Shown here one piece after another: positions 1 to 64,000 of a stretch of 64,000 nucleotides of DNA. Numbering within the stretch: position 1 is the first letter of the stretch; each line of letters opens with the position of its first letter. Below the pieces are notes generated by a model. That model did not search any database. It saw only the letters and a program-made list of their open reading frames with translations, and was not told the origin of the DNA. Position numbers and translations under genes: made by a program. Source of the stretch: Sulfuriroseicoccus oceanibius (GTDB taxonomy: Bacteria > Verrucomicrobiota > Verrucomicrobiia > Verrucomicrobiales > SLCJ01); the NCBI RefSeq assembly GCF_010681825.2, contig NZ_CP066776.1, positions 1,860,001 through 1,924,000 on the forward strand. Reading direction: 5' to 3'.

Positions 1-857
1 CGGTCGAAATAGCAAGTGCCTGCCAGTGTGTGCTCTTTGACGCGTTGTTGAGTGCGGTTGAGTTCGTGGTCCGGGACATCTGCCATTTCGCGGATGCCCA
101 TGGACTCGAGACGCTCGACCTTGGTGCGCTGGATGCGAGGCAGATGGGTGACAGGATGTGTTGCCTTGGGGAGATGGGCGTGACAATGGTCTATAAATGG
201 GCACTCGAATGGATCGCTGCACTGTGAGCCTGGCTGGATGTTCGGCTCACTGGTGCATGCCGCAACGTCGTGAGCTTGGCGGATCCAACCGGCGACTTCA
301 TCGTGACGACCCATCGCTTCGGCGGTGAGATCGTTTTCAGTGAAGAGTCCATGGTAGTTGCCATTGCCTTGATAGACGAACTGGTTGTTGATATGCGCCA
401 GAGCCGCCGAGTCAATGGTCACTCCCGCCTGGGTGGCGATGTAGGTTTGTACAGCCACGTCGTCGCGGTAGTAGTCTTTTAGTTTGGTCGACGACTTTAC
501 CTCGATCATGCGCCACGCGGTGCCGTTGCCATTGCGGACCGGGATCATGACATCGGCAAAGGCATGACCACCCGCTGATTGCACGCCTGCTTCGAAGAGA
601 ATTTTCGAGCCGGATTGGAGTAGATGTCGGCTGCGGTTGATGGCGTTAGCGAAGCCTTCCTGTTGGAAGTCGATGATTTCGCTTTCTCCCTGGGTGGCAT
701 AGAGAGCCTGGGCGACTTCTCCTACCTGGTTGCCAATGGCAAAGACGACCTCGGAGCGCGAGTCATCGCGTAGCTCGGGGCTATGTACTTCCAGCCACAG
801 ACGTTTCGGGCATTGGCGGAAGGCGATGATTTTTGATTTGGAAAGTGAGCGTGGCAT
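1..857 (-). CDS. DUF2779-like / Cas4-like PD-(D/E)XK nuclease, 3' end outside window
   Basis: An open frame runs without a stop from the ATG at 857 to the window edge, so only the N-terminal 285 residues are seen. The start reads MPRSLSKSKIIAFRQCPKRL, typical of DUF2779 and Cas4-like proteins. A nuclease core is visible as FADVMIPV followed by MIEVKSST, which fits the D...ExK pattern of PD-(D/E)XK enzymes. The early Cys in QCPKRLW plus a later cluster (CSDPFECPFIDHC) could bind a 4Fe-4S cluster as in Cas4. Such proteins are often found near mobile or defence genes, but no cas gene is adjacent. The fold call is fairly safe from motifs. The biological role is unknown, and the missing C-terminal part would normally hold the DUF2779 domain. 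Confidence 0.75.
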   Translation of the reverse strand, partial: MPRSLSKSKIIAFRQCPKRLWLEVHSPELRDDSRSEVVFAIGNQVGEVAQALYATQGESEIIDFQQEGFANAINRSRHLLQSGSKILFEAGVQSAGGHAFADVMIPVRNGNGTAWRMIEVKSSTKLKDYYRDDVAVQTYIATQAGVTIDSAALAHINNQFVYQGNGNYHGLFTENDLTAEAMGRHDEVAGWIRQAHDVAACTSEPNIQPGSQCSDPFECPFIDHCHAHLPKATHPVTHLPRIQRTKVERLESMGIREMADVPDHELNRTQQRVKEHTLAGTCYFD

Positions 858-1606
858 AGGGGAAGCGGAAAGTTGAAAAGGAATCAGCGCGCTGCGCACG
901 GGTGGTCGGGAGGAACGTCACGCAGAGACGCTGAGGTGTGGATGTTGGTTGGGGATTTTCTGGACAGGATTTACATGATTGACGTGATTGGGTGTGGTGT
1001 TTCACGAGGAGACCGCGCTATCGCGAAGAAGCAGAGGAGAGGAGTGGCGGTGTCGTCAACGTCGGTGCGGTGCCGGTATACGGGGGGCGATGAAGCAACC
1101 TCACTCTTGAGGTTGTGCTGATGATCCAGCGCAGTTGCTGGATGTTGATAGAGTAGGCTCACGCGAAGATCCCAAAGACCTAAAGTTGAGGCATGCTTAT
1201 TGAGTGCTTTTTAGACAGGATGGACATGATTCACAGGATTGTGTGGGGGGAGGAGGGAATTGGGAAAGTTGAGATTGGAAAGGCGAAAAGGAATCAGCGC
1301 GCTGCGCGCGAGTGGTCGGAAGGAACCTCACGCAGAGACGCGGAGACGCAGAGGTTTTGAGGAACCGTCACTCCACGCTTGCGTAGATATCATAACAATC
1401 TGAGGAATCTGCGGTTACCCCTATTCTTTAGACAGGATGAACATGATTCACTGGATTTTGTGTGGTGGCTCACGCGCAGGTGTCGCTGAGCGACGAGTTG
1501 GAGAGCAGCTACGCGGCAAGTGGAGGTAGTTGAAGTTAGGGGGGGAGTTGGGCTGCGGGATTGTTGAGATCCTACAGCCCGGATGTCACGGGTGAGTGCC
1601 GCGTTT
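858..1606. repeat. Gene-free block of modular intergenic repeats
   Basis: No credible gene is present. The block carries modules that recur elsewhere in the window. Module A is CTCACGCAGAGACGC plus GGAGACGCAGAG (near 917 and 1329). Module B is TTTAGACAGGAT followed by ACATGATTCAC (near 1211 and 1429). Module C is AATCAGCGCGCTGCGC (near 880 and 1290). Module D is GCAACCTCACTCTTGAGGTT, a short inverted repeat (near 1096). Module E is CACGCTTGCGTAGATATCAT (near 1372). Confidence 0.8.
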
Positions 1607-2278
1607 CTAGCGGCGGCCTTCTTCTTCCTCTACGATGTCGCTGAGGGTGGTGCGAAGGTCTTTGCAGACCTTTTTCGAGCGGACGCCTTTTTGGAAAAGT
1701 CGGGTGGCGGTGACACGGCGCGAGACACTTGAGTATGATGACATGACACCGGCTTCTCCATCGGCCACACAAGAGGCGTTTTGGGATTGGACGCCGTAAT
1801 CCGCCGCGGTTTCCATTGCATTCTGTGTGGCGGCCAGAAAGAGAAACTCCCATTGGTACTCATTGGTTTGGTGCTGGATCATTTCGCGGATCTTGCGGGC
1901 CGAGTAGTCCGTTGAGGCGTTTTCATATCCGTCGGTATAGATGGCGATGATGACCTTTCCTGGGCGCTCGGCTTCCGGCATTTTCGCGAGCTTTTTGCCG
2001 ATGTTGTCGATCGTGCGTCCGATGGCGTCGAGCAGGGCAGTCATGCCCCGCGGGATATAAGTGCGGGCGGTCAGCGGGTTGACTTCGGCGACTGGTTCGC
2101 TGTCCGCGTGGAGCAGGTATTCATCGTCGAAGAGAACGAGGGTGAGGTTGGCGTCGCCATCGGTTTCCTGTTGTTCTTTGAGGAACTGATTGAACCCGGT
2201 GACCGCGGCTTCTTGGAATGGGGACATCGAACCAGAGCGGTCGAGGATGTAGGCGATTTCGGTAAGGTTTGTATTCAT
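1607..2278 (-). CDS. Small von Willebrand factor A (VWA) domain protein
   Basis: The 223-residue protein is essentially one VWA domain. The metal-ion-dependent adhesion site is intact: DRSGSM at residues 13-18, a Thr in RGMTALLDAI, and an Asp in IYTDGYENAS. There is no signal peptide or membrane segment, so it should be cytoplasmic. The start is the ATG at 2278. Repeat blocks isolate it on both sides. VWA proteins are a known partner in the predicted membrane-remodelling system built around FtsZ-like proteins and OmpA-family proteins. A tubulin-like and OmpA operon lies 4 kb away on the same strand, so a link is plausible but only inferred. The domain call is secure and the role is unknown. 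Confidence 0.85.
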   Translation of the reverse strand: MNTNLTEIAYILDRSGSMSPFQEAAVTGFNQFLKEQQETDGDANLTLVLFDDEYLLHADSEPVAEVNPLTARTYIPRGMTALLDAIGRTIDNIGKKLAKMPEAERPGKVIIAIYTDGYENASTDYSARKIREMIQHQTNEYQWEFLFLAATQNAMETAADYGVQSQNASCVADGEAGVMSSYSSVSRRVTATRLFQKGVRSKKVCKDLRTTLSDIVEEEEGRR

Positions 2279-2422
2279 GGGAGTTTGATTGCTGATTGGG
2301 AGCGGTTTCTACTCAATGCGTGTGGTTGTGGATGGTTCCGGAAATTTGTGTGTTTTTATCAAGATGATCCGGAGTGACGCTGATCACCTTAGACAAGGGC
2401 GTGGGACATTGGTGGGGTGAGG

Positions 2423-2735
2423 GGGAGGAAAGCAGATAGTTGAAATGAGAAATCTGAAATGAAGTGAGCGCGCTGGGCGCGGAGGAGGCTTGGTTTTTAG
2501 ACAGGATTTACACGATTCACGGGATTATGGGCTCACGCAGAGATGCAGAGGGGGGCTGAATTGGAGTGAGGGTGTCCTCACTGGCTGAGTCATGTCGTCA
2601 TGCAGGGGGGGCGATGGAGCAACCTCACTCCTGAGGTTGAACTAGGCTCCGGCGGAGCCGCTGGCTGAGGAGACTCACGCGAAGATCCCAAAGACCCAAA
2701 GGTGGAGATAGAGTGAGACGAGTTGAAGCTTCGCA
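2423..2735. repeat. Composite direct repeat, copy 1 of 3
   Basis: First of three adjacent copies of a composite unit that starts GGGAGGAAAGCAGATAGTTG and ends GAGTTGAAGCTTCGCA. It contains modules C, B, A and D in that order, plus the palindromic GGCTCCGGCGGAGCC. This copy lacks the internal E module seen in the other two. No gene is visible between 2279 and 3741. Confidence 0.85.
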
Positions 2736-3292
2736 GGGAGGAAAGCAGATAGTTGAAGTGGGAAGTTTGAAATGAAGTGAGCGCGCTGGGCTCGGAGGAG
2801 GCTTGTTTTTTAGACAGGATTTACATGATTCACGGGATTATGGGCTCACGCAGAGGCGCGGAGACGCAGAGGGGAGAAGAGTTTTAGGTGGTTACGTGGT
2901 TAGGTTTTAGGTGGGGAGTGGTCGCTGCGCTCCGGTGTGATCGAAGACGGTGGGGACAGCGTCACTCCAGGCACCGCACACGCTTGCGTAGAAATCATAA
3001 CAATCTGAGGAATCTGCGGTTCCCCCTATTCTTTAGACAGGATCAACATGATTCACGGGATTGCGTGTAGTGGCTCACGCGGAGACCACGCTATCGCTGA
3101 GACGCAGAGGGGGCTGAATTGGAGTGAGGGTGTCCTCACCGGCTGAGTCATGTGGTCATGCAGGGGGGCGATGGAGCAACCTCACTCCTGAGGTTGAACT
3201 AGGCTCCGGCGGAGCCGCTGGCTGAGGAGACTCACGTGAAGATCCCAAAGACCCAAAGGTGGAGATAGAGTGAGACGAGTTGAAGCTTCGCA
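2736..3292. repeat. Composite direct repeat, copy 2 of 3
   Basis: Second copy, directly abutting the first. It is longer because it carries an extra block with module E (CGCTTGCGTAGAAATCATAA) and a second module B near 3034. Its last 170 bases match copy 1 almost exactly. Confidence 0.85.
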
Positions 3293-3738
3293 GGGAGGAA
3301 AGCAGATAGTTGAAGTGGGAAGTTTGAAATGAAGTGAGCGCGCTGGGCGCGAAGGAGGCTTGTTTTTTAGACAGGATTTACACGATTCACGGGATTATGG
3401 GCTCACGCAGAGGCGCGGAGACGCAGAGGTTTTGAGGAACCGTCACTCCACGCTTGCGTAGAAATCATAACAATCTGAGGAATCTGCGGTTCCCCCTATT
3501 CTTTAGACAGGATCAACATGATTCACGGGATTGCGTGTAGTGACTCACGCGGAGACCACGCTATCGCGGAGACGCAGAGGTATGAATGAATTGGAGTGAA
3601 GGTGTCCTCACCGGTTGAGTCATGTCGTCATGCAGGGGGGCGATGGAGCAACCTCACTCCTGAGGTTGAACTAGGCTCCGGCGGAGCCGCTGGCTAAGGA
3701 GACTCACGCGAAGGTCCCTAAGACCCAAAGTCGGGAGA
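3293..3738. repeat. Composite direct repeat, copy 3 of 3
   Basis: Third copy, directly abutting the second. It has the same module order as copy 2 but lacks roughly 110 bases in the middle. It ends at the 3' end of the gene at 3742. Confidence 0.85.
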
Positions 3739-3741
3739 GGG

Positions 3742-4041
3742 TTACTCGGTGGTGTCCTTGCGGCGCTGCCGTGCTTCCAGCATTTGTTGGAACATCTGTT
3801 CTTGAGCGGCCATGGAGGCGTACCACGCGCGGCCTTTGGCGATGCGTTGTTCGTGGTGTGCTAGTTCCCGGCGGAGCTCTTCGAGTTGGTCGCTGTTGAG
3901 CGGTGGGGCGTTGTCCAAATGGGCGAGCAGCTTCCCGTTGCGCGACGCATGTTCTCTATATGGGATTTCGATTGGCCCGGCTTCAGAATTGATAGTGATG
4001 GTGCCTTTGGCGAATGAGTCTTCGGTGTGTTGGGTGGTCAT
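3742..4041 (-). CDS. Small hypothetical protein with helical C-terminal half
   Basis: A 99-residue protein I do not recognise. The N-terminal half is short and partly beta-like (GTITINSEAGPIEIPY). The second half is a charged, probably helical stretch (LEELRRELAHHEQRIAKG and MFQQMLEARQRRK). It has no cysteines, signal peptide or membrane segment. The ATG at 4041 lies 61 bases behind the stop of the gene at 4103, so the two probably form one transcript. Its stop abuts the repeat array. Reality as a gene is supported by codon structure and by position, not by homology. Confidence 0.55.
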   Translation of the reverse strand: MTTQHTEDSFAKGTITINSEAGPIEIPYREHASRNGKLLAHLDNAPPLNSDQLEELRRELAHHEQRIAKGRAWYASMAAQEQMFQQMLEARQRRKDTTE

Positions 4042-4102
4042 GATCTGGTTTTGTGATGTGATTTATTTGAATTTCGAGGGCGTTTGGAGATCCGTGTGGG
4101 AT

Positions 4103-4387
4103 CTATGACAAGCGTTGTAGCAACTGGTCGCGTTTGATGATGGCGGTGGCGACATCCTTGGTCTTGAGCGAAAACCGGACCCGCTGGGTACGATGGCATC
4201 CGTCGTGAACCGTGAAATTGCACCACCAGGTTCCGTTGTTGTTCCACAGGTGGTGGGTCGGGTTGGCCTCGTCGATGCGAAGCGAGAATCCGAGCTGTCG
4301 AGAATCTGCCGCTGGAGTTGGCGTCGTCGAGTGTGAGGGGCGGCTGTTGCTTTGTGCGCTGGTGCGCATTCGATCTGTTGTGTTCAT
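4103..4387 (-). CDS. Small protein resembling an orphan integrase arm-binding domain
   Basis: 94 residues. The first 35 are Ser/Thr/Pro rich. The rest (WNNNGTWWCNFTVHDG, then RVRFSLKTKDVATAIIKRD) resembles the N-terminal arm-type DNA-binding domain of tyrosine recombinases, where an aromatic-rich sheet is followed by SLgTkd...A...rd. No core-binding or catalytic domain follows, so it is not an integrase. It could be a DNA-binding accessory protein or the remnant of an integrase gene. It begins at the ATG at 4387, downstream of a terminator-like hairpin and a candidate riboswitch on the same strand, and is followed by the gene at 3742. The similarity is by eye only. Confidence 0.6.
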   Translation of the reverse strand: MNTTDRMRTSAQSNSRPSHSTTPTPAADSRQLGFSLRIDEANPTHHLWNNNGTWWCNFTVHDGCHRTQRVRFSLKTKDVATAIIKRDQLLQRLS

Positions 4388-4450
4388 GATGTGATCTCGT
4401 GTCCGAGGGTTTCACATCAGCAGCGGACTATTCGTGGTCTGCTTTCCGAA

Positions 4451-4494
4451 AACAAAAACGACCCGGCCCGATGGGATCATCAGGCCGGGTCGTT
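4451..4494 (-). terminator. Strong intrinsic terminator in the leader of the 4387 gene
   Basis: A perfect 12-bp stem (AACGACCCGGCC, 4457-4468, with its complement at 4483-4494) has a 14-base loop. On the minus strand it is followed by a run of Ts (TTTTTGTTTT). It lies between the candidate riboswitch and the next minus-strand gene, where an attenuator would sit. Six loop bases (GATGAT) are complementary to the P1 strand of the aptamer. Confidence 0.75.
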
Positions 4495-4569
4495 GAAATC
4501 CGGGTGGAAGATTGGTTCGCTACAAAGACAATGCTTTGATCGCTCATCGTGATGGACAACTCGCGCTCT

Positions 4570-4639
4570 CCATCATCTAGGCACCTTGGCTTTCCACAAG
4601 CCAGGTTGCCGGACCCCGAAAGGTCGCTCCTGATGATGG
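4570..4639 (-). promoter_or_regulatory. Candidate SAM-type riboswitch (SAM-I/IV clan)
   Basis: On the minus strand an 8-bp closing stem (4632-4639 with 4570-4577) encloses two hairpins. The first is GACC-TTTCGG-GGTC. The second has CCGGCAACC on its 5' side and AAGGTGCC on its 3' side, separated by a GGCTT/AAGCC stem. The GGCAACC...AAGGTGC(C) pattern in a P3-like arm inside a short P1 is the hallmark of SAM-I and SAM-IV aptamers. A promoter-like GATAAT lies just upstream (about 4646-4651) with TTGATC 15 bases before it, which would start the RNA close to P1. A terminator follows at 4494-4457. Assignment is by eye. The downstream genes are not methionine genes, which is unexpected. Confidence 0.5.
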
Positions 4640-4773
4640 TTGCAGATTATCCAAGGTGCGCATTTTGATCAACCAGGAAGTCGTGGCAAGTGTGTCATAA
4701 AGATCAGGTGCACTTTCTACGTGGACTGGGGAGTCTTGACGCTGATGTGGTAATTGTGTTAGTCACCGGCGGC

Positions 4774-5772
4774 ATGAGCAACTTTGTTGGTGGTAGCAGG
4801 CTTCAGATGGAGCGGATTATTGAGATCTTCGAGGCTGTAAAGAGTAATCGCTATCCCAACTGCACGACATTGGCTGAAGAGTTGGAAGTGACGCCGAAGA
4901 CAATTCAGCGCGATATTTCCTTTATGAAGAGGCGCTTGAACGTTCCCATTGAGTACGACAAGTCGATGCATGGGTACGTGGTGACCGGCGATTGGGATGG
5001 CCTGCCTGGAATGGACGTACAAGTGGAGGATTTGGCGGCTTTGTTTTTAGCAAAGCATGCGTTGGGGAGTGTCAGGGGAACCCAGCTTGCGGATGCGCTG
5101 CGGCCGGCATTCGAGAAGCTCACGAGTCGGCTGGAGGGCAAGGTGAATATGAACTGGCGGGAGATGGACCAGGCGTTTTCGGTCAAGCAGGTCGGGGCGC
5201 TGGACGTGGATTTGAAAATGTTTGGCAAGCTGGCCGAGGCGGTGGTGAAGCAACTGTCTGTCGAGTTTTCCTATCGCAAGGTGGATGCGAGTTCATCCGA
5301 GCCACGGCGGCTGAACCCATACCACGTCGGGGAGATTGCCGGGGGCTGGTATGTGATTGGGTTTGATCTCGATCGTGAAGCGCTGCGGACCTTTGCGCTG
5401 CAGCGGATCAAAGGGCTGAAGGTGACCAGCGGGCATTTTGAGAGGATCGATGGATTTGATATCAACGAGCACATCGGATCGAGTGTGGGGGTGTGGGATA
5501 ACCAAAGCGCCCAATCTAGCGAGGTGGTGCTTGAGGTGAGCGGCTGGGTTGCGCGCATGGTGCAAGAGCGTAAGTGGCATTCATCGCAGAAGGTCAAAGC
5601 GCTCGATGACTATGGGACCAAGGTCGAGGTGCGGATGACCTTGGGGAACCTGGAGGAGGTGAAGCAGTTGGTGCTGAGCTGGGGGCGGAATGTGAAGGTG
5701 ATTGAGCCGGTCGAGCTGCGCGATGCGATTCGGGAGGAAGCGCAGGGGATGCTGGCTGTGTATGCGGGGTGA
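4774..5772 (+). CDS. WYL-domain transcriptional regulator
   Basis: From the ATG at 4774 the protein has about 332 residues. An N-terminal winged helix-turn-helix (MERIIEIFEAVKSN, then TTLAEELEVTPKTIQRD) is followed by a WYL domain (FSYRKVDASS, PYHVGEIAGGWYVIGFD, RTFALQRIKGL) and a C-terminal extension with VSGWVARMVQERKW. WYL proteins bind nucleotides or nucleic acids and regulate DNA repair and many phage-defence loci. This one is monocistronic and points away from the riboswitch. It faces the seven-gene operon tail-to-tail across an 835-base repeat block, so it could regulate that operon, though nothing direct shows this. An upstream GTG at 4690 and an ATG at 4807 are alternative starts. 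Confidence 0.85.
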   Translation: MSNFVGGSRLQMERIIEIFEAVKSNRYPNCTTLAEELEVTPKTIQRDISFMKRRLNVPIEYDKSMHGYVVTGDWDGLPGMDVQVEDLAALFLAKHALGSVRGTQLADALRPAFEKLTSRLEGKVNMNWREMDQAFSVKQVGALDVDLKMFGKLAEAVVKQLSVEFSYRKVDASSSEPRRLNPYHVGEIAGGWYVIGFDLDREALRTFALQRIKGLKVTSGHFERIDGFDINEHIGSSVGVWDNQSAQSSEVVLEVSGWVARMVQERKWHSSQKVKALDDYGTKVEVRMTLGNLEEVKQLVLSWGRNVKVIEPVELRDAIREEAQGMLAVYAG

Positions 5773-6607
5773 GGAAAGTAGTGATTGGTGATTGGTGATT
5801 GGCCGGGGCGATGCTGTTAGGCGGGTTTCGATGGAGCAACCTCACTCTTGAGGTGGACCTGCAGATCCGGCGGAGCCTCTGGATGGTTTTCTAGACAGGA
5901 TTCACATGATTTACGTGATTTTTAGGAGGTGTCGTGTGGTCGATAAAAGTTTGGAGAAAGGGGGCTCATGCAGAGACCACGCTAGTGCTAAGGCGCAGAG
6001 AAGAGGATGAAGTGGAGCGACGCCGTCACGTTGGGGAGGGGGAGGAAAGTAGACGGTTGAAATGGGAAACTTGAAATGAAGTGAGCGCGCTGTGCGCGGG
6101 TGTCGGGAGGATGCTCACGCAGAGGCGCGAAGACGCAGAGGTGTCGCTGCGCGACGGGTTTAAGGTTCGCTGCGCGGAAAGCGGGGTGTAGTTGAAGTGG
6201 AGATGACGCACAGCGTGCGGATCTGTTGGGAGGATGCTCACGCAGAGAGCCCAAAGACCCAAAGGTTTGGAAAAGGGGGGGGCTCATGCAGAGACCACGC
6301 TAGCGCTAAGGCGCAGAGAAGAGGATGAAGTGGAGTGACGGTGTCCTCACCGTCTGAGAGACGCCGTCACGTGGTTTCCGATCGAACACTCTCAGGTCTT
6401 AGGTCGGATGGAATGGCCACAAGAAAGGCAAGAAGTCACAAAAGCGGAAGCAAGATGGCTCACGCAGAGACGCGAAGACGCAGAGGTGTAGCTGCGCGAC
6501 GGGTTTAAGCTTCGCTGCGCGGAAAGCGGGTGGGGGGATTGAAGATCTAAGGTTTCAAAATTAAGATGAAGTTTGGCTGTGCGTTCCGCCATCTTCCATC
6601 AGGCTCA
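5773..6607. repeat. Gene-free repeat block between the WYL and HNH genes
   Basis: No gene is visible. Module D (GCAACCTCACTCTTGAGG, near 5833), module B (TCTAGACAGGATTCACATG, near 5890) and module A variants (near 5967, 6115, 6237, 6282 and 6461) are present. There is also a local repeat, GCGACGGGTTTAAG followed by TTCGCTGCGCGGAAAGCGGG (near 6154 and 6496). The phrase TCATGCAGAGACCACGCTAG occurs twice, near 5967 and 6285. Confidence 0.8.
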
Positions 6608-7507
6608 TTATGAGCGGCGTAGATGCTTTAGGCGCCAGGCGAGAGATTCTTCGGCTGGGAAGAATGCTTCATCGTTGGGGAGCAGGATGATTTGGCCATT
6701 GAGCTGGAGAAGCTCCTTTTCAGCGTCGGAGCGGCGGGAGTCGAAGAGCGGGCTGACGTGCCATTTGTGATCCGGCCCCGGGCTGATGAGTTTTTGGTCC
6801 ATGGCCCAGTGGTGGTGTTTGCACAATGCCATTCCATTGCTCGGGTGGTCGTTGTGGCTTTGGCTGAACGGAATTAGATGCGCGGCATCGATGAAGCGGA
6901 CGTCATGTTGCGGGAGCTTAATGCGCAGGCCGCAGGCCGCGCAGCGGTCGTCGTAAATCTGAGCGATTTTGTCGCGGAATGCTGAACTTCGTTTCGGGGA
7001 TTCCTGCACGCGGTCGCTAGCGTTTGTTTTCGGGGGCTCGTAGCGAGTTAGTAATTGCTGGCGATACTGAGGAAAGTAGCGGGAGATGAGCAACCGTCGG
7101 ACCGCATCGCGTTTCTCCGGCGTGTCGATCTCGCGTTGGAAGGCGTCGGAGAACTCTCCGACCACCATCCCTCGTTGCTGTTGCAGCGGTGCTTTTTGTA
7201 GCAACTGTCCTGTTGCGAGATCTTTGGCGACCCAGATCTTGTCCGACTTCAAGTGGTAGAATGGCAGCTGTGGAGTGCAGCTGTCATCCTTCGCCCGCAC
7301 CACATCGAAGAACCGCTTGAAGCTCTCGGTCAACTCCTGGTTCCAGACCACCTGGGAGGCGCTCGCCCGCCCCTGGTCGATCATCTCCAGCGCAGCCAGC
7401 AGGAGCAATGGCTTGTGAGGTCGCTCGTGGCGACCTGAACCGGTGCCGGTGATGCCGACGTTGAGGTTGTACAAGGTATCGGCGATGGAGGTGGGGTCGT
7501 GGGGCAT
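6608..7507 (-). CDS. HNH endonuclease with sulfur-binding-domain-like N-terminus
   Basis: 299 residues. Residues about 20-100 carry RHERPHKPLLLLAAL and later LPFYHLKSDKIWV, the signature of the sulfur-binding domain that lets ScoMcrA-type enzymes read phosphorothioate DNA. Residues 180-245 form an HNH nuclease: CAACG (Cys189, Cys192), IDAAHLIPF (His210), Asn224 and CKHHHWAMD. It is therefore probably a type IV-like restriction nuclease. It is the last gene of the seven-gene operon, starting 11 bases after the zinc-finger gene. In Zorya type II, a MotA/MotB pair is likewise accompanied by an HNH protein. The HNH call is secure, the sulfur-binding call is likely, and target specificity is unknown. 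Modified-base or plain-DNA recognition is also possible. Confidence 0.85.
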   Translation of the reverse strand: MPHDPTSIADTLYNLNVGITGTGSGRHERPHKPLLLLAALEMIDQGRASASQVVWNQELTESFKRFFDVVRAKDDSCTPQLPFYHLKSDKIWVAKDLATGQLLQKAPLQQQRGMVVGEFSDAFQREIDTPEKRDAVRRLLISRYFPQYRQQLLTRYEPPKTNASDRVQESPKRSSAFRDKIAQIYDDRCAACGLRIKLPQHDVRFIDAAHLIPFSQSHNDHPSNGMALCKHHHWAMDQKLISPGPDHKWHVSPLFDSRRSDAEKELLQLNGQIILLPNDEAFFPAEESLAWRLKHLRRS

Positions 7508-7518
7508 GTGGAAATTTC

Positions 7519-7992
7519 TTATGTGTGCGCTTTTGCGTGATGTCGCTCGAGTTTCTTAACGAAAACGCCACAGGTGGGGCAGCGGTGTAGGGTTCCTGCG
7601 GATAGAGCGCTCTCTAGACTCGGTCTAGGTGTGTGAGACTCCCAACTTTCAGCGTGGATGGTGCTTAAATGAAGGTCGATATCCCGGACCTTTTTCTTGC
7701 AGATCGAGCAGGTGACTTTCGGTCCTTTTCGACCATGCTTGGGTCTCGAATCTGTACGAGGGACTGTGGGGTAGGCGGATCTATGAGAGCCAGATTCGTA
7801 GATAAAGGTCTTCGGGGGATCATTGACCTCCCCATTGGATGTTCGTAGAACGGGTATACGCTGAGGTAGGCAAGACCTCCCTGATGTTGGAACGTCCCCA
7901 CTGCCCTGGCATCGAAAGCAATTGGGGTTGAGGCCACCACAACAACATGTGCGGGCTGCTCCGGACTTTGTGGGTTCGCTATTGAGGCTCAT
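7519..7992 (-). CDS. Multi-zinc-finger small protein
   Basis: From the ATG at 7992 the protein has 157 residues. A TTG at 8043 would add 17 residues. Three Cys/His clusters are visible: TCCCGGLNPNCFRCQGSGD near the start, CSICKKKVRDIDLHLSTIH in the middle, and CPTCGVFVKKLERHHAKAH at the C-terminus. The last two have the CxxC...HxxxxH layout of small zinc knuckles. There is no catalytic motif or membrane segment. It sits between the MotB-like gene (66 bases upstream) and the HNH gene (11 bases downstream) and is surely cotranscribed. It may bind DNA, RNA or the nuclease as an adaptor. This role is inference from the fingers and the position. Confidence 0.7.
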   Translation of the reverse strand: MSLNSEPTKSGAARTCCCGGLNPNCFRCQGSGDVPTSGRSCLPQRIPVLRTSNGEVNDPPKTFIYESGSHRSAYPTVPRTDSRPKHGRKGPKVTCSICKKKVRDIDLHLSTIHAESWESHTPRPSLESALSAGTLHRCPTCGVFVKKLERHHAKAHT

Positions 7993-8058
7993 AGTGATGA
8001 CGGGCACTGAATTGATGCGTCTGGTCGTGGGACGTCTCCTCAAGTGAGGATGAGGCGC

Positions 8059-9087
8059 TTAGTCACGGAGGCGAGTGAGGCGCATTTCGATGCGACGCGC
8101 CTTGGCGTCATCCTGTTCGAAGTCGGCTTGTTCCACGTCACGTTTGTCTGATGGGAGGATGGTTTGCCCTGCGGAGTAGCATCGTACGGTGATCGACTGC
8201 AGGATGGATTTCTGCTCGTGAGCGTCGGTGAAGGCATCCCACTGGGCTTTCACGGCGAGTGCGCGAAGGAGTCCCAGATCGTTGTTCGATCCTGCTCGCA
8301 GTGATTGGAAGGTGGACGTGTCTCCGGCAAGCAGGCGAGGGAGTTTGGAGTCGAGGTTGCCGCTGCCTGCGAGAGGAATGCCATCGGTATGTCCGATGAT
8401 CTCCAAGGTGTCTACTTTCGCCCGTCCCTGTTGCTGGCGATCTATGATCTCCTTTGCCAGCTTCTCAAATTCAACATCCTTGAGACCATCGGCAAACTGA
8501 GGGCCTATAAGCGAGCTGCCGGAAGGGAACTGGTACTGCTCCTTCTGTTCGTCGATCCGAATGATCGGTGGCTTGTCGTTGAGGATTCCTTTGAGACGCT
8601 CGACCTCCTCCCACCCGTTATTATCCATCGCGTCTTCGAGCTTAGCGGTGAGTTCTTTGATTTTCGCTTGGAGCTCTTTGTTTTGTGCAATGAGGTCGGC
8701 ATTCTCACTTTCCAGTTCTGCGAGTCTCTGCAGGAGTCCTTGTTGGTCGAAGGTGGCAAGGTTCTCGCGCAACTCAACAATGATGTCGTTGGCTGACTCG
8801 CATGTCTCTTTCAGAGAGGTGACGACTGCGTTCGGATCCGCTTCGTCTGGAACAGGTTCAAGGCCGATCGTGGGTCGCAGGGTGTTGATCGGTGTTCGAA
8901 TACTTATGAGGTCTAAACCACCAACGGCTTCAATAACCGCATCCCTGGGCGCTGAATTACTCTTTGGCATCAAGACAAACACCACCGCACCCAGGATGGC
9001 AACTGAGATGATGAAGAGCGTGATGAACAAATCAGAGACACTAGGCCAGTATCCTGAATTTGGATTGTCGTCTTCGGGGTCTAGCAT
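8059..9087 (-). CDS. MotB/ZorB-like inner-membrane protein with OmpA domain
   Basis: 342 residues. One membrane helix lies at residues 18-40, starting WPSVSDLFITLF. Asp19 falls where MotB and ZorB carry the proton-binding Asp. A coiled coil follows (about 105-170), then an OmpA/MotB peptidoglycan-binding domain (about 180-342) with IGHTDG at 231-236, NNDLGLLRALAV and a final ARRIEMRLTR. This is the layout of a stator B subunit: a short cytoplasmic tail, one helix, then a periplasmic anchor. It begins 20 bases after the MotA-like gene, so the pair is almost certainly coexpressed and forms a complex. The fold is secure. Whether it really conducts ions is an inference from the Asp. Confidence 0.85.
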   Translation of the reverse strand: MLDPEDDNPNSGYWPSVSDLFITLFIISVAILGAVVFVLMPKSNSAPRDAVIEAVGGLDLISIRTPINTLRPTIGLEPVPDEADPNAVVTSLKETCESANDIIVELRENLATFDQQGLLQRLAELESENADLIAQNKELQAKIKELTAKLEDAMDNNGWEEVERLKGILNDKPPIIRIDEQKEQYQFPSGSSLIGPQFADGLKDVEFEKLAKEIIDRQQQGRAKVDTLEIIGHTDGIPLAGSGNLDSKLPRLLAGDTSTFQSLRAGSNNDLGLLRALAVKAQWDAFTDAHEQKSILQSITVRCYSAGQTILPSDKRDVEQADFEQDDAKARRIEMRLTRLRD

Positions 9088-9107
9088 TGGGCTACAGGCG
9101 ATTTAGA

Positions 9108-10688
9108 TCAGTTGCTTCCGAAAAGGCGCATTCTTCTTGATACCCTGGATTTGATTTCCTCGGCCGATCTCTCGATCGACTTCACCCCTTCCGATATCTT
9201 TTCGGAGAGCTGTTCGTTTTCATCTGCCAACCGGGCGGCGGTGCCTTCCAGTGTAGCTCGGGATTCCTTGGCCTCTGCTACAACTGTTTGCATAGTGGTA
9301 GCGTTTGCGTCTAGCTTCGTGTGCACGTCGTTGAGCTGCTCCTTCACGGTGGTCTTTAGATCTCCAACCAGCTCGCGGTTCAGCTGGTTCGCTGAGGTTA
9401 CTTTGCTGGCGACTTGATCCGCACTTTCTGCGAGTTTATGACTTGCCGTCCTTAGCTCTTCGATGGACTCGCTTTGCTTCTTCGTGACATCTGCCAGAGT
9501 TGCTTTGGTGTCATTTTCGAACTTTTCAGCGACCTTGGAGACTTTCGCTCCGACTTGATTGAAGACCTCAGAAGCGGCGATCTCGGTGGCGTTCTCAATT
9601 CGGCTTGGGATGTCGCTAAGAGCCGACTCGATATCACGCAACGTGGTCTCGAAGTTGTCGATACTCTTCGCTACGCGCTTGTTCGATTTTGTCGCTTCGG
9701 AACTGATACCGGACACACTCTTAGCGAGAGTATCGAGAGTATCGTTGAAGCCTGTTATCGCGTTGTGGAGTGGGGACTTCTCTCCAAAGGTGTCAGTGAG
9801 TGAATTATTGAGTGAAGAGCTGCTATCGCTCAATGAGCGGGCTGCAGTATGCGCTTGCCCAACCCCATCACGCAGTAGTGCCATTGCTGGTGCAATTGTG
9901 CCCAACAGATCTCTCAGCCCCTTTATGACTTCCTCAAATTTTCGCTCACGCTCTCCGACCTCGTCGGTTAGCTCTTTTACTTGGTCTGTAACTCCCGAGA
10001 GTTGGAGATGAAGTGGTTCGACGCGGAAGCGAGTGAGGAGGGTTCCTTGGGTGAAACGGTCGAGATCGATGATGAAACTATGCAGTGCTATCGAGTAGAA
10101 TCCCCGGCAGAGCAATACAAGTAGTGTGAAGCCGAGTGCGACGAGACTCGGTGTAAATGCTCCACCCAAACTCTGAATCATTTCTGAGACCAAATTCGCA
10201 CTGTCTGCGACTCCCTGCAGTTCTCCGTTTGCAGTGGTTTTGATGCGGAACGCTGCGAGGATTGGCTTGATTGCCAACAATGTGCCCACGATTCCAAGCA
10301 CCAGCAGTGACGTTGCGATTCCTGAAGCGATCCGAAGAGATTTACGGGCTCGTTCTCTCTTAACCGAGGCTGAATGGAACTCCGACAATGAAGTGGGGCG
10401 ACCGATGTACCATGAAGTCCAGGCGGTTCTCGCCGCGTCGCTCACATGAGACTGTTGATTTATTTCTCGTTCTTTGAGCCAGCGCTCAAACGCTTCGTCG
10501 TTTTCGGCAAATGCGCCTTTCCAGTTGCTATCGAGAACGAGAGCTCTTTTGGCTTTACGTAAGGCATCGCGTTCGACAGCGATAGCTCGCCAGGCGATTA
10601 ATGCAGCCACCATGCCAATGACTCCGACCGCACCGACGATGATCGCACTGAGAGTTGGTGGAATGTTTATGTATGAGAGTGTGATCAT
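9108..10688 (-). CDS. MotA/ExbB/ZorA-like protein with long coiled cytoplasmic tail
   Basis: 526 residues. Membrane helices lie near residues 12-36, 119-143 and 175-200. The second contains VLGIVGTLLAI and the third follows GGAFTPSLVALGF, matching the conserved GxxGT and AFxTSLxGL positions of MotA, ExbB and ZorA. From about residue 230 to the end the protein is an uninterrupted Ala/Glu/Lys/Ser-rich helical tail (for example VKELTDEVGERERKFEEV). Flagellar MotA and ExbB lack such a tail, while ZorA has one. Its start overlaps the stop of the substrate-binding/OmpA gene by 4 bases, and the MotB-like partner follows. It is probably the A subunit of an ion-driven five-to-two stator complex. Tail function is unknown and may involve signalling to the nuclease. 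Confidence 0.85.
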   Translation of the reverse strand: MITLSYINIPPTLSAIIVGAVGVIGMVAALIAWRAIAVERDALRKAKRALVLDSNWKGAFAENDEAFERWLKEREINQQSHVSDAARTAWTSWYIGRPTSLSEFHSASVKRERARKSLRIASGIATSLLVLGIVGTLLAIKPILAAFRIKTTANGELQGVADSANLVSEMIQSLGGAFTPSLVALGFTLLVLLCRGFYSIALHSFIIDLDRFTQGTLLTRFRVEPLHLQLSGVTDQVKELTDEVGERERKFEEVIKGLRDLLGTIAPAMALLRDGVGQAHTAARSLSDSSSSLNNSLTDTFGEKSPLHNAITGFNDTLDTLAKSVSGISSEATKSNKRVAKSIDNFETTLRDIESALSDIPSRIENATEIAASEVFNQVGAKVSKVAEKFENDTKATLADVTKKQSESIEELRTASHKLAESADQVASKVTSANQLNRELVGDLKTTVKEQLNDVHTKLDANATTMQTVVAEAKESRATLEGTAARLADENEQLSEKISEGVKSIERSAEEIKSRVSRRMRLFGSN

Positions 10689-12655
10689 GGTTTTACGACC
10701 CAGACTTCCGCTCTGCGGTTTCTGGCTTTTCCTGCTTCGGTTTCATTGGTGTCGATAGGGAATTCAGAGCCCAGACCCGCTGCCTTTGTATCAACATTGG
10801 ACTTGAGCAGTTCATCCACGACGGTCTGAGCGCGTTCTTTGGAGAGTGGGATATTGATGTCCGCGCCACCGGTGCTGTCGGTGAATCCGAGAATCACGAG
10901 TTGGTGTTTGGGATAGTTTGCCGCGACGAATTTCGGCAAGCGCTCCAAGTCAGCCTGGGCCTTAAGGTCCAGATCGGATTTTCCTGTCGCGAAGCGCAGG
11001 TTGGTGGAAATGCGCAGAGCGGACTTTATGTCCTCTCCGAGCGCCTCGCCAAGTGCGGCTAAGATTCTAGGGTCAACGCTCCCTTGCATTGGCCGGAGGC
11101 GCAGATCAACGAAACCGCAGTCGGCAACTGTGGACTGCCCCTTGTCCGAAGTCGCAAACTGCACAAAGTCCAAAGCATTTTGGGACGGGCTCTGAGGCGT
11201 CCAGGCGACCACGCGGTAGGTGAACGGGTAGTCTTCGGTTGCGATCGTGAACGGGCTTGGTTTCAGTGGTCTGGTGTCTTTGGTTGCTTGTACCGCCAAG
11301 CGTTTGGCCCGGATGTTGCGGGATTCCGCATGGTATGCCCCCAGACCAATAACCGACTTGTCGAGCAGAACGGCCGTTTCGGTTGTTGAACCATCCACGG
11401 TGATAGGCTGCAAGCCCCAGCGTTGAGCCAAGGATTTCACCAGTTCGTTGAGCTCGCCGTTCGCCGTAATCAAATTGGCATTGTCGTTGATATGGTAGGT
11501 TTCAAGCTCTGTTTCCGGGTGTGCCAGCAGGGTCATGGCATCGAGCGCAATCACCTCTGCTACCGACCTGGATTCTTTGAAGTCTGGCCCGAGTTGGGCC
11601 AGCTCTGCCTCGCTTGGTGGACGATTTACGATGAGCAGATCTGCTTTGCCTTCTGCAAGAAGGGTAAAGGCCTGATCGACCGATGTGGTCGTGATCAGGA
11701 TCTTCTCTTCACCTGATCTGACGTAGGACGATGACCCATCCGTTTGAATTTCGACGTCTGTCAGCTGCGCTAAGATGAGTGGCTGGAGAAGTCGGACACC
11801 TAGTGTATCGACCGTGACTATGCGCATGGTCGCTTCGCTGGCATCGAACAGGACAGGGGGCAGCGGTACATAGGCATTGAGTGACTGCTGAATCCCAGTG
11901 AGGGACTCTCCGATTACCATGAGTTGCTGCTTATCGGAATCGCGGCCTTGTGTGTCGTCGTTGCCTCTGGCCAGCTTCGAAGCCCGTGCCATTTCCGCAC
12001 GGACCGATTCGGTGAGGTTGTCGTAGTCGACGCCGTGGGTGTCACATGCACTCTCTTGCTGGGTCGTTTGAGTCGTCTCTTCAAGTTGTTGAAGTGATTG
12101 TACCAGTTGACCTGCTTGAGTGCGTAATTCGTCGGTTTGCAACGGCTGTGACGCCTTCTGCTGCAAGTGCTGCAGTTGTTTCTCGAACTCAGAAGCTTGT
12201 GCTTGAAGGGCTGCAACCTTCTCATCGTCTTTGGCTGCGAGAGCTCCATTGGCCGCAGACGCCAGTGCGCCCACGCCTTGTTGGAGCTCTGCGATTGCGG
12301 CTTGATTCCCTTGAGTGGATTGGCTGGCCGCGATTGCGGTCTCCAAGCTGCCTACCTCAGAGGATAGCTGCTCAAGTGATTCATGGATCGAGTTGAGCTT
12401 TCCTTCGCAACGGTCCGCCGTGATGAACCGGTAGGCGCCTAGGGCAATCAGAGCCACTACAAGCAGGGCGAAAATGCCCTTGATCGCAGATTTGAATCCG
12501 CGAGTTTCCGTCACCTTTATGGGCTCTCTGAAGGTCTCACAGTGCGGGTTGTTACACGGGCACTTCCAGTCTGGAGTTGGGTCTACGATTTCCTTGGACA
12601 CCGAGAGCGGGCAGCTCTCGGTGGGGTCGTCACATCTGAATTTTTTCGAGCTCAT
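10685..12655 (-). CDS. Cys-rich N-terminus, membrane anchor, substrate-binding and OmpA fusion protein
   Basis: 656 residues. The cytoplasmic N-terminus has five cysteines (8, 15, 32, 34, 39: FRCDDPTESCPL, WKCPCNNPHCETF), perhaps a zinc site. One membrane helix (about 57-77) is followed by a coiled coil (80-210) and a PstS-like periplasmic binding domain (about 265-520; KADLLIVNRPPSEAEL, TVDGSTTETAVL). The C-terminal OmpA domain (about 540-656) has VILGFTDSTGG, PLSKERAQTVV and ARNRRAEVWV. Similar substrate-binding/OmpA fusions exist in other bacteria. It overlaps both neighbours by 4 bases. In this operon it may sense a periplasmic ligand or wall state and tie the tubulin-like protein to the envelope. 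That role is inferred. Confidence 0.85.
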   Translation of the reverse strand: MSSKKFRCDDPTESCPLSVSKEIVDPTPDWKCPCNNPHCETFREPIKVTETRGFKSAIKGIFALLVVALIALGAYRFITADRCEGKLNSIHESLEQLSSEVGSLETAIAASQSTQGNQAAIAELQQGVGALASAANGALAAKDDEKVAALQAQASEFEKQLQHLQQKASQPLQTDELRTQAGQLVQSLQQLEETTQTTQQESACDTHGVDYDNLTESVRAEMARASKLARGNDDTQGRDSDKQQLMVIGESLTGIQQSLNAYVPLPPVLFDASEATMRIVTVDTLGVRLLQPLILAQLTDVEIQTDGSSSYVRSGEEKILITTTSVDQAFTLLAEGKADLLIVNRPPSEAELAQLGPDFKESRSVAEVIALDAMTLLAHPETELETYHINDNANLITANGELNELVKSLAQRWGLQPITVDGSTTETAVLLDKSVIGLGAYHAESRNIRAKRLAVQATKDTRPLKPSPFTIATEDYPFTYRVVAWTPQSPSQNALDFVQFATSDKGQSTVADCGFVDLRLRPMQGSVDPRILAALGEALGEDIKSALRISTNLRFATGKSDLDLKAQADLERLPKFVAANYPKHQLVILGFTDSTGGADINIPLSKERAQTVVDELLKSNVDTKAAGLGSEFPIDTNETEAGKARNRRAEVWVVKP

Positions 12656-15636
12656 ACGCTAAGAATCTTGCGGATGTGGGTACGGGTTTTGGTCCACTGA
12701 ACGTGTTGTTTGCTGCCGGTGCCAAACTCATTGATGAGCTTGGATTCCTCGGCTTTCATCGCATTTGCCAACTCATCCTTCGTTGCTGTGGTGGCTCCTG
12801 CAATCTCACCGGTCACGGCTTCGTTGACTCGCGCGATCAAGCGAATGTCGGCCTTTGTTTCCAAATGCTCGATGCTTTCACCGAGTTCGTAGAAGTTGGT
12901 GTCCCCGTTGCGGTCCAAAGTGACCAACTGCACGGCATCCTCAGTCACTGTGATAACTGTAGTTCCCGATCCGTCTGCCAGAGTGCGCTGGCCAAGCCAA
13001 AGACTGGCACGCATGATGTCGCGTTGTTCGCTGGCTGATGGTTGGAGCAAATCTGGGAGTTCGTCGTGCTCTCCTTTCGCATCGATGTTACTAAAGTAGG
13101 CGATGTCTCCCAAGGTGTTCTGCTCGATCGCCTTGGCGTATTTGTCAGCCAGTTCATGGGTGACTTTTGCAAAGCGTGCAGCCATCCAAGTGACTGTCAT
13201 CAAGAGTCGGATCTGAGTCGAGTCGTCGTGGCTCACCACTCTCACAGGATTGTTCGCTTCGTTTGCTGGGCGAAGCTCTGCAGCGATTTCCTCGAACTTG
13301 GCTGCGAAGGCATGACCTTTTGGGAGTGCCAGTACCCGGGAGGTGGTCGGCATGGTCGGCATGGTCATGTTTCCAGCGATCATCTTGGGTTGCTGATCGT
13401 TATGAATCTTGATCAAGCAGGTCGTCTGATCGATGAACTCTTTTAGTTCGTTCTTGAATGCTCCTGGATCTTTTTCAAATTTCGCCTGAAGAGCGTCCAT
13501 CAACGATGAAGTGAGCACTGCTGGGGCGAGCCTCTGCTCCTCGAAATCTTTGTGAATTGATTGGACGTGAGCGAAAACAAGACGATCAGCCTCAATTTGA
13601 TAGTTTGTGAGACGGTCCCCCTCGAAGCTTTCTATTTCGGTCAGCGGGACGTTCTTGCCAAGGAGCTCCAAGACGACGTCCCTGCGGAGCTGGTCGGCGA
13701 TGGCCCGGCAATGCGATTCACTTGAGCGTTGAACTGAGATGTATTGAAGCAGTCCGTCATAGTCGATCTCGTATTTGTTCGAGGTGTGGGACTTGTTGAG
13801 GTCCTTGAGTTCGCCCAGAAGTACGTCTCTACGGTTGCTAGCCCAATCTGCAAAACCTTGAAGTTTTCTGGCTGCGTTTTTGTACTGGTGTTCGATTCCG
13901 GTGAGGCTGTTGGCGATGGCATTGTGATATGCCAAATCCTCTTCCGCAATTGCAGTTGCTAGTTTCCCCAGTAGCAAGGATTTGCAGTCAGAGTGTTGCT
14001 TTCTAGCCAAAGGTTCCTTTTTGAAACGGCGGGAGAGGAAGGTCATCTTGCTCCATTCGATTCTGCGGTCAGAAAGCCGTCTCTCGGTCGTGTCCGAACC
14101 CGATTTAGAGGAACTATTACCATCTTTGATCTTGCGGTTTACGTCATTTTGCAGTCGCTTGAGAATGTCCGACACGTTGGCCATTCCAATGGGATCTACC
14201 GCTTTGCTCCATTCTTCCCGTAGAATCCGGTGTAGCTCTTTGGTGAACTGTTGAATACGTCCTTCCCGGGACGCCTTGAAGTCGGCAATGACAGCGTTGA
14301 TTCCCTGGCCGTTGAGATGTTTCTCGAAGCGAGTATGAAGGGACTCCTCCAGCTTCTCCAAGTCAGTTTCCTGAAACTTGGTGCTGATTTCACGATCAAG
14401 GACCGCTTTGGCGTCCGTTTCGAACGACGCTCTGAGGTTGGTGTGGTGGGTGCTCTCCACCAGATGTTCGTCGAGCTTGGTTCTCAAGGTGTTGAAGGTG
14501 CTTTCTACGACCTTGTCGGATTCGGTAGACTTCTTTCCAATGAAGCCGTCGTTTCCGTGCCAGTTGTTGTAGAGCATCTGGTTGTATGACGAACTGTAGA
14601 GTTCCAAGGCGAGGAGCTCGGTGATCTTCTCTGTGGGAACCTCCCACCGCTGCATGCCTGAGCTGCCGAAACGGAAGCTGCGAATGGGCTTGTTGATAGG
14701 CTCTCCGGGGAAGTTGGGGATCTTGTCCTGGCCGGTAAGTTGATCTTGTTGCTGAGGCGGTAATTGGCCAGAGCAGAAGGCGAAGATGCGCTCGAATGCA
14801 GATTCCGCTATGATGCGGTGCTGCTTCTCGAGTTCGACGTTCTGATCCCCGTTGTTATGGCTTGAGCTCAGGATGATTTGATTGATCGGCTCCGAACACG
14901 CGAAGCTAGATCCCCCGAATTGATCACCGAGGAGGGTTGGGGCGATACGTCCGCAAGCGAGAGCGTTGAGGTCTCGCAGAGTTGCATACTGGTTTTGGTG
15001 GAAGTTTCCTACCTCGGCATCTTGGTAGTTGTCACTGGTTACGTAGAGGTAAACGAAGATTGGGAAACCTCCTTGCATGCTCGAGTAAGGATGCATCGTG
15101 CGGAGTAATGTAACCAAGTCGACGATGCTGCCGCTGCCCGTTCCTCCCGCCAATGATGCGAATACATGGAAAGCGCACTGCTTTGCCGCTGCGGTCATGG
15201 TTCGAACCTTGCCATCAATCGCGTTCTTCACGCTGTCGATGCTGTTGGCGAAGAGGATTCGTCCAAAGCGGCGGCGTTGGTTAGCTCCCTCGATGGTATC
15301 TGATGCGTCGAGGAATCCCTTGATCTGTTCGACGTCGCCAATCCATGGCGCGATGTCTGGCTTCATCGCGAGTTGGTCAATGTCGATCGTTGCGCCCATC
15401 TCCTTGAGATTTAGAAAGCACTTAGGAGGGAGCGAGAGATCCTCTCCGAACGAGGTCCACTTTTTCGTGTAGTTGAGGACGTTCGTACTAGAGTCGATGT
15501 AGAGGAAGTCGAATTGCGTGCCTTTCTCACGCTTTAGAAGTCGGATGTCATCAGCACGTTGGTGCATGACCTTGCGCATTTCGGCGAGGCTGTTGCCTCC
15601 TTGGCCTCCGAGGCCGATAAACAGGTGGTTTTTCAT
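12652..15636 (-). CDS. Giant tubulin/FtsZ-superfamily GTPase (Tubulin_2-like)
   Basis: 994 residues, more than twice FtsZ. The N-terminal GTPase core shows the T1 loop GLGGQGGN (8-15), a T3-like IDSSTNVLN (47-55), RRFGRILFANS (122-132) and the tubulin signature AGGTGSGS (163-170), then NQYATLRDLNAL. Beyond about residue 330 lies a long mostly helical region with several coiled-coil stretches (about 360-730) and a smaller C-terminal domain (about 780-994). It has no membrane helix. Its start lies 30 bases after the upstream membrane gene, and its end overlaps the substrate-binding/OmpA gene by 4 bases. FtsZ-like proteins of this sort were predicted by comparative genomics to act with VWA and OmpA proteins in membrane remodelling. 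GTP binding is very likely. Polymer formation is untested. Confidence 0.9.
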   Translation of the reverse strand: MKNHLFIGLGGQGGNSLAEMRKVMHQRADDIRLLKREKGTQFDFLYIDSSTNVLNYTKKWTSFGEDLSLPPKCFLNLKEMGATIDIDQLAMKPDIAPWIGDVEQIKGFLDASDTIEGANQRRRFGRILFANSIDSVKNAIDGKVRTMTAAAKQCAFHVFASLAGGTGSGSIVDLVTLLRTMHPYSSMQGGFPIFVYLYVTSDNYQDAEVGNFHQNQYATLRDLNALACGRIAPTLLGDQFGGSSFACSEPINQIILSSSHNNGDQNVELEKQHRIIAESAFERIFAFCSGQLPPQQQDQLTGQDKIPNFPGEPINKPIRSFRFGSSGMQRWEVPTEKITELLALELYSSSYNQMLYNNWHGNDGFIGKKSTESDKVVESTFNTLRTKLDEHLVESTHHTNLRASFETDAKAVLDREISTKFQETDLEKLEESLHTRFEKHLNGQGINAVIADFKASREGRIQQFTKELHRILREEWSKAVDPIGMANVSDILKRLQNDVNRKIKDGNSSSKSGSDTTERRLSDRRIEWSKMTFLSRRFKKEPLARKQHSDCKSLLLGKLATAIAEEDLAYHNAIANSLTGIEHQYKNAARKLQGFADWASNRRDVLLGELKDLNKSHTSNKYEIDYDGLLQYISVQRSSESHCRAIADQLRRDVVLELLGKNVPLTEIESFEGDRLTNYQIEADRLVFAHVQSIHKDFEEQRLAPAVLTSSLMDALQAKFEKDPGAFKNELKEFIDQTTCLIKIHNDQQPKMIAGNMTMPTMPTTSRVLALPKGHAFAAKFEEIAAELRPANEANNPVRVVSHDDSTQIRLLMTVTWMAARFAKVTHELADKYAKAIEQNTLGDIAYFSNIDAKGEHDELPDLLQPSASEQRDIMRASLWLGQRTLADGSGTTVITVTEDAVQLVTLDRNGDTNFYELGESIEHLETKADIRLIARVNEAVTGEIAGATTATKDELANAMKAEESKLINEFGTGSKQHVQWTKTRTHIRKILSV

Positions 15637-15666
15637 GGTTGGAAAGTACTTGAAAGGGTAATGGAG

Positions 15667-16446
15667 TTAGAGGGTTTCTTTGATGTCGTTGAGTGCCGTG
15701 GTAGCGACGATGAGGAGTTGGGACATCAGCGAGATTCCCAATGCTACCAAGGCAATTGTTTGAAGGAGGGAGAATGGTTTGGCCAACTCCTTGAGAAGTT
15801 TGTCGACTGCGCGGCCGGTTCCAACGGTTACCGCGGTCGATGTCCAAATGTTGGCTGGGGAGACAATCACGGGGTAATCTGAGGAGGGGAATCCGACTTC
15901 TGCGAGTGCGCGGGATCCTGTGAGTTCGGGGCTAATCTCCGGTTCTTGAATGCCCGAGGAAAAGAGAGAGAAATCTCTTCTTTGCTGACTGGCGAGCTCT
16001 GCTGCAGTAGTACTCAAGACGAGTGCTTCTGCCGGACCGTTGATGCGGAGTTCGTTTCCTCCCTCGGAGGGCGGGGTGAGTCCTTCTTGTCCTCCCTTGT
16101 GTGCAATCTTGGCCCAAGTGGCCAGTAGAACTTCGCGATTGAACTTGCCATTGCTCGAGATCGTTTGGCTAACTTCAGCCCGTTGGTTCTCGATCGAGTC
16201 GAAGGCCTTGTGCGTTACCAGTGCCAGATAGACGGATGTGGCTCCGATGACGGCCAGAAGAAGCGATGTCGTAGTGGTAACGAGGTGGTCACCGATTGTC
16301 CACTGCTTATTCCACAGCCTTCCCCAAAAAAACAACAACAGAGGAATCCATACAAAAACGACACATCCGGCCACAAAGATTGGCCACGTAAGGCCTGATG
16401 AGGCGGGATATTTGAGTGCAAACTCTAGAAGTTCAGGGGCACGCAT
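15667..16446 (-). CDS. Membrane protein, first gene of the tubulin/MotAB/HNH operon
   Basis: From the ATG at 16446 the protein has about 259 residues. A TTG at 16458 is the alternative. Two membrane helices lie at about 19-41 (FVAGCVVFVWIPLLLFFW) and 53-76. A soluble loop of about 150 residues precedes a C-terminal helix (about 225-250, LVALGISLMSQLLIVATT). I recognise no family. The middle stretch after the second helix (NQRAEVSQTISSNGKFN, then EVLLATWAKIAHKG) is probably extracytoplasmic. It leads the operon and ends 30 bases before the tubulin-like gene. A TTGACA hexamer lies at 16482-16477 on this strand, 17 bases before a weak ATTGTT. If that is the promoter, the leader would be very short. 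Confidence 0.75.
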   Translation of the reverse strand: MRAPELLEFALKYPASSGLTWPIFVAGCVVFVWIPLLLFFWGRLWNKQWTIGDHLVTTTTSLLLAVIGATSVYLALVTHKAFDSIENQRAEVSQTISSNGKFNREVLLATWAKIAHKGGQEGLTPPSEGGNELRINGPAEALVLSTTAAELASQQRRDFSLFSSGIQEPEISPELTGSRALAEVGFPSSDYPVIVSPANIWTSTAVTVGTGRAVDKLLKELAKPFSLLQTIALVALGISLMSQLLIVATTALNDIKETL

Positions 16447-16804
16447 GGTTGGTAACAATCCGATTTAGATCGATGGTGTCAAGGTTTCGGAGCGTTTGTG
16501 GCTGATTTTGATCGAGCGTTCTGCGGAGCCTTTGGCACTAAAGGAGGCGAGTTTGGTGTAGGTATTTTGTTTGATGGGCTGCTGATGGCTTTTTAGATGC
16601 TCGGAAAACATACACCTTGGGGTGGGACAAGGGCTGGGGGATGGCGGTAGGAAATCGGAAGGAAAATTTGAAATGAGGCGGCGGTGTGTGGCAGGTGGAT
16701 GTCGTTGAAGGTCAGGTGTCGGTGATTAGTATTTGTTGATCAGGACATTGGCGGTCCCTACTAACAACTTTCATAGATGTTAAGTATGGCGTAGTGGATG
16801 CGCC
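16447..16804. promoter_or_regulatory. Divergent intergenic region between the operon and the nuclease gene
   Basis: It holds the start regions of the minus-strand operon and the plus-strand nuclease gene. A TTGACA is seen on the minus strand (16477-16482). It carries only weak traces of the repeat modules seen in other gaps (GGAAAATTTGAAATGAGG near 16661). No gene or clear operator palindrome is visible. Confidence 0.4.
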
Positions 16805-17422
16805 ATGAATCAACGCCCCCTCTTGATCCTGGTTGTATTAGTGTGTCTTGTCTCGGTGCTTTTTGGTCATTCGGCCGAGGAGTTGCGGGGGAAGGTGGTC
16901 CGTGTGGCGGATGGAGATACGATTACTGTGCTGGTGGAACGCGAGCAGTATAAAGTGCGGTTGGATGGGATTGATGCGCCTGAGATGGGGCAGGCTTTTG
17001 GTAATAGATCGAAGCAGGCGTTGTCGGGTCAGGTGGCTGGAAAGCAGGTGGTGGTGAAGGTGAATGGTAAGGACAAGTACGGGCGGACGATTGGTGTGGT
17101 CATTTTAGACAATACCAATGTGAATGAGTGGATGGTGGCTGAGGGGTGGGCGTGGCAGTATACTAAGTATAACCGGAGTGAACGCTTGGCGCGGATGGAG
17201 GCGCGCGCCAGGGAGCTTGGGCTCGGACTGTGGGCGGGGGCGAACCCAGTGGCGCCGTGGGAGTACCGGCCGCTGAAGAAGAAACGCCCGGTTTCTGGCT
17301 ATTGGTTGAATACATCGTCGAACACGCGGCACAACTCGAACTGTGAGTGGTATGAGAACACGGCGCGTGGAAGGACGTGTGGGAAGGATGAGGGTAAGCC
17401 TTGCGGGAGTTGCGGCGGGTGA
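16805..17422 (+). CDS. Secreted staphylococcal-nuclease-like (thermonuclease) protein
   Basis: 205 residues with an N-terminal signal peptide (LLILVVLVCLVSVLFGHSA). The SNase domain carries VADGDTITVL, VRLDGIDAPEMGQ (catalytic Arg and calcium-site Asp) and KYGRTIGVVI, so it is probably an active calcium-dependent nuclease outside the cytoplasm. The tail (SGYWLNTSSNTRH, then CEWYENTARGRTCG and CGSCGG) is a Cys-rich module often attached to bacterial SNase domains. It begins divergently from the operon at 16446 and is alone. A second SNase-like gene is at 47686. Its location beside the defence-like operon may be chance. Confidence 0.88.
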   Translation: MNQRPLLILVVLVCLVSVLFGHSAEELRGKVVRVADGDTITVLVEREQYKVRLDGIDAPEMGQAFGNRSKQALSGQVAGKQVVVKVNGKDKYGRTIGVVILDNTNVNEWMVAEGWAWQYTKYNRSERLARMEARARELGLGLWAGANPVAPWEYRPLKKKRPVSGYWLNTSSNTRHNSNCEWYENTARGRTCGKDEGKPCGSCGG

Positions 17423-18743
17423 GGCGGGGGAAATGGGAAAGTTGAGATGGGAGATTTGAAATGAAGTTTGCGCGCTGCGCGCGGATGGTAGGAAGGAGGC
17501 TCACGCAGAGACGCAGAGACGCGGAGACGCAAAGGGAGAGGAAAAGCGGAAAGTAGAAATTGGAGATGTGAAATGGAGTGAGTGCGCTGTGCGCGGAGGG
17601 ATGGGAGAGTGCTCACGCAGAGATCCCAAAGACCCAAAGTGGGAGATGTGTTTCGCCTGAATGATGATGGGCTCACGCGGAGACGCAGAGGGAGTGGAGA
17701 AATGCGGCTGCGCCGGGTGGGACGGCTTGCCGACCAGATGGTTGGCGTTCCAGAAGCTGTGCGTGCTGCGGAGTGATTTGGGCTAGACGGGGAAGCCTTG
17801 ATTCCAATCTGCGTAATCGGCGCAATCTGCGGATTACAAAAGAAGGGGCACAGGTAGCAGCGTCCTGGGGATCTCGACCGTTGATTTAGGTGGAGGCTTT
17901 GAGGCATCGGTGGACAGGGTGAGCGGCGGAGGATGTTCGTCGGAACCTACACAGGTCCTCCGCCGCTCGTGCTAAGTTTGATGAAAGCGACAAGACTTAG
18001 CGCGGTGGGGGTACGAGTGGATGGAGGTGGTTGCAATCGGGGGCGTGTGAAGGATTCGTTGCGGATGTTGGCATCTCAGACAGGACGGATAGGATTCACA
18101 GGATTGTTTATGGGCTCACGCAGAGACGCGGAGTGTGAGGAAAAGCGGAAAGTTGAGATTGGAGATGTGAAATGGAGTGAGTGCGCTGTGCGCGGATGGA
18201 GAGGAGGTGGCTCACGCAAAGACGCGGAGACGCAGAGTGTGCGGAAAAGCGGAAAGTTGAGATTGGAGATGTGAAACGGAGTGAGCGCGCTGTGCGTGGA
18301 TGGAGGGGAGATTGCTCACGCAGAGATCCCAAAGACCCAGAGTTGAGGCATGGTTATTGGGTGTTTTTTTCGACAGGATGAACATGATTCACAGGATTTT
18401 GTGGGGGAGGTTGGAAATGGGAAATGAAGAGGATTGGCTGTGCACGGATGGAGGGAGATGGCTCACGCGGAGACGGGGAGACGCAGAGGGAGAGGAGAAA
18501 TGCGGCTGCGCCGGATGGGATGGCTTGCCGACCAGATGATCGGCGTTCCATGAGCTGTGCGTGCTGCGGAGTGATTTGGGCTAGACAGGGATGCCCTGAT
18601 TCCAATCTGCGTAATCGGCGCAATCTGCGGACTCTGATAGCAATGTCATGAGTGACAGTGTGTGGGGGGGAGTGGAAATCGGTGAGTGTGGGTGAATTAG
18701 CTTGCCGCGCAGGGGCTTAAAGGGATGATGTTACTCGACTGTT
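17423..18743. repeat. Gene-free block of modular repeats
   Basis: Module A and its CCCAAAGACCCAAAG variant recur (near 17502, 17624, 18115, 18211 and 18315). Module C recurs as GAAATGAAGTTTGCGCGCTG and relatives (17458, 17572, 18171, 18275). Module B appears near 18079 and 18371. A longer duplicate (AAATGCGGCTGCGCCGG through GAGTGATTTGGGCTAGACGG to AATCTGCGTAATCGGCGCAA) is present at about 17700-17835 and 18505-18632. The short frames here are built from repeats and are not credible genes. Confidence 0.8.
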
Positions 18744-19184
18744 ATGAAGATGAATCATTGGATCCTGGCTGGCGGAGCGGTTGTGATGGTTGGGTGTAGC
18801 TCGCCTCAGCCGGCTCGGGTGGTGCCTGAGGAGTGGCCGTTGTTTCCATCGATGTTGAAGTATGCGGAGGAGACGGCGCAGGAGCACATCGACACAGGGA
18901 TGGGAATGAATGGATACGCGGCGCAGAAGGCGGCGATCCAGGATGCGCGGTTGTTGATTGTTTATCTGGAATTGTACGACCAGTTGCCGAGTGACAAGGA
19001 GCGCCAGGCTCTGGTGGAGGAGCAGACGGAGTGGCTGAGAAGACGTGAGCAGCAGTTCAAAGAAGACGCGGATCCGGAGGGGGGCTCGGTTGCTGTGTTA
19101 GGTCAGTTGGGTGGGCAGATGTCGTCAACCGTGGAGCGCATCGACGAGTTGCAGGCCCGGTTGGAGAAGTTGAAGCCCGAGTAA
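18744..19184 (+). CDS. Putative lipoprotein, weakly LprI/DUF1311-like
   Basis: 146 residues. The start MKMNHWILAGGAVVMVGCSS is a lipoprotein signal with Cys18 as the acylation site. The mature part is helical. The stretch VEEQTEWLRRREQQF, followed by GGSVAVLGQLGGQM and ERIDELQARLEKL, loosely resembles the LprI/DUF1311 fold, but the usual cysteines are missing. It is followed 12 bases later by the membrane protein gene at 19197, so the two are probably cotranscribed. The envelope location is likely. The function is not known. Confidence 0.7.
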   Translation: MKMNHWILAGGAVVMVGCSSPQPARVVPEEWPLFPSMLKYAEETAQEHIDTGMGMNGYAAQKAAIQDARLLIVYLELYDQLPSDKERQALVEEQTEWLRRREQQFKEDADPEGGSVAVLGQLGGQMSSTVERIDELQARLEKLKPE

Positions 19185-19196
19185 ACCTCTAGTGGA

Positions 19197-20315
19197 ATGA
19201 TGAGCATGCGTGGATGGTTGGTGGCTTTTGGGGTGTTGTGTTTTCCGTCTCTGGCGTTGGCGAATACCGGGACGCCGTTGATGTGGGCCTCAGCGCTGCA
19301 TTTGGTGGTGGGGAATGCGTTGATCGGTCTGATCGAAGGGCTGCTGCTCGGGGCAATGTTCAAGTGCAGCAAAAGAGGATCGGTGCTGGTGTTGATCGCG
19401 GCGAACTATGTGTCGGCGTGGGCGGGAGCGAAGTTGCTTTCGTTGGCTACGGGCGTGGTGCCAGGGCTGACGATTGAGACGATTCAGTTTTGGTTTTGGG
19501 TGTTTGTTGCGGTGGCGTTTGTCGTGACCTTGGTGATAGAGTTTCCGTTTTTCTGGTATGCGTTGCGTCCGGGCGACGGGCGGATGCGGAAGGCATTGGT
19601 GGCGACTCCGGTGATCCACGGGGTGAGTTACCTGTTGCTGGTTGGCTGGTATTGGTTGGCGAGTGGGACGTCGATGCTGACGCAGCTTGACGTGGTGACG
19701 GCGGATGAGATGGCTCTGCCAGATGGTTATGCGCTTTATTATTTGGAAACGGACGGGGAGTCGGTGCTGCGGATTGACTTGGCGGACTGGGGATCGCCAG
19801 AGTCCGTTGCGCATGTTTCGGCGCCGGGTTTGCACGATCGGCTCTTTGTTAATCCTCGTGATGGCGGGGGCTTTGATCTGATGGTGTACCGTGACGAGCT
19901 GGAGGAGGCGTCGATCGAGGGGGAACCGGTGCTTGCTGACTTTGCTGAGGTGGCGCCGCTTGAGAGCTGGGTCGATGAGCAGGGCTCGCCGATGGGAACG
20001 TGGTGGAACTTTGGGAGCGTGCCGGCGATTGGTGAGGCTTCCGACTGGCGCTTTTTCACTGGTTGCTGGGCGTGGAAGGGAATACGCGGTGAAAATCTGC
20101 GCACAGGGGAGGTGGTGCGTTTTGGGTTGGAGTTGCCGATTGCCGAGTGGCGGGTGCGGAATGCAACCCAGCTGCCGGGGGACTACGTGGTGGCGCAGTT
20201 AGGGCGCGATCAGATTGTGGCCATCGATGTGGAGACGCGGCGGATCAGCTTGCTGGCGAGAGGGCAGGGGCCGGTGGTGGTAGTGCCGAAGGCGAGCGGG
20301 GCATCTGCTGAGTAG
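19197..20315 (+). CDS. Membrane protein with large soluble C-terminal domain
   Basis: 372 residues. A signal-like start (WLVAFGVLCFPSLALANTG) is followed by helices near residues 28-50, 62-82, 95-118 and 136-155. A 215-residue soluble domain then begins at about 158 (ADEMALPDGYALYYLETDG), with beta-rich sequence and a repeated acidic/aromatic character. I recognise no family. The end of the protein (VVAQLGRDQIVAIDVET) looks like a single beta-propeller-type blade. It follows the lipoprotein gene by 12 bases and has no downstream partner. It is probably an envelope protein. Confidence 0.65.
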   Translation: MMSMRGWLVAFGVLCFPSLALANTGTPLMWASALHLVVGNALIGLIEGLLLGAMFKCSKRGSVLVLIAANYVSAWAGAKLLSLATGVVPGLTIETIQFWFWVFVAVAFVVTLVIEFPFFWYALRPGDGRMRKALVATPVIHGVSYLLLVGWYWLASGTSMLTQLDVVTADEMALPDGYALYYLETDGESVLRIDLADWGSPESVAHVSAPGLHDRLFVNPRDGGGFDLMVYRDELEEASIEGEPVLADFAEVAPLESWVDEQGSPMGTWWNFGSVPAIGEASDWRFFTGCWAWKGIRGENLRTGEVVRFGLELPIAEWRVRNATQLPGDYVVAQLGRDQIVAIDVETRRISLLARGQGPVVVVPKASGASAE

Positions 20316-20690
20316 ATTTTTTCTTTTGGGGCGTTGTGTTGGAGCGTGTAATCGAGGCCTCAAACTGACTGCCTGGGGAGAGCCGTTGGCGTCCGGAAGT
20401 TAGGTTTTATGGTCTGTCTGGGAGTCGTTGTAGGTCAGTTGATTATGGTTTTTATAGGGCTGCGAAAAAAATTATCCTACTAGTTGAAATTTTGCGCATC
20501 CATTGGTGAGCGGAGGCGTAATGCAGGTGCGGTAGTGGTTCAAAGATGGGGTCGCTGCTGCATTTGACCACGTGGATTCGGTTGCATCTGTCCGAAACGG
20601 GCGGGTGATCGAGGCGCGTGGTTTCAAGCCGTTTCACCGGTATGTTTCGCATATTCACGACATTCTTTTAAATTAATAGCCTCTAGTTTT
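20316..20690 (+). other. Intergenic region without recognised gene
   Basis: The 375 bases begin with a T-rich stretch just after the preceding stop (GATTTTTTCTTTTGG), which may help termination. They end with an A/T-rich segment (TTTTAAATTAATAG) just before the ATG at 20691 that may hold its promoter. Nothing else is recognised. Confidence 0.4.
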
Positions 20691-21107
20691 ATGTCTGATC
20701 AGTTGGTAACGATTTTGGGGGGATTGGTGTTGTCCGTGGGCTACACTTTTGCCTCCGTGGCAGTGGCTGGAAAAGCGGAGAAGATGAGGAAGGATTGGAG
20801 CACCTGGCTGGTGTGTTCTTTTCTGCTGACGCCGTTGGTTTGTTGGTTCTTGGTGGGTGTGGTAGGCGGGAAAAAGTCGCGCAAGGCGAAGCCTTCTGTG
20901 ATCTCGCATCACACACGGCCGATCCAATTGCTACCGTGTCACGAGTGTGGTCGGACGATTGGCTCCACGTCGAAGATGTGTCGTTTCTGCGGAGCCTCGC
21001 GTCATGAGTCTGACAACGAGCTGGTAGTCAATGGCGTGAGTCACGGAGCGAACCACGGACTGGGCCAGCCGGTGGCCCAGGGGAGCCAGACCCATTATTC
21101 GGCATGA
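20691..21107 (+). CDS. Small membrane protein with C-terminal zinc ribbon
   Basis: 138 residues. Two membrane helices (about 6-25 and 39-60, WLVCSFLLTPLVCWFLVGVV) are followed by a basic linker (GGKKSRKAKP) and a zinc ribbon CHECGRTIGSTSKMCRFCG. The tail is polar and rich in Gly, His and Gln. The basic linker places the ribbon in the cytoplasm by the positive-inside rule. It is monocistronic with its own terminator at 21148. The function is not known. Confidence 0.7.
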   Translation: MSDQLVTILGGLVLSVGYTFASVAVAGKAEKMRKDWSTWLVCSFLLTPLVCWFLVGVVGGKKSRKAKPSVISHHTRPIQLLPCHECGRTIGSTSKMCRFCGASRHESDNELVVNGVSHGANHGLGQPVAQGSQTHYSA

Positions 21108-21147
21108 TTTTTCTGTAAGAGGCCGCAACAGAAGCGACAACCCCAGA

Positions 21148-21180
21148 AGAGTCGGGCACGGTGCCCGGCTCTTTTTTTTG
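21148..21180 (+). terminator. Intrinsic terminator after the zinc-ribbon gene
   Basis: The hairpin AGAGTCGGGCAC with GTGCCCGGCTCT (one G-T pair) is followed by eight Ts at 21172-21179. Confidence 0.85.
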
Positions 21181-21255
21181 TGATCGGTGTTGGTGTGTGT
21201 GTGGGGGGGGGACTTCCATGCGTTAGGCGTTTTTTGAACAGGAGTTGAGACGGGG

Positions 21256-22165
21256 GGCGTGACGGCGCGTTTTGAGCGGCCATCGGGTGAGTGTCGCTCG
21301 TTGGCGGCATCGTACGCTCGGCCGATTTTTTCGGTTGCCGGACATCCCAGGGTGAGGTCGCCTGAGGCTCCCGTCACCCCGGGCTGATTTGCATTTCCCC
21401 TGCGGGGAAGGAGATGGCTCGGGAGATGGAGGCGAGAGCCTTCATTGGTGTTCATCGTGCGGATTTCCCTATCGCGATCGTTACTCCGATCGGAGTGCGG
21501 CGATTGTATCTGCCGGTGTCGCTGGAGATGAGGCTGCGTTTGGGCCCAGGGCTCGGCGGCGATGAATGCTCGCTCGGGTGTCTTCGGTGGTGCGGGCGTG
21601 ACGGTGCGTTTTGAGCGGCCATCGGGTGAGTGTCGCTCGTTGGCGGCATCGTACGCTCGGCCGTTTTTTTCGGTTGCTGGAGATCCCAGGGTGAGGTCGC
21701 CTGAGGCTCCCGTCACCCCTGGGCTGATTTGCATTTCTCCTGCGGGGAAGGAGATGGCTAGGGAGGTGGAGGGCGAGGTGAGGCATTCGCCACGGGTGTT
21801 CGTGGTGTGCTGGAAACTCTTTATCGCTATCCAAATCGGAGCGCAGCGATTGCTCAGTGGCGCAGCAGGTGCTGCGGCGGTGTTTTGACGAACGGCCTTC
21901 GGGCGGGTGAGATGCTTCGGCGGAGGTGCACGCTCGGCCGGGTTTGGTGTGGTGCGGATTTCCCAGGGTGTGGTCGCCAGAGGCTCCCGTCACCCTGGGC
22001 TGGTATGCATTTCCCCTGCGGGGAAGGAGTGGGCTGGGGCGGAGGGGGGCGAGGTGAGCCCCCTACCACGATGGACGGGGTAGGGGCGGAGATTTCCCTA
22101 TCGCTATCGCGCTCCCAATCGGAGCGAAGCGAGTGTATTTGTCGGTGCTGCGGGAGATGGGGCGG
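21256..22165. repeat. Three-copy array of two alternating modules
   Basis: Module X (about 170 bases, starting GGCGTGACGG and ending CCCCTGCGGGGAAGGAG) occurs at about 21256-21425, 21596-21770 and, more diverged, 21873-22035. Module Y (GATTTCCCTATCGC with ATCGGAG) follows each at about 21461-21535, 21820-21880 and 22090-22165. The period is about 340 bases for the first two copies. Frames on either strand are repeat-derived and I do not call genes. The modules differ from the A-E modules of the other gaps. Confidence 0.8.
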
Positions 22166-22216
22166 AGGTAATGTCAGCGGCGATTCTGCAGAGCGAGGGG
22201 AGGTCTTCGGATGCGA

Positions 22217-23650
22217 TCAGCGCTCTGGCGTGGTCGCGGGAGCCGCGGTGTCGCTGGAGGCCGGAGCTTCCTCGGCTTCCGGGAGATCGAAGAGCGTGTT
22301 GTGGATCATGTGGTAGATGTCCGTGTTGTCGAAGTTGAGTGGCAGCGACTCCGCGTTGGCTCCTTTGGCTCGGACGAGCAAGCCGCTTGGAAGGTCGGCG
22401 CGAGTGGCGAAGGCGAGGCCGAAGTACATCGAGTTGCCTTGGGCGTCGGGCTTCGATTCAAATGGGGTGCTGCCACTGCCATCGACGCCGTGGAGTGTGG
22501 TTCCGTTGGCGGTGCGCTGAGGTATTTTGCTGCCAGGTTTGAATGCGAATGGGGATGGTGGAGCGATGGTGAGGAGTTGGAGACCACCGGCGTCGCTGTC
22601 AGATGCGACGAGCAACAGCGTGTTGGGTTGGTTGTCGATGAACTGACTGGCGGTGGCGATGGCCTTATCCGAGCGCGCGGCGGCTTCGAGCACACCGTTG
22701 GGATTGTTGGCGTTGCCGAAATTATCCGTAGCTTCTTCCTCTGCGATGAGGAGGAACCCCTGGGTGTGTTGGCTGAGCACATCGAGAGCGACCTGGGTCA
22801 TCTCGGCGATGGTTGGGGCTTCTGGTGCGTAGAGTGGGAGTTGCGCGGATTTGAGGTCGGCGTGCGGTTGGTCGTTGAAGGTATGGCCGTGGGCGAAGAC
22901 TCCGAGAAGTTTGGTTTCCGGAGTGGGCTTGAGGGCGAGCAGTTCATCGCGGGAGAAGACCACGGTGTAGCCCAGTTCGCGGGCTTCTTCGATGAGGTTG
23001 AGGTCGTCGTTGCGTGTGCCAAATCCGTGGGTGCCTGCGGTACCGGCCGGGAGGAGAAATTGCTCACCTCCGCTGAGGATGACGGTGGCGCCGCTGCGGA
23101 TGACTTGCTTTGCGATTTCATCGGCCTGTGAGCGGGCTTCGACGGATGCGAGAAAGCATCCGGTGCCGGGTTCTGCGATATGGCCTGTATTGACGACACC
23201 GACGGCGATGCCTTTGGCGATGGCCTCCTCGGCGACGGAGCCTTTGAATCCGGAGGCTGCCGTCAGAGGTTTCCGCCCGTGCATGCCGTAGCTTTTGGCT
23301 GGCACTTTGACTCCGTAGGCGTGGATGGTGGCGGCGCCATTCGAGCTGGCGACGAGAGAGTCCTTCATGTGGCCACGGTAGATGCCGACGTGTGGGAGTT
23401 GGTCCCAAGCGAGTGTTCCGTCTGGGCCAACGGTGTGGAGGCGGGCTGCGGTCCAAGTATTGAGGCCCATGCCGTCGGGGTGGAAAAAGATCACATTGCG
23501 TCCAGACGTGGCCGGGGCTGGCGCTGCGATTGGTTCTGCCTGTGGAGTGGTCGGAGCCGCTGCAGGATCGGATGGGGCTGCGGGGGCATCAGGGGCAGCG
23601 AATGCAGGTGCGCAGAGGATCAGAGCGGAAAGGGCGAGGGAACGCGTCAT
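22217..23650 (-). CDS. Secreted alkaline-phosphatase-family (PhoA-like) protein with altered metal site
   Basis: 477 residues with a signal peptide (MTRSLALSALILCAPAFA) and an Ala/Pro-rich linker. The alkaline phosphatase fold shows in HPDGMGLNTW (59-62 DGMG), the nucleophile region VASSNGAATIHAYG (usually D-S-A) and AEEEATDNFGNANN (303-316). In the last, E and D309 are kept but the usual zinc-ligand His is Asn313. The expected DH pair is DS (DSDAGGLQ, 351-358). The usual HT before DVP is absent near the C-terminus (ADLPSGLLVRAKG), although FDNTDIYHMI is kept. Several zinc ligands of PhoA are thus missing. It may be an inactive or differently metallated homologue. It is monocistronic. Confidence 0.85.
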   Translation of the reverse strand: MTRSLALSALILCAPAFAAPDAPAAPSDPAAAPTTPQAEPIAAPAPATSGRNVIFFHPDGMGLNTWTAARLHTVGPDGTLAWDQLPHVGIYRGHMKDSLVASSNGAATIHAYGVKVPAKSYGMHGRKPLTAASGFKGSVAEEAIAKGIAVGVVNTGHIAEPGTGCFLASVEARSQADEIAKQVIRSGATVILSGGEQFLLPAGTAGTHGFGTRNDDLNLIEEARELGYTVVFSRDELLALKPTPETKLLGVFAHGHTFNDQPHADLKSAQLPLYAPEAPTIAEMTQVALDVLSQHTQGFLLIAEEEATDNFGNANNPNGVLEAAARSDKAIATASQFIDNQPNTLLLVASDSDAGGLQLLTIAPPSPFAFKPGSKIPQRTANGTTLHGVDGSGSTPFESKPDAQGNSMYFGLAFATRADLPSGLLVRAKGANAESLPLNFDNTDIYHMIHNTLFDLPEAEEAPASSDTAAPATTPER

Positions 23651-23832
23651 GCTAGCGATGAAAGGTTGCGATGGACTTCAGGTCAAGCGACGACGAAGGC
23701 GAAATGGAAAATCCGACATGGGAGGTATGTTTTGGAATCCTTTGAGGCTGCGGCGAATTCCCCAACCTGTGTGATTGACAGTGAGGGACTATGGATGATG
23801 ATGCGTGCTTACTTTTCAAACCACGAATCATT

Positions 23833-24318
23833 ATGTTGAAAGACCCTGTTCTCGATATTCTGTCCAAGGATGCCCGTGTATCCCTGGAGTCGCTTGCCGA
23901 TCAATCTGCGCTGACAGTGGATGCGGTAGCGGCGAAGATCGAAGAATATCAGAAGCGCGGGGTAATTCTTGGTTTCCAGGCTGTTTTGGACGAAGACAAG
24001 GTGGGTAGCCAGGATGTTTCGGCATTGATTGAGGTGCGCGTGACTCCTGAGCGCGGAGGTGGATTCGATCGTCTGGCGCAGCGTATTTCGCGATTCGACC
24101 AAGTGGTTTCCTGCTGGTTGATGAGTGGTGGCTATGACTTGGCGGTGATTGTGAAAGCGACCGACCTGCGTGGCGTGGCTTCGTTTGTTTCGCAGAAGCT
24201 GAGTACTTTGGATGGCGTTTTGTCGACGGCAACGCACTTCAAGCTGAAGAGCTACAAGGATGGCGGATTCCTGGCCAATGTGGATTCCGAGAGCGACCGC
24301 CTGCCAGTGACTCCGTAA
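23833..24318 (+). CDS. Lrp/AsnC-family transcriptional regulator
   Basis: From the ATG at 23833 the protein has 161 residues. An upstream ATG at 23791 would add 14 atypical residues. An N-terminal helix-turn-helix (ILSKDARVSLESLADQS, VAAKIEEYQKRGVILGF) is followed by the ligand-binding RAM domain (SALIEVRVTPERGGGFD, WLMSGGYDLAVIVKATDL). The family usually senses amino acids and acts as dimers or octamers. It lies 48 bases before an aminotransferase gene in the same direction, so the two likely form one operon and the regulator probably responds to an amino acid handled by that enzyme. Confidence 0.9.
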   Translation: MLKDPVLDILSKDARVSLESLADQSALTVDAVAAKIEEYQKRGVILGFQAVLDEDKVGSQDVSALIEVRVTPERGGGFDRLAQRISRFDQVVSCWLMSGGYDLAVIVKATDLRGVASFVSQKLSTLDGVLSTATHFKLKSYKDGGFLANVDSESDRLPVTP

Positions 24319-24366
24319 CCCGGAGCCGTAGCAGATATTATCATCCAATTGAATTAGGAGACGACG

Positions 24367-25599
24367 ATGTCAGAGGGATTGAATTTGAAGTCCATGGTGG
24401 CTGGCCACATTGCGAACATTCCGCGATCCGGGATCCGCGATTTCTTCGAGCTGGTGCAGGGCCGTGAAGGGGTGATCTCACTCGGTGTGGGGGAGCCGGA
24501 CTTTTGCACGCCATGGCACATCCGCGAAGCTGCGATCTACTCGCTGGAAAAAGGTCAGACCAGCTATACCTCGAACCTTGGAGCGCCGCGCTTGCGCAGT
24601 GCGATCAGCGATTACGTCGAGGACTTTTTCGGCGTGCGCTATAACGATGCCGATGAGATTTTGGTAACGGTTGGTGTGTCCGAGGCGATCGATCTTGCAC
24701 TGCGTGCGCTGATCAATCCGGGCGAGGAAGTGATTTACCACGAGCCTTGTTATGTTTCGTACAGCCCGAGCATTGCGATGGCGTTGGGCAAAGCGGTGCC
24801 GGTGAAGACCTACGTGGAGGATGGCTTTTCCTTGCGTGCGGAAGAGATCGAGAAAGTGATCACCCCGCAGAGCAAGGTGTTGATGTTGAACTTCCCGACC
24901 AACCCTACGGGCGCGACGCTTGATCCGGTGGAGATGGAGAAGATCGCGGAGCTGAGCATCAAGCACAACTTGATCGTGATCACCGATGAGATCTACAGCG
25001 AGCTGCGTTACACCGAGGAGAAGCATCAGTCGATCGTGGCGCTTCCGGGGATGCGCGAGCGCACGATTTTGCTACACGGTTTCTCCAAGGCATTCGCGAT
25101 GACCGGTTTCCGTTTGGGCTATGCCTGCGGGCCTGCGGTTTTGATCGACGCGATGATGAAGATCCACCAGTACGGTGCGCTTTGTGCTCCGATCACCAGC
25201 CAGGCTGCTGCAGTCGAGGCGCTGGAAAATGGGGCTCCTGCGGTGGAGGAAATGCGCCGTTCGTATGACCAGCGCCGTCAGTTCATGGTTCGCAAGCTGA
25301 ACGAATTGGGGCTACCGACCTGTGATCCGGGTGGTGGTTTCTATGTGTTCCCAGACATTCGCGGCACGGGCATGACGAGCAGCGAGTTTGCCAAGGGCTT
25401 GCTCGAGGCTGAGAACGTGGCGGCTGTACCTGGTGATGCTTTTGGCGAGGCTGGTGCAGGTTTCCTGCGTTGCTGTTATGCGACGAGCTTTGATGAACTG
25501 CGTGAGGCAATGACTCGAATGGGGCGTTTTCTCAAGTCGATCGGGGTAGAGCCGGTGGCTGCGCCTTGCGCTGACGAAGTGGCGGCAACTGAGAGTTAG
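24367..25599 (+). CDS. Class I/II PLP-dependent aminotransferase
   Basis: 410 residues, typical for fold-type I aminotransferases. It shows SLGVGEPDFCTP at the N-terminus, the NFPTNPTGATL motif, the ITDEIYSELRY segment, and the PLP lysine in LHGFSKAFAMTGFRLGYACG. It is close to PatA/AspC-like enzymes of broad amino-acid specificity. A clear ribosome binding site (TTAGGAG) precedes the ATG at 24367. The Lrp-type gene is upstream and a CPBP protease gene begins 18 bases downstream. The exact amino-acid substrate cannot be told from sequence alone. Confidence 0.92.
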   Translation: MSEGLNLKSMVAGHIANIPRSGIRDFFELVQGREGVISLGVGEPDFCTPWHIREAAIYSLEKGQTSYTSNLGAPRLRSAISDYVEDFFGVRYNDADEILVTVGVSEAIDLALRALINPGEEVIYHEPCYVSYSPSIAMALGKAVPVKTYVEDGFSLRAEEIEKVITPQSKVLMLNFPTNPTGATLDPVEMEKIAELSIKHNLIVITDEIYSELRYTEEKHQSIVALPGMRERTILLHGFSKAFAMTGFRLGYACGPAVLIDAMMKIHQYGALCAPITSQAAAVEALENGAPAVEEMRRSYDQRRQFMVRKLNELGLPTCDPGGGFYVFPDIRGTGMTSSEFAKGLLEAENVAAVPGDAFGEAGAGFLRCCYATSFDELREAMTRMGRFLKSIGVEPVAAPCADEVAATES

Positions 25600-25617
25600 A
25601 ATAAGTCATCTGATCCA

Positions 25618-26370
25618 ATGGGAACCCCAGCCCTCAAACGGATGATGCGTCAGCCCGCCACGGCCTATATCGGGCCGATGGTGGTGTTTCAGTTGCTGTT
25701 GGCATTGGTACCGCTTTTTGCGCACAAGCACCCGAGCGCGCCTTGGTACGTGCAGATGCCGCAGCACTGGATCTACCCGCTGCAGACGGTACTCTGTGGC
25801 GCGATGATCGCGGTGTGGTGGAAGCATTATGAATGGACCAACACAACCTGGCGCAACGTGCTGCTCGGTCTGATCTGTGGGGTCGTTGGGATCGCGCTGT
25901 GGATTGCGCCGACTGAGATTTACTATCGATTGACTGCTGCTGGTGCTGAGATTCCCGAGTGGTGGGAGTATCTCGGCGTGCGCGAGCGTGAGGATGGGTT
26001 CGATCCGTATTTGGTCGAGTGGTCCGGCTGGGCAATTGCGTTGCGCTTGATCCGGATGACGATTGTGGTGGCATTTGTGGAGGAGTTCCTGTGGCGGGGC
26101 TTCCTGATGCGCTATCTGGTGGATATGGACAAGCCGTTCACCAGTACGCCGTTCGGGACGCATAACTGGCGGGTCTTCGGGATTGTCACGTTTTTTGTGG
26201 TGATTGTGCACCAGCCTGCGGACTATTTTGTGGCGGCCTTGTGGGGGGCGCTGGTGTATTGGGTTGCGGTCAAGACCAAGAGCTTGGCTGCGTGCGTGGC
26301 AATGCATGCGGTGGCAAACCTGGTCCTTGGCGTTTATATTCTGCAAACCGGCCACAACGGTCTTTGGTGA
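25618..26370 (+). CDS. CPBP-family intramembrane metalloprotease
   Basis: 250 residues with about six membrane helices. The catalytic motifs are present: EE at 155-156 with Arg160 (FVEEFLWRGFLMRYL), His198 (VIVHQPADYF) and His230 (ACVAMHAVANLV). The protein is the size of the CAAX-protease-related proteins that sometimes accompany exosortases, but no exosortase is in the window. It starts 18 bases after the aminotransferase gene and is probably cotranscribed. Substrate unknown. Confidence 0.87.
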   Translation: MGTPALKRMMRQPATAYIGPMVVFQLLLALVPLFAHKHPSAPWYVQMPQHWIYPLQTVLCGAMIAVWWKHYEWTNTTWRNVLLGLICGVVGIALWIAPTEIYYRLTAAGAEIPEWWEYLGVREREDGFDPYLVEWSGWAIALRLIRMTIVVAFVEEFLWRGFLMRYLVDMDKPFTSTPFGTHNWRVFGIVTFFVVIVHQPADYFVAALWGALVYWVAVKTKSLAACVAMHAVANLVLGVYILQTGHNGLW

Positions 26371-26442
26371 TCCGAGGGTGGGGCATTGTCGTCCCATGCG
26401 TCCTGGATGCCGATCTATTCAAATTATTATCCCGCGAGAATC

Positions 26443-28101
26443 ATGCGTATTGGATTCCTTCAGATCAACCCGACCATCGGTGCCATCGAGGCAAATACCG
26501 AGGCGATCATTCGTGAGTATCAGGCAGCTGTCGCCCAAGGGGCTGAGCTGGTGATTACTCCAGAGTTGGCGATTACCGGGTACCCGCCGAGGGATTTGTT
26601 GTGGAAGTCTCGCTTTGTGCCGGACAATCTCGATGCATTGAAGAAGATTGCCGGGGTGACGGGTGATGTGGCGCTGGTTGTGGGGCATGTTTCCCGCAAC
26701 CACGATCGTGAGGGGAACCCATTCTACAATAGTGCGTCGGTGCTGCAGGGGGGCTGTGTGGTGGATACCGTGCACAAGTCGCGTCTGCCGAGCTATGACG
26801 TGTTTGACGAGGCTCGTTACTTTGCCAAAGCGCGTGAGCGTCGGGTGGTGGAGATTGGCGGCCGCAAGGTGGGGATCACGATTTGTGAGGACATTTGGAC
26901 TGATGACTATTTGCCGGGGAACTTGTACCGCGAGGATCCGGCATCGCAGCTGGTTGCCGATGGGGCGGAAATCATCGTGAACTTGAGTGCATCGCCGTAC
27001 CACTCGGGCAAGCCGCGTGCACGCGTGGCGATGTTGCAATCGAAGGCGCGCTCGCTTGGCGTGCCGATTGCGTATTGCAACGTGGTTGGGGGTAACGACC
27101 AATTGGTTTTCGATGGTAGCTCGTTCGCGGTCACCGCGGAGGGTGATACGGCGGCTGTGTTGCCTGCGTTCAAGCCGGCCACTACGGTCATAGATTTGAG
27201 TGCGCGTGGCCGTGTTGCGGGCTTGGGGATCGACCCGACTTCGAGCTGGCCGGCGGATGGCTGTGCCGAGTGGATGGGCGCGCTGACACTTGGTGTGCGT
27301 GATTACGTGACCAAGTGTGGTTTCAAGTCGGTGGTGTTGGGGTTGAGTGGCGGGATCGACTCTGCATTGGTCGCTGCTATCGCGGCTGATGCGCTGGGGC
27401 CGGAGAACGTGACAGGTGTGTTGATGCCGAGCCCTTACTCGTCGCAGCACAGTATCGATGACGCGTTGGCCCTGTGTGAGAATTTGGGGATCAAGAGTCA
27501 CACGATCCGGATCGACGATATGTTTGCGTCGGTCAACGCGTCGTTGGCTGAGGTGTTTGCGGGCAAAGAGCCGGACCTTACCGAGGAAAACATTCAGGCT
27601 CGTTTGCGTGGTGTCTCCTTGATGGCGATCTCGAACAAGTTCGGTTCGCTGTTGTTGACCACTGGCAACAAGAGTGAGCTGGCGGTGGGGTATTGTACGA
27701 TTTACGGCGATATGTGCGGGGGGCTGGCGGTGATCAGTGATCTGCCGAAGACTGATGTCTACGCGTTGTCCAAGTGGATCAATCGCGAGGAAGAGCGCAT
27801 TCCGTGGAATACGATTCGCAAAGAGCCGAGTGCCGAGCTGCGTCCGGATCAGCGCGATCAGGACAGTTTGCCAGAGTATGCTGTGCTGGATGCCATTCTG
27901 GAGTGCTATGTCGAGAAGGGGATGAGCATTGCGGAGATTGCCGACGAAGGATTCGATGAGGAGACGGTGAAGTGGATTGCGCGCCGTGTGGACTTGAATG
28001 AATGGAAGCGTCAGCAGGCCGCCCCTGGTGTGCGTGTGACGTCCAAGGCATTCGGGATGGGGCGGCGGATTCCGATCGCCCAGGGGTACGTTGGTAGGTA
28101 G
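26443..28101 (+). CDS. nadE: Glutamine-dependent NAD+ synthetase
   Basis: The ATG at 26443 gives a 552-residue protein starting MRIGFLQINPTIG. The ATG at 26386 would add 19 unlikely residues. The N-terminal nitrilase-type glutaminase has a full Glu-Lys-Cys triad (TPELAITGYPPRD, VHKSRLPSYDVFDE, ITICEDIWTD). The C-terminal NAD synthetase has the SGGIDSALVAAIAADAL P-loop and TTGNKSELAVGY. It makes NAD+ from deamido-NAD+, ATP and glutamine in the cytoplasm. It is the last gene of the Lrp-aminotransferase-CPBP cluster, 72 bases after the CPBP stop. Confidence 0.96.
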   Translation: MRIGFLQINPTIGAIEANTEAIIREYQAAVAQGAELVITPELAITGYPPRDLLWKSRFVPDNLDALKKIAGVTGDVALVVGHVSRNHDREGNPFYNSASVLQGGCVVDTVHKSRLPSYDVFDEARYFAKARERRVVEIGGRKVGITICEDIWTDDYLPGNLYREDPASQLVADGAEIIVNLSASPYHSGKPRARVAMLQSKARSLGVPIAYCNVVGGNDQLVFDGSSFAVTAEGDTAAVLPAFKPATTVIDLSARGRVAGLGIDPTSSWPADGCAEWMGALTLGVRDYVTKCGFKSVVLGLSGGIDSALVAAIAADALGPENVTGVLMPSPYSSQHSIDDALALCENLGIKSHTIRIDDMFASVNASLAEVFAGKEPDLTEENIQARLRGVSLMAISNKFGSLLLTTGNKSELAVGYCTIYGDMCGGLAVISDLPKTDVYALSKWINREEERIPWNTIRKEPSAELRPDQRDQDSLPEYAVLDAILECYVEKGMSIAEIADEGFDEETVKWIARRVDLNEWKRQQAAPGVRVTSKAFGMGRRIPIAQGYVGR

Positions 28102-28110
28102 TTCTGGATG

Positions 28111-28143
28111 CTACGCTTTCGGCGTAGTCCCGCGACCGCGGGA
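28111..28143 (+). other. Two tandem small hairpins after nadE
   Basis: CTACGC-TTTCG-GCGTAG (28111-28127) is directly followed by TCCCGCG-AC-CGCGGGA (28128-28143). No T run follows, so it is not a standard terminator. The 8-bp satellite starts three bases later. The rest of 28285-28441 is not recognised. Confidence 0.5.
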
Positions 28144-28145
28144 TC

Positions 28146-28284
28146 GGAAGTCTGGAAGTCTGGAAGTCTGGAAGTCTGGAAGTCTGGAAGTCTGGAAGTC
28201 TGGAAGTCTGGAAGTCTGGAAGTCTGGAAGTCTGGAAGTCTGGAAGTCTGGAAGTCTGGAAGTCTGGAAGTCTGGAAGTCTGGA
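28146..28284. repeat. Perfect 8-bp tandem repeat (GGAAGTCT), 17.4 copies
   Basis: Seventeen exact copies of GGAAGTCT followed by GGA. Because 8 is not a multiple of 3, all six frames cycle through the same 24-base phase. This keeps long open frames on both strands, which are artefacts. It lies between nadE and the rplQ terminator. Confidence 0.97.
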
Positions 28285-28441
28285 TGGGCGGCGGTTGTGT
28301 TGCCCTTGCCGGGCTCGATAGGCGTGGGCAGTGAACCCATGCCGTTGGCATAGGCTGCGCTGGGGCGCACCTCCGGTGCTCGTTTTTTTTGATTGGACGG
28401 GTCGGCGGTGTGGCGGTGTGGCGGCTGAGCGCTTGCCGGGC

Positions 28442-28483
28442 AAAAAAAATCCGCCCGGCTGCTGGGAGGCAACCGGGCGGATT
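28442..28483 (-). terminator. Intrinsic terminator of the rpoA-rplQ unit
   Basis: The 11-bp stem AATCCGCCCGG (28448-28458) pairs with CCGGGCGGATT (28473-28483). On the minus strand the hairpin is followed by a run of Ts (28449-28442). It follows the rplQ stop by about 27 bases. Confidence 0.88.
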
Positions 28484-28510
28484 GGTGATTTTGCGGATCA
28501 GAGGGAAGGA

Positions 28511-28927
28511 TTAGTCCTTCGACTCTTCAGCTGCTGCAGGAGCGGCTTCCTCTTTAGGAGCCTTGATGGCAGCGAGGTCGACCCACTCGATGATGGCCAT
28601 TTCAGCGGAGTCGCTGGCGCGCTGACCGAGCTTGGTGATACGGGTGTATCCGCCCTGGCGGTCGGCGTTGGCAGGAGCCACGTTGTCGAAGAGCTCCTTC
28701 ACGATGGACTTGTGACGGAGGAAGGCAACGGCCTGACGGCGGGCGTGAAGATCGCCGCGCTTACCAAGGGTGACCATTTTCTCTGCAACCGGGCGCACAG
28801 CCTTGGCTTTTGCCAGGGTGGTGCGGATGCGGCCGTGCTCGACCAACGAGCAAACGAGGTTGGCAAGGAGCGAGCGACGGTGTGCTGCGGTGCGCTTGAG
28901 CTTAGAAACTTTGCGTGAATGTCTCAT
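28511..28927 (-). CDS. rplQ: Large ribosomal subunit protein L17 (bL17)
   Basis: 138 residues. It starts MRHSRKVSKLKRTAAHR and contains LLANLVCSLVEHGRIRTTLAK, the conserved core of bL17. The C-terminal tail is Ala/Glu rich (EEAAPAAAEESKD) and longer than in E. coli. It lies 47 bases after rpoA, the usual order, and ends at a clear terminator. Confidence 0.97.
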   Translation of the reverse strand: MRHSRKVSKLKRTAAHRRSLLANLVCSLVEHGRIRTTLAKAKAVRPVAEKMVTLGKRGDLHARRQAVAFLRHKSIVKELFDNVAPANADRQGGYTRITKLGQRASDSAEMAIIEWVDLAAIKAPKEEAAPAAAEESKD

Positions 28928-28974
28928 GATGGTGACGTGGTTGGATAAACAGGATGTGGTTGAGCTGACGAAGC

Positions 28975-30048
28975 TTAGTCGTCGAGGTTCTGGTTGATGA
29001 GGTCTGCAAGACCACCGTAGGTGTCGGCGGAAGCCAATGGGCTGATCGAGCTGATGCCTTCCATCAACGACGAGTCGATGTTCATGCCGAGCGAGAGGCC
29101 AAGCTCGGAGAGCTTTTCCTTGATCTCGTTGAGGGACTTCTTACCGAAGTTACGGTAGCGAAGCATTTCTGCCTCGGTCTTCATGGCGAGCTGGCCAACG
29201 CTGGTGATGTTTGCGTTGTTCAAGCAGTTCGCGGCACGGACGGAGAGCTCGATTTCGTTGACGCTCATGTTGAGGAGGCGCTTGAGTTCAGCGTTCTCTT
29301 CGTTTTGAGCTTCAGGAGCTTCGTCGAAGTTCACCAGCGAGTCGTCGTAGTTGACGAAGACGTCGAGGTGCTTGCGAAGGATGGCGGAAGCCTGGAGCAC
29401 GGCGTCGGATGGCTCGATGCGGCCGTCGGTCCAGAGTTCGAGGATGAGTTTGTCGTAGTCGGTCTTTTGTCCGACACGGGTGTTTTCCACGGCGTATTTG
29501 ACGCGGATCACAGGCGAGAAGATCGAGTCGATGGCGATGACGCCGATCGGCATGTCCTTGGTCTTGTTTTCTTCGCCGGTGTTGAATCCGCGGCCGACGC
29601 GCACTTCGAGTTCGGCTTCGAACTTGGTCTTGCGGTCGAGGTGGCAGATCACCTGGTCTTTGTTGATGACACCGTAGTGGTTGTCTTCGGTGATGTCACC
29701 AGCGGTGACGGCACCTTCCTTGTCCACGCTGATGGTCAGCACGCGTGGTTCTTTGTCCTCGCTGTTGTGGGAGAACTTAACCTTTTTGAGGTTGAGGATG
29801 ATTTCGGTGACGTCTTCGACCACGCCTGGAAGCGAGGTGAATTCGTGCTGAGCACCGGCGATCTTCACGGATGTGATGGCAGCGCCTTCAAGGGATGAAA
29901 GGAGAACGCGGCGCAGGGAGTTGCCGATGGTGTGACCGAAGCCGCTTTCAAATGGTTCGGCAACGAAGGTTGCGAAGGTATCGGTGGCGGTGTCCTCGTT
30001 TTTGACGAGGCGGTTCGGGAGTTCGAATCGAGCGAGTGTTGTTGACAT
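28975..30048 (-). CDS. rpoA: DNA-directed RNA polymerase subunit alpha
   Basis: 357 residues. The N-terminal assembly domain shows FEPFESGFGHTIGNSLRRVLLSS-type sequence. The C-terminal domain shows ELSVRAANCLNNANITSVGQL and FGKKSLNEIKEKL. It is slightly longer than in E. coli (329) because of a C-terminal extension after GLSLGMNID. It is followed by rplQ. A 600-base gap precedes it instead of rpsD, so the rest of the alpha operon is not adjacent and rpoA probably has its own promoter. Confidence 0.97.
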   Translation of the reverse strand: MSTTLARFELPNRLVKNEDTATDTFATFVAEPFESGFGHTIGNSLRRVLLSSLEGAAITSVKIAGAQHEFTSLPGVVEDVTEIILNLKKVKFSHNSEDKEPRVLTISVDKEGAVTAGDITEDNHYGVINKDQVICHLDRKTKFEAELEVRVGRGFNTGEENKTKDMPIGVIAIDSIFSPVIRVKYAVENTRVGQKTDYDKLILELWTDGRIEPSDAVLQASAILRKHLDVFVNYDDSLVNFDEAPEAQNEENAELKRLLNMSVNEIELSVRAANCLNNANITSVGQLAMKTEAEMLRYRNFGKKSLNEIKEKLSELGLSLGMNIDSSLMEGISSISPLASADTYGGLADLINQNLDD

Positions 30049-30650
30049 ATAATATCAGGTGCGCTGGGTTACCTCCGGCGGGCTTGTTTCCACCAACGGG
30101 TTGGTGGCTATCCCGGAGACCAACAGCGAGTTTTTTGAGCCCGCGATGGACAAGGACGTGACCGATAGCGAGGAATCCCGTCGAGTCAAGGGATTCCGGT
30201 GTATCGGTGCACGAAAGTTTACGTCTGTGATGTGAGGTGGATACCGATATTCTCGTCGATATCTCAATCCGGTTGGGTGAGTCGGAGATTCGGTCCTTAT
30301 CTTTATCTTCTTCCTGATCCGGATCCCATACCGATCAGTTCGATAGAGATTGGGATCGCGGTATCGATCTCAATGAGGAATTTCGAGATCCTTTGGGGAG
30401 GGGGCGGGAGGCATTACACCGCGTCCATGAGCGTCGTGCCTCAATCTGGCGAAAGCGCATACCTTGGGTTGAAAGTCAGCAAGCGATACCTGCTGTCGGT
30501 TATTAGCTTGGCACCGCTGGGTGAGCGGCTACGGTCACCTCGTGTGGCAAGGTCCGCCTCTCATTAACATTTTTCACCTCAACTCTCACATTTCTCCAGT
30601 AGCGTTTTGTTCAAGCTGACTGGTGAAAACGAAACCACTTCCCAGCATTT
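30049..30650. other. 602-base intergenic region upstream of rpoA
   Basis: No gene is seen. Two hairpins could form in the rpoA leader: CCACCA...TGGTGG (30090-30107) and GGAATCCC...GGGATTCC (30172-30197). The middle (30240-30380) is full of short ATC/GAT-rich direct and inverted repeats such as CCGATATTCTCGTCGATATC and ATCCGGATCC. The promoters of rpoA and of the gene at 30651 must lie here but cannot be pinned down. Confidence 0.5.
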
Positions 30651-31832
30651 ATGTTGCACCGATTCTATTGCTTGAGTGTTCTGTCGTTCGCTTTCCTTTT
30701 TCTTTGTCTTTGCCCGACCTCAATGGCCAAGGAAGTCAGCAGGCAGTGGAGGAACAAGGCAGGTCAGAGCATCAAGGCAACTCTGGTGGACATTGACTCC
30801 AAGGACCAGACCGTCACTCTTCTTCGTCACGATGGTGCGGAATTCACAATTCCCATCGACTCTCTTTCTGGGGCTGATCAAACGTACCTTCAGGATCGGG
30901 TGGATAACTACACTTGGACGGAAGTGCGTGCCCTCGATCCAGTGGATCCGAAGCTGCTGGAAGCACTCGATGCAATGAAGATTACCGATGGGCTGGATGT
31001 AACCGCGGTCAAGAGAGAGCGGCGTTCGACCTTCAAGACAAAGCGTGTCGCCCCCATCGGCTACCAGGAGAAGTATATCTGTAGTTACGACGGTGAAGTT
31101 CCTCAGCAGATGGCTGTCGACGATCGGGGTAATGTGGTCTTTTTGACCTGGAAGACCAAGCCGACCGGCATCCAGCGAATCTCTAAGGCCGGAGCGCTGA
31201 CCACCGTTTACGAATCGCCGGCGACCGCTGATTGCCAAATGAATACACCTGTGATCGGAGATCAATCCCGGATTGCTGCCATTCCGAATGGAGGGTTCTT
31301 TCTTATCTCTCGATGGAAGGAAGTTACCCGGACCAACGGCAATGTAGCTTACAAATCTCGGCTCGACTGTTTCTCGATGCAGCTTGGTCCGACCCAGCCC
31401 ATTTTTACCCCTCGTTTTACCGAGACCAGTTTCCCCTTGCGCGGCAGGATCCAGACCCTCCAAGTTTTTGCTGATGACCACCTCATCGTCCTCGATCAGC
31501 GAATTAGCCTTCACGATATGCCTAAACGCTCGACACGGGTCTCAGAGCGAGGCATCCCGCCAAGATATGACGCTACTTGGGGCTTGGACGCCCGGCCGCT
31601 TCAGGTGATCTCAGAGGATCGGATTCTGGCGGTTGGCTATGGAGGAGGGTACCGCTTGGTTTTTCTTGTCGATTTAGAGGCGAAGACCTTTGCTCCTGTC
31701 GGTCCGATTGCGAGTTCGCCCGAAGAAAGAGCATTACAGCTCAACCATCTGGCGGTGTCGCCCAACGGTCAGCATCTCGTGTACTTCAACGAGGACAAGA
31801 TGGCCTTCATGCGCTTGGAAATTGGGGGGTGA
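30651..31832 (+). CDS. Secreted SHD1-domain protein of unknown function
   Basis: 393 residues. A signal peptide (CLSVLSFAFLFLCLCPTSMA) is followed by an SHD1-type domain at residues about 30-85 (RQWRNKAGQSIKATLVDI, VTLLRHDGAEFTIPIDSLSG), common in Planctomycetes and Verrucomicrobia secreted proteins. The rest (about 130-393) has WD/propeller-like repeats (MAVDDRGNVVFLTWKT, HLAVSPNGQHLVYFNEDK) and probably folds as a beta-propeller. It stands alone and converges with zwf. Role unknown. Confidence 0.72.
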   Translation: MLHRFYCLSVLSFAFLFLCLCPTSMAKEVSRQWRNKAGQSIKATLVDIDSKDQTVTLLRHDGAEFTIPIDSLSGADQTYLQDRVDNYTWTEVRALDPVDPKLLEALDAMKITDGLDVTAVKRERRSTFKTKRVAPIGYQEKYICSYDGEVPQQMAVDDRGNVVFLTWKTKPTGIQRISKAGALTTVYESPATADCQMNTPVIGDQSRIAAIPNGGFFLISRWKEVTRTNGNVAYKSRLDCFSMQLGPTQPIFTPRFTETSFPLRGRIQTLQVFADDHLIVLDQRISLHDMPKRSTRVSERGIPPRYDATWGLDARPLQVISEDRILAVGYGGGYRLVFLVDLEAKTFAPVGPIASSPEERALQLNHLAVSPNGQHLVYFNEDKMAFMRLEIGG

Positions 31833-31895
31833 TCTCCATCAGCGCTTTGTTGGGGCTGGTGGAGAAAAGGCAAGTCCCATGCAGTAGTAGTTGGT

Positions 31896-33428
31896 CTACA
31901 GTCGGCGCCAGGTGCGTCCGCCTTCGGCGAGAAGGGCGTCGGCTTCGGCAGGGCCCCACGATCCGGCTTCGAATTCGGCCATTGGCGGTGGGTTGTCTGA
32001 CTGGTGCCAGGCGTGCTCGATCTGGTCGATGAACTTCCAGGCGTTTTCCACTTCGTCGCGGCGGGCGAAAAGGGTGGCGTCACCAGCCATGGCGTCGAGC
32101 AGGAGGCGTTCGTAGGCCTCCGGCGATGCCTTGCCGAAGCTGGTGGCGTAGCGGAAGTCCATCTTGACGCTCTCCATGCGGGTGGTGGCACCCGGGATCT
32201 TGGAAACCATGCGCAGCGAGTGGCCCTCGTCCGGCTGGATGCGGATGACCAGTACGTTTTCGCGGCCGCTGGTGTTGTCGCGGTTGAAGAGTACGTTCGG
32301 TGCCTTCTTGAAGTGGATCGAGATCTCGGTCGACTTCTTTGGCAGGCGTTTTCCAACGCGGACGAAGAATGGCACGCCTTCCCAGCGCCAGTTGTCGATA
32401 TGGAGTCGCAGGGCGACGTAGGCTTCGGTCATCGACTGCGGGTTGACGCGGTCTTCTTCGCGGTAGCCTGGCACGCTGTTGCCGTTGATCGAGCCGGCGG
32501 TGTACTGGCCACGCACGACGTTGGCGGCGACGTCCTCGGCGGTTGGCATCGGACGCAGCGAGCGGAGAACGTTTACCTTGGCGTCGCGGACGCCATCGGC
32601 GCTGAGGTCGACCGGTGGCTCCATGGCGACGAGGCTGAGCAACTGGAGCAGGTGGTTTTGGACCATGTCGCGCAGTGCACCTGCGGTGTCGTAGTAGCCG
32701 CCGCGTCCGCCTTCCATGCCGAGGTCTTCGGAGCAGGTGATCTGGACGTGGTCGATGAACTGATTGTTCCAGAGCGGCTCGAAGATGGCGTTGGCAAAGC
32801 GCAGCACCATGATGTTCTGAGCGGTTTCCTTACCGAGGTAGTGGTCGATGCGGTAGGTGTCCTTTTCTTCGAATGTGGCGTTGACCACTTCGTTGAGGTG
32901 CTTGGCGGTGGCGAGGTCCTTGCCGAATGGTTTTTCGACGATGACGCGCGACCACTTGTCACCACGGGCCTGGTTGAGGCCGGCTTCCTTGAGGTTCTCG
33001 AGGATGTCGTCGAAGAACTCAGGGGCACTTGCCAGGTAGAACAAGCGGTTGCATGGGCCACCGGCGGCGTCTTCCAATTCATCGAGGCGCTTTGCCAGCG
33101 ACTTGTAGCCGTCGAGGTCGGTGAACGTGCTCTGGTGGTAGTGAATGTTTTCGGCGTAGCTGTCCCAAAGTGTGTCGCTGTGGCCCTGGCGCGAGACTTT
33201 TGCGTTCATCTCGGCGAGCTCCTGGCGGAACTGTTCGTCGGACTTGTCGCGGCGGGCAAAGCCTACGATGCGGGTGCCGTGAGGGAGTTCTCCGTCGGCC
33301 GCGATGTTGTAAATAGCGGGAACCAGCTTGCGGTGGGTGAGGTCGCCTGTGGCACCAAAGATGACGATGGTGCATTGCTCGGCGATGTTGCGGGCGACTT
33401 GTTCCTCGCGAAACGGATTATCGGTCAT
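31896..33428 (-). CDS. zwf: Glucose-6-phosphate 1-dehydrogenase
   Basis: From the ATG at 33428 the protein has 510 residues, starting MTDNPFREEQVARN. The coenzyme motif IFGATGDLTHRKL and the active-site RIDHYLGKETAQNI are intact. It oxidises glucose 6-phosphate to 6-phosphogluconolactone with NADP+, the entry to the oxidative pentose phosphate pathway. An in-frame upstream start at 33494 would add 22 unlikely residues. It lies downstream of the rpiB-glyA terminator, so it is probably a separate transcript, though the neighbouring RpiB domain acts in the same pathway. Confidence 0.96.
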   Translation of the reverse strand: MTDNPFREEQVARNIAEQCTIVIFGATGDLTHRKLVPAIYNIAADGELPHGTRIVGFARRDKSDEQFRQELAEMNAKVSRQGHSDTLWDSYAENIHYHQSTFTDLDGYKSLAKRLDELEDAAGGPCNRLFYLASAPEFFDDILENLKEAGLNQARGDKWSRVIVEKPFGKDLATAKHLNEVVNATFEEKDTYRIDHYLGKETAQNIMVLRFANAIFEPLWNNQFIDHVQITCSEDLGMEGGRGGYYDTAGALRDMVQNHLLQLLSLVAMEPPVDLSADGVRDAKVNVLRSLRPMPTAEDVAANVVRGQYTAGSINGNSVPGYREEDRVNPQSMTEAYVALRLHIDNWRWEGVPFFVRVGKRLPKKSTEISIHFKKAPNVLFNRDNTSGRENVLVIRIQPDEGHSLRMVSKIPGATTRMESVKMDFRYATSFGKASPEAYERLLLDAMAGDATLFARRDEVENAWKFIDQIEHAWHQSDNPPPMAEFEAGSWGPAEADALLAEGGRTWRRL

Positions 33429-33540
33429 AGTAGGGTCGTGGTGTGCGGTGCCTGACTTGAGGGACGGTCGGACGCAGGCGTCGTGTTGGCCCACACTGGC
33501 GAGCGATGCGGGGGCTGAGCTGCCTGTGGGTGTTGGGTTA

Positions 33541-33576
33541 AAAATAGGCCGGACGGAGAGAGTTCTCCGCCCGGCG
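33541..33576 (-). terminator. Intrinsic terminator after rpiB-glyA
   Basis: A 12-bp stem (33549-33560 with 33565-33576, one mismatch) is followed on the minus strand by CTATTTTT. Confidence 0.8.
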
Positions 33577-33599
33577 TGATGAGGAAAGAGCGGGCGGGC

Positions 33600-35255
33600 T
33601 TATGGAAGCGGGAAGCGCTGGTTGAATGCAGCAACCTCCGCCTTGATGGCCTTGAGTGCTGCTTCGTCGTCGCGCTTCTCGATCGCGTCGGCGATCCACG
33701 TGGCGATTTGCTCCATTTCGGCTTCCTTCATGCCGCGGGTGGTGACCGCCGGGGTGCCGATGCGGATACCGCTTGGCTTCATTGGGGAGCCTGTGTCGAA
33801 TGGGATCGCGTTCTTGTTCACGGTGATGCCGGCTTCGTCGAGGAGGATCTGGGCGTCAGATCCGTTGATGCCTTTAGGGCGGAGGTCGACCATCATCAAG
33901 TGGTTGTCGGTTCCACCGGAAACGATGCGGAAGCCTTTGGCTTCGAGAGCTGCAGCGAGTGCCTTGGCATTGGCCACGATCTGAGCCTGGTAGTCTTTGA
34001 ACTCAGGCTTGAGCGCTTCACCGAAGCACACCGCCTTTGCGGCGATGACGTGCATCAGCGGACCGCCTTGGATGCCTGGGAATACCTTGCCGTCGATCTT
34101 CTTGGCGTACTCTTCCTTGCAAAGGATGAGACCGCCGCGTGGTCCGCGCAGCGACTTGTGCGTGGTGGTGGTGACGAAGTCGGCGTGTGGCACTGGGCTT
34201 GGGTGCTGGCCTGCGGCAACGAGGCCGGCGATGTGGGCCATGTCGACGAAGAGGTAAGCACCGACCTTCTTGGCGATTGCGGCCATGCGCTCCCAATCGA
34301 TGACACGCGGGTAAGCCGAGGCACCTGCGGTGATCATTTGTGGCTGGCACTCTTCGGCGAGTTCTTCGAGGGCGTCGTAATCGATGCACTCGTCTTGCTC
34401 CGAGACGCCGTAGTGGGTGACGTCGTAGAGTTGGCCGGAGAAGTTGGCTTTGTGGCCGTGGGTGAGGTGTCCGCCGTGGGCGAGATCCATGGTGAGGATA
34501 CGGTCGCCCGGCTTGAGCACCGAGAAATAGACTGCGGTGTTGGCCTGCGAGCCCGAGTGTGGCTGGACGTTGGCGTGATCGGCACCGTAGATCTCCTTGG
34601 CGCGGTCGATGGCGATCTGCTCGATCTTGTCGACGTTTTCGCATCCACCGTACCAGCGGCGGCCCGGGTAGCCCTCGGCGTATTTGTTGGTGAGGACGCT
34701 GCCCTGCGCTTCGCGGACTGCGAGCGAGGTGAAGTTTTCCGATGCGATGAGTTCGATGTTTTCGGTCTGGCGAAGTTCTTCGTCGGCGATGATCGAGGCG
34801 AGTTCCGGATCCTGGAATGCGAGCACGCTGCCATCGGCTTTGGTGAGGCGGCGCTGGTGGCGGCCCCCTTCGAACTGACCCTCGAGGAACGCTTTGACGA
34901 TGTCGCCTGCGGCTTCCGCGGTGGTCAGGTTGGACGCCAGGCAGAGCACGTTGGCGTTGTTGTGTTCGCGCGAAACGCGAGCTCCATCCGCGGTGGTAAC
35001 GAGGGCGGCGCGGATGCCGTGGATTCGGTTGGCTGCCAAGCTCATTCCAACGCCGCTCTTGCAGACGAGGATTCCCAGATTGGCCTTCTTGAGGCGCACG
35101 TCCTGGCAGACGGCTGGGGCCACGTCCGAGTAATCGCACGAATCGGTGCTGTTGGTTCCGTGGTCGGTGAAGTCGATGCCAGCCGCGGTGAGAGTGGCGG
35201 TGATGGCGGCTTTGAGGTCGACGCCTCCGTGGTCTGCGGCGATGGATACTTGCAT
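33600..35255 (-). CDS. glyA: RpiB-GlyA fusion: ribose-5-phosphate isomerase B plus serine hydroxymethyltransferase
   Basis: 551 residues in one frame. Residues 1 to about 135 are RpiB: ADHGG with Asp8, catalytic Cys65 in [15 protein letters not shown] (normally CGTG), and His98 in REHNNANVL. Residues about 145-551 are a complete GlyA, with [36 protein letters not shown] and the PLP lysine 367 in [13 protein letters not shown]. The joint ([16 protein letters not shown]) has no stop or start. The enzymes would interconvert ribose and ribulose 5-phosphates and make glycine and methylene-THF. In Bacillus the separate genes ywlE, ywlF (rpiB) and glyA are near each other, and here the YwlE-like gene is just upstream. 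Both halves look active. Confidence 0.94.
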
Positions 35256-35296
35256 AGCTGTGGCAGTGTTGGTTTTTGGGTAAATCGGGTGTGTGC

Positions 35297-35764
35297 TTAG
35301 CCTGCCTTGGTGGCGGCGATGGCCTTCAGGATGCCGGGAATAGCGTCGACGATGACGTCGCGGGTTTGAAGATAGGCGGCTCGTCCCATGCCGATTGGAT
35401 CAGGCACGTCGATGCTGGCTGGCTCTTCGATGAAGTCGCTGAGCAGGAATGTGCGGTCCTGGGCTGCTGGGAAAAATGCGGTCAGGGCGTCGCGATGGCT
35501 GCGCGTCATGGCGATGATCCAGGTTGCGTCAGCGATGACCTGATCGTCTGTCGGTTGCGATTGGTGGTTTGCGAGATCGATGCCGACCTCGTCAAGAACT
35601 GCCAGGGTTTCCGGGTTGGCTGGTTCCCCGTATCCGGCGGCTACACCAGCGGATGCGACTTTGATGTCGGATGAATCACCCAGGGCGTGACGAAGAAGGC
35701 CTTCCGCCAGAGGGCTGCGGCATGTGTTGCCGGTGCAAACGAAGAGTACAGTAGGTGATGCCAT
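35297..35764 (-). CDS. Low-molecular-weight protein phosphatase, probably arginine-specific (YwlE-like)
   Basis: 155 residues. The P-loop is CTGNTCRS (Cys10 to Ser17). The general-acid Asp lies in the DVPDPIG segment. In YwlE the Thr of this loop (here Thr14) gives specificity for phospho-arginine, while tyrosine phosphatases have Ile or Leu there (CLGNICRS). This gene is therefore more likely an arginine phosphatase. It lies 41 bases before rpiB-glyA, matching the Bacillus ywlE-ywlF-glyA neighbourhood. No McsB kinase is in the window. Confidence 0.88.
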
Positions 35765-36183
35765 CGCAATGAGAGTGTCGGGCTTCCTGCGGTCAGGTTG
35801 TGACCCTGCGGTAGCATGAAGTAGGACAGGTGATTGTCAATTCAGCGCGGGTGGCAAAATACCGGAATCTTTGCATTGTCTTGGCGGGATTTGTGGTGCG
35901 GGCCGCGCAACATTGCATGGATCGGGGGGATCCTTGATGGATGCGCTTGATCCGGTGATGCGGCTGCGGGGCGATCCGGTGGATCTGTGCCGGATTGCGG
36001 AGTTGTGGTAGGAATCGCGGGCAATGCGGGAGGCGGGGATTAGGCCGATGGAAAAACTCTTGGATATTCCATAAAAGCTACTTATGTTGGCCGCGGCTGA
36101 CGATCGGAACATTGTGGTCTTCAACGTGTTTCGAGAGTCTGAGGTTTGCTCGACGTTTTGATTTATCCCCCGAGTTCAAGAGA
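35765..36183 (+). promoter_or_regulatory. Intergenic region upstream of the sigma factor gene
   Basis: No convincing gene. It must contain the start of the ywlE transcript on the minus strand and the promoter of the sigma-factor gene on the plus strand. The A/T-richer part (about 36040-36090) is a likely promoter zone, but no clear motif stands out. Confidence 0.35.
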
Positions 36184-36753
36184 ATGACCCCATTGACTGA
36201 ATCTGAGATCCTTGAGATGCGCTCTCTGGTGGAGTCGTCTTTACGCGACCACGAAGCGGCGTTGGTTCATTATACGGCGGGGTTGTTGGCCGGGGATTAC
36301 GAGCGGGCACGTGATGTCGTGCAAGATGCCTTTCTCAAGCTGTGCCGTCAGCAGCCGAGCAAAGTACGCGAGAACACAAAAGCGTGGCTTTACACCGTGG
36401 CCCGCAACCGAGCGTTCGATGTGATCCGCAAGGAGAGCCGGATGGTTCCATCCGAGGGTGTGCCGGACAGTTGTGATGACAAGGTGGTGGATCCCGCTTC
36501 GTTTTCCGAGCGGTGTGATCAAAGTTCCGAGTTGCTGACGATGGTGCGCGAGTTGCCGCACAACCAGCGCGAGGTGATTCTTTTGCGTTTCCAGCAGGGA
36601 ATGAGTTACCAGGAGATTTCGGAAGTGACGGGGTTGAAGACAGGGAATGTGGGGTTTCTTCTGCACACCGGGCTGAAGGTGCTGCGGGAGAAAGTGGCGC
36701 GACGAGGGCAGACGAGTGGTTCTGAGTTGAGTGTGTTTTCCGGCGGGATGTAG
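36184..36753 (+). CDS. ECF-type RNA polymerase sigma factor
   Basis: 190 residues from the ATG at 36184. Region 2 is visible as YERARDVVQDAFLKLCRQ and TKAWLYTVARNRAFDVIRKE. Region 4 is LPHNQREVILLRFQQGMSYQEI with the helix-turn-helix continuing SEVTGLKTGNVGFLLHTGL. Regions 1 and 3 are missing, as in ECF factors. The membrane-anchored gene at 36865 follows by 111 bases and carries an anti-sigma-like N-terminus, a normal ECF arrangement. Target genes are unknown. Confidence 0.92.
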   Translation: MTPLTESEILEMRSLVESSLRDHEAALVHYTAGLLAGDYERARDVVQDAFLKLCRQQPSKVRENTKAWLYTVARNRAFDVIRKESRMVPSEGVPDSCDDKVVDPASFSERCDQSSELLTMVRELPHNQREVILLRFQQGMSYQEISEVTGLKTGNVGFLLHTGLKVLREKVARRGQTSGSELSVFSGGM

Positions 36754-36864
36754 GGGCTTGAGGTGATGGTGCTGAGTTGTTTGGTTGGATCTTAGGGAGA
36801 TTGCGATTTGCACTTCCTGATGAATTTTCTAATCAATAAATCGTAGCGACCGTTTTGTAGAAGA

Positions 36865-38517
36865 ATGAGTACTCCTGATCCAGATCATCAAATCACCGAC
36901 TACCTGATGGGTGAGTTGGCTGCATTGGATGAACTCGATGTGCAGGCGGAGATGAGGGGGAATGCGGATTTGCGTCGAGAAGCGCAGGCGCAGTCGGATA
37001 TGGCGCGTGCCTTGGAGAAGGAGTTGCGCATGGGGCCGGGAGGTTTGAGCGACGGGCAGCGGGATCAGGTGCTTGATGAATTGGATGCCGTGCTGGCAGC
37101 GAGAACCGAGAAGCGCCCGCGGGGTGAGCGGTTCCGTAAGATGGTTTTTGGCGAACGTTCAGGCAGGCGCCCGAAGGTGCGTCAGGCATTCTTCTCGCCG
37201 ACGGCGCGTGCGTTGAACGCGATCTCGGTGGCGGCGGCGGTGGTCGCCGTGGTGGTGACCGGCTATCAAATCAAAGTGGTGAAAGGGTTCGGAGGGGTGG
37301 CTTCCGACGATCCTGTTCATGAGGAAGCCGCCGATATGCGGGATTTCAAGACTACCCCACGCGAGCAGGTGAAGCGCCCCAAGGTGGTGGCTTTTGCCAA
37401 TCAGATGGCTGAGTGGGAAGGGCCGGGGTTTCTGGTGGATGATGAGGCGTTGTACGAAGAGGTGCTGGAGGAGTTGGCCGGTGATTCGCTTTTGAGCGAG
37501 GAAGAGCAGGAAGATGGTTTCCGACTGGTGCGTGACCAGAGTCGATCGGCGGTGCCGGTAGTAGCGAATTCGGACTTCTACGAGACTTTGTGGACGAAGG
37601 TGCGCCGTGAGTCCGCGTTGCCGTCCAGCGAGAATGTAGCGGTGGAGGAGTTGGTGAACTATTTCCCATACAGCTATCCGAAACCGGATTTCGGCGAGAA
37701 GGTGCGCTTGAATGTGGAGACCGGTGTTTGCCCTTGGAACCCGCAAAATGCGTTGGTTTGTATTGGCATCCGCGCCAAGGACAGCATGGATGGGCGCGGC
37801 GATGTGATCGTGAAGGATCTGGGGGTGATTGCTGACTTCAACCCGGCAATGGTGAAGGGGTACCGCCTTTTGGGCTATGCGCAGTGCTCGCAGGATGCGG
37901 GGGTGGGCGTGGATCGTGAAGCCGATTTGGTTGGTGGTGAGTTGCTCAGTGGCCAGACGGTCACGGCGATTTATGAAGTGATTCCGATGGCTGCTGGTGA
38001 TCTTGCAACCACCGATGTGCTCAAGGGCGAACGGGGCTTGCGTCAGGCAGGGAAGCCCCACCCGGTAGGATTGCACGCTGGAATGTTTGCTCGTGATGCG
38101 GATGGAATGTCTGACGACTTGCTCAATGTGCGGGTGGTTTTCCGCGAGCCGGGGTCATTGCGTTACGAGCGGCATGCGGTGAGCGTGAGCTCCGAGCCGT
38201 CGGACTGGAACTCAATGGACGACGACTTCCGCTTCGCGGTGGCTGTGTCTGCATTCGGGCTGCGTCTGAAGGGCGACCTCGATGAGAATGAGATGAACTT
38301 TGATACCATCGGCAAGCTGGCTGCGTCTGCTGTTGGTGAGGATTTGGACGGCCGCCGGGCGGAGTTTCTGGCGCTTGTCAAACAAGTGCGCGTGCTGGAT
38401 CCGGCGAAACGTACGGCAGGTGAGGATGAGCACGTCTACGCCAGCGAGCCCTATGGCGAGTCTGGTGGCATGGGGGAGTTGCGGTGGAGTGATGACGAGA
38501 GTCAGCCGAGACGTTAG
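36865..38517 (+). CDS. Anti-sigma-like membrane protein fused to a YfbK-type protein lacking its VWA domain
   Basis: 550 residues. The N-terminal part (MGELAALDELDVQAEM) resembles anti-sigma domains, and a helix at about 114-134 anchors the protein. From about 237 it matches YfbK-type proteins: the N-terminal VWA-flanking region (FYETLWTKVRRESALP, VEELVNYFPYSYP, CPWNPQNALVCIGIRAK) and then the C-terminal region (VIADFNPAMVKGYRLLGYA, TVTAIYEVIPM, DDDFRFAVAVSAFGLRL). In the usual YfbK a full VWA domain of about 200 residues lies between these. Here only about 16 residues (303-320) separate them, in frame. It is therefore either a deletion derivative or a distinct variant. It probably regulates the ECF factor upstream. 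Confidence 0.82.
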   Translation: MSTPDPDHQITDYLMGELAALDELDVQAEMRGNADLRREAQAQSDMARALEKELRMGPGGLSDGQRDQVLDELDAVLAARTEKRPRGERFRKMVFGERSGRRPKVRQAFFSPTARALNAISVAAAVVAVVVTGYQIKVVKGFGGVASDDPVHEEAADMRDFKTTPREQVKRPKVVAFANQMAEWEGPGFLVDDEALYEEVLEELAGDSLLSEEEQEDGFRLVRDQSRSAVPVVANSDFYETLWTKVRRESALPSSENVAVEELVNYFPYSYPKPDFGEKVRLNVETGVCPWNPQNALVCIGIRAKDSMDGRGDVIVKDLGVIADFNPAMVKGYRLLGYAQCSQDAGVGVDREADLVGGELLSGQTVTAIYEVIPMAAGDLATTDVLKGERGLRQAGKPHPVGLHAGMFARDADGMSDDLLNVRVVFREPGSLRYERHAVSVSSEPSDWNSMDDDFRFAVAVSAFGLRLKGDLDENEMNFDTIGKLAASAVGEDLDGRRAEFLALVKQVRVLDPAKRTAGEDEHVYASEPYGESGGMGELRWSDDESQPRR

Positions 38518-38577
38518 GCGGCTGGCGCATTAGCGTGAGCTTGTCATACAGCGTTTTATCGGGTAGGAAACTTAAGG

Positions 38578-39234
38578 ATGAGGTTTCCCGGATTAGGTCG
38601 TGCGTGCGTGTCGTGGCTGATGGTAAGTGCGGCGTGTTTGCTATGTTCTTGCGAAACCGTGGAGCCTTTGAGTGGGCCGGAGTTGTGGTCGAACCAACAT
38701 CAGGCATTCCGCCAGACGGAAGGCTGGAAGCGGCAGGTGTACGTGAATTCGCCGTTGTTGGAGCAGGTCAATTCCTCGAATAGCAGCGTGAAGATCTCGT
38801 TGGCTGATCAGCGAGGGTATCTGCTCAAAGACGGCGGGTACGTGGTGATGGATTTTCCGGTGGCAACCGGCAAGTACGGCTACGCGACGCCTGCTGGTTC
38901 GTATTCCGTGTTGTCCAAGAAGGCGAACCACGCATCCAATCTGTACGGGCGCTTTGTGGATATCGACACCGGGCGGGTGGTTCGCTACGACGCGGCGGTG
39001 CGTGAGGATCCGCTACCCGCGGGAGCGAAATTCGTCGGTGCATCGATGCCGATGTGGATGCGTCTCACGCACACCGGGATTGGGATGCACATTGGCAACG
39101 TGCCGGGCTATCCGGCGTCGCACGGGTGCATCCGGGTGGTGCGTCCAGCGATGGAGCGGTTGTATCCGCTGTGTCGTCCGGGGACCCGGGTGAGGGTGCA
39201 CAGCGCCTGGTCGCCGCCTATGGCTATGGATTAG
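38578..39234 (+). CDS. L,D-transpeptidase (YkuD-fold) lipoprotein
   Basis: 218 residues. A lipoprotein signal (WLMVSAACLLCSCETVEPL) comes first. The YkuD core has the catalytic pattern HTGIGMHIGNVPGY then PASHGCIRVVRP, with the invariant His and Cys of the SHGCIR motif. Such enzymes crosslink peptidoglycan or attach proteins to it in the periplasm. It follows the YfbK-like gene by 60 bases, so it could share its transcript. Its last 11 bases overlap the 3' end of marC on the other strand. Confidence 0.92.
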   Translation: MRFPGLGRACVSWLMVSAACLLCSCETVEPLSGPELWSNQHQAFRQTEGWKRQVYVNSPLLEQVNSSNSSVKISLADQRGYLLKDGGYVVMDFPVATGKYGYATPAGSYSVLSKKANHASNLYGRFVDIDTGRVVRYDAAVREDPLPAGAKFVGASMPMWMRLTHTGIGMHIGNVPGYPASHGCIRVVRPAMERLYPLCRPGTRVRVHSAWSPPMAMD

Positions 39235-39814
39235 GTAGGTTGAGATACGAACTGACGCCGTCGATTACCATTTGCACCGAGATCATGATCAAGAGCATGC
39301 CGATGAGGCGCTCAAGTGCGTTGGCTCCGCGGCGACCGAGGAACGCGAAGACCCAAGGTGAGGCCCAGAGGATGAAGGCGGAAGCGGCGGAGGCGAGCAG
39401 GATCGCGCCATAGACGTCGATTCCAGTGTGCTTTTCGCCGAAAAGAATGACCATCGAGAGGGCGCTCGGGCCGGCGATCAAGGGCATCGCCAGTGGGACG
39501 ATCAATGGGTTGTCGTCGATTTCATCGTCGATCATCCGGCGGGACGGGAAGAGCATCCCAATCGCGATCATGAACAATACGATGCCGCCAGAAATGCTCA
39601 AGGATGCCTGGCCGAGGCCCAGAGCGCTCAGGAGCCACTTTCCGCCCCAGGCCGTGGTGAGTAAGATGACCGTCGCGATCGCGCTCTCGCGCAGAAGGAT
39701 CTGCCGCCTCTTTGGAGTGGTGTGCTTTCCTAACAGTGAGTTAACCACCACCAGGTTGCCGAATGGGTCCATCACCAAGAAGAGTAACAGCGCGAGTGAG
39801 AGCATTTCCGGCAT
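39224..39814 (-). CDS. MarC-family (UPF0056) integral membrane protein
   Basis: 196 residues with six predicted helices. It starts MPEMLSLALLLFLVMDPFGN, where the family motif DPFGN is intact, and contains PLAMPLIAGPSALSMVILF, the second conserved repeat of MarC proteins. The name comes from a disproven link to multiple antibiotic resistance and the substrate is unknown. Convergent overlap with the L,D-transpeptidase gene is 11 bases. Confidence 0.93.
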   Translation of the reverse strand: MPEMLSLALLLFLVMDPFGNLVVVNSLLGKHTTPKRRQILLRESAIATVILLTTAWGGKWLLSALGLGQASLSISGGIVLFMIAIGMLFPSRRMIDDEIDDNPLIVPLAMPLIAGPSALSMVILFGEKHTGIDVYGAILLASAASAFILWASPWVFAFLGRRGANALERLIGMLLIMISVQMVIDGVSSYLNLPNP

Positions 39815-39840
39815 GGTGGGTAGGTAGGTTGGCGGTTGTT

Positions 39841-39878
39841 AAAAATGAGGGACAGCGCGATGATGCTCGCGCTGTCCC
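39841..39878 (-). terminator. Intrinsic terminator of the M29 peptidase gene
   Basis: A perfect 12-bp stem GGGACAGCGCGA (39849-39860) with TCGCGCTGTCCC (39867-39878). On the minus strand CATTTTTAAC follows. Confidence 0.85.
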
Positions 39879-39931
39879 TGAGTGGATCGGTCAATCTTGC
39901 TGAATTGCAAGTGACGTCATGGGTTAACCGG

Positions 39932-41029
39932 CTAGTAGTTAAGTTTTTGGAGGGACTTGGGCACGAATTGGCCGTCTTTGCGGATCAACTTCCCATCGAA
40001 GTAGATTTCGCCGCCGCCGTAGTCCGGGCGTTGGATGCAGACCATGTCCCAGTGGACTTGTGAGCGGTTGCCGTTGTCGGCGTCGCCCTCGTAGGCCTGT
40101 CCTGGGGTGAAGTGGAACGATCCGGCGATCTTCTCGTCGAAGAGAATATCGCGCATTGGGTAGAGGATTTCGCGGTTGAAGCCGAGAGCGAACTCTCCGA
40201 TGTAGCGGGCACCTGGGTCCGAGTTGAGGATTTTGTTGAGCTCCTTGGTGTTGTTGGAAGTTGCCTTGACGATCTTGCCGTGTTCGAACTCAAGCACGAC
40301 GTTGTCGAATGACGTGCCGCGGTAGACGGTTGGAGTGTTGTAGGTGAGCGTGCCGTTGACGGAATTTTTAACAGGAGCGGTGAAGACTTCGCCGTCGGGG
40401 ATATTGCGGTGGCCTCCGCAGACCTGGGAGCCGAGTCCTTTGATCGAGAAGGTGAGGTCGGTGCCGGGGCCGGTGATGCGGACGTCCTCCGCCTGGTCCA
40501 TGACGCGCTTGAGGGCATTCATGGCGGGCTTCATCGCTTTGTAGTCGAGCAGGCAAACGCGGTAGTAGAAGTCCTCAAAAGCTTCGGTCGACATCGATGC
40601 CTGCTGCGCCATCGATGGGGTTGGCCAGCGCAGCACGCACCAGCGGGTGTTGTTCACCCGGTAGTTTTGGATCGGGCGCATCTTCTCCATGATCTTCTGC
40701 TGGGTCTTGGCCGGCACGTCGTTCATTTCCGAGATGTTGAATGCGCCGCGCACCGCGATGTAGGCATCCATTTTCTCCATCTGCGCCTGCAGCAGGCCGG
40801 CTTGGATGTCGAGATAGTCATCTCCGGACGAGATGGCGAGTTCGCGCGAAACCCTGGAGTGGTGGAGGTTGACGAAGGCCGCAGCTTTGACGGCCTTGGC
40901 TTCGCGGATCAGAGCGATGGCGAGCTCATCCGGGCAGTCGTGCAAGTCGAGCAGCACGGATTCGCCGCGTTTGAGTTCCACCGAGTAACGGATGAGTTGG
41001 CGTGCGAGTTCGGGAATTCTAGGATCCAT
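39932..41029 (-). CDS. M29-family aminopeptidase
   Basis: From the ATG at 41029 the protein has about 365 residues, starting [20 protein letters not shown]. This is the usual M29 (AmpS/PepS/aminopeptidase T) N-terminus, and the TTG-type extension to 41119 is not needed. Typical features include [29 protein letters not shown] (metal-binding Glu), [16 protein letters not shown] and [11 protein letters not shown] near the C-terminus. These cytoplasmic zinc or cobalt enzymes remove N-terminal residues from peptides. A terminator follows at 39878-39849. Confidence 0.93.
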
Positions 41030-41131
41030 GGCGGATAGATAACGATTCAGCCCGCGCAAATGCGAGGAGAATCTTGGAGTGGCGCACCGACGCTTGCAAT
41101 TGGGCGTGGAGCGGGGCATCAGTGAGACTCT

Positions 41132-42247
41132 ATGACCAACGCATCCGAATCAGCCCAGTTCTGCACCGTCGGTGGTGTGATGACTCTCGATCAAGCCGTT
41201 GAGTGGCGCGAGCAACTGCGTGCGGCCGGCAAGCGCTTGGTCTTTACCAATGGCTGCTTTGATTTGGTCCATGCCGGGCACGTGCGCTACCTGCAGCAGG
41301 CCCGCGATCTGGGCGATGCTCTGGTGGTCGCGTTGAATGACGACGCCTCGGTGCGTGAGCTCAAAGGAGCTGGGCGTCCGTTGAACGATCAGGACGATCG
41401 GGCCGAAGTGATGGCTGCGTTGCGTGCGGTCGATGGCGTGGTGGTGTTCTCCGGTCAGCGCGCCACTTCGGTGATTGATGCACTGCAGCCGGATGTGTAC
41501 GCCAAGGGCGGCGATTACACCGTCGATTCACTCAACCCGGAAGAGCGCGCGGCGTTGGAGAATGCCGGGGCGGAGATTCAAATTTTGTCGCTCGTTCCCG
41601 GGCGGTCTACTTCATCCACAGTAAAGAAAATGCGAGACAGCGAATCCAACGGAGCTAAACGAAAACTGCGCATCGGTGTGCTCGCCAGTGGGTCGGGCAG
41701 TAACATGCAGGCAATCCACGACGCCATCGTCGCCGGTGAGCTCGATGCCGAGATCGTGGCGGTCATCTCCGATGTGAAAGACGCCCGCGTCCACCAGCGA
41801 GCGAAGGATGCCGGTTACGAGTCGGTTTATGTTGATCCGGGTCCTTACAAGACCAAGCTCGGCGAAGCGGCCCAGAAGGAGATTGCCGATCGCTTGAAGG
41901 CGGCTGGTGTGGACTTGGTTTGTTTGGCGGGCTTCATGCGGATGGTCAAGCCGCCGTTGCTCGATGCGTTCGAGGGCCGGATGGTGAACATTCACCCGTC
42001 GTTGCTGCCGGCGTTCAAAGGACTGCACGCCTGGAAGCAGGCGGTGGAAGCCGGTGCGACCGAGAGCGGATGCACCGTGCATTACGTCGATGCCGGAATG
42101 GACACTGGATCGATCATCGACCAGGAGTCGGTGCCGGTGCTAGCGGATGACACTGCGGAATCGCTTCACGCCCGCATCCAGGAGAAAGAGCACATTCTCT
42201 ACCCACGTGCCATCCGGTCCATCGCCGACAAGTTGCTGGGCGAATAG
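41132..42247 (+). CDS. purN: RfaE2-PurN fusion: heptose-phosphate adenylyltransferase plus GAR formyltransferase
   Basis: 371 residues in one frame. Residues 20-170 are an HldE C-terminal (RfaE2) cytidylyltransferase-like domain with [17 protein letters not shown] (HxGH at 47-50), AKGGDYT and [12 protein letters not shown]. Residues about 178-371 are a full PurN: GSGSN (187-191), [21 protein letters not shown] (286-297, Asn286 and His288) and [10 protein letters not shown]. The linker is short ([12 protein letters not shown]). One half would activate heptose for LPS core, the other is the third step of purine synthesis. The pathways are unrelated, so the fusion is odd. A terminator follows. 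Both halves look intact. Confidence 0.93.
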
Positions 42248-42281
42248 CAGGGGAGTCCGCAGCGTGCGGACGCTGGATTTT

Positions 42282-42322
42282 GCCAAGCTGGAGCTGTGTG
42301 TTCCAGCTTGGCTATTTTTTTA
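42282..42322 (+). terminator. Intrinsic terminator after rfaE2-purN
   Basis: An 11-bp stem GCCAAGCTGGA (42282-42292) pairs with TCCAGCTTGGC (42302-42312) and is followed by TATTTTTTTAC. It overlaps the stop of the convergent gene at 42320 by a few bases. Confidence 0.88.
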
Positions 42323-43024
42323 CTCACCGAGCTCCTTCACTTCATCCATGTGAAATGAGTAGCCGGTGTACTTCCCGTTTTTGAAGTTGATGGTGGCACC
42401 GGGGTAGGCATTGTTGTCGCGCCGGATCCACATGCGGTAGATGATTCCGTAGTAGGGCTCACCAAAGAGATCTGTCGTTGTGGAGTAGAATGTGGGGGCA
42501 CCGAGTGCTGAGATGATTTCGCTTTCGGTCTTATCGGCGACGGCGGCACGGAATGCGTCCTCGTCCATCATGGTGTCCTGGCGGGAGGCCTCGTAGGTTT
42601 CCGGGTAGCCGAACGAGAGAATCTTGGGAGATTTGCCCGACCCGACGACGAGTTCGAGGGTGGAGATCGAGGGGGCGTTGGTGATTTCGCCGCGGTAGCG
42701 CCAGATGTTATGGCGGTACTTGTTGATGTTCTCGTCCTTCTCGAAGGGTTCGCCGAGTTGCTCGAAAACGGTTTGCCTGTGGCTGTTCTTGATCAGGGCG
42801 GCCAATGCGTCTCTGGTCATGGAGAATGCGGGGGCGGGCTCCGGGGGCGCAGGCGTTGGCGCGGCTTCGACAGGTTGCTCGGTGGCCGGCTTGGTGGTGA
42901 GCTCGGTTTCCGTTGGCAATGCGTCAGGGAGAGCGGATTCGCTTGTTGGCGCTGGTTGCTTTCCGCACGATGCGAGCCCGGCGGCCAGGGCGATGGCGAG
43001 AGAGGATGTGAGAAGTGATTTCAT
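42320..43024 (-). CDS. Putative lipoprotein of unknown function
   Basis: 234 residues. A lipoprotein signal (SSLAIALAAGLASCGKQP) is followed by a long Pro/Ala/Glu/Thr-rich linker (20-75) and a domain from about 78 (MTRDALAALIKNSHRQTVFE, QLGEPFEKDENINKYRH). The domain starts like a SmpA/BamE fold, where a helix precedes LGxP, and a second LGAP copy appears later (IISALGAPTFYS). This suggests two BamE-like repeats, but this is by eye. It converges with the purN fusion gene. Confidence 0.65.
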   Translation of the reverse strand: MKSLLTSSLAIALAAGLASCGKQPAPTSESALPDALPTETELTTKPATEQPVEAAPTPAPPEPAPAFSMTRDALAALIKNSHRQTVFEQLGEPFEKDENINKYRHNIWRYRGEITNAPSISTLELVVGSGKSPKILSFGYPETYEASRQDTMMDEDAFRAAVADKTESEIISALGAPTFYSTTTDLFGEPYYGIIYRMWIRRDNNAYPGATINFKNGKYTGYSFHMDEVKELGE

Positions 43025-43093
43025 AGCAAGACGCTATGGTTAGGCGCTATCGCCAGGCCGTGCAACTGATGGGGCCTGGCTGATTTCTCGCGT

Positions 43094-44014
43094 TCATTGA
43101 TTCATCAGTTCCTTCAGGGCTTTGTCGATGGTGGGGTGGGCGAACTGATAGCCAAGCTCCTTGGTGAGACGACCGGGGACGGGGACAAGGTCGTTGAGGA
43201 AGACTTCGTCTGCCATTTGACCGAACACCAGACGCATGGCGAATGCCGGCACGGGCAGGAATGCGGGGCGGTGGAGTTGTTTGGCGAGAGCTTGGGTGAA
43301 CTCGGCATTGGTGAGCAACTGTGGTGCCACCGCATTGATAGCTCCGGAGTAGGTTGGGTTGTCCAGCGATTCGGTGAAAAGGCGGACCACATCCTCGATG
43401 CTGATCCATGGGAAGTGTTGGCGGCCATTGCCGACGTGACCACCGAGTCCGGTCTTGATAATTGGCGTGAGTTTCGCCAGCGCGCCCCCGTCGGGGCTGA
43501 GGATGGCGCCCATGCGCAGGTGGGTGGTGCGGATGCCGGCGGCGCGGAATGGATCCGCTGCGGCCTCCCAGTCGTGGACGACGTCGCCGAGGAAGGTGTC
43601 GCGGCTGATCGGTGCGGATTCGTCCTTTTCCTCACCGTCGGCAGGGTAGCAGGACGCGCCGCTGGCCGAGACGAAGGCTGTCACCGGGTGGGCATTGCGT
43701 TCGACGAGTTCACGCGCGAGCAAGGCGGCGGATTCCGTGCGGCTCTTGCGGATGATTTGTTTGCGCTTTTCGCTCCAGCGGCTGTCGGCCACGCCGGCAC
43801 CGGCGAGGTGTACTACGGCGTCGATGGGATCGGTGGCGGAGAGGTCGAATTCGCCTGTGGTGAGGTTCCATGCGACGGAATCCGGCGACGAGGCAGAGCG
43901 GCTGACTGTCGTCACGCGGTGGCCTGCGTTTTTTAGTGAAGTCACTAATCGGCTGCCCACCATGCCGGTAGCGCCCGTAACGAGAATGTGTTGTGGGGAT
44001 GGAGAGTCGATCAC
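43094..44014 (-). CDS. TIGR01777-family NAD(P)-binding epimerase (YfcH/SulA type)
   Basis: 306 residues starting with GTG. The Rossmann motif is VTGATGMVGSRL. DAVVHLAGAGVADSRWSEKRK and SKASGCYP-like SASGASCYP are the typical patterns of the family, which has an atypical active site relative to true epimerases. The C-terminal DUF1731 region is visible (VPAFAMRLVFGQMADEVFL). Substrate unknown. It is divergent from the tRNA-Ala gene. Confidence 0.9.
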   Translation of the reverse strand: MIDSPSPQHILVTGATGMVGSRLVTSLKNAGHRVTTVSRSASSPDSVAWNLTTGEFDLSATDPIDAVVHLAGAGVADSRWSEKRKQIIRKSRTESAALLARELVERNAHPVTAFVSASGASCYPADGEEKDESAPISRDTFLGDVVHDWEAAADPFRAAGIRTTHLRMGAILSPDGGALAKLTPIIKTGLGGHVGNGRQHFPWISIEDVVRLFTESLDNPTYSGAINAVAPQLLTNAEFTQALAKQLHRPAFLPVPAFAMRLVFGQMADEVFLNDLVPVPGRLTKELGYQFAHPTIDKALKELMNQ

Positions 44015-44142
44015 GGTCCTATCTTACGCGGGGAAAATCATTCGAGAAGGTGAAAAAATTAGTTGGCAGGGTCGGGAATCTGCGTAAGGTGCAGCCCATC
44101 ACCGCAAGGGAGTCAATCCCCGAAGGTGACTACCGGAAAAAT

Positions 44143-44218
44143 GGGGCATTAGCTCAGTTGGTAGAGCACTTGCATGGCATGCAAGGGGTCAGCGGTTCGA
44201 ATCCGCTATGCTCCACCA
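44143..44218 (+). tRNA. tRNA-Ala (anticodon GGC)
   Basis: A full cloverleaf. The acceptor arm GGGGCAT pairs with ATGCTCC (one G-T), the D arm has AGCTCAGTTGGTAGAGC, the anticodon stem CTTGC/GCAAG encloses ATGGCAT (anticodon GGC), and the T arm has GCGGTTCGAATCCGC. CCA is encoded. Confidence 0.98.
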
Positions 44219-44270
44219 TTTTTCCGGTTTTTTTGTGCCCTGATCACATCATCTCAGCCATCATTCATCT

Positions 44271-44732
44271 ATGACAACGCAGGAACCATCGAACGAAAAC
44301 CGCCGCGGCCTCGGGCTGCTTGGCCGCTCGGAAAACGTGCTTCCGCAGTCGCCGGATGATGCCAAGCTCGAGACCTTCGCCAACCACACGCCAGAGCGCG
44401 AATACTGGATCCACTTCGACTGCCCCGAGTTCACCTCGCTGTGCCCGGTGACCGGCCAGCCTGATACGGCGCGCATTCAGATCCGCTACATTCCGAACGA
44501 GATCTGCGTCGAGACCAAGTCGCTCAAGTTCTACCTTTCGTCCTTCCGCAACCATGCGGCTTTCAATGAGGAGGTGGTCAACCGCATCCTCACCGACCTC
44601 GTGGCGGCCTGTGAGCCGAAGCAAATGGTCGTGCGCGGCAGCTTTGGCTCGCGCGGTGGCATCCGCCTTACCTGTCAGGCCACGTTCCCAGACAACGCAC
44701 CACTCGCCGGCACGATGACGCCGGAAGTGTAG
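44271..44732 (+). CDS. queF: NADPH-dependent preQ0 reductase (7-cyano-7-deazaguanine reductase)
   Basis: 153 residues, the short unimodular QueF. The catalytic Cys and Asp lie in FTSLCPVTGQPD, and substrate-binding Glu in CVETKSLKFYLSSFRNH. The enzyme reduces the nitrile of preQ0 to preQ1 for queuosine in tRNA. It lies alone 52 bases after tRNA-Ala; other que genes are not in the window. A T-rich stretch (GCAGTTTTTAGTC) shortly after the stop may contribute to termination. Confidence 0.96.
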   Translation: MTTQEPSNENRRGLGLLGRSENVLPQSPDDAKLETFANHTPEREYWIHFDCPEFTSLCPVTGQPDTARIQIRYIPNEICVETKSLKFYLSSFRNHAAFNEEVVNRILTDLVAACEPKQMVVRGSFGSRGGIRLTCQATFPDNAPLAGTMTPEV

Positions 44733-44773
44733 GTTAGTTTGCCAGTGTTCAGCCGGCAGTTTTTAGTCTGCCA

Positions 44774-45940
44774 CTAGCCGAGCAGGTAGGCGGCGACTTC
44801 GTCTGCCAGGAGTTTGCCGCTGCGGGTGAGGACGAGGGATTGGCCCTTTTGCGTGACGTGGCCGGCTTCGAGCATGGCATCGACGCGTTGGTCGGCGCCT
44901 TCCAAGTTGCTGAGGCGGGTGAGGGCGAGGCCGGTGTCGGTGCGCAGTTCCAGCGCGACGCGTTCCATGATCCAGGCGGATTCGCTGAGGGGCTCGATAT
45001 CGGTTTCCGCGGCGCGGCGAAATTGCATCGACTCGATGAATTTGGCGGTGTCCGGCAGGTTGGTCCAGCGGGTGCGGCCGATGGTGGAGACGGCGCCAGG
45101 ACCGATGCCGAGGAAGTCGGCGCCAGCCCAGTAGGCGGCGTTGTGTTGTGAGCGGTGACCGGGGCGGGCGTGGTTGGAGATCTCGTAGTTGTCGAATCCG
45201 GCGGCGCCGAGGCGCTCGACCATCAGTTCGAAGAATGGAGCATCGTCGTCGGCATCCTGGTGGAACTCGCCTTTACTGAACTTGTCGAAGAACTCGGTAT
45301 CCTCCTCGTAGGTCAGGTTGTAGGTGGAAATGTGGTCCGGCGCGAGAGCGATGGTTTGCTCCAAATCGTCGCGCCAGTGCTCCAGAGCCTGCCCCGGGTG
45401 GGCGAACATGAGGTCGACATTCACCGTTGGGAAGTCGGCGGCTCGCAATTGCTCGTATGCGGTGCGGGCTTCGTCCGGGCTGTGGTCGCGGCCGAGTACT
45501 TTGAGCTGCTCCGGGCGCCACGATTGCACGCCGAGGCTGACGCGGCTCACTCCGGCGTCGCGCATCAACTGGAGTTTCTCCGGAGTGAACGTGCGTGGGT
45601 TGGCTTCAAATGTCCATTCTTGGAGCGCGCTGAGGTCGAGGATGTCGTGCATGCGCTCGAAAAGCCGCGACAGGTGGGTGCGTGAGAGTAGACTCGGCGT
45701 GCCGCCGCCGAAGTAGATTGTTTTAGGGGCCAGGGTGAACTGAGAGGCGCGCGTCTCGAGTTCGGTTGCCAATGCCTCGACAAATGCCGCCATGTCCGTG
45801 TTGCCTGGCGTGTGCTTGTAGAACGAGCAGTACGGGCAGATCTTGTGACAGAATGGAATGTGCACGTAGAGGTGCTGCAGCGACGCGTCGGTGGTGACGG
45901 GCGCTGTGGGTGCTGGATTGATGTGAGGAATGTCTGGCAT
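44774..45940 (-). CDS. hemW: HemW-like radical SAM protein (coproporphyrinogen oxidase-like)
   Basis: From the ATG at 45940 the protein has about 388 residues. The radical SAM motif is FCHKICPYCSFYKH, with the CxxxCxxC pattern, followed by YFGGGTPSLLS. The HemN/HemW C-terminal domain is recognisable (SEHAW-type region, LSESAWIMERVALELR). The spacing CxxxCxxC without the extra HemN cysteine, and the length near 390, fit HemW, a heme chaperone, rather than HemN. It diverges from the squalene synthase gene, with only 29 bases between ATGs. Confidence 0.9.
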   Translation of the reverse strand: MPDIPHINPAPTAPVTTDASLQHLYVHIPFCHKICPYCSFYKHTPGNTDMAAFVEALATELETRASQFTLAPKTIYFGGGTPSLLSRTHLSRLFERMHDILDLSALQEWTFEANPRTFTPEKLQLMRDAGVSRVSLGVQSWRPEQLKVLGRDHSPDEARTAYEQLRAADFPTVNVDLMFAHPGQALEHWRDDLEQTIALAPDHISTYNLTYEEDTEFFDKFSKGEFHQDADDDAPFFELMVERLGAAGFDNYEISNHARPGHRSQHNAAYWAGADFLGIGPGAVSTIGRTRWTNLPDTAKFIESMQFRRAAETDIEPLSESAWIMERVALELRTDTGLALTRLSNLEGADQRVDAMLEAGHVTQKGQSLVLTRSGKLLADEVAAYLLG

Positions 45941-45969
45941 TCGGCGCAATGTGCGCTAGGCGTTGGAGG

Positions 45970-46947
45970 ATGTCCAATGCTCATCAGTCCCGGTCCGATC
46001 GCGGGTGGTTGCCGTTGCTCAAGTCCGTGAGCCGGTCCTTCTACCTGAGTATCCGCTTTTTGCCTGGCCCTGTGCGGCGTCCGGTGTCCTTGGCTTATCT
46101 CTTGGCGCGTGCGACCGACACAGTGGCCGATGTGGCGTCTACCGATGCTGCGGTGCGGCTTAATGTGTTAGAGCGCATGGGGCAGGCGGTTGCTGGTCGT
46201 ACGTGCGGCGCTCTTGCGGGCGAGTTGGCGGCAATTGCGGATGGAATCGATCACGAGGGGGAAGCTGCGTTGTTGCGTCAATGGGATGCATTGCTGGCTG
46301 CGTACGCTGCGAGTCCGGCGGAGGAGCAAGTGATCATCCAGCGGGTGATCGAGGAGATTGTCAGCGGTCAGTCCGGCGATATCCAGACGTTCGAGATGAA
46401 CGCTTCAGGTTGCGACGTCACGTCGCTGGCGGATGCGGCGGCACTCGAGCGCTACACTTACCAGGTGGCAGGTTGTGTCGGGAGGTTCTGGACCGAGATA
46501 TTAGTGGAGTGTGTGGGAGCGAAGTGCATACGCGGCGACGTGTCGCAGCAGGTGGCGCTCGGTGTGGAGTTTGGCCAGGGGTTGCAGATGATCAACATTC
46601 TGCGCGATCTGCCGGAGGACTTGGCGAATGGTCGTTGTTATTTGCCGGCGGATTGGCAACGGGATGCCGGGGTTTCTCCAGACGATCCTGCGGCAATGTG
46701 GGCGGCGGCCGAGCCATGGCGCAGGCAGTGCCGGCGCTGGGTGAACTCGGGCATCGAGTATGCGGCTGCGCTACGTGGTGTGCGTTTGCGGTTCACCGCG
46801 GTGCTTCCGGCATTGCTGGCGCAGGAAACTTTGGAGAAGCTCGAGCAGGCGGATTGGTCGGCGTTGGAGGCGCGGGTCAAGGTGAGCCGGCGCGACGTGC
46901 GGCGCTTGATGGGGCGGGCGCTCGGGTTCGCGCTATCGGGCGGATGA
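45970..46947 (+). CDS. Squalene/phytoene synthase family protein
   Basis: From the ATG at 45970 the protein has about 325 residues; an ATG at 45949 is also possible. The two Asp-rich motifs for prenyl diphosphate are visible: YLLARATDTVAD and QMINILRDLPEDLANGRCYLP. RSFYLSIRFLP is the typical N-terminal motif. It condenses two prenyl diphosphates, leading to squalene/hopanoids or carotenoids. No neighbour tells which. It diverges from hemW with almost no intergenic space. Confidence 0.92.
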   Translation: MSNAHQSRSDRGWLPLLKSVSRSFYLSIRFLPGPVRRPVSLAYLLARATDTVADVASTDAAVRLNVLERMGQAVAGRTCGALAGELAAIADGIDHEGEAALLRQWDALLAAYAASPAEEQVIIQRVIEEIVSGQSGDIQTFEMNASGCDVTSLADAAALERYTYQVAGCVGRFWTEILVECVGAKCIRGDVSQQVALGVEFGQGLQMINILRDLPEDLANGRCYLPADWQRDAGVSPDDPAAMWAAAEPWRRQCRRWVNSGIEYAAALRGVRLRFTAVLPALLAQETLEKLEQADWSALEARVKVSRRDVRRLMGRALGFALSGG

Positions 46948-47058
46948 TAGCAAGTTCATCGCGGCGCCGTGCGCGTTGTGGAGAATTTCCTCGCCTAGTT
47001 CATGCTGCCATGCGTTAAACGGAGGCACTTTCTGATTTGATCCAAACTCTCTGACATT

Positions 47059-47649
47059 ATGGCTGAAACACCATCGACACGTATTCTGAAAATTGGGGAC
47101 TCCGTTCCTGGCTTCGACCTGCCGTCACCGGCGACTGGGTCGTCGGTTGCATTTGAATCGCGCGCCTGTCTGCCTGCGGTGGTGATGTTTGTTTGTAATC
47201 ACTGTCCGTTTGTCGTGCACCTCGCCGACGCGATAGCAGAACTGGCCAACGAGTATTCCGGCAGGATTGCGTTTTTCGCCATCAACTCCAACGACGTGGA
47301 GAACTATCCGGATGACGCTCCGGAAAAGATGGTCGAGTTCGCCGAGGCGCACGGCTGGAATTTCCCTTATTTGTTTGATGAGGATCAAAGCGTGGCGCGG
47401 GCGTGGGCGGCGGCGTGCACGCCGGACTTTTTCCTCACCGATGGCAATGGCCAGCTGGTTTATTGCGGGCAGTTTGATGACTCGCGTCCGGCGCGCTGGG
47501 CAAAGACCGATGCCGAGGTGACCGGTGCGGATCTGCGCGACGCGATCGACCGCGTGTTGCTGGGCATGGAGCCGAAAGAGAATCAGATGCCGAGCACTGG
47601 ATGTAACATCAAATGGATCAAAGGAAACGAGCCGCCGTACTTCGGCTAG
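47059..47649 (+). CDS. Thioredoxin-fold AhpC/TSA-like protein
   Basis: 196 residues. The redox-site region reads VVMFVCNHCPFVVHLA, followed by FFAINSNDVENYPDD and ACTPDFFLTDGNGQLVYCGQ (cis-Pro). This is the pattern of the peroxiredoxin-like thioredoxin family with a CxxC variant CNHC. The C-terminus has SMPSTGCNIKW-like MPSTGCNIKWIKG, a conserved feature of this subgroup. Likely a cytoplasmic thiol peroxidase or reductase. The nuclease-like gene at 47686 starts 36 bases later. Confidence 0.88.
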   Translation: MAETPSTRILKIGDSVPGFDLPSPATGSSVAFESRACLPAVVMFVCNHCPFVVHLADAIAELANEYSGRIAFFAINSNDVENYPDDAPEKMVEFAEAHGWNFPYLFDEDQSVARAWAAACTPDFFLTDGNGQLVYCGQFDDSRPARWAKTDAEVTGADLRDAIDRVLLGMEPKENQMPSTGCNIKWIKGNEPPYFG

Positions 47650-47685
47650 GAGTACGCGTTCAACCAATACTCAGTAGGAGCTAGC

Positions 47686-48372
47686 ATGTCGGGATATAGA
47701 AAATCATCGTCGAAGGTCGGGTGGGGTAGCGGTGTCGCATTGGTGGTCGTTGCGGTCATGGTGCTGGGGCAGATGCTCTTTACCTCAAAGGAGGCGGGCA
47801 TGGTTGCTTCGTCGTCGACCGTGTCGATTAATCCTGGCGGTGTTTCGTCCAGTGCGTCCCGTAAGGGGGATTACGACGTGCTGCAGAGTTGTCGCTTGGT
47901 CGAGCATCGGCGCAACGACGGCGACAGCTTCCATATTCAAACCCAGGACGGTCAGGAACATGAGATCCGGCTGTATTACGTCGATACGCCCGAGTCCTAC
48001 CGGCATAAGCACAACGGTGAGCGCATCGGTCATCAGGCCAAGTATTTCAAGATGGCGGATGACGACGAGGCCGTGGAGCTGGGTAAAGAGGCCAAGGCAT
48101 TTGTGCTCGGTCTGCTGCGCAAGAATGGCGAGTTCTCTGTGCTGACCAAATGGGAGCCTGTGTTTGATTCGGGGCGTTATTTCGCGTTTGTCGAGGTCGA
48201 GTTCGACGGGCAAAAGCGTTGGTTGCACGAGGTGCTGGTCGAGAAGGGGTATGCGCGGATCTATACACAGGGCGCGAAGATGCCGGATGGCACCGGTGTC
48301 AAGCAGCGCAAGCGTGCGTTAGAGCGCATCGAGGAAGACGCCAGGGTCTACGGAGCCGGCGGTTGGCAGTGA
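47686..48372 (+). CDS. Membrane-anchored staphylococcal-nuclease-like protein
   Basis: 228 residues. A hydrophobic helix (about 12-33, GVALVVVAVMVLGQMLF) anchors it, followed by a Ser-rich linker and an SNase-like domain (RRNDGDSFHIQTQ, EIRLYYVDTPES, SGRYFAFVEVEFDGQKRW, VEKGYARIYTQG). Core motifs are partly changed (NDGDSF for DGDT; YYVDTPE retained), so activity is uncertain. It follows the thioredoxin-like gene by 36 bases. It differs from the nuclease at 16805, having no Cys-rich tail. Confidence 0.85.
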   Translation: MSGYRKSSSKVGWGSGVALVVVAVMVLGQMLFTSKEAGMVASSSTVSINPGGVSSSASRKGDYDVLQSCRLVEHRRNDGDSFHIQTQDGQEHEIRLYYVDTPESYRHKHNGERIGHQAKYFKMADDDEAVELGKEAKAFVLGLLRKNGEFSVLTKWEPVFDSGRYFAFVEVEFDGQKRWLHEVLVEKGYARIYTQGAKMPDGTGVKQRKRALERIEEDARVYGAGGWQ

Positions 48373-48390
48373 TTTGTTTCTAACGGGAAA

Positions 48391-48597
48391 TTATACCATT
48401 TAAACGGTCACCTTGTCGGAACCGATGGGGATTGAGTGAGTAGGATCAGAGATGAAGAAAGTGATCTTAGCGGGATCTTTTTGAGTGATGCTGCGTTGCT
48501 CACAGCTCAGGTAGCCCGCTAGCATCGCGGTTCGCGCCTTGCCTCACTCGAAAAAGCTCTCCGCCATTCCGCCAACTTGACCGTTCAAATGGTATTA
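48391..48597. mobile_element. Candidate MITE bounded by ~20-bp inverted repeats
   Basis: The left end (TATACCATTTAAACGGTCA, 48393-48411) and the right end (TGACCGTTCAAATGGTAT, 48578-48595) are inverted copies with one or two mismatches, enclosing about 165 bases with no gene. The whole element is about 207 bases and TA-rich at both tips. This is the form of a non-autonomous miniature transposable element. No transposase and no clear target duplication are visible. Confidence 0.6.
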
Positions 48598-48639
48598 CCC
48601 CGTCCATCCGCCTGCCCTCGTGCGTAGTGGGGAGGCGGT

Positions 48640-49983
48640 ATGAAGTGGTTTTATAGGATTTCGTTGTTGGTAGGTGTGGGGTTGGCGGCTCATGCCGGAG
48701 CTGTCGAGCAAGGTGATGCCCTGGCGCAGGCTGGCGGCCGGCAAGGTCCGGCGGAGGCCGAGGTGCCGGCTGCTGTGGATCCGGCATTGGTGTCGGTCGA
48801 GCGGTTGCGCGTTGAGCTGCGCCCGCTTTCCAAAGATGAGCTGGAGGAGAAGCTCAAGCACTGGCTGGGAAGGCTGCGTGAGCAGTTGGATCAATCGAGT
48901 CGCGAGGCGTTGCAGCTGTCTGCCTTGAAGGCACAGGCGGCAGGGCCGGATGCTCCGGAGCTCGTGCAGTTGAAGGAGAGGCTCGCGGAGATGGGGGCGC
49001 GGGAGTTTGCTCTGGCCAAGCGTCTGCGGGTTGTGATGGAGTCGTTGCGGGAGAAGGGAGGCGATGTGGCTGAAACCGAGGCCTATTTGAACGCGGTGAT
49101 GGACGCGAAGAACGACGTCGATTCCGAGGTCCGGATGAAGTCAATGGTTCAGAGTTGGCGGGAGTGGCTGGTGTCGGATGATGGTGGGATGCTGCTAGTG
49201 CGCAAGCTGGTAGCTGCGTTGGTGGTGGTGCTTGTGTTTTGGCTGATCTCAAAAATCATCCGGCGGATTGTGGTCGGACGCCTCAAGGGGTTCCGTGGAA
49301 CCTCGGTGATGCTGCGCAAGTTTGTCGACCGGACCATCGGCTGGCTGGTTTTGGCTCTGGGTGTGTTGTTGGCGCTGAGTATCCTCGGGGTGGGGATTGC
49401 TCCGCTGCTGGCGGCGATGGGGGCGGGTGGCTTCATTATCGGTTTCGCGTTGCAGGAGACGTTGGCCAATTTCGCCAGTGGGCTGATGATCATGGTTTAT
49501 CGTCCATTCGATGAGGATGACTTCGTGACGGTGGCGGGAGTCACGGGAAAGGTTGAGCGGATGAGCTTGGTGTCGACCACCTTGCTGACCGTGGACAACA
49601 CGGAGTTGGTGATTCCGAACAAAAAGGCGTGGGGGGAGACCATCCAGAATTTCACCGGCAAGGACCTGCGGCGCGTCGATTTGGTGTTTGGTATCGGTTA
49701 TGGAGACGACATTGAGAAGGCGACCGAGGTATTGCGGACTGTGGCGTCGGCGCATGAGTTGGTGTTGCCTGACAAAGAGATCGCGATCGTGGTGGGGGCG
49801 TTGGGGGATTCGTCGGTGAACCTGTACTGTCGTCCTTGGACCAAGACGGTGGATTACTGGACGGTGTACTGGGATCTGACGCGCCAGGTGAAAGAGGCGT
49901 TCGATCGCGAGGGCATTAGTATTCCATTTCCGCAGCGCGAGGTGCACGTGCGGGAAGGAGCAGCGCTCGAAGCTGGTAGCTGA
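48640..49983 (+). CDS. MscS-family mechanosensitive ion channel
   Basis: 447 residues. A signal-like start is followed by a coiled N-terminal extension (about 35-165) that is longer than in E. coli MscS. Helices lie at about 185-205 and 230-265, and the pore helix has GAGGFIIGFALQETLANFAS. The beta domain begins DEDDFVTVAGVTGKVERMS and VIPNKKAWGETIQNFT. It probably releases solutes on hypo-osmotic shock. It begins 43 bases after the MITE-like element, which may carry or disturb its promoter. Confidence 0.93.
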   Translation: MKWFYRISLLVGVGLAAHAGAVEQGDALAQAGGRQGPAEAEVPAAVDPALVSVERLRVELRPLSKDELEEKLKHWLGRLREQLDQSSREALQLSALKAQAAGPDAPELVQLKERLAEMGAREFALAKRLRVVMESLREKGGDVAETEAYLNAVMDAKNDVDSEVRMKSMVQSWREWLVSDDGGMLLVRKLVAALVVVLVFWLISKIIRRIVVGRLKGFRGTSVMLRKFVDRTIGWLVLALGVLLALSILGVGIAPLLAAMGAGGFIIGFALQETLANFASGLMIMVYRPFDEDDFVTVAGVTGKVERMSLVSTTLLTVDNTELVIPNKKAWGETIQNFTGKDLRRVDLVFGIGYGDDIEKATEVLRTVASAHELVLPDKEIAIVVGALGDSSVNLYCRPWTKTVDYWTVYWDLTRQVKEAFDREGISIPFPQREVHVREGAALEAGS

Positions 49984-50008
49984 GTGGTATACGGGCTGGA
50001 ACGCAAAA

Positions 50009-50040
50009 GAGCCGCTGGTCGCTTTCGCGGCCAACGGCTC
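50009..50040 (-). terminator. Terminator of tRNA-Leu copy 1
   Basis: A 14-bp hairpin (50009-50022 with 50027-50040, GAAA loop on the minus strand) is followed by TTTTGCG on the minus strand, eight bases after the tRNA. Confidence 0.85.
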
Positions 50041-50047
50041 AGAAAAA

Positions 50048-50129
50048 TGCTCGAGGGGGGACTCGAACCCCCACGGGTCGCCCCACATGATCCTTAGTCA
50101 TGCGCGTCTACCAATTCCGCCACCCGAGC
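50048..50129 (-). tRNA. tRNA-Leu (anticodon AAG), copy 1
   Basis: An 82-base tRNA with a long variable arm (TGGGGCGACCCG). The acceptor GCTCGGG pairs with CTCGAGC. The anticodon stem CATGA/TCATG encloses CTAAGGA, placing A-A-G at 34-36 with G37. CCA is not encoded. It has its own terminator at 50040-50009. It is identical to the copy at 50881-50962. A34 in a bacterial tRNA-Leu is unusual, because A34 is normally confined to tRNA-Arg(ACG). Confidence 0.93.
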
Positions 50130-50316
50130 GTGGGAAAATTTTGCGTGGTGTGCTCTTGCGAGCGCGTCATTATTTACTTCAGCAGTCTGATCCGCGCAAC
50201 TTACTTTTACGGATTCGTCGCAGAATAAATGCGTTGGGCCGTGCTGTGTTTGAAGGCTGTGCTTTGCGATGCCTTGAGGATCAGCTCTTTTTGCAAATTG
50301 AAGGGATTCTGGAAAA

Positions 50317-50805
50317 TCAGCGCTTTGCGTTGATTTGCATCCAGGTAATCAGGCGTGGTCCTGCGATCCACATTCCCATGGCGGTCACCAAGACCACTGC
50401 GAAGATGACCAGGTTCACGGTTGCCAAGCCCCAGTGGATCGGCCAGGCGTCGAACTTCCAGCGATTTGGTTCATCTGGCTGGTAGATGATCTGGACCTTT
50501 TCGTCGACCTCGTAGGATGGGTTGTCGGTCTTGAGGGTAGCCTCGAATTCATGGGCGGTACCTGATTCGTCGGTGAAGCGGATGACAGGTGTGAAAAGTG
50601 TGAGATCGAGTCCGGATTCGGATGGGCGCTCGATCACGCGCACGATCTCGGCTTCCGTGCGTTTGCCGGTGGCGAGGAAGTCCATCGAGTGGCTGTACGC
50701 CCAGACACCAATCTGCAATGGGATGAGGGCGGGCAGCAGAAGGACGACTGCCAGAATGCGGCAGACGAGGGTGATCTTCTTGGACGGTGTGGGCAGGTCG
50801 ATCAT
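50317..50805 (-). CDS. DUF3592 membrane protein
   Basis: 162 residues with two helices (about 10-32 and 125-148) flanking a beta-rich domain of the DUF3592 type (ATGKRTEAEIVRVIE, PVIRFTDESGTAHEFEA, VQIIYQPDEPNRWKFDAW). DUF3592 proteins are of unknown function, and the domain lies outside the cytoplasm or in the membrane interface. It is enclosed by the two tRNA-Leu copies. Confidence 0.87.
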   Translation of the reverse strand: MIDLPTPSKKITLVCRILAVVLLLPALIPLQIGVWAYSHSMDFLATGKRTEAEIVRVIERPSESGLDLTLFTPVIRFTDESGTAHEFEATLKTDNPSYEVDEKVQIIYQPDEPNRWKFDAWPIHWGLATVNLVIFAVVLVTAMGMWIAGPRLITWMQINAKR

Positions 50806-50841
50806 GCTGGAACGATGCAGAGGTTGGGCTGGAAAGCAAAT

Positions 50842-50873
50842 GAGCCGTTGGTCGCTTTCGCGGCCAACGGCTC
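50842..50873 (-). terminator. Terminator of tRNA-Leu copy 2
   Basis: The same hairpin as after copy 1 (50842-50855 with 50860-50873), with one difference in the stem. On the minus strand the bases after it are ATTTGC. Confidence 0.75.
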
Positions 50874-50880
50874 AGAAAAA

Positions 50881-50962
50881 TGCTCGAGGGGGGACTCGAA
50901 CCCCCACGGGTCGCCCCACATGATCCTTAGTCATGCGCGTCTACCAATTCCGCCACCCGAGC
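50881..50962 (-). tRNA. tRNA-Leu (anticodon AAG), copy 2
   Basis: Identical 82-base tRNA to copy 1, 833 bases away. The flanks are also duplicated: the terminator downstream, and upstream the AT-rich GTGGGAAAATTTTGCGTGGT and CGCGCAACTT segments. The tRNA was thus duplicated as a unit of about 200 bases, and the DUF3592 gene lies between the copies. Confidence 0.93.
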
Positions 50963-51135
50963 GTGGGAAAATTTTGCGTGGTCCGCTCTCGCGAGCGGGC
51001 CTTTGTTTACTTCAGCTCCAAGCTTCGCGCAACTTGGTTTTACTAAAATTTGAGGAATATTCGAGGCGGGTGGAGGTTGGTAATTGCTTCAAGTTTTTGT
51101 TGTTCAGGGAGTCGTGCGTGTTGCCTCTGCTGCAA

Positions 51136-53343
51136 TTAAATCTTGCCATCCCACTTGCGGGCGATCCAGAAGCCACTGGCGCAGACGATGAAAAGTGCGA
51201 GCCACCACCAGGTGAACTGAAGGGCCGTGGTGCGCACGACCGGTGGTTTCGGCTTCAATTGGCCGAGTTCGCGGATCAGTGCAGGCAGTTCTTCAGGAGC
51301 GGCGACGCTGCCGCCGGTGATGCGTGAGATTTGATCGAGAACATCGGGGCGGGCAGGTTGGCCTGGTTGTTCGCGGTTGCCGCCCTGAACATGGACGGTA
51401 GTGGTCACCGACTCGCCGGTGGATGGCGTCGATGCGGTGAAGGTGTGCTCACCGGGTTCGTCGAGCCTGAGGGTGGAGAAAAACGCGCCGAACCCACCTG
51501 CGGACGGAGTCATTTCAATGCGTCGCACGGCACCATTCGGAGCGGTAACGTCGACAATCACCTCGCCGCGGGTCAATGGCACGCCATTGGCATCGTAGGC
51601 GTTGGCATTCAGCGTCAGTGTAGTGCCTGGCTCCGGATTGGCCGGGTTCATGAAAAGACGCAGCGACTCGCCTTCCGCCATCTTCCGCTGGTAGGACATC
51701 CAGCGGGCGACCTGGCCCCAGAAGCGGTAGTGATAGAGGTCTTCCACGCCCTTGCGCCAGCGCCACGCACTGTCGATCCCGAGGTAGAGTACCTTGCCTG
51801 TGCCGGCGGTTGTGGTGACCAGCATCGGCAAGCGGCCGTGGTCGTTTTTGGTGGTCGAGTGCACGGCAAGCACGTCCGCTCCGGCCTTGGCTTTGATCAC
51901 GGGGGCGTGCCAGAAGAAGCCGGGCAGGTTTTTCCAGACATCCGGGTTGGTGCGTTCGTCGCGAACCAGCATCGTGAGCAGGTTCTGGCGTCCACCGGAG
52001 GTGAGGGCAAGGTTGGAGGCGTCGGCTGCGGCGACGCCTTGGTCGCGGTTGTCTTCCAGCACGACGGGGATCAGCGACGCCAGTGGTGTGTCCATGAGCG
52101 AGGCTTGGTTACCACGGCGGCCGGGGATCAGCACGAGCCCGCTGGCCTGCTGCTCCACGAGTTGTTTGAGCAGCGTGGCCTGTTCTTCAGTGAGCTGGTC
52201 TGGGTTCACGCCGACATCGCCGAGGAACACGACGTCGTAGGTGGAAAGGTCCTTGAGGTCGGACGGAAACTTATCGAGGTAGCCTGCTCCGCCGGTGACC
52301 ACACCTTTTTCTCCATTGAGCAGGATGCTGTTCACTTCAACGCCCGGATCGCGGTAGAGGGCGTTGCGGATGAAGCGGTATTCCCAGCGCGGGTAGGAAT
52401 CGATCACCAGCACTTTGATGGTTTCCTTACGGGCGGAGACTTGAACCAGGCGGCGGTTGTTCTCGGTGATGAGTTCGCCTTCTTGAACCGGGACGTCGAG
52501 CGCGAGTGTGGTATCTCCCTCGCGGCTCGGGGTCCAGAAAAGAGATCCGGAGGTTTCGCGCAGAGCGGGGAGAGTGATGCTCTTGGTCACCGGAGGTTGG
52601 TTCTCCGCGTTAAGTGTCACCACCGTGGTCACGGCGGTGCTCATTGAGTTGCGGATGGTGAAGTTGATCTGCATCTTGTCACCCACCACGCCGAAAGCCG
52701 GGGCGGAAACTGAGATGACGTCGAGATCCGGCAGCCGGTTCGGTGCGCCAACGCCAACGCCGAAGACGGGAACGCCTTGTGCAGCCAGGCCGGCCGCACC
52801 TTGGATTGGGTCGCCCCCCTCGTTCCAATCGCCATCACTGAGGACCACGACCGCGCGCAGGTTGGAGTGGCGTTCGGCGGTATCCTTCAGCGCCGAGTTG
52901 AGGTTGGTACCGGCGGTGGATTCGGCGGCATTGTCCTGAGGGACGGCGGAGAATGGTTCGAAGACGAGATTGTTGTCTGACTCCAGATCGTTCCAGAAGC
53001 GGTCTTCGCGGACGGTTTCGACGAACGCACGGCGGCTGGTGACGGTGCGGTTTTGCTCGGCGTCCAATGCTGCGACGTCGAGTGTGTCCATGCTACCTGA
53101 TTCATCGACGAGCACGGCGATGGTCGGCTTGGTGGTGGGCTGGTCGGTGGTGCGCAGTTCCGGCTGGAGCAGGGTGATGCAGGCGAGAGCCGCGACCAAC
53201 AAGCGCAGGGCTTCAGTGATCAATGTGCGGCGCGACTTGCCCGAGCGGGCCCAGCTCAGCCAGGCGACCACCAAGAATGCAACCATCACGCAGGCGGCGA
53301 TGATCTTTAGAGTGGATCCGGAGGCGAATGCGAATTCGGTCAT
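51136..53343 (-). CDS. Membrane VWA protein of the MoxR/Bat operon
   Basis: 735 residues. Helices lie at about 10-30 and 42-60, and a final one at about 710-728 (WWWLALFIVCASGFWIARK). A VWA domain follows the second helix, with VLVDESGSMDTLDV and later VVVLSDGDWNEGG. Around 310-540 the sequence resembles the glutamine-amidotransferase-like region common in these proteins (VLVIDSYPRWEYRF, VFLGDVGVNP). The C-terminus has a beta-sandwich region. It is the last gene of the moxR-DUF58-batA unit, 21 bases after the BatA-like gene. Role in envelope stress or complex assembly is inferred from the operon. Confidence 0.88.
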   Translation of the reverse strand: MTEFAFASGSTLKIIAACVMVAFLVVAWLSWARSGKSRRTLITEALRLLVAALACITLLQPELRTTDQPTTKPTIAVLVDESGSMDTLDVAALDAEQNRTVTSRRAFVETVREDRFWNDLESDNNLVFEPFSAVPQDNAAESTAGTNLNSALKDTAERHSNLRAVVVLSDGDWNEGGDPIQGAAGLAAQGVPVFGVGVGAPNRLPDLDVISVSAPAFGVVGDKMQINFTIRNSMSTAVTTVVTLNAENQPPVTKSITLPALRETSGSLFWTPSREGDTTLALDVPVQEGELITENNRRLVQVSARKETIKVLVIDSYPRWEYRFIRNALYRDPGVEVNSILLNGEKGVVTGGAGYLDKFPSDLKDLSTYDVVFLGDVGVNPDQLTEEQATLLKQLVEQQASGLVLIPGRRGNQASLMDTPLASLIPVVLEDNRDQGVAAADASNLALTSGGRQNLLTMLVRDERTNPDVWKNLPGFFWHAPVIKAKAGADVLAVHSTTKNDHGRLPMLVTTTAGTGKVLYLGIDSAWRWRKGVEDLYHYRFWGQVARWMSYQRKMAEGESLRLFMNPANPEPGTTLTLNANAYDANGVPLTRGEVIVDVTAPNGAVRRIEMTPSAGGFGAFFSTLRLDEPGEHTFTASTPSTGESVTTTVHVQGGNREQPGQPARPDVLDQISRITGGSVAAPEELPALIRELGQLKPKPPVVRTTALQFTWWWLALFIVCASGFWIARKWDGKI

Positions 53344-53364
53344 TAGGGGAGAGTTGCGGAAAGA

Positions 53365-55368
53365 TCAGCCCATTGGGGCGGTCTGGGATTGGCGGGGGGA
53401 GGGCGGAAGGCTGAGAATGCCTTCGGTGAGGAGGAATACGAGGACGCAGACGGCGAATGCGCGCCAGATTGGTGTGGCAATGTTGTCTTCGCGGTTCACG
53501 CGTTCTTCGAACACGCGGATCTTCGTATTTTCCAGCAGGGCTCGGACTTGATCGCTGTCGAGTTGGGCGATGGCCGACTCAGTCGGGGCGATGTTGAGCG
53601 CGACGAGATAGCGGTTCTCCGGATCTGTGAAAACACCAGCGGATTCCTTGGCAGAAACGGCCGATTCACTGGTGGTGGCGAGGGGCGACCACGCGGTGTC
53701 GACTGCGCCCGGAAGCCTCTCACCCACGTGCATCAAGCGGCTGCCTCCCACTTTGATCGACCCGTCCACGATCATGCGCTGCACGGCTGGGAACAAAACA
53801 TTGCGGCGCAGTAGGTCCGACCAGCGGTCGTCCGGCAGCGTGGTGAATGCTGTGACCGCACCGAGCCCGACGCGTTTGGTCAGCGCAAATGGCTGGCCGT
53901 CGGCGAAGTTGGCGGCCACCGTGGCTCCTTCAAAGGATACCGGTGCGCGGCGAATGACGATCAGCTGGTCGAGCACGGGCTTGCTGCCATCCTCAAAGTT
54001 GGCGAACCAGCCGGACTCCTGGATCCACTCGCTGATCATGAATTGCTGGTCTGCCGGTGCGGCTTCGCTTGCGGCAAAACGGATGCCCATCAGGTCGTTC
54101 GCCGCGGAGGTGTCGTCATTTGTGGTTGGGAAAACCGCAAGCTGACCACCACGCTGGACGAAGCGTCCGATGGTGGTGTGGAAGGCGGGATCCGCGGGCA
54201 CCGGTGCTTGCCAGATGACGAGGCTGGTGGTGTCCCAGTCGATGCGTTGCCATTGGTCTGGTGCGAGTTGTTCGGCTTCGCGGGTGGTGAGCGATTTCGG
54301 TGCGGCGGCGAGGATGAGACGCTTGCCGACGGTGCCGGGCTCCGCGACGACGACACTGCGCAGCGGCGTGGTGTCAGGGAAGGTGAACCAGGCGTGGTTG
54401 TCGCGTGGGTTGGTATCGACGGGCAGCGAGACCTTGCCCCAACCTGCTTCGGTGGTCGATGCGTCGAGATCGATGCGTTTGCGGACGGATGTGGTACCCG
54501 GTGCAACGCGCAGCGACTGCTGCGATGGCGAGCCCTCGCCGATGCTGGTGAAGAGAGGCAGTTCAATAGTGTCGCTGCCGTGGTTGGTGACTTCCAGGTC
54601 CAGCGTCAGTGTGTTGTGGTGGCGCTGCGTGCGGGTTACGGCAACCGATGCGTTCGGGGCGCCGTTGGTGGACTCACTGGTAAGAGCGAGGACGCGGATC
54701 GGTACCGAAGTCTTGAGCGATTGGAATGAATCATCGAGCGCGCTCCAGATACCGGCGTCCTGATGCCAGTTGCTGGCTTGCATATCCGAGACCACCCAGA
54801 TTTCCGCGTTGTCCGGTTTTGCGCTGGCGATCCAGCCGTGAGCGGCGGAAAGCATGGCGGGGATGTCCGCAACACGGTCCGATGCCTGGGTTTGCGGAAG
54901 GTCCTCCAGTCGGGCGGTGCCCGAGACGGTGACTGGTGTCATCGTTGCGCTGTCGATCAGCACAACCTTTGCACCGTCGGCAAATTGGCGGATCGACTTG
55001 CTGATGCGCGAGATTGCCATGCTGCGCTTGCTCGGGCCGTCCGCATATTGCACCAGCTCCATGCTCGGTGAGCGGTCAAAGAGCAGCACGATGGTGTCCG
55101 GCTGGCTGCTTCCCGCCCAGCCCAGAATGCCACCGGCAATCGGGCGCGCGATCGCGGCCACCAGCGCTGCCAGTGCCAGTACCCTGCAGGTCAGAATCAG
55201 AATGTTGCGCAGTTTGCGTTTGCCGCGGGATTCGCGGCTCGCCTGGATCAAAAACATCATCGCCGCCCATTGGATCGTGCGGTGACGCCGCTTGTTGATC
55301 AAATGGATGATCACAGGAATCGCCGCAAAGACCAGCGCTCCGAGGATCAGCGGTTGGAGGAAGTTCAT
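53365..55368 (-). CDS. BatA-domain/VWA membrane protein
   Basis: 667 residues. It starts with the aerotolerance BatA N-terminal motif (FLQPLILGALVFAAIPVIIHL, INKRRHRTIQWAAMMFL), then a second helix (LALAALVAAIARP) and a VWA domain (TIVLLFDRSPSMELVQ). A C-terminal helix (about 645-660, VCVLVFLLTEGILSL) follows. The MIDAS site has DRSPSM in place of DxSGSM and may bind metal weakly. It lies between DUF58 (38 bases upstream) and the last VWA gene (21 bases downstream). Confidence 0.9.
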   Translation of the reverse strand: MNFLQPLILGALVFAAIPVIIHLINKRRHRTIQWAAMMFLIQASRESRGKRKLRNILILTCRVLALAALVAAIARPIAGGILGWAGSSQPDTIVLLFDRSPSMELVQYADGPSKRSMAISRISKSIRQFADGAKVVLIDSATMTPVTVSGTARLEDLPQTQASDRVADIPAMLSAAHGWIASAKPDNAEIWVVSDMQASNWHQDAGIWSALDDSFQSLKTSVPIRVLALTSESTNGAPNASVAVTRTQRHHNTLTLDLEVTNHGSDTIELPLFTSIGEGSPSQQSLRVAPGTTSVRKRIDLDASTTEAGWGKVSLPVDTNPRDNHAWFTFPDTTPLRSVVVAEPGTVGKRLILAAAPKSLTTREAEQLAPDQWQRIDWDTTSLVIWQAPVPADPAFHTTIGRFVQRGGQLAVFPTTNDDTSAANDLMGIRFAASEAAPADQQFMISEWIQESGWFANFEDGSKPVLDQLIVIRRAPVSFEGATVAANFADGQPFALTKRVGLGAVTAFTTLPDDRWSDLLRRNVLFPAVQRMIVDGSIKVGGSRLMHVGERLPGAVDTAWSPLATTSESAVSAKESAGVFTDPENRYLVALNIAPTESAIAQLDSDQVRALLENTKIRVFEERVNREDNIATPIWRAFAVCVLVFLLTEGILSLPPSPRQSQTAPMG

Positions 55369-55406
55369 AAAGTCGGGAAAATGGGGTGGGAGGAGTCGGG
55401 CTCGGC

Positions 55407-56318
55407 TCAGCGCTTCTTCGGCAAGCGGGCGGTGAGGAACTTGGTCAATACTTCATCGTACGGGGTGTTGGTGACCACCCGTTGGTAATCCGCGTTACAG
55501 TCGTGGCAGTTCTTGCGCGTCTGCTCGAGGTATTGGTTGAGCGCTGCGTGGTAGCGGTCGGCGATGGAGTTGGGGTCGGCGATGATGGTTTCGTTGCCTT
55601 CCAAGTCGACGAAGCGTTGTGGGCGGTCGAACTCAAACCCGAGCTCGAGCGGATCGAGCAGGTGGAAGGTTGCGATGTCGTGCTTGTTGAAGTGCAAGTG
55701 CTGCAGCGCGTCCTTGAGCTCGTTGGGCGGGCAGAAGAAGTCGGAGATGATGATGATCAACGCGCGCTGACGCACTTTTTCCGCTACTTCGTGCAGCGTC
55801 TCGGCGAGGCTGGTCGTGCCACTTGGCTCGGAGTCTGCCAGCACGTCGAAGATGGCTTCGAGGTGCGACGGATTGCGCCGGGCCGGGAGCGACAGGTTGC
55901 CCGCTTCGTTACAACGGGTCATCCCGATCGCGTCGCCGCCTTGCAACGTCAGGTAGGCAATCGACGATGCCAGACGTTTGGCGTAGTCGAGCTTGGTCAT
56001 GCCGTCGCCGCTGGAAAATGCCATCGAGCCACTGGTGTCGACCACCAGGTAGGCGCGTAGGTTGGTTTCCGCTTCGAATTCTTTGATGTAGAAGCGGTCG
56101 CTGCGCGCGTAGGCCCGCCAGTCGAGACGCCGGGTGTCGTCGCCGGGTACGTATTTGCGGTACTCGGCGAACTCCACACTCGATCCCCGGTGCGGGCTTT
56201 TGTGACGCCCGGCAACGGTACCCAACATAGGGCCGCGGGCGAAGAGCGGAAGCGCACCCAGTTTCCCGACCACTGATGGGTCGAAAAACGAGTGTTTCGA
56301 TGAGGAGGATTCTGCCAC
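55407..56318 (-). CDS. DUF58 domain protein
   Basis: 303 residues, GTG start. The DUF58 signature is intact (GSSVEFAEYRKYVPGDDTRR, LDWRAYARSDRFYIKEFE), followed by a VWA-like fold with VVDTSGSMAF and IIIISDFF. It is soluble. In this operon class DUF58 proteins partner MoxR ATPases, and the complex is thought to act as a chaperone for metal or cofactor insertion. It starts 28 bases after moxR. Confidence 0.95.
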   Translation of the reverse strand: MAESSSSKHSFFDPSVVGKLGALPLFARGPMLGTVAGRHKSPHRGSSVEFAEYRKYVPGDDTRRLDWRAYARSDRFYIKEFEAETNLRAYLVVDTSGSMAFSSGDGMTKLDYAKRLASSIAYLTLQGGDAIGMTRCNEAGNLSLPARRNPSHLEAIFDVLADSEPSGTTSLAETLHEVAEKVRQRALIIIISDFFCPPNELKDALQHLHFNKHDIATFHLLDPLELGFEFDRPQRFVDLEGNETIIADPNSIADRYHAALNQYLEQTRKNCHDCNADYQRVVTNTPYDEVLTKFLTARLPKKR

Positions 56319-56345
56319 GATTGCTCGGTGGGGTGGGGCGTTGGG

Positions 56346-57419
56346 TTATCGCTCGCGGGTCTCTTCGATCAATCGCTCGACCACCTTGAGGCTGGTCATG
56401 CCTTCGCTTTCGGCAGCGAAGTTGGTCAGCACGCGGTGAACGAGTACCGGCTTGGCGACTTCCTCCACGTCCTCCATGCGCACCATGTAGCTGCCCTTGA
56501 GGGCGGCGCGGGTCTTGGCGGCGATGATAATGTACTGGATCGCACGTGGACCGGCACCCCAGGCAACGAAGTTCTTGAGCCACTGCGGTGCGGAAGCTTC
56601 GTTCGGGCGGGTCTTGCGCACGAGACGCACGACAAATTCGTAAAGGTGGTCAGGAACTGGAACGCGGCGCACCAGCGATTGGAACTTCATCAGCTTTTCG
56701 CCGGTGAGGACGTGGCCGATTTCCGCCAATGCTGAGCCGGTGGTCTCACGGGCGATGCGTACTTCGTCCTCGTGGGTTGGATAGCCCACTTCGATCAAGA
56801 ACATGAAGCGGTCGAGCTGGGCTTCCGGCAGTGGATAGGTTCCTTCTTGTTCCACCGGGTTCTGGGTCGCCAACACGAAGAACGGCTGGTCGAGCTGGAA
56901 TGTCTTGCCCACCACGGTGACGCGGCGCTCCTGCATCGCTTCGAGCAATGCGGCCTGGGTCTTGGCCGGGGCACGGTTGATTTCGTCGGCGAGCACGATG
57001 TTGGCGAAGATCGGTCCTTTGATGAACTCGAACTCACGCTTTCCGCCGCTGCCGCTGTCCTGAAGAATATCGGTGCCGGTAATGTCCATCGGCATCAGGT
57101 CCGGAGTGAACTGAATGCGGCTGAACGAGAGCGACATTGTTTCCGCCAGCGTGCTCACCAGGAGCGTTTTTGCCAGGCCTGGTACACCCATCAGCAACGA
57201 GTGGCCGCGGGAGAAAATCGAAATCGCCAGCAGTTCGACCACATCTTCCTGGCCGATGATGACTTTGCCGATCTGAGTTTTGAGGTCCCGGTAAATCGCC
57301 TGCAGGTCATCAATGGCGGCGACATCGTCGTCTTGGAGTGAGGCGTCTGTGATAGCGGTTGCCGCAAGCGAGGATGCGGTTTCTGGCGATGCTGGGGATT
57401 GAACGGATTCTTCGGACAC
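56346..57419 (-). CDS. MoxR-family AAA+ ATPase
   Basis: From a GTG at 57419 the protein has about 357 residues. A GTG at 57509 would add 30 residues of unlikely sequence. The Walker A-like GVPGLAKTLLV, Walker B region IVLADEINRAPAK and the sensor (VLATQNPVEQEGTYPLPEAQ) are intact. The C-terminal lid follows. It is the first gene of a four-gene unit with DUF58, BatA/VWA and VWA proteins, which is widespread in this phylum. MoxR ATPases act with VWA partners in protein maturation or stress response. Confidence 0.94.
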   Translation of the reverse strand: MSEESVQSPASPETASSLAATAITDASLQDDDVAAIDDLQAIYRDLKTQIGKVIIGQEDVVELLAISIFSRGHSLLMGVPGLAKTLLVSTLAETMSLSFSRIQFTPDLMPMDITGTDILQDSGSGGKREFEFIKGPIFANIVLADEINRAPAKTQAALLEAMQERRVTVVGKTFQLDQPFFVLATQNPVEQEGTYPLPEAQLDRFMFLIEVGYPTHEDEVRIARETTGSALAEIGHVLTGEKLMKFQSLVRRVPVPDHLYEFVVRLVRKTRPNEASAPQWLKNFVAWGAGPRAIQYIIIAAKTRAALKGSYMVRMEDVEEVAKPVLVHRVLTNFAAESEGMTSLKVVERLIEETRER

Positions 57420-57872
57420 AAGCAGGTGAGTGAAAGTGAATGACTGGGGTGAGTGAACAGGAACGTCGCCGACCACGGCGACAGGATAAAAAATTTGGAA
57501 TAATTTCACCGGGCGGGCGGTAATGCGATTCCATGGTCGCCCGCGCGAGTGGTGAACTTCGCATTTCCATCATATCCGGAACAATCAAACAAGCGTCAGT
57601 TGTCCGAATCTTGTGCCTTTTCTTTATGGCGTGCTGAGGAGACCTTCCGCTGTGACAACCCAAGGTGCGGCTGGACCATCGGTGAGGATGATTTTTTATC
57701 TGATTTTGATCTGTTCGGAGCGCTTGAGGTTCAGTGGATTGACGCGGCTGATGTCGTTCCAGGGAGCCGGATTTTTCCGAATTCTGGTGAATTTCTTCTT
57801 GAAAAGGGTGCGAATCTCGACATCTTCCAAGTCCCGGCAGCGAACGCGAGTTCGATGTTGGGAATATCCAAG
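57420..57872. other. Intergenic region between moxR and tRNA-Asn
   Basis: No gene is accepted. An A/T-rich segment at 57487-57512 (TAAAAAATTTGGAATAATTTC) probably holds the moxR promoter. An open frame at 57549-57884 runs into the tRNA and looks spurious. Confidence 0.45.
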
Positions 57873-57947
57873 GTTCCTGAGTAGCTCAGCGGTAGAGCGG
57901 GTGGCTGTTAACCACTAGGTCGTAGGTTCGAACCCTACCTCAGGAGC
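57873..57947 (+). tRNA. tRNA-Asn (anticodon GTT), copy 1
   Basis: The acceptor TCCTGAG pairs with CTCAGGA, followed by the discriminator G and an encoded CCA. The anticodon loop reads CTGTTAA (GTT). The T arm has GTAGGTTCGAACCCTAC. Confidence 0.97.
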
Positions 57948-58052
57948 CATTTTTTATGCCCCTTGTACGATCGGCTGAAAGTTGGCTTCAACACTTGGTT
58001 TTCATCATATTTGCCCGGCTGGTTTCAGTCGCGATGCAAACATTTTCAATGT

Positions 58053-58127
58053 TCCTGAGTAGCTCAGCGGTAGAGCGGGTGGCTGTTAACCACTAGGTCG
58101 TAGGTTCGAACCCTACCTCAGGAGCCA
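58053..58127 (+). tRNA. tRNA-Asn (anticodon GTT), copy 2
   Basis: Identical to the copy at 57873, including the encoded CCA, 180 bases downstream. The preceding few bases (GT) and the following bases (TTTTTATGCCC versus TTTTATGCCC) are also shared, so the unit was tandem-duplicated. Confidence 0.97.
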
Positions 58128-58810
58128 TTTTTATGCCCTGAATTCGCGATGTGGTGCGCGGGAGATACTCACGCAGAGACGCTAAGACGCAGAGGCTCAT
58201 CATGCGTAGTCGGGGGGCGAGTTCATCATCTCTCGTGGAGGCTTTTGGGGGGATCCGCAGATTGCGCAGATTTGAATTTTGGTGTTTTGGGTGAGGTACT
58301 GCACCACGTGGTCTGAAGCTCTCTACGTGACGGGGCGCGATTGGAACGCCGATCTCCAGGTCGGCAAGCCGAACGATCCGGCGTAGCCGTTGACTTTATT
58401 TCCGATTTTCCATTTCTGATCTCTACTTTCCCCGTGCCTCACGCAAAGACCCGGCGATCCCGAAGGAAGAGATGGCGGTGGTTGAGGCTTTAGCCCTTTT
58501 CGTGGCTTCTCGTGGTCTCTGTGGCGATCACTGCCGGCTCCGCCTGGAATCGAAAGCAGTGATACTCACTGCACTCCCAAACGGGCTGCGTCCGCACGCG
58601 CCTGCGCAGAATCATGTTCCTCATGGAAATCCTGTCTAAAAAGAGAGTGTGCGGCTGCGCCGGTTCATTAGGTCAACCTCAAGAGTGAGGTTGCTCCATC
58701 GATACTCGTTTTCGTGGCTTTTCGTAGCCTTCTGCGGCCATCTCAGTAGGCTCCGATTCTGTCTATAACACGATAGATCAGGCGGCTGATTTTGAGTGAT
58801 CAGCCGTCTT
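58128..58810. repeat. Gene-free repeat block before the thi cluster
   Basis: Module A (CTCACGCAGAGACGCTAAGA, near 58169), an inverted module B (ATCCTGTCTAAAAAGAGA, near 58629) and an inverted module D (AACCTCAAGAGTGAGGTTGC, near 58674) are present. They are the same sequences as in the accessory region at 858-6607, so these modules are genome-wide. No gene visible. Confidence 0.75.
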
Positions 58811-59017
58811 TTACCCGCCTGCGGCGACTTGGATGAGTTCCAGTCGGTCGCTGGTGGTGAGGTTGGTCGTGGGGAACTCGCGCGGGAACAGGGCGGTGCC
58901 GTTGTGCTCGACGAGTACCGGTTTGCCCTCGAGGCCGAGGTGCTTGAGCAGGTCGGTGACGGTGGCTGGTGCGTTGTCGCCGAAAGTGGTGTCGTTGCCG
59001 TTGATGGTGAGCGTCAT
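58811..59017 (-). CDS. thiS: Thiamine biosynthesis sulfur carrier ThiS
   Basis: From the ATG at 59017 the protein has 68 residues. It ends in the required Gly-Gly (QVAAGG), has the beta-grasp pattern (MTLTINGNDTTF, VLVEHNGTALFPREFPT) and fits ThiS. It carries sulfur to the thiazole of thiamine with ThiG. It lies 18 bases after thiH. No thiF, which adenylates ThiS, is in the window. Confidence 0.95.
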   Translation of the reverse strand: MTLTINGNDTTFGDNAPATVTDLLKHLGLEGKPVLVEHNGTALFPREFPTTNLTTSDRLELIQVAAGG

Positions 59018-59035
59018 GGTAGGCGGCAATTGGGG

Positions 59036-60202
59036 TTAGACGTTGACGAGGTGGGCTGGGTTCTCGTTGAGGATGGCCTCGTCCCAGTCTTTCCAGACAG
59101 GCTCGTAGCCGGCGTCGCGCACGGCTGCGGCGACTTCCTCGGCGCTGCGTTCGTCGGCAATGCCGAACTGCTCGGTCGCGCGCGAGCACTCCGACTTCTG
59201 CTTCGCTTCGAGTTCCACCCGTCGTCCTTTGACGGTGAGGTGCAGGTCATCGGCAGCCTGGCCGGTGTACCCGCCCGGATCGGTGCAAACCCCAGCCGAC
59301 ATCGAAGTCACGCCTAGTGGGATCATTGCGTCGCGCAGGGCGGCGGGCTCACGGGTGGAGAGCACGATGCCGACTTCCGGGAAGCAGAGGCGGAACGCAC
59401 ACACCAGCTGGACCAGCGCACGGTCGTCCAACGTGAAGTCTGGATTTGGCTGGAAGCTGTCCTCTCCGGCGTGTGGGCGCAGGCGAGGGAACGAGATGGT
59501 GAAGTTTGCCTTCCAGCATTTGCGGGAGAGGTAGTCGAGGTGCATCGCCAGGCGGATGGCTTCCTCGCGCCATTCCGAGAGCCCGAACAAAGCCCCCACG
59601 CCAATGCGGCGGAAGCCACCGGCGTATGCACGTTCCGGGCAGTCCAGGCGCCAGTCGAAGTTCTTCTTCGGTCCGGCCGTGTGGAGATACTCGTAGGTTT
59701 CCCGGTTATAGGTTTCCTGGTAGACGACCAGTCCCTCGCCGCCGGCTTCGACGATCTGGGAATACTGATGGTCTGCCATTGGCCCGACTTCGATGGCGAC
59801 GGTTGGGATAAACCCACGGATCGCACGGATGCATTCCTGCAGGTAGCCTTCGTCGACGAATTTAGGGTGCTCGCCAGCGACGAGTAGCACGCTGCGGAAC
59901 CCACGGGCCGCCAAATGCTTGGCCTCGCGCACGACGTGGTCGATGCCGAGTGTCACGCGCAGGATTGGATTGTCGCGCGAGAAGCCACAGTAGCGGCAGT
60001 TGTTGATGCACTCGTTGGAAACGTAGAGCGGCGCGAAAAGTCGGATTGCCTTGCCGAAGTGGCGCTGGGTCAGGCGCATCGATTCGCCGGCCATTTGCTC
60101 GAGCCCGGCGGCATCGACCGGGGCGACGAGCGAGGCGAACTTACGGACTCGCGGTTGGTTGCGCAGGGCGGCTTCGTTGCGGAATGCTTCAGAGAAAGAC
60201 AT
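59036..60202 (-). CDS. thiH: 2-iminoacetate synthase ThiH
   Basis: 388 residues. The radical SAM motif is CINNCRYCGFSRDN, with CxxxCxxC, and the rest matches ThiH (LLVAGEHPKFVDEGYLQ, GLVVYQETYNRETYEYLH, DWRLDCPERAYAGGFRRIG). It splits tyrosine to 2-iminoacetate for thiazole formation, and so indicates an anaerobic-type thiazole route rather than ThiO. It lies between rodA (46 bases upstream) and thiS. Confidence 0.96.
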   Translation of the reverse strand: MSFSEAFRNEAALRNQPRVRKFASLVAPVDAAGLEQMAGESMRLTQRHFGKAIRLFAPLYVSNECINNCRYCGFSRDNPILRVTLGIDHVVREAKHLAARGFRSVLLVAGEHPKFVDEGYLQECIRAIRGFIPTVAIEVGPMADHQYSQIVEAGGEGLVVYQETYNRETYEYLHTAGPKKNFDWRLDCPERAYAGGFRRIGVGALFGLSEWREEAIRLAMHLDYLSRKCWKANFTISFPRLRPHAGEDSFQPNPDFTLDDRALVQLVCAFRLCFPEVGIVLSTREPAALRDAMIPLGVTSMSAGVCTDPGGYTGQAADDLHLTVKGRRVELEAKQKSECSRATEQFGIADERSAEEVAAAVRDAGYEPVWKDWDEAILNENPAHLVNV

Positions 60203-60248
60203 CGTGGGTTTGAGGAATCGTGCGGGGGGAGGGGACGGGCGCCGGATC

Positions 60249-61523
60249 TTAGAGCTCCGGGTGGAGGCGCGATCGGGTTTTGCGGATCAATCGTTCACGC
60301 TCGGCTGCTTCCTTGTCGTCGGGTTCGATATCGCGGTGAACCCAGACGCTTTGGACGAGTCCGAGCAGGCCGAAGAGAGTTAGCAGGAACGTGCCCCCAT
60401 GACTGATGAATGGCAAGGGGATACCGGTGATTGGCATGATGAGCAAAGTCATGCCGATATTCTGGAAAACGTGGGCGAATAGCAGCAGCGCTACCGCCGC
60501 ACAGAGAATGCGGCCAATCGCATCCCTGCTCCAGAACGCGGTCACTAGAATCTGCAAAAGCAGCAAGGCGAATGCGAGGATGAGCAAGGTCGAGCCGACA
60601 AAACCATAGCGCTCGGCGATCACCGCGAAGATGAAGTCGGAGTGGGCGGCATTGAGCGAGATGAGTCCTTGTTCGTGGACGGAGGTGAGGCGTTCGTCGA
60701 TACGCGATTCGCGCAATGCGGGGTCGAGCACCTGTTCGGCTTCGGTGGCTTTGGTGGCGTTGTTTTCAAAGCCGGACCAGCCGCCGGATCCCACGGCCAT
60801 CGAGATGTTGTGGGCCGAGTAGCCTTCGTTGCGGATGTCGACCGGTTTATCCTGAGCCATCGCCAGGAAGACCTCGATCCGCGAGCGACGGGCGTCGTTG
60901 AGCGCGAAGAAGTAGAATGGCGGGATCGCGATCAGAGCGAGCAATGCCACCATGACGAGATGGCGGAACGGAATCCGCGCAACGATGCCAATGGCCGCCG
61001 CCACCGGGATCCAGACCAACGCCGAGCCGACGTCGCCCTGCAACAGAACGAGCAGGAACGGGATGCCGGTGAGCACCCCGAGCAGGGTCAAATTGAGGAA
61101 ATGGTTCTTGAAGAACGGATGGAGCTTGCGCAGCTCGGAGAATGTTACCGAGGCTGCCACCACGCAGCCCGCGATGGCGAGCTGCGACGGCTGGAACTTG
61201 AAGCCGCCAATTGCCAGCCAGCCTTTTGTATTGTTGATCTCCTGACCAAAAAGCAAAGCCGCAACCAACAGCCCCACCGATACTAGATAGGCCGGCGCGG
61301 CCACCCAGCGCAGCCAACGGTAGTCGACCATGCTGACGCCGAGGTAGACTGCGATGCCGACCAGCCCGTAGTGCATCTGCGAGCGCCACGTGTTTTGGAT
61401 CGCCTCCGATGGGTTGCTCTCCACCGCAATGCGGATGGCATGCAGGCCGAACACCCACAGACCGATGATCGTAGCGAGCATCAGCCAGTTGGTGGTCAGC
61501 AGCTTTTTGAAAAATGGAGTCAT
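60249..61523 (-). CDS. rodA: Rod-shape-determining RodA-like SEDS glycosyltransferase
   Basis: 424 residues with about ten helices. It shows GDVGSALVWIPVA, NAAHSDFIFAVIAERYGFVG and MPITGIPLPFISHGGTFLL, the conserved SEDS signature of RodA. It polymerises peptidoglycan during elongation with a class B PBP. Its position between thiG and thiH is odd, since the thi genes are otherwise contiguous. It is flanked by gaps of 28 and 46 bases and is probably transcribed with them. Confidence 0.94.
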   Translation of the reverse strand: MTPFFKKLLTTNWLMLATIIGLWVFGLHAIRIAVESNPSEAIQNTWRSQMHYGLVGIAVYLGVSMVDYRWLRWVAAPAYLVSVGLLVAALLFGQEINNTKGWLAIGGFKFQPSQLAIAGCVVAASVTFSELRKLHPFFKNHFLNLTLLGVLTGIPFLLVLLQGDVGSALVWIPVAAAIGIVARIPFRHLVMVALLALIAIPPFYFFALNDARRSRIEVFLAMAQDKPVDIRNEGYSAHNISMAVGSGGWSGFENNATKATEAEQVLDPALRESRIDERLTSVHEQGLISLNAAHSDFIFAVIAERYGFVGSTLLILAFALLLLQILVTAFWSRDAIGRILCAAVALLLFAHVFQNIGMTLLIMPITGIPLPFISHGGTFLLTLFGLLGLVQSVWVHRDIEPDDKEAAERERLIRKTRSRLHPEL

Positions 61524-61551
61524 GCGTGGGCCCGGCGGGGGAGTGGGCTCA

Positions 61552-62331
61552 TTATGAGTTCAAGAACGCAGTGAGCGGACTGGTCGCGCTCGCTTCGGTG
61601 AGCTGGCTGCCTTGGCCGGCCTCGAAGGCGGTGCGTCCCGCCTCCACGCCGAGGCGGAAGGCATTGGCCATGGCGACCGGGTTGTCCGCCACGGCGATGG
61701 CTGTGTTGACGAGCACGGCGTCGGCGCCCATTTCCATCGCTTCGGCGGCGTGGCTTGGTACACCGATCCCGGCGTCGACGACGACCGGCACGTTGGCTTG
61801 TTCGATGATGATCTCGATCTGGCGGCGGGTTTCGATTCCGCGGTTGGTTCCAATCGGCGCACCGAGAGGCATCACGGTCGCGCAGCCGGCTTCTTCCAAA
61901 TGCTTTGCCAGCACCGGGTCGGCGTTGATGTATGGCAACACGGTGAACCCTTCGTCCACGAGCGTGCGCGCTGCTTTGAGCGTCTCGATCGGGTCGGGGA
62001 GCAAATAGCGAGGGTCCGGGTGGATCTCGAGTTTCACCCACTTCGGCATTCCGGCAGTGGCGGCGAGGCGCGCCAGACGCACGGCTTCCTCAGCGTTCAT
62101 GGCGCCGCTTGTGTTCGGCAGCAGCAGGTAGCGCTCGGGGTCGATGAAGTCGAGGATGTTGGCAAATGGGTCGTTGCCGCCGGTGAGGTCGGCGCGGCGC
62201 AGGGCCACCGTGACAATTTCCGTGCCCGAGGCATCGAGCGCGTCGCGCATCGACTCATTGGACGGAAACTTGCCCGTGCCCAACATCAGGCGGGACGAGA
62301 ACGTGCGGTCGGCAATGGTCAGTGGGGTCAT
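61552..62331 (-). CDS. thiG: Thiazole synthase ThiG
   Basis: 259 residues. The sequence is typical: [61 protein letters not shown] (with the catalytic Lys just before), [15 protein letters not shown] and [20 protein letters not shown]. It forms the thiazole phosphate from DXP, 2-iminoacetate and ThiS thiocarboxylate. It leads the thiG-rodA-thiH-thiS cluster and follows hemQ by 45 bases. Confidence 0.97.
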
Positions 62332-62376
62332 GACAAGTGATCGGATCGGAGGTGAAACGATTGAGTCGAACCAGAA

Positions 62377-63237
62377 TTAGGCGCGCAAGCCAACCCGGGT
62401 GAACAATTGATCCAACGGCAGCTGGAGGCCGATGAAGAACTCGCCGAACTCACCGTAGCGGGCGCTCACTTCGTCGAAACGCATCTCGTAGACGATCGAT
62501 TTGATGTCGATCATGTCGTGCGCCAGGAGGGTGACACCCCATTCGTGGTCGTCGAGTCCGGTGGACCCGGTGATCAACTGAAGGATGCGCCCCTTGTAGC
62601 TCATGCCGGTGCGCTGGTGGCCACCCATGAGCTTCTTGCGCGCGGCAAAGTCGAGCGAGTACCAGTTGTCCTCGCCGCTGCGGCGCTTGCTCATTGGGTA
62701 GAAGCACATGATCGGCCAGTCCGGCAGCACAGGGTAGAGGCGGTGCTGGAGGTAGTGGGCCATGCGCGTTTTAAATGTCTCCATCTCGGTGGCGAACTCG
62801 TCCGACTCCGGATCCAGTCCGCGCTCGTTCTTCAACGTCTCGGCGTACTGCTCGTCGGTGGTCGTGTACTCGCTGCCCTCGGTCATCGAGAGGTAGCTGT
62901 AGACCGGCTGGAGCACGTCGGCGCCCAGTGCCGTGCCGATGCGCTTTTCGATCGCGTTGAGCTGGTGAAGCCCTGGGCAAAGAATCATCAAGCCGATGTC
63001 TGCCTTCGGCGAAACCATGCTGAAGGTGAGCACGTGAGTGTCCTTCTCGGAGCGGATCTCCTGAATGAGCTCGGTGAAGTCAGTCAGTGCTTCGATCTTC
63101 TCTTCAGGGCTGAAAAGCGACCACTGCGAGTGCTCGATACGGTAGAAAACGTGGAGCACGCACCATCCCTCGCGTGGGATCAGGTCGGCGTTGCCAATCG
63201 GGGCCGGTGTGTCGTTGGATGCTGATGGTCTGGACAT
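62377..63237 (-). CDS. hemQ: Chlorite-dismutase-family coproheme decarboxylase HemQ
   Basis: 286 residues. The family signature is present in the C-terminal half: FYPMSKRRSGEDNWYSLD, KKLMGGHQRTGMSYKGR, ITGSTGLDDHEWGVTLLA and VYEMRFDEVSARYGEFGEF. HemQ decarboxylates coproheme to heme b in the coproporphyrin-dependent pathway, so heme is probably made by that route. It lies upstream of thiG on the same strand with a 45-base gap. No other hem genes for this pathway are adjacent. Confidence 0.94.
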   Translation of the reverse strand: MSRPSASNDTPAPIGNADLIPREGWCVLHVFYRIEHSQWSLFSPEEKIEALTDFTELIQEIRSEKDTHVLTFSMVSPKADIGLMILCPGLHQLNAIEKRIGTALGADVLQPVYSYLSMTEGSEYTTTDEQYAETLKNERGLDPESDEFATEMETFKTRMAHYLQHRLYPVLPDWPIMCFYPMSKRRSGEDNWYSLDFAARKKLMGGHQRTGMSYKGRILQLITGSTGLDDHEWGVTLLAHDMIDIKSIVYEMRFDEVSARYGEFGEFFIGLQLPLDQLFTRVGLRA

Positions 63238-63359
63238 GGCGGTAATTCGAAAATGGATGGGAATTCGGGCCGCCAGCGGTCGGCGGCGGACTCAATGGCG
63301 GCACTATGCCAGATGTCGTGCTTTTTGCCACCGCGATCATTGCCCCGATTTGGCAAAGA

Positions 63360-64000
63360 TCACTTGGTAGCCGCAGGTTGGATGTCCCAAGGGATGCGCA
63401 GATGCGTCATCTCGGTGAACTCATCAATCCCCGCACGGGTGGACGGACCGCTCATCACGCGCACCGACCAGAACTCATCGCCGCGCACCTGGACGTCTTT
63501 AATCACCAGCATGCTGTCGATTCCAGCGGTAGAGCGAGTGGTGAGCTGTGCGTTACCGGTCTCGGTAAACGCGCCGTCGCGGACCACGAGGTTCAGTGTG
63601 TCCCCCTTTTGGCGGCCATTCACATCGTAGAAAAAGACACGCAGCACACCGGACGAGCCCGGTGCGACTTCCAGCTGAAGGCTCGGCTCCCAGTTGGGCT
63701 TCCCGTTCTCATCGAGTGTCGCCCAGTCGGCGCTCGCGGCGGTGAGAGTGAGTTGGCCGTGTTGGAGTGGCAATTCCGGCTCATCGATAATGCGGGGCTC
63801 GGCAGTGCCCGGAGCAAACCATCCCGGCGCTAACATCCCACCACAAAGCACGATCACGGCAACAATTACGATCGCCGTCAGCTTTTCGCGTAGCGACCAC
63901 GGGGTGCGCGGGGCGGCAACTTCGTCGTCGGCTTCCTCGGCATCATTCACGTCCGGCGCTGCATGCGCGCTGGCGGTGGTCGACTGCGGAGTCAGTGGAG
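63360..64000 (-). CDS. Membrane-anchored hypothetical protein, 5' end may lie outside the window
   Basis: A GTG at 63950 gives 196 residues, but the frame stays open to the window edge (Pro/Ser/Thr/Ala-rich), so the true start may be beyond it. One helix at about 24-43 (LTAIVIVAVIVLCGGMLAP) precedes a beta-rich domain with LPLQHGQLTLTAASADW, LQLEVAPGSSGVLRVFFYD, and DSMLVIKDVQVRGDEFWSV. No family is recognised. It is probably periplasmic. A 122-base gap separates it from hemQ, so it may be a separate transcript. Confidence 0.6.
   Translation of the reverse strand, partial: PLTPQSTTASAHAAPDVNDAEEADDEVAAPRTPWSLREKLTAIVIVAVIVLCGGMLAPGWFAPGTAEPRIIDEPELPLQHGQLTLTAASADWATLDENGKPNWEPSLQLEVAPGSSGVLRVFFYDVNGRQKGDTLNLVVRDGAFTETGNAQLTTRSTAGIDSMLVIKDVQVRGDEFWSVRVMSGPSTRAGIDEFTEMTHLRIPWDIQPAATK

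Follow-up and report, generated by a model that had tools for sequence, protein, structure and literature searches.

A conserved envelope operon that combines a tubulin-like GTPase with a Zorya-like motor pair in Sulfuriroseicoccus oceanibius

Do the genes for a tubulin-superfamily protein and a MotA/MotB-like motor pair in Sulfuriroseicoccus oceanibius form one unit, and, if so, what does it do and with which nuclease? The locus lies in a stretch of 64,000 nucleotides (the window; contig NZ_CP066776.1, positions 1,860,001 to 1,924,000) of a genome that is a single contig of 3.50 Mb, with relatives in the Verrucomicrobiota. A preliminary description had proposed a seven-gene operon on the minus strand, merging a predicted FtsZ-like/OmpA system with a Zorya-like motor and an HNH nuclease. 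An ORF check of the window recovered all seven ORFs where they had been placed and with the tight spacing claimed, in gene order a 30-bp gap, two 4-base overlaps and gaps of 20, 15-66 and 11 bp, the 15-66 bp range reflecting the choice between a TTG and an ATG start for the zinc-finger gene. Family searches found the expected domains, namely Tubulin_2, OmpA, a weak solute-binding match, ZorA/ZorB-like matches, a weak zinc finger and HNH. A promoter and terminator scan gave no more sites than shuffled sequences. An exported SNase gene outside the range originally given also belongs to the picture. The features are the following.

15667..16446, minus strand: TM1, membrane protein, first core gene; 2-3 predicted TM helices and an invariant W-x-x-x-WN motif
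12652..15636, minus strand: FtsZl1-family tubulin-like GTPase (P0006), 994 aa; T1 (GLGGQGG) and T4 (GGTGSG) loops, long helical insertion and predicted activation domain
10685..12655, minus strand: SBP-OmpA protein (P0005); N-terminal zinc ribbon, TM helix, periplasmic coiled coil, PstS-like domain and OmpA domain
9108..10688, minus strand: MotA/ZorA-like motor subunit (P0004), 526 aa; long cytoplasmic coiled tail
8059..9087, minus strand: MotB/ZorB-like motor subunit (P0003); TM segment with Asp19 and C-terminal OmpA-like domain
7519..8043, minus strand: two-zinc-finger protein, accessory
6608..7507, minus strand: SBD-HNH (phosphorothioate-type) restriction-like nuclease (P0001), accessory; independent of the core in relatives
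16805..17422, plus strand: exported SNase-family nuclease, divergent from TM1 across a 358-bp gap; recurrent neighbour of the core
4690..5772, plus strand: HTH-WYL regulator, convergent to the operon; a homolog lies near the core in L034, and the gene is island context, not core

Relatives were sought with the tubulin protein in the same order and in named genomes, and their neighbourhoods were classified by iterated profiles. The core order TM1, tubulin, SBP-OmpA, MotA and MotB recurred in about a dozen other lineages, which belong to the Verrucomicrobiota (L018, L019, L020/L034, L022, L023, L025 and L080, all in the same order) and to the purple sulfur Gammaproteobacteria, represented by Thiocapsa imhoffii (L021) and Thiodictyon (L026, where the upstream gene was not scored as TM1). 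The Akkermansia loci (L013, L014, the partly cut L081, and L082) carry an expanded core, in which MotA is present in one to four copies and TM1, on contigs that extend far enough, in two. Since the same five genes recur in the same order in relatives, conservation of the predicted core is far beyond chance. The tubulin was present in only 20 of the 387 genomes of the order. In a tree of 41 tubulins, every motor-bearing locus fell inside one clade of 17 (93/85), the two motor-less members of which are on contigs ending inside the operon. The Chromatiaceae tubulins were nested among those of Verrucomicrobiota, and transfer between phyla is therefore implied. No motor-type operon was found on a plasmid or phage in the collections searched, nor any viral contig or phage match; carriage by phages or plasmids was rejected, the two plasmid FtsZl1 matches (L010 and L011) being without the motor. 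That these collections yielded no such operon counts against a defence role. Four consecutive MotA-like genes, a stator-subunit expansion, were observed in the Akkermansia-lineage loci L082 (2318-7675) and L081 (14531-20000).

The proposed seven-gene unit thus stood for the five genes from TM1 to MotB (16446-8059), whereas genes six and seven (8043-6608) accompany the core only here. The HNH gene had 17 near-full-length copies in 190 genomes of the order, the window's own included; none of the other 16 was linked to the core, and the sole other genome with both the HNH gene and the operon (G483) carries them on different contigs. A homolog search gave no convincing relative of the zinc-finger gene. 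Both genes were rejected as members of the conserved unit because they lack co-occurrence with the core in relatives, and we regard them as additions because the other HNH copies are unlinked to it, several lying instead near HsdM or helicase genes. The suggestion that the HNH nuclease is the effector of the operon was accordingly not supported; the preliminary description had itself named missing co-occurrence in relatives as a refutation, and for the HNH part this is what was seen. P0001 contains an HNH_2 domain (E=2.5e-9, over the cut-off) and matched the SBD-HNH family NF045808 over residues 27-295 (E=3e-32), although at 111.8 bits it stayed below the cut-off of 180. Its N terminus is sulfur-binding-like by sequence (SBDHga1 8h0l, 2.8e-8 at 28-93). 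P0001 resembles the phosphorothioate-dependent SBD-HNH endonucleases EcoWI and SprMcrA (PMC7461809) in its SBD-like N terminus, PHK motif and C-terminal HNH domain; unlike them, it falls under the NCBIfam cut-off, and its phosphorothioate dependence is putative. The fit to SBD-HNH is far better than that to ZorE (4e-4, 17.7 bits). ZorAB recruits ZorE, itself an HNH effector (PMC11890865), and this precedent, together with the weak ZorE similarity and the 11-66 bp spacing on the same strand, speaks for an alternative in which all seven genes are one unit here and the HNH and zinc-finger proteins are effectors of a motor-tubulin sensor, as ZorE is in Zorya II. The unlinked HNH homologs elsewhere in the order, the isolation of the zinc-finger protein and the much closer SBD-HNH match make this arrangement very improbable.

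The MotA/MotB-like pair has the predicted architecture of an ion-driven stator, with a TM Asp, an OmpA-like domain and a long cytoplasmic tail. Asp19 of MotB (WPSVSDLF) was invariant in 11 of 11 sequences, and the OmpA-like C terminus, with the motif GHTD...RRIE, is predicted from sequence to bind peptidoglycan. The MotA family has kept the stator-type TM segments and has a long variable tail of about 300 aa. P0003 was ZorB-like by PADLOC alone (30.9 bits, E=3.8e-8), and the single-sequence ZorA-like matches of P0004 lay mostly in the coiled tail; with the MotA family profile, the ZorA match covered the motor (TM) helices and the tail, part of its score being coiled-coil similarity. The best PDB match of both family profiles was 8VVN, the type I ZorAB of Shewanella (PMC11890865), at 4e-9 for MotA and 1.5e-6 for MotB, and among solved structures the motor is closer to ZorAB than to TolQR, ExbBD or flagellar MotAB. 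The claimed merger of FtsZl1 and OmpA proteins with a Zorya-like MotA/MotB pair was therefore recovered as a conserved operon whose closest solved motor is type I ZorAB. The curated Zorya cut-offs were not reached (best ZorA NCBIfam score, 20.7 bits versus 250), and the operon was therefore not filed as Zorya. It is like Zorya types I and II in having a MotA-like protein with a long cytoplasmic tail, a MotB-like protein with a peptidoglycan-binding domain and nuclease neighbours, and Zorya defence is reported to depend on ion flow, on the ZorA tail and on binding to peptidoglycan (PMC11890865). Unlike Zorya, it contains no recognised ZorC, ZorD, ZorE, ZorF or ZorG, and beyond the Zorya parts it has the tubulin, PstS-OmpA and TM1 proteins.

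P0006 matched Tubulin_2 (PF13809) at E=3e-33, with 116 bits versus a cut-off of 27, and residues G8-G11 and G13 and G164-G169 of the GTP-binding loops T1 and T4 were invariant. Its AlphaFold model (pLDDT 86) matched CetZ (Z 28.4, rmsd 3.3, 316 residues aligned) and also tubulins, bacterial BtubB included. The CetZ and tubulin alignments span residue 1 to about 843-865 (Z 25-28), and the model consists, in order, of an N-terminal GTPase domain, helices at 374-760 and alpha/beta segments at 764-839. Because only some 320-360 residues align across this span, the predicted tubulin fold is most likely complete, with about 400 residues of helical insertion ahead of the activation domain; the placement of that domain was derived from alignment ranges and secondary structure. 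The protein is a predicted cytosolic tubulin-like GTPase whose complete fold would be split by a long helical insertion. In the 2010 paper, T6-H7 elements and similarity to the C-terminal domain were not identifiable in FtsZl1 (PMC2875224), a description that the predicted complete fold looks to go against. Neither the tubulin nor TM1 matched any PADLOC family, a point against a defence role.

P0005 carried an OmpA domain (PF00691, E=7e-13) and a weak solute-binding match, and its model (pLDDT 78) resembled PstS-type phosphate-binding proteins and YiaD-type OmpA domains. The zinc-ribbon cysteines 8, 15, 32 and 39 were invariant or nearly so. This second envelope protein is predicted to have its zinc ribbon in the cytoplasm and its PstS-like domain in the periplasm, with one TM helix between them, and it also carries the OmpA domain. 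FtsZl1 genes outside the motor clade were without the motor; most of these loci have a small TM protein comparable to TM1 upstream of FtsZl1, and the next gene commonly encodes an N-terminal zinc ribbon and a TM helix (L010, L015-L017, L031-L033, L038-L041, L046 and L087). The window's SBP-OmpA protein is an elaborated version of this zinc-ribbon/TM partner, and the TM and zinc-ribbon proteins are possibly a universal anchor pair of FtsZl1, which is absent from the 2010 text (PMC2875224). Two further loci, L084 and L086, combine FtsZl1, TM1, SBP-OmpA-like genes and a PP2C-like phosphatase without MotAB; they lie near ftsA (both) and ftsZ (L084), the phosphatase, ftsA and ftsZ being named by eye.

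With FtsZl1 (Tubulin_2) systems (PMC2875224) the operon shares the GTPase family, the upstream TM protein, the OmpA-domain partner and the additional presence of a conventional FtsZ; the usual vWA, kinase and P-loop GTPase partners (PMC2875224) are absent from it. Makarova and Koonin proposed in 2010 a membrane remodelling or envelope role for FtsZl1 and mention no MotA/MotB, ExbB/TolQ or nuclease (PMC2875224). The tubulin conflict systems of Kaur et al. 2020 likewise have tubulin-family proteins with coiled coils; unlike the operon, they are built on GAP1/DO-type GTPases, vWA or HSP70 (PMC7159879). No P-loop GTPase or HSP70 family was matched among the seven proteins, and neither was a recurrent neighbour. 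We counted the prediction of tubulins in other conflict systems (PMC7159879) for defence. The literature searched contained no account of a tubulin combined with ZorAB, or with MotA, OmpA and a nuclease.

We found that the exported SNase is a better nuclease candidate than the HNH protein. An SNase gene lies within 17-358 bp of the operon in six lineages, the window (358 bp, divergent) included: in L013, L019, L020/L034 and L023 it precedes TM1 by 17-128 bp, on the same strand, and in L026, where the ORF is short and perhaps truncated, it follows MotB by 250 bp. The 13 operon genomes searched had 0-3 SNase matches each, and the six cases compare with 0.005 expected, given a density of about 0.33 genes per Mb and a limit of 600 bp around each of 13 operons, a very large excess in a post hoc test that assumes independence. 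Most core-adjacent SNases carry a C-terminal helix-hairpin-helix (HHH_3), and the SNases have Asp, Arg, Glu and Arg at the positions that we take to be catalytic, as assigned from S. aureus nuclease. About half of the core loci are without an adjacent SNase, which counts against a defence reading. The exported SNase, with its DNA-binding HHH_3 in most copies, and the PstS-like fold would also suit a system for nucleic-acid scavenging or uptake. In it, the SNase would break down DNA or RNA outside the cell, the phosphate or nucleotides set free would be bound by the PstS-like domain, and the motor would power outer-membrane or envelope transport in the manner of TonB-ExbBD; a motor of this class also drives TonB-type systems (PMC11890865). 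Such a system is improbable: neither an outer-membrane receptor nor an inner-membrane transporter is a recurrent part of the operon, the tubulin is left unexplained, and the neighbours are of defence type and not of the phosphate regulon. Three minor observations concern the same gene family or position. An SNase also adjoins a different FtsZl1 locus (L087), and a second, more distant SNase-family gene lies in the window at 47686-48372 (+), near no FtsZl1 gene. In L018, a QueC-like (7-cyano-7-deazaguanine synthase) ORF, identified by eye at 7814-8845, lies directly upstream of TM1, in the slot occupied elsewhere by the SNase.

The neighbours of the core include CRISPR arrays, RT and Cas6 in L021 (Thiocapsa), a PDC-S37-type DUF4011 helicase directly downstream of MotB in L023 (Rubritalea), mREase_IV-type helicases in L018 and L026, caspase and CHAT genes in L026, WYL regulators in the window and L034, and the SBD-HNH gene in the window. 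Random stretches of related genomes, used as a control, gave generic kinase, mad6 and Mokosh-type hits alone among the 25 families listed, the flank proteins of this PADLOC comparison being hand-picked and their hits, too, being those among the matches listed. These defence-type neighbours are suggestive, not decisive. SspA/DndA matches in the flanks were not counted as defence, since they probably stem from the cysteine desulfurase at L026:2115-3365. The Akkermansia operons adjoin gyrBA, and related motor-less FtsZl1 loci adjoin ftsA-ftsZ, a housekeeping look that argues against defence and for a non-defence envelope machine, that is, a Tol-Pal/ExbBD-like complex, ion-driven and anchored in peptidoglycan, which a tubulin-like filament would steer so as to support or remodel the envelope or the shape of the cell, with nucleases as accidental island neighbours. 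The TM and zinc-ribbon/TM proteins that flank FtsZl1 across phyla, the OmpA and PstS-like domains and the 2010 prediction (PMC2875224) point the same way. Given the sparse distribution and transfer between phyla, the repeated SNase adjacency and island neighbours, and a motor nearest to ZorAB among solved structures, we consider this machine unlikely.

The five-gene envelope architecture itself is well supported by the sequence comparisons. An anti-phage function, read from context, is plausible because of the sparse distribution, the transfer between phyla, the ZorAB-like motor, the SNase adjacency and the defence-type neighbours. Our best explanation, held tentatively and at somewhat below an even chance, couples an ion-driven motor, anchored in peptidoglycan, to a tubulin-like GTPase; the complex would defend against incoming DNA much as Zorya does, and about half of the lineages add a nuclease partner. 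Both OmpA domains would grip peptidoglycan, and the PstS-like domain or a displacement of peptidoglycan would sense an envelope breach, such as the entry of phage or plasmid DNA. The ion channel would then open and the MotA tail turn, as proposed for ZorAB, while the zinc-ribbon protein would tie the tubulin-like GTPase to the membrane at the breach, where it could assemble into a filament or a clamp. The nucleic acid that enters might be cut in the periplasm by the SNase and in the cytosol by an island-supplied nuclease, possibly the HNH protein here. The operon would work like Zorya without being a member of it. It is doubtful that the operon stands for an immune machine of a new class, with a tubulin-family cytoskeletal GTPase coupled to a Zorya-like, ion-driven and peptidoglycan-anchored motor that senses the entry of DNA, and with an exported nuclease cutting in the envelope. 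The FtsZl1 branch of the tubulin superfamily has lacked an explanation since 2010, and a fixed operon of FtsZl1 and a stator motor gives the first concrete handle on its energy source, membrane anchor and nuclease partner, in a compact, testable set of five or six genes. If its role is defence, bacterial immunity would include a cytoskeletal GTPase that works together with an ion motor; otherwise the operon would encode a new motor-driven envelope machine.

Several minor features were also observed. The window encodes a small vWA-like protein (1607-2278, minus strand). A homolog in L023 (7014-7697) lies close to the core, and a further vWA-like protein, identified by eye, adjoins an HNH homolog in L101; with these occurrences alone, vWA was rejected as a conserved partner. 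A truncated ORF at 1-899 (-) of the window was judged by eye to resemble DUF2779/Cas4-like nucleases. In L089, three consecutive partial FtsZl1 frames (863, 109 and 543 aa; 6418-11343) have near-identical N termini. Dense interspersed intergenic repeats flank the operon in the window (800-3700, 5880-6530, 17400-18430 and 21250-22000); they belong to CTCACGCAGAGACGCGGAGACGCAGAG-like and AGACAGGATnnACATGATT-like families, none of which is listed within 6600-17400.

What the first reader, a model, noticed from the sequence alone, without database searches (positions are those of the whole stretch)
8059..10688. MotA/MotB-like pair matches ZorA/ZorB in layout, not the flagellar stator
Seen: three helices with GxxGT and AFxTSLxGL-like positions, then a tail of about 300 helical residues. 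The partner has Asp19 at the start of its single helix and a C-terminal OmpA domain. Known: ZorA has a long cytoplasmic tail and ZorB a peptidoglycan-binding domain. Flagellar MotA lacks the tail, and no flagellar genes are nearby. The usual ZorC/ZorD genes are absent.
Basis: partly seen in the sequence, partly recalled or inferred. Interest (0 to 1): 0.75.

Follow-up and report, generated by a model that had tools for sequence, protein, structure and literature searches.

The report
Zorya-like motor in tubulin-like gene operon
A pair of bacterial genes for a probable ion-driven rotary motor, closest in sequence to the Zorya anti-phage motor, is a fixed part of a five-gene operon built around a tubulin-like protein, a pairing I could not find described and which suggests a new kind of envelope-guarding or envelope-remodelling machine.

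Summary
ORF 9108-10688 (526 aa) has three TM helices and a long helical tail. ORF 8059-9087 has Asp19 at the start of one TM helix and a C-terminal OmpA-like domain. It is more than a layout match. A TM-only profile of the MotA-like family finds ZorA as its best solved structure (8.4e-5, MotA only 0.7). The ZorA positions T147 and S184 are kept as T136 and S181. The AlphaFold model's best matches are all TolQ/ExbB/ZorA, and 10 of 14 MotB-like relatives hit ZorB type I (best 4.4e-25).

It is not a Zorya system as defined: no ZorC/D, E or F/G was found. The pair is the last two genes of a strict unit: 3-TM protein, FtsZl1/Tubulin_2 GTPase, TM-SBP-OmpA protein, ZorA-like, ZorB-like. The unit occurs in 17 distinct loci (Verrucomicrobia, Chromatiaceae), with the FtsZl1 proteins in one clade. 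A secreted SNase gene lies beside it in 6 of 17. The FtsZl1 operon was described in 2010, without MotA/B.

Best reading: a ZorAB-class motor coupled to an FtsZl1 GTPase, probably an envelope-sensing conflict (anti-phage) system. Motor identity is well supported; function is inferred. A new variant of a known kind.

The parts
9108..10688 (-). ZorA/MotA-like motor subunit, 526 aa: TM 13-31, 128-146, 176-194; ion-path candidates T136, S181; helical tail about 226-520
   Evidence: fold search; TM-only profile best PDB hit ZorA 8qyh 8.4e-5; PF01618 in 4 of 24 relatives, best 5.2e-5
8059..9087 (-). ZorB/MotB-like subunit, 342 aa: D19 at the start of TM 20-38, coiled coil about 90-165, OmpA-type peptidoglycan-binding domain about 185-340
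   Evidence: PADLOC ZorB1 in 10 of 14 relatives, best 4.4e-25
10685..12655 (-). TM-anchored protein, 656 aa: cytoplasmic Cys ribbon (C8, C15, C32, C34, C39), TM 56-74, coiled coil, PstS-like SBP domain, C-terminal OmpA domain 554-647
   Evidence: OmpA 7.2e-13; ptsS_2 1.1e-5; ribbon conserved in most relatives; 4-nt overlap with both neighbours
12652..15636 (-). FtsZl1 / Tubulin_2 GTPase-like protein, 994 aa, GGTGSG signature at 164-169, long helical C-terminal part
   Evidence: PF13809 3e-33; alignment A1; tree
15667..16458 (-). 3-TM protein, 263 aa (TM 27-45, 63-81, 228-246; WNK motif), first gene of the unit; the true start may be the ATG four codons in
   Evidence: family found beside most FtsZl1 genes of the MotAB clade and beside many others; confident model (pLDDT 90) without a clear PDB match
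16805..17422 (+). secreted SNase-domain protein, 205 aa, divergent from the unit; candidate associated effector
   Evidence: PF00565 5.3e-24; SNase beside the unit in 6 of 17 loci
7519..8043 (-). small Cys-rich zinc-finger-like ORF, 174 aa (TTG start), 15 nt after the MotB-like gene; not conserved with the unit
6608..7507 (-). HNH nuclease, 299 aa, phosphorothioate-DNA McrA type; possible local accessory, not conserved with the unit
   Evidence: NF045808 3.3e-32; PADLOC HNH 3e-13, ZorE2 only 4e-4; absent in other loci
1607..2278 (-). stand-alone vWA protein, 223 aa, MIDAS DRSGSM intact; possible associated component
   Evidence: 57% identical to the vWA gene near the unit in L031; homologue directly upstream of the SNase in L024/L027; single copy in own genome

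Best explanation
The pair is an ion-driven 5:2-type motor of the ZorAB class that works together with an FtsZl1 (Tubulin_2) GTPase. Supported by tests here: ZorA/ZorB relationship, conserved ion-path and peptidoglycan-contact residues, a long cytoplasmic helical tail, and a fixed operon with a 3-TM protein, FtsZl1 and a Cys-ribbon-TM-SBP-OmpA protein. Inferred: the ZorB-like and SBP-OmpA proteins hold or sense peptidoglycan; envelope disturbance opens the ion path; the ZorA-like ring turns; its tail, with the cytoplasmic Cys ribbon, acts on an FtsZl1 polymer or patch at the membrane. The machine is most likely a conflict (anti-phage) system, in which a secreted SNase, and locally other DNA enzymes, attack incoming DNA.
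For: Homology: TM-only profile best to ZorA; ZorB1 in 10 of 14 relatives; fold. Ion path: T136 (21 of 22 T, 1 S) and S181 (19 of 22 S, 3 G) align with ZorA T147 and S184; D19 invariant in 14 of 14. Coupling: the same genes in the same order in nearly all of 17 distinct loci, with short gaps or overlaps; MotAB-bearing FtsZl1 proteins fall in one clade (95/100) that includes gammaproteobacterial members, so the unit moves between phyla. Conflict theme: patchy (3 of 387 genomes match the MotA-like and 8 of 387 the FtsZl1 protein); SNase beside the unit in 6 of 17 MotAB loci and in none of about 60 other FtsZl1 loci; a PDC-S37/Hhe-like helicase directly downstream in L031; an HNH nuclease downstream here. 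Tubulin-family proteins with vWA partners were already placed in predicted conflict systems (PMC7159879).
Against: No phage assay exists. Downstream DNA enzymes differ from locus to locus and most loci have none. In L016/L042, L029 and L038 the unit follows gyrB-gyrA, a housekeeping neighbourhood. No relatives in phages or viral contigs, and only two distant matches on plasmids. SNase loci are partly related by descent, so the counts are not independent. Fold comparison alone ranks TolQ/ExbB at least as high as ZorA. Direct contact between the tail and FtsZl1 is untested.
Confidence: 0.5

Rival explanations
1. Envelope-remodelling or vesicle machine: FtsZl1 polymers and a ZorAB-class motor deform the inner membrane or anchor it to peptidoglycan, as proposed for FtsZl1 operons in 2010, with no defence role. 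The motor supplies force as TolQR does in cell division.
For: FtsZl1 operons with vWA, GTPase and OmpA proteins were predicted to remodel membranes (PMC2875224). The core 3-TM, FtsZl1 and SBP-OmpA genes exist without MotAB in many phyla. gyrase neighbourhood in several loci. Fold close to TolQ.
Against: Very patchy occurrence, transfer between phyla and SNase/helicase neighbours are unusual for housekeeping envelope machinery.
Confidence: 0.3
2. DNA- or nutrient-uptake machine: the motor energises transport across the periplasm; the SBP domain binds a ligand, and the secreted SNase (with a ComEA-like HHH domain in three loci) processes external DNA as food.
For: SBP domain in the OmpA protein; HHH_3 on the SNase in L024, L026, L031; ExbBD/TolQR-type motors power envelope transport (general knowledge).
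Against: No outer-membrane receptor, pilus or ABC transporter in the unit; the MotB-like protein is ZorB-like with an OmpA domain, not ExbD/TolR-like; no FtsZ-family protein is known to me in uptake.
Confidence: 0.1
3. A degenerate Zorya system that lost ZorC/ZorD and happens to lie beside an FtsZl1 operon.
For: Sequence relation to ZorA/ZorB.
Against: The linkage is conserved in 17 distinct loci over two phyla, with intact reading frames and invariant ion-path residues; no ZorA1 (PDLC00601) found in 194 relatives, though no control rang.
Confidence: 0.05
4. A generic TolQ/ExbB-type or flagellar stator paralogue unrelated to Zorya.
For: Best VIA Z-scores are TolQ (12.7) and ExbB (11.7); PF01618 hits in 4 of 24.
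Against: Sequence profile hits ZorA, not TolQ/ExbB; partner is ZorB-like with OmpA; no FliG; eight ordinary PF01618 matches exist elsewhere in the genome.
Confidence: 0.05

Closest known systems
Zorya anti-phage systems, ZorA/ZorB core (type I: 8qyd, 8vvn)
   Same: Three-TM A subunit with long cytoplasmic tail, B subunit with TM aspartate and OmpA-like domain, equivalents of ZorA T147 and S184; sequence matches
   Different: No ZorC/D, E, F/G; operon instead carries FtsZl1, SBP-OmpA and 3-TM proteins; A-subunit sequence similarity is weak (about 1e-4)
FtsZl1 (Tubulin_2, PF13809) operons of Makarova and Koonin 2010 (PMC2875224)
   Same: FtsZl1 protein with long helical C-terminus, OmpA-family protein, often a vWA protein
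   Different: The paper does not mention MotA, MotB or TolQ; the P-loop GTPase and kinase genes described there are not in this unit
GTPase-centric tubulin/vWA conflict systems of Kaur et al. 2020 (PMC7159879)
   Same: Tubulin-family protein with coiled coil and vWA proteins in predicted conflict systems
   Different: Those are centred on other GTPases; no MotA is mentioned in the text
TolQR / ExbBD motors
   Same: Same A-subunit fold (Z 12.7 and 11.7)
   Different: TolR/ExbD lack the OmpA domain; no long tail; no TolA/TonB here
Flagellar MotAB/PomAB
   Same: Ion-motor fold, MotB-type aspartate and peptidoglycan-binding domain
   Different: No FliG in the genome; MotA hits only at E 0.7; MotA has four TM helices and no such tail

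Membership tests
Zorya anti-phage system | ZorA-type A subunit (3 TM, long cytoplasmic tail) | tested here: met
   similarity is to the TM2-TM3 core and the layout, below curated ZorA cut-offs
Zorya anti-phage system | ZorB-type B subunit (TM Asp plus OmpA-like domain) | tested here: met
   (ZorB1, 10 of 14 relatives)
Zorya anti-phage system | Effector set ZorCD (I), ZorE (II) or ZorFG (III) | tested here: not met
   no ZorC/D/F/G among neighbours; the HNH protein is PT-McrA type (3.3e-32) with only a weak ZorE2 hit (4e-4) and is not conserved with the unit
Zorya anti-phage system | Protection against phages | not testable with these tools
   needs a bench assay
5:2 ion-driven motor superfamily (MotA/TolQ/ExbB/ZorA) | A-subunit fold | tested here: met
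   top 22 rows of the structural comparison all belong to it, Z 12.7-10.4
5:2 ion-driven motor superfamily (MotA/TolQ/ExbB/ZorA) | Conserved TM aspartate in B and polar Ser/Thr ring in A | tested here: met
   D19 14/14; T136 21 T and 1 S of 22; S181 19 of 22
5:2 ion-driven motor superfamily (MotA/TolQ/ExbB/ZorA) | 5:2 assembly and ion flow | not testable with these tools
   only single chains could be modelled
Flagellar stator MotAB | Flagellar rotor in the genome (FliG) | tested here: not met
   FliG_C absent in own genome while four control genomes ring
FtsZl1 / Tubulin_2 | N-terminal Tubulin_2 domain with GGTGSG and long helical C-terminus | tested here: met
   PF13809 3e-33; G164-G169 invariant in alignment A1; helical C-terminus not modelled here
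FtsZl1 operon of 2010 | OmpA-family partner gene | tested here: met
   OmpA partner adjacent and conserved
FtsZl1 operon of 2010 | vWA partner gene (in most operons) | tested here: inconclusive
   a vWA gene lies 5.8 kb away here and near the unit in two other loci, not in the rest

The most novel reading that the evidence does not exclude
A membrane motor that drives, or is gated by, a tubulin-family polymer: rotation of a ZorA-like pentamer is transmitted by its cytoplasmic tail to FtsZl1 filaments, forming a motor-plus-cytoskeleton immune machine with a secreted nuclease effector.
Probability: 0.25. Interest if true: 0.9.

Novelty: new variant of a known kind. Interest (0 to 1): 0.63.

Why it matters
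FtsZl1 proteins were described in 2010 and I found no assigned function for them, and how Zorya motors signal through their tails is open. A fixed operon that joins the two gives both questions a testable partner: the tail may act on a tubulin-like GTPase. It would also be the first link between an ion-driven rotary motor and a tubulin-family protein that I know of (own knowledge; searches found no such report in the held library).

Tried and rejected
Single-protein search of viral contigs with the MotA-like protein, and alignment searches with FtsZl1 and the MotB-like protein, gave no relatives; phages gave none, plasmids two distant FtsZl1 matches. ZorA1 search of 194 relatives found nothing, but no control rang, so it shows little. 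The larger MotB profiles A5 and A8 lost sensitivity (ZorB 0.007-0.009) against the three-sequence profile A3 (1.6e-11); part of A3's score may come from coiled coil, so I rely. The 3-TM protein gave no convincing structural match: best Z 7.7 to BAR domains, within the range expected for helical proteins. The zinc-finger and HNH genes 6608-8043 were considered as parts of the unit and rejected because no other locus has them.

Full report
WHAT IS THERE. The two ORFs of the finding exist as described. They are the last two genes of a minus-strand operon: 3-TM protein (15667-16458), Tubulin_2/FtsZl1 protein of 994 aa (12652-15636, PF13809 3e-33), a 656-aa TM-SBP-OmpA protein (10685-12655), the MotA-like protein (9108-10688) and the MotB-like protein (8059-9087). 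FtsZl1/SBP-OmpA and SBP-OmpA/MotA-like overlap by 4 nt; the MotA-like and MotB-like genes are 20 nt apart. The genome (3.5 Mb) probably belongs to the Verrucomicrobiales: a genome of the same order (G098) has a contig of the same length, 109,738, as an uncultured Akkermansia record.

IS THE PAIR A MOTOR. Pfam MotA_ExbB does not hit the window protein itself but hits 4 of 24 relatives (best 5.2e-5). The AlphaFold model is confident for residues 11-220 except for the TM2-TM3 loop (blocks of 10 residues mostly 88-96, loop 64-74), and all of the top 22 rows in the structural comparison are TolQ, ExbB or ZorA (Z 12.7-10.4). PomA follows at Z 9.0. Z alone does not separate these families. By sequence, a profile of the TM regions of 22 relatives finds ZorA constructs first (8qyh 8.4e-5, 8qyy 3.3e-4, 8qyd 1.6e-3) and MotA only at 0.7; TolQ and ExbB are not listed. 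In the printed alignment, T136 lies on ZorA T147 and S181 on ZorA S184 (counted by hand from the alignment). T136 is T in 21 and S in 1 of 22, S181 is S in 19 of 22. That these two ZorA residues line the ion path is my recollection; the Nature paper is not held. The held Zorya paper describes a conserved Ser/Thr ring around the ZorB aspartate (PMC11890865). The MotB-like family hits ZorB type I in 10 of 14 members, best 4.4e-25, with D19 invariant in 14 of 14 and the GHTD, R275 and RR positions of the OmpA fold invariant in the ten closest.

THE UNIT. One scan of genome contigs with an FtsZl1 alignment gave 79 loci. Profile searches over their ORFs, plus loci from the phylum searches, show the MotA-like gene in 17 distinct loci, after 3-TM, FtsZl1 and SBP-OmpA genes. 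L035 lacks a called 3-TM gene, in L077 the FtsZl1 frame was not called, and L038 and L064 have four MotA-like genes and no MotB motif in the fetched sequence. L016/L042 and L077 have two MotA-like genes. In the FtsZl1 tree all 16 MotAB-bearing rows fall in one clade of 21 (support 95/100). Of the five others in it, L021 and L032 end at a contig end and L040, L041 and L067 show no MotA. Thiocapsa and Thiodictyon sequences nest among verrucomicrobial ones, with one verrucomicrobial row as sister to Thiocapsa, so transfer between phyla is likely. Many FtsZl1 loci in Methylacidiphilum, Bacteroidales and Proteobacteria keep 3-TM and/or SBP-OmpA genes without MotAB. The MotAB pair is therefore a module joined to one branch of a wider FtsZl1 system. 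The SBP-OmpA protein has an N-terminal Cys ribbon before its TM helix in most members, also outside the clade.

ASSOCIATED GENES. A secreted SNase-domain protein lies beside the unit in 6 of 17 MotAB loci (G000, L015, L024, L026, L031, L035) and beside none of about 60 other FtsZl1 loci (Fisher 5e-5, related loci not independent). In L015, L024, L026 and L031 it is upstream on the same strand, in L035 downstream, here divergent. The own genome has three SNase genes in 3.5 Mb. In L024, L026 and L031 the protein also carries a helix-hairpin-helix domain. A small vWA protein with an intact MIDAS lies near the unit here (1607-2278, single copy in the genome), in L031 (57% identical) and in L024/L027, upstream of the SNase. 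L031 has a PDC-S37/Hhe-like helicase directly downstream. Here the downstream genes are a zinc-finger ORF and an HNH nuclease of the phosphorothioate-DNA type. Against a pure defence-island picture, gyrB-gyrA (named from their sequences, not tested) precede the unit in L016/L042, L029 and L038.

MECHANISM. Shown by comparison: ZorAB-type motor parts, fixed linkage to FtsZl1, conserved functional residues. Inferred: envelope sensing through two OmpA domains, ion-driven rotation, action of the tail on FtsZl1 at the membrane, and a DNA-degrading outcome. I judge defence as most likely because of the ZorAB relation, patchiness, transfer and nuclease neighbours, and because tubulin/vWA systems were predicted to be conflict systems (PMC7159879). 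The 2010 membrane-remodelling idea (PMC2875224) remains the main rival.

NOVELTY. The FtsZl1 operon and Zorya are both known. The 2010 paper does not mention MotA, MotB or TolQ, and eight literature searches in the held library found no report that joins the two. Subscription papers and preprints are mostly not held, so prior description cannot be excluded.

Noticed in passing
window 843-3730, 5804-6530, 17399-18668: The same families of intergenic repeats (D1, D2, D6, D11 and others) lie on both sides of the region 6608-17399 and not inside it, as if it were an inserted block.
   Followed up: partly
window 47965-48369: A second SNase-domain gene lies in the window, about 30 kb from the unit.
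   Followed up: no
L113 3063-8218 (Rhizobium johnstonii plasmid pRL11): A different four-gene set: 4-TM protein, vWA-like protein, MotA-like protein with tail and OmpA/MotB-like protein, with a convergent thermonuclease gene; a similar set without the nuclease in Sinorhizobium (L114).
   Followed up: partly
L038 15505-21286, L064 6899-12256: Four successive MotA-like genes of unequal sequence in Akkermansia-type loci, which could mean rings of mixed subunits.
   Followed up: no
L016, L042, L029, L038, upstream of the 3-TM gene: gyrB and gyrA directly precede the operon in several Akkermansiaceae loci.
   Followed up: no
window 6608-8043: HNH nuclease of phosphorothioate-DNA McrA type after a small zinc-finger ORF, 15 nt from the MotB-like gene; the zinc-finger ORF has no relative in the other 366 genomes of the phylum searched.
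   Followed up: partly
window 15667-16458: 3-TM family shared by many FtsZl1 loci; confident model (pLDDT 90) without a clear PDB match.
   Followed up: partly

Follow-up and report, generated by a model that had tools for sequence, protein, structure and literature searches.

The tubulin homologues TubZ, PhuZ, BtubA/B and CetZ share the tubulin fold that is predicted for the N-terminal domain of FtsZ-like 1 (FtsZl1), and they are not known to have a long C-terminal extension or an envelope operon. FtsZl1 (Pfam PF13809, Tubulin_2) was already defined as a family in 2010, with a norm of about 1000 residues and a long helical C-terminal part, and the partners named at that time were vWA proteins, kinases, a P-loop GTPase and OmpA proteins (Makarova & Koonin 2010, PMC2875224). 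The role of FtsZl1 has merely been guessed since. Our study concerns an FtsZl1 gene within a stretch of 64,000 nucleotides of Sulfuriroseicoccus oceanibius (hereafter the window), where it shares an operon with genes for a MotA-like and a MotB-like protein.

The window protein resembles the FtsZl1 proteins of the 2010 account in its Tubulin_2 N-terminus, its OmpA-type neighbours and the presence of a separate FtsZ in the genome, but it differs in its MotA/TolQ-like and MotB-like partners, which are not named in that text, although the OmpA proteins listed there could include some (PMC2875224). As in the 5:2 motors Tol-Pal, Ton and MotAB (PMC9389320), a predicted channel protein is combined with a single-TM, Asp-bearing, wall-binding partner; unlike those systems, the operon contains no recognised TolA, TolB or flagellar gene and a tubulin-type protein is added. 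The ZorAB pair of Zorya (Mariano et al. 2025, PMC11890865) is likewise of the MotA/MotB type, with a long tail like that of ZorA, a B subunit that binds the wall and an Asp in the membrane, and a nuclease gene lies nearby in this one genome. In contrast to Zorya as described there, the similarity to ZorA is very weak, the nuclease is not conserved, and a tubulin homologue and a solute-binding-like/OmpA protein stand in place of ZorC and ZorD.

No description of a link between FtsZl1 and MotAB was found in the open-licence literature searched, a coverage outside which the 2010 supplements, with their unnamed associated families, fall. The window protein by itself is a further member of a described family and is not new; the novelty looks to be the motor-linked operon, undescribed as far as open-licence papers show. 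The operon suggests a machine through which the envelope is linked with a tubulin-type switch, and the conserved motor pair gives FtsZl1 a concrete, testable partner. If this is confirmed, an ion-driven motor would here be connected to such a switch.

The FtsZl1 protein and its tubulin-type domain

The gene at 12652-15636, originally read as encoding a tubulin-superfamily GTPase, is one unbroken frame of 994 aa at exactly these coordinates; it lies on the minus strand, and the plus-strand reading of the same interval has many stops. The loop motifs claimed for the first 230 residues were found as GLGGQGG from residue 8 and AGGTGSGS from residue 163 (Table 1), and among the 33 ORFs that reach 300 aa when the window is read in six frames, only FtsZl1 has either of them. 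Pfam Tubulin_2 matched residues 5-348 (E = 3e-33, 116 bits vs a cut-off of 27), with Tubulin (PF00091) under its cut-off, and a profile of 18 FtsZl1 relatives aligned around T4 with a set of seven FtsZ proteins from the order (hhalign P 3e-6), the alignment extending from T1 onwards under a looser setting. These matches, together with the fold of the N-terminal model given below, support a place for the protein in the tubulin superfamily. No T7 catalytic loop was identified in the alignment of 18 relatives. The protein had also been proposed to be something other than a division ring, which agrees with our data: it is not the division FtsZ, as the genome encodes a separate FtsZ, beside a gene judged FtsA-like by its sequence and not by a family call.

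Residue 303 (window 14728-14730) is Gln in the window protein and Glu in 17 of the 18 relatives, where it forms part of a TGED motif directly after the presumed H7. Gln303 might be a mark of lowered GTP hydrolysis.

Structure prediction was run on an input alignment of two rows only. The full-length AlphaFold model had a mean pLDDT of 33.6 and was for this reason left out of the fold claims, whereas the model of residues 1-362 (pLDDT 43.6, pTM 0.53) was used solely to ask whether its nearest folds are tubulins. Its best matches in the PDB were CetZ2 (Foldseek 6e-5), tubulins, TubZ and PhuZ. Structural realignment gave Z 17.9 for CetZ2 over 184 residues at an rmsd of 2.5 Å, and Z 16.6 for FtsZ; all 50 matches listed by this realignment were, by entry title, tubulin, gamma-tubulin, CetZ, FtsZ or tubulin-containing complexes. 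A predicted fold unrelated to tubulin, which the original prediction had itself named as evidence against it, was thus not what we obtained, the model being nearest to CetZ, tubulin and FtsZ at its pLDDT of 43.6. The fold-matched part reaches about residue 297, and this low-confidence model has a strand (251-257) and a helix (265-289) at the expected place of T6-H7. These elements could not be placed in the 2010 account (Makarova & Koonin, PMC2875224), and their predicted position at 251-289 is a lead rather than a result.

Beyond the GTPase domain, a long extension does exist, although its length is closer to 645 than to the 660 residues first given, as Tubulin_2 ends near residue 348. Its description as being without match to FtsZ or TubZ was misleading, since the whole architecture (an FtsZ-like N-terminus that carries T1 and T4, a long C-terminal region and about 1000 residues in total) matches FtsZl1 as already described. 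The 18 aligned relatives all measure 969-1040 residues, which, with the 2010 description, makes a long extension normal for the family; it is conserved throughout the family and has no Pfam family above cut-off. The term 'coiled' was not supported. An extended mid-protein coiled coil is an FtsZl1-family trait, but in the window protein, by a simple test only, a heptad z of 2 was reached in one of 35 windows of 42 residues across the whole protein, that is, at chance level, whereas the same measure gave eight windows at 2.8-6.1 in the neighbouring MotA-like tail. 'Helical' is therefore the safer label, and it agrees with the predicted structure of the extension, albeit in a model of very low confidence. 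Departures from the usual layout were seen elsewhere: L115 carries three tandem FtsZl1-like frames, two of them short (5418-10343), and L117 (7530-8747) and L118 (205-1422) encode FtsZl1-like proteins of 405 residues without the long extension.

Table 1. Features of the FtsZl1 locus and of two related clusters (window positions unless a locus is named)
Feature	Position	Strand	Evidence
299-aa HNH nuclease, like phosphorothioate-dependent restriction enzymes	6608..7507	-	short gap; HNH_2 2.5e-9
174-aa Cys-rich, zinc-finger-like protein	7519..8043	-	short gap to operon; only weak zf match
MotB/ZorB-like protein with Asp19 in the WPSVSDLFITLF membrane segment, then a coiled coil and a putative OmpA-like C-terminus	8059..9087	-	
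MotA/TolQ-like channel protein, ~300-residue coiled-coil tail	9108..10688	-	3 predicted TM; heptads 225-518
656-aa TM/solute-binding-like/OmpA membrane protein	10685..12655	-	OmpA 7e-13; TM helix 56-74
FtsZ-like 1 (FtsZl1, Tubulin_2) GTPase-domain protein, 994 aa	12652..15636	-	Tubulin_2 3e-33; 18-sequence full-length alignment
T4 (tubulin signature) loop AGGTGSGS, residues 163-170	15127..15150	-	residues 164-169 in 18/18
T1 loop GLGGQGG, residues 8-14	15595..15615	-	glycines kept in 17-18/18 relatives
263-aa protein, 3 predicted TM helices, first operon gene	15667..16458	-	ORF; 3 hydrophobic segments
vWA, PP2C, Ser/Thr kinase + MotA/MotB-like pair	L119 4721-10275		Pfam names
vWA, PP2C, Ser/Thr kinase + MotA/MotB-like pair	L120 8757-14478		by position

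The operon and its motor-type proteins

On the minus strand the gene order is 3-TM protein, FtsZl1, TM/solute-binding-like/OmpA protein, MotA-like and MotB-like, with 4-base ATGA overlaps between the FtsZl1 and OmpA genes and between the OmpA and MotA-like genes. The tie to the envelope that had been suggested from OmpA-type proteins is strongly supported by this arrangement, in which MotA-like and MotB-like proteins join the OmpA-type protein in one operon. Pfam gave no family above cut-off for the 3-TM protein, which has homologues at the same position in L030, L033, L034 and L107 (2e-32 to 5e-44) and weaker ones in L032, L036, L037, L109, L110 and L114. The 656-aa protein begins with a short Cys-rich N-terminus, followed by the TM helix, a solute-binding-like segment and an OmpA peptidoglycan-binding domain (554-647); the solute-binding signal comes from two sub-cut-off matches, SBP_bac_11 (0.001) and a PstS-type model (1e-5 over 436-517).

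The MotA-like protein, a single-copy gene in the genome, is not recognised by PF01618 (MotA_ExbB), and among seven MotA-like relatives the same Pfam model matched one, at E = 0.01. However, a profile of 15 relatives matched 23 MotA/TolQ/ExbB proteins with a hhalign P of 3.7e-5, compared to 0.018, 0.52 and 0.29 for controls and 0.0011 when only the seven-row profile was used; the reference set was made from 24 extracted frames, of which the doubtful long frame L149 was dropped. Two helices, one with GI.GTL and the other with A..PS..A...T, are common to the MotA-like proteins, and by the profile comparison their membrane region is a distant homologue of MotA/TolQ/ExbB.

The MotB-like protein has one predicted TM segment with an Asp near its start, and W14, P15 and D19 are invariant in all six members. 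D19 sits at the place of the membrane Asp that is the ion-binding residue in MotB and ZorB (PMC9389320, PMC11890865). ZorB models matched the protein at 4e-8, and Pfam OmpA was found in two of the six members, the window's own not among them.

Distribution and phylogeny

FtsZl1 (E at most 1e-10) was present in 19 of the 317 genomes of the order, and the MotA-like gene adjoins it in 11 of these (G000, G045, G047, G084, G106, G114, G139, G533, G613, G620 and G623). G106 and G114 are near copies, and in G620 the adjacency is inferred because the locus is split over two contig ends. A MotA-like neighbour is absent in seven (G068, G075, G634, G635, G641, G587 and G657), so that the FtsZl1 family as a whole can do without the motor; the remaining genome, G113, was kept outside this tally, as its gene lies at a contig end.

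The five-gene order (TM protein, FtsZl1, OmpA, MotA, MotB) recurs in the window, the near copies L030 and L031, L033, L034 and L032. It is accompanied by extra MotA-like genes in L036 and L112 and divided between two contigs in L107/L108, and this order was kept although the FtsZl1 proteins are only 24-41 % identical. L109, at a contig end, and L110, at the end of its stretch, contain three to four MotA-like genes with no MotB seen. The MotA-like paralogues (L109 1-4675 and L110 13531-17872) follow one another directly after the FtsZl1 and OmpA-type genes, an arrangement that points to a channel ring of hetero-oligomeric make-up; rows of three or four such genes were counted in the genomes G613 and G533.

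MotB-like proteins were found in 10 of the 317 genomes, eight of them with FtsZl1; no probability is attached to these counts, since the genomes are related and the MotB profile itself derives from FtsZl1-adjacent genes. In the other two (L119 and L120) the MotA/MotB-like pair occurs without FtsZl1, in a vWA-PP2C-kinase-MotA-MotB cluster (Table 1). A PP2C gene also adjoins FtsZl1 in L113 and, judged by position and likeness, probably in L114.

Phylogenetic inference on 18 FtsZl1 rows placed all 10 sampled motor-linked rows in one clade of 12 (100/100), its other two rows being one that is not judgeable and one that is PP2C-linked (non-motor). The six rows outside this clade, all without the motor, comprise two from the same order, two from the same class, one from another phylum and one from a Paraburkholderia replicon. 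Near copies and truncated, distant or partial loci were omitted from the tree (L028, L029, L031, L035, L070, L071, L073, L074, L114, L115, L116, L117, L118 and L169), and L037 was placed in no group because its contig stops after FtsZl1. Given the conserved neighbourhoods and the single-clade distribution, motor coupling has the look of a stable elaboration of FtsZl1 that is specific to one lineage.

Genes flanking the operon

Downstream of the operon lie a zinc-finger-like gene and an HNH nuclease gene. The zinc-finger-like protein was found in two of 239 genomes of the order, one being this genome and the second match weak and broken; it is an accessory whose role is uncertain. The HNH protein matched NF045808 (3e-32) at 111.8 bits, under the cut-off of 180, though residues 27-295 were covered, and it matched ZorE2 only partially (4e-4). 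With this genome counted, 70 of 239 genomes of the order encode a relative of it, and in G139 the relative is on a different contig from the FtsZl1 operon. Homologues of the HNH or zinc-finger protein were absent among the ORFs picked beside other FtsZl1 operons. On these grounds the HNH gene is a probable accessory cargo, and the idea that it is a conserved effector is weakened by its wide, independent occurrence.

The left flank contains a WYL-domain HTH regulator (window 4690-5772), and a thermonuclease-type (SNase) gene is divergent from the operon (window 16805-17422). Thermonuclease-type genes were also seen by MotB-like clusters on Rhizobium and Sinorhizobium plasmids; in the Rhizobium plasmids the MotB-like relative adjoins a coiled-coil-type membrane protein, two hypothetical proteins and the thermonuclease-type gene. 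The relevance of this shared gene is suggestive only. Elsewhere, L034 adjoins a type IV restriction-type protein, and the neighbours of L033 and L032 are an alcohol dehydrogenase and a Y-family polymerase.

Proposed machine and alternative explanations

We propose, with about an even chance of being correct, that FtsZl1 acts as a switch on the cytoplasmic side of an ion-driven machine which spans the envelope. The sequences themselves show the conserved gene order, the tubulin-type domain, the Asp in the membrane segment of the MotB-like protein, the OmpA domain and the coiled-coil tail of the MotA-like protein; complex formation, ion flow, GTP use and the biological task we infer. The MotA-like and MotB-like proteins would form a 5:2-type ion channel or motor, anchored to the wall via OmpA-like domains, and the solute-binding-like/OmpA protein may act as a second wall-anchored sensor that reads the periplasm or the wall, its Cys-rich cytoplasmic end recruiting FtsZl1. 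The state of the motor or sensor would travel via the MotA tail to FtsZl1, and the output would be its GTP state or its assembly at the membrane. The machine probably senses envelope stress or invasion; its most likely task would be to sense envelope stress or breach and to act locally, by repair, remodelling or recruitment of an effector. The scaffold or sensor role originally suggested for FtsZl1 is plausible on this proposal, although operon membership alone need not mean a physical complex. Other points weigh against the proposal: PF01618 misses the MotA-like protein, FtsZl1 lacks a MotA-like neighbour in seven of 19 genomes, the motor pair occurs without FtsZl1 in two genomes, no T7 loop was identified, the window protein has Gln303 where nearly all relatives have Glu, and the structure models are of low confidence. 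A stronger version is possible but somewhat doubtful: a rotary motor of the MotAB/TolQR/ZorAB kind would be directly coupled to FtsZl1, with motion of the wall-anchored stator or a breach of the envelope driving GTP-dependent switching or assembly under the membrane in an antiphage or damage response, and with some rings hetero-oligomeric, built from three to four paralogues.

The locus could instead be a Zorya-like antiphage system in a defence island, in which the MotA/MotB-like proteins sense how the envelope is perturbed when a phage enters, with FtsZl1 as a relaying or clustering component and the HNH protein as the enzyme that cuts DNA. The motor pair does resemble ZorA/ZorB (PADLOC), and the HNH gene, with its weak ZorE likeness and restriction-type matches, lies directly downstream on the same strand, as does the zinc-finger-like gene; the WYL regulator near the operon, the type IV restriction-type neighbour in L034 and the patchy distribution (19/317 and 10/387 genomes) point the same way. 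However, the best ZorA match falls in the coiled-coil tail of the MotA-like protein, NCBIfam ZorA models gave 12-21 bits vs cut-offs of 190-500 (the best 20.7 vs 250), and no ZorC or ZorD match was found in the six operon proteins scanned. The HNH relatives are widespread, with the G139 copy off the operon, HNH and zinc-finger homologues are missing beside the other operons sampled, and L033 and L032 have the dehydrogenase and polymerase neighbours named above. We consider this defence reading rather unlikely, and membership of Zorya proper was rejected, as the ZorA scores lie far below their cut-offs, the six operon proteins gave no ZorC or ZorD match and the HNH match to ZorE2 was only partial.

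The 2010 proposal that FtsZl1 is a membrane-remodelling or vesicle machine, extended here to a motor pair that powers the moving or pinching of envelope layers in the manner of Tol-Pal, draws on the context analysis of Makarova & Koonin (PMC2875224) and on the fact that OmpA-domain proteins stand together with a TolQ-like motor, as in Tol-Pal. Yet no remodelling protein family was seen in the operon, the patchy distribution is unlike that of an essential envelope function, and doubt on remodelling was voiced by a reviewer of the 2010 paper (PMC2875224); we regard this explanation as unlikely. It is very improbable that FtsZl1 and the motor pair work separately and share their locus by chance or in a loose neighbourhood. 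Such a loose neighbourhood would suit the seven of 19 genomes with FtsZl1 alone and the two of 10 with the motor pair alone, but the genes in the window have ATGA overlaps, their order is conserved across FtsZl1 proteins of 24-41 % identity, and the motor state tracks the FtsZl1 tree. The motor-linked switch is the reading that we prefer.

Mobility and genomic setting

A phage origin of FtsZl1 was considered and rejected, as no relative was found in IMG/VR or in 50,697 phage records. The plasmid scan gave two weak matches only, in poorly annotated records. The same-genus genome G001 had no FtsZl1 match at 1e-10 and offered no clear syntenic site, the counterpart of the right flank being on contig C14 and that of the left flank on C105. 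In a test for a horizontally gained island, the GC content of the operon was 0.52-0.55, compared to about 0.54-0.57 in the left flank and 0.54-0.63 in the right flank. Further along the window, at 50048-50129 and 50881-50962, ARAGORN made two tRNA-Leu calls, which may be false, both with the anticodon AAG, which is unusual in bacteria.
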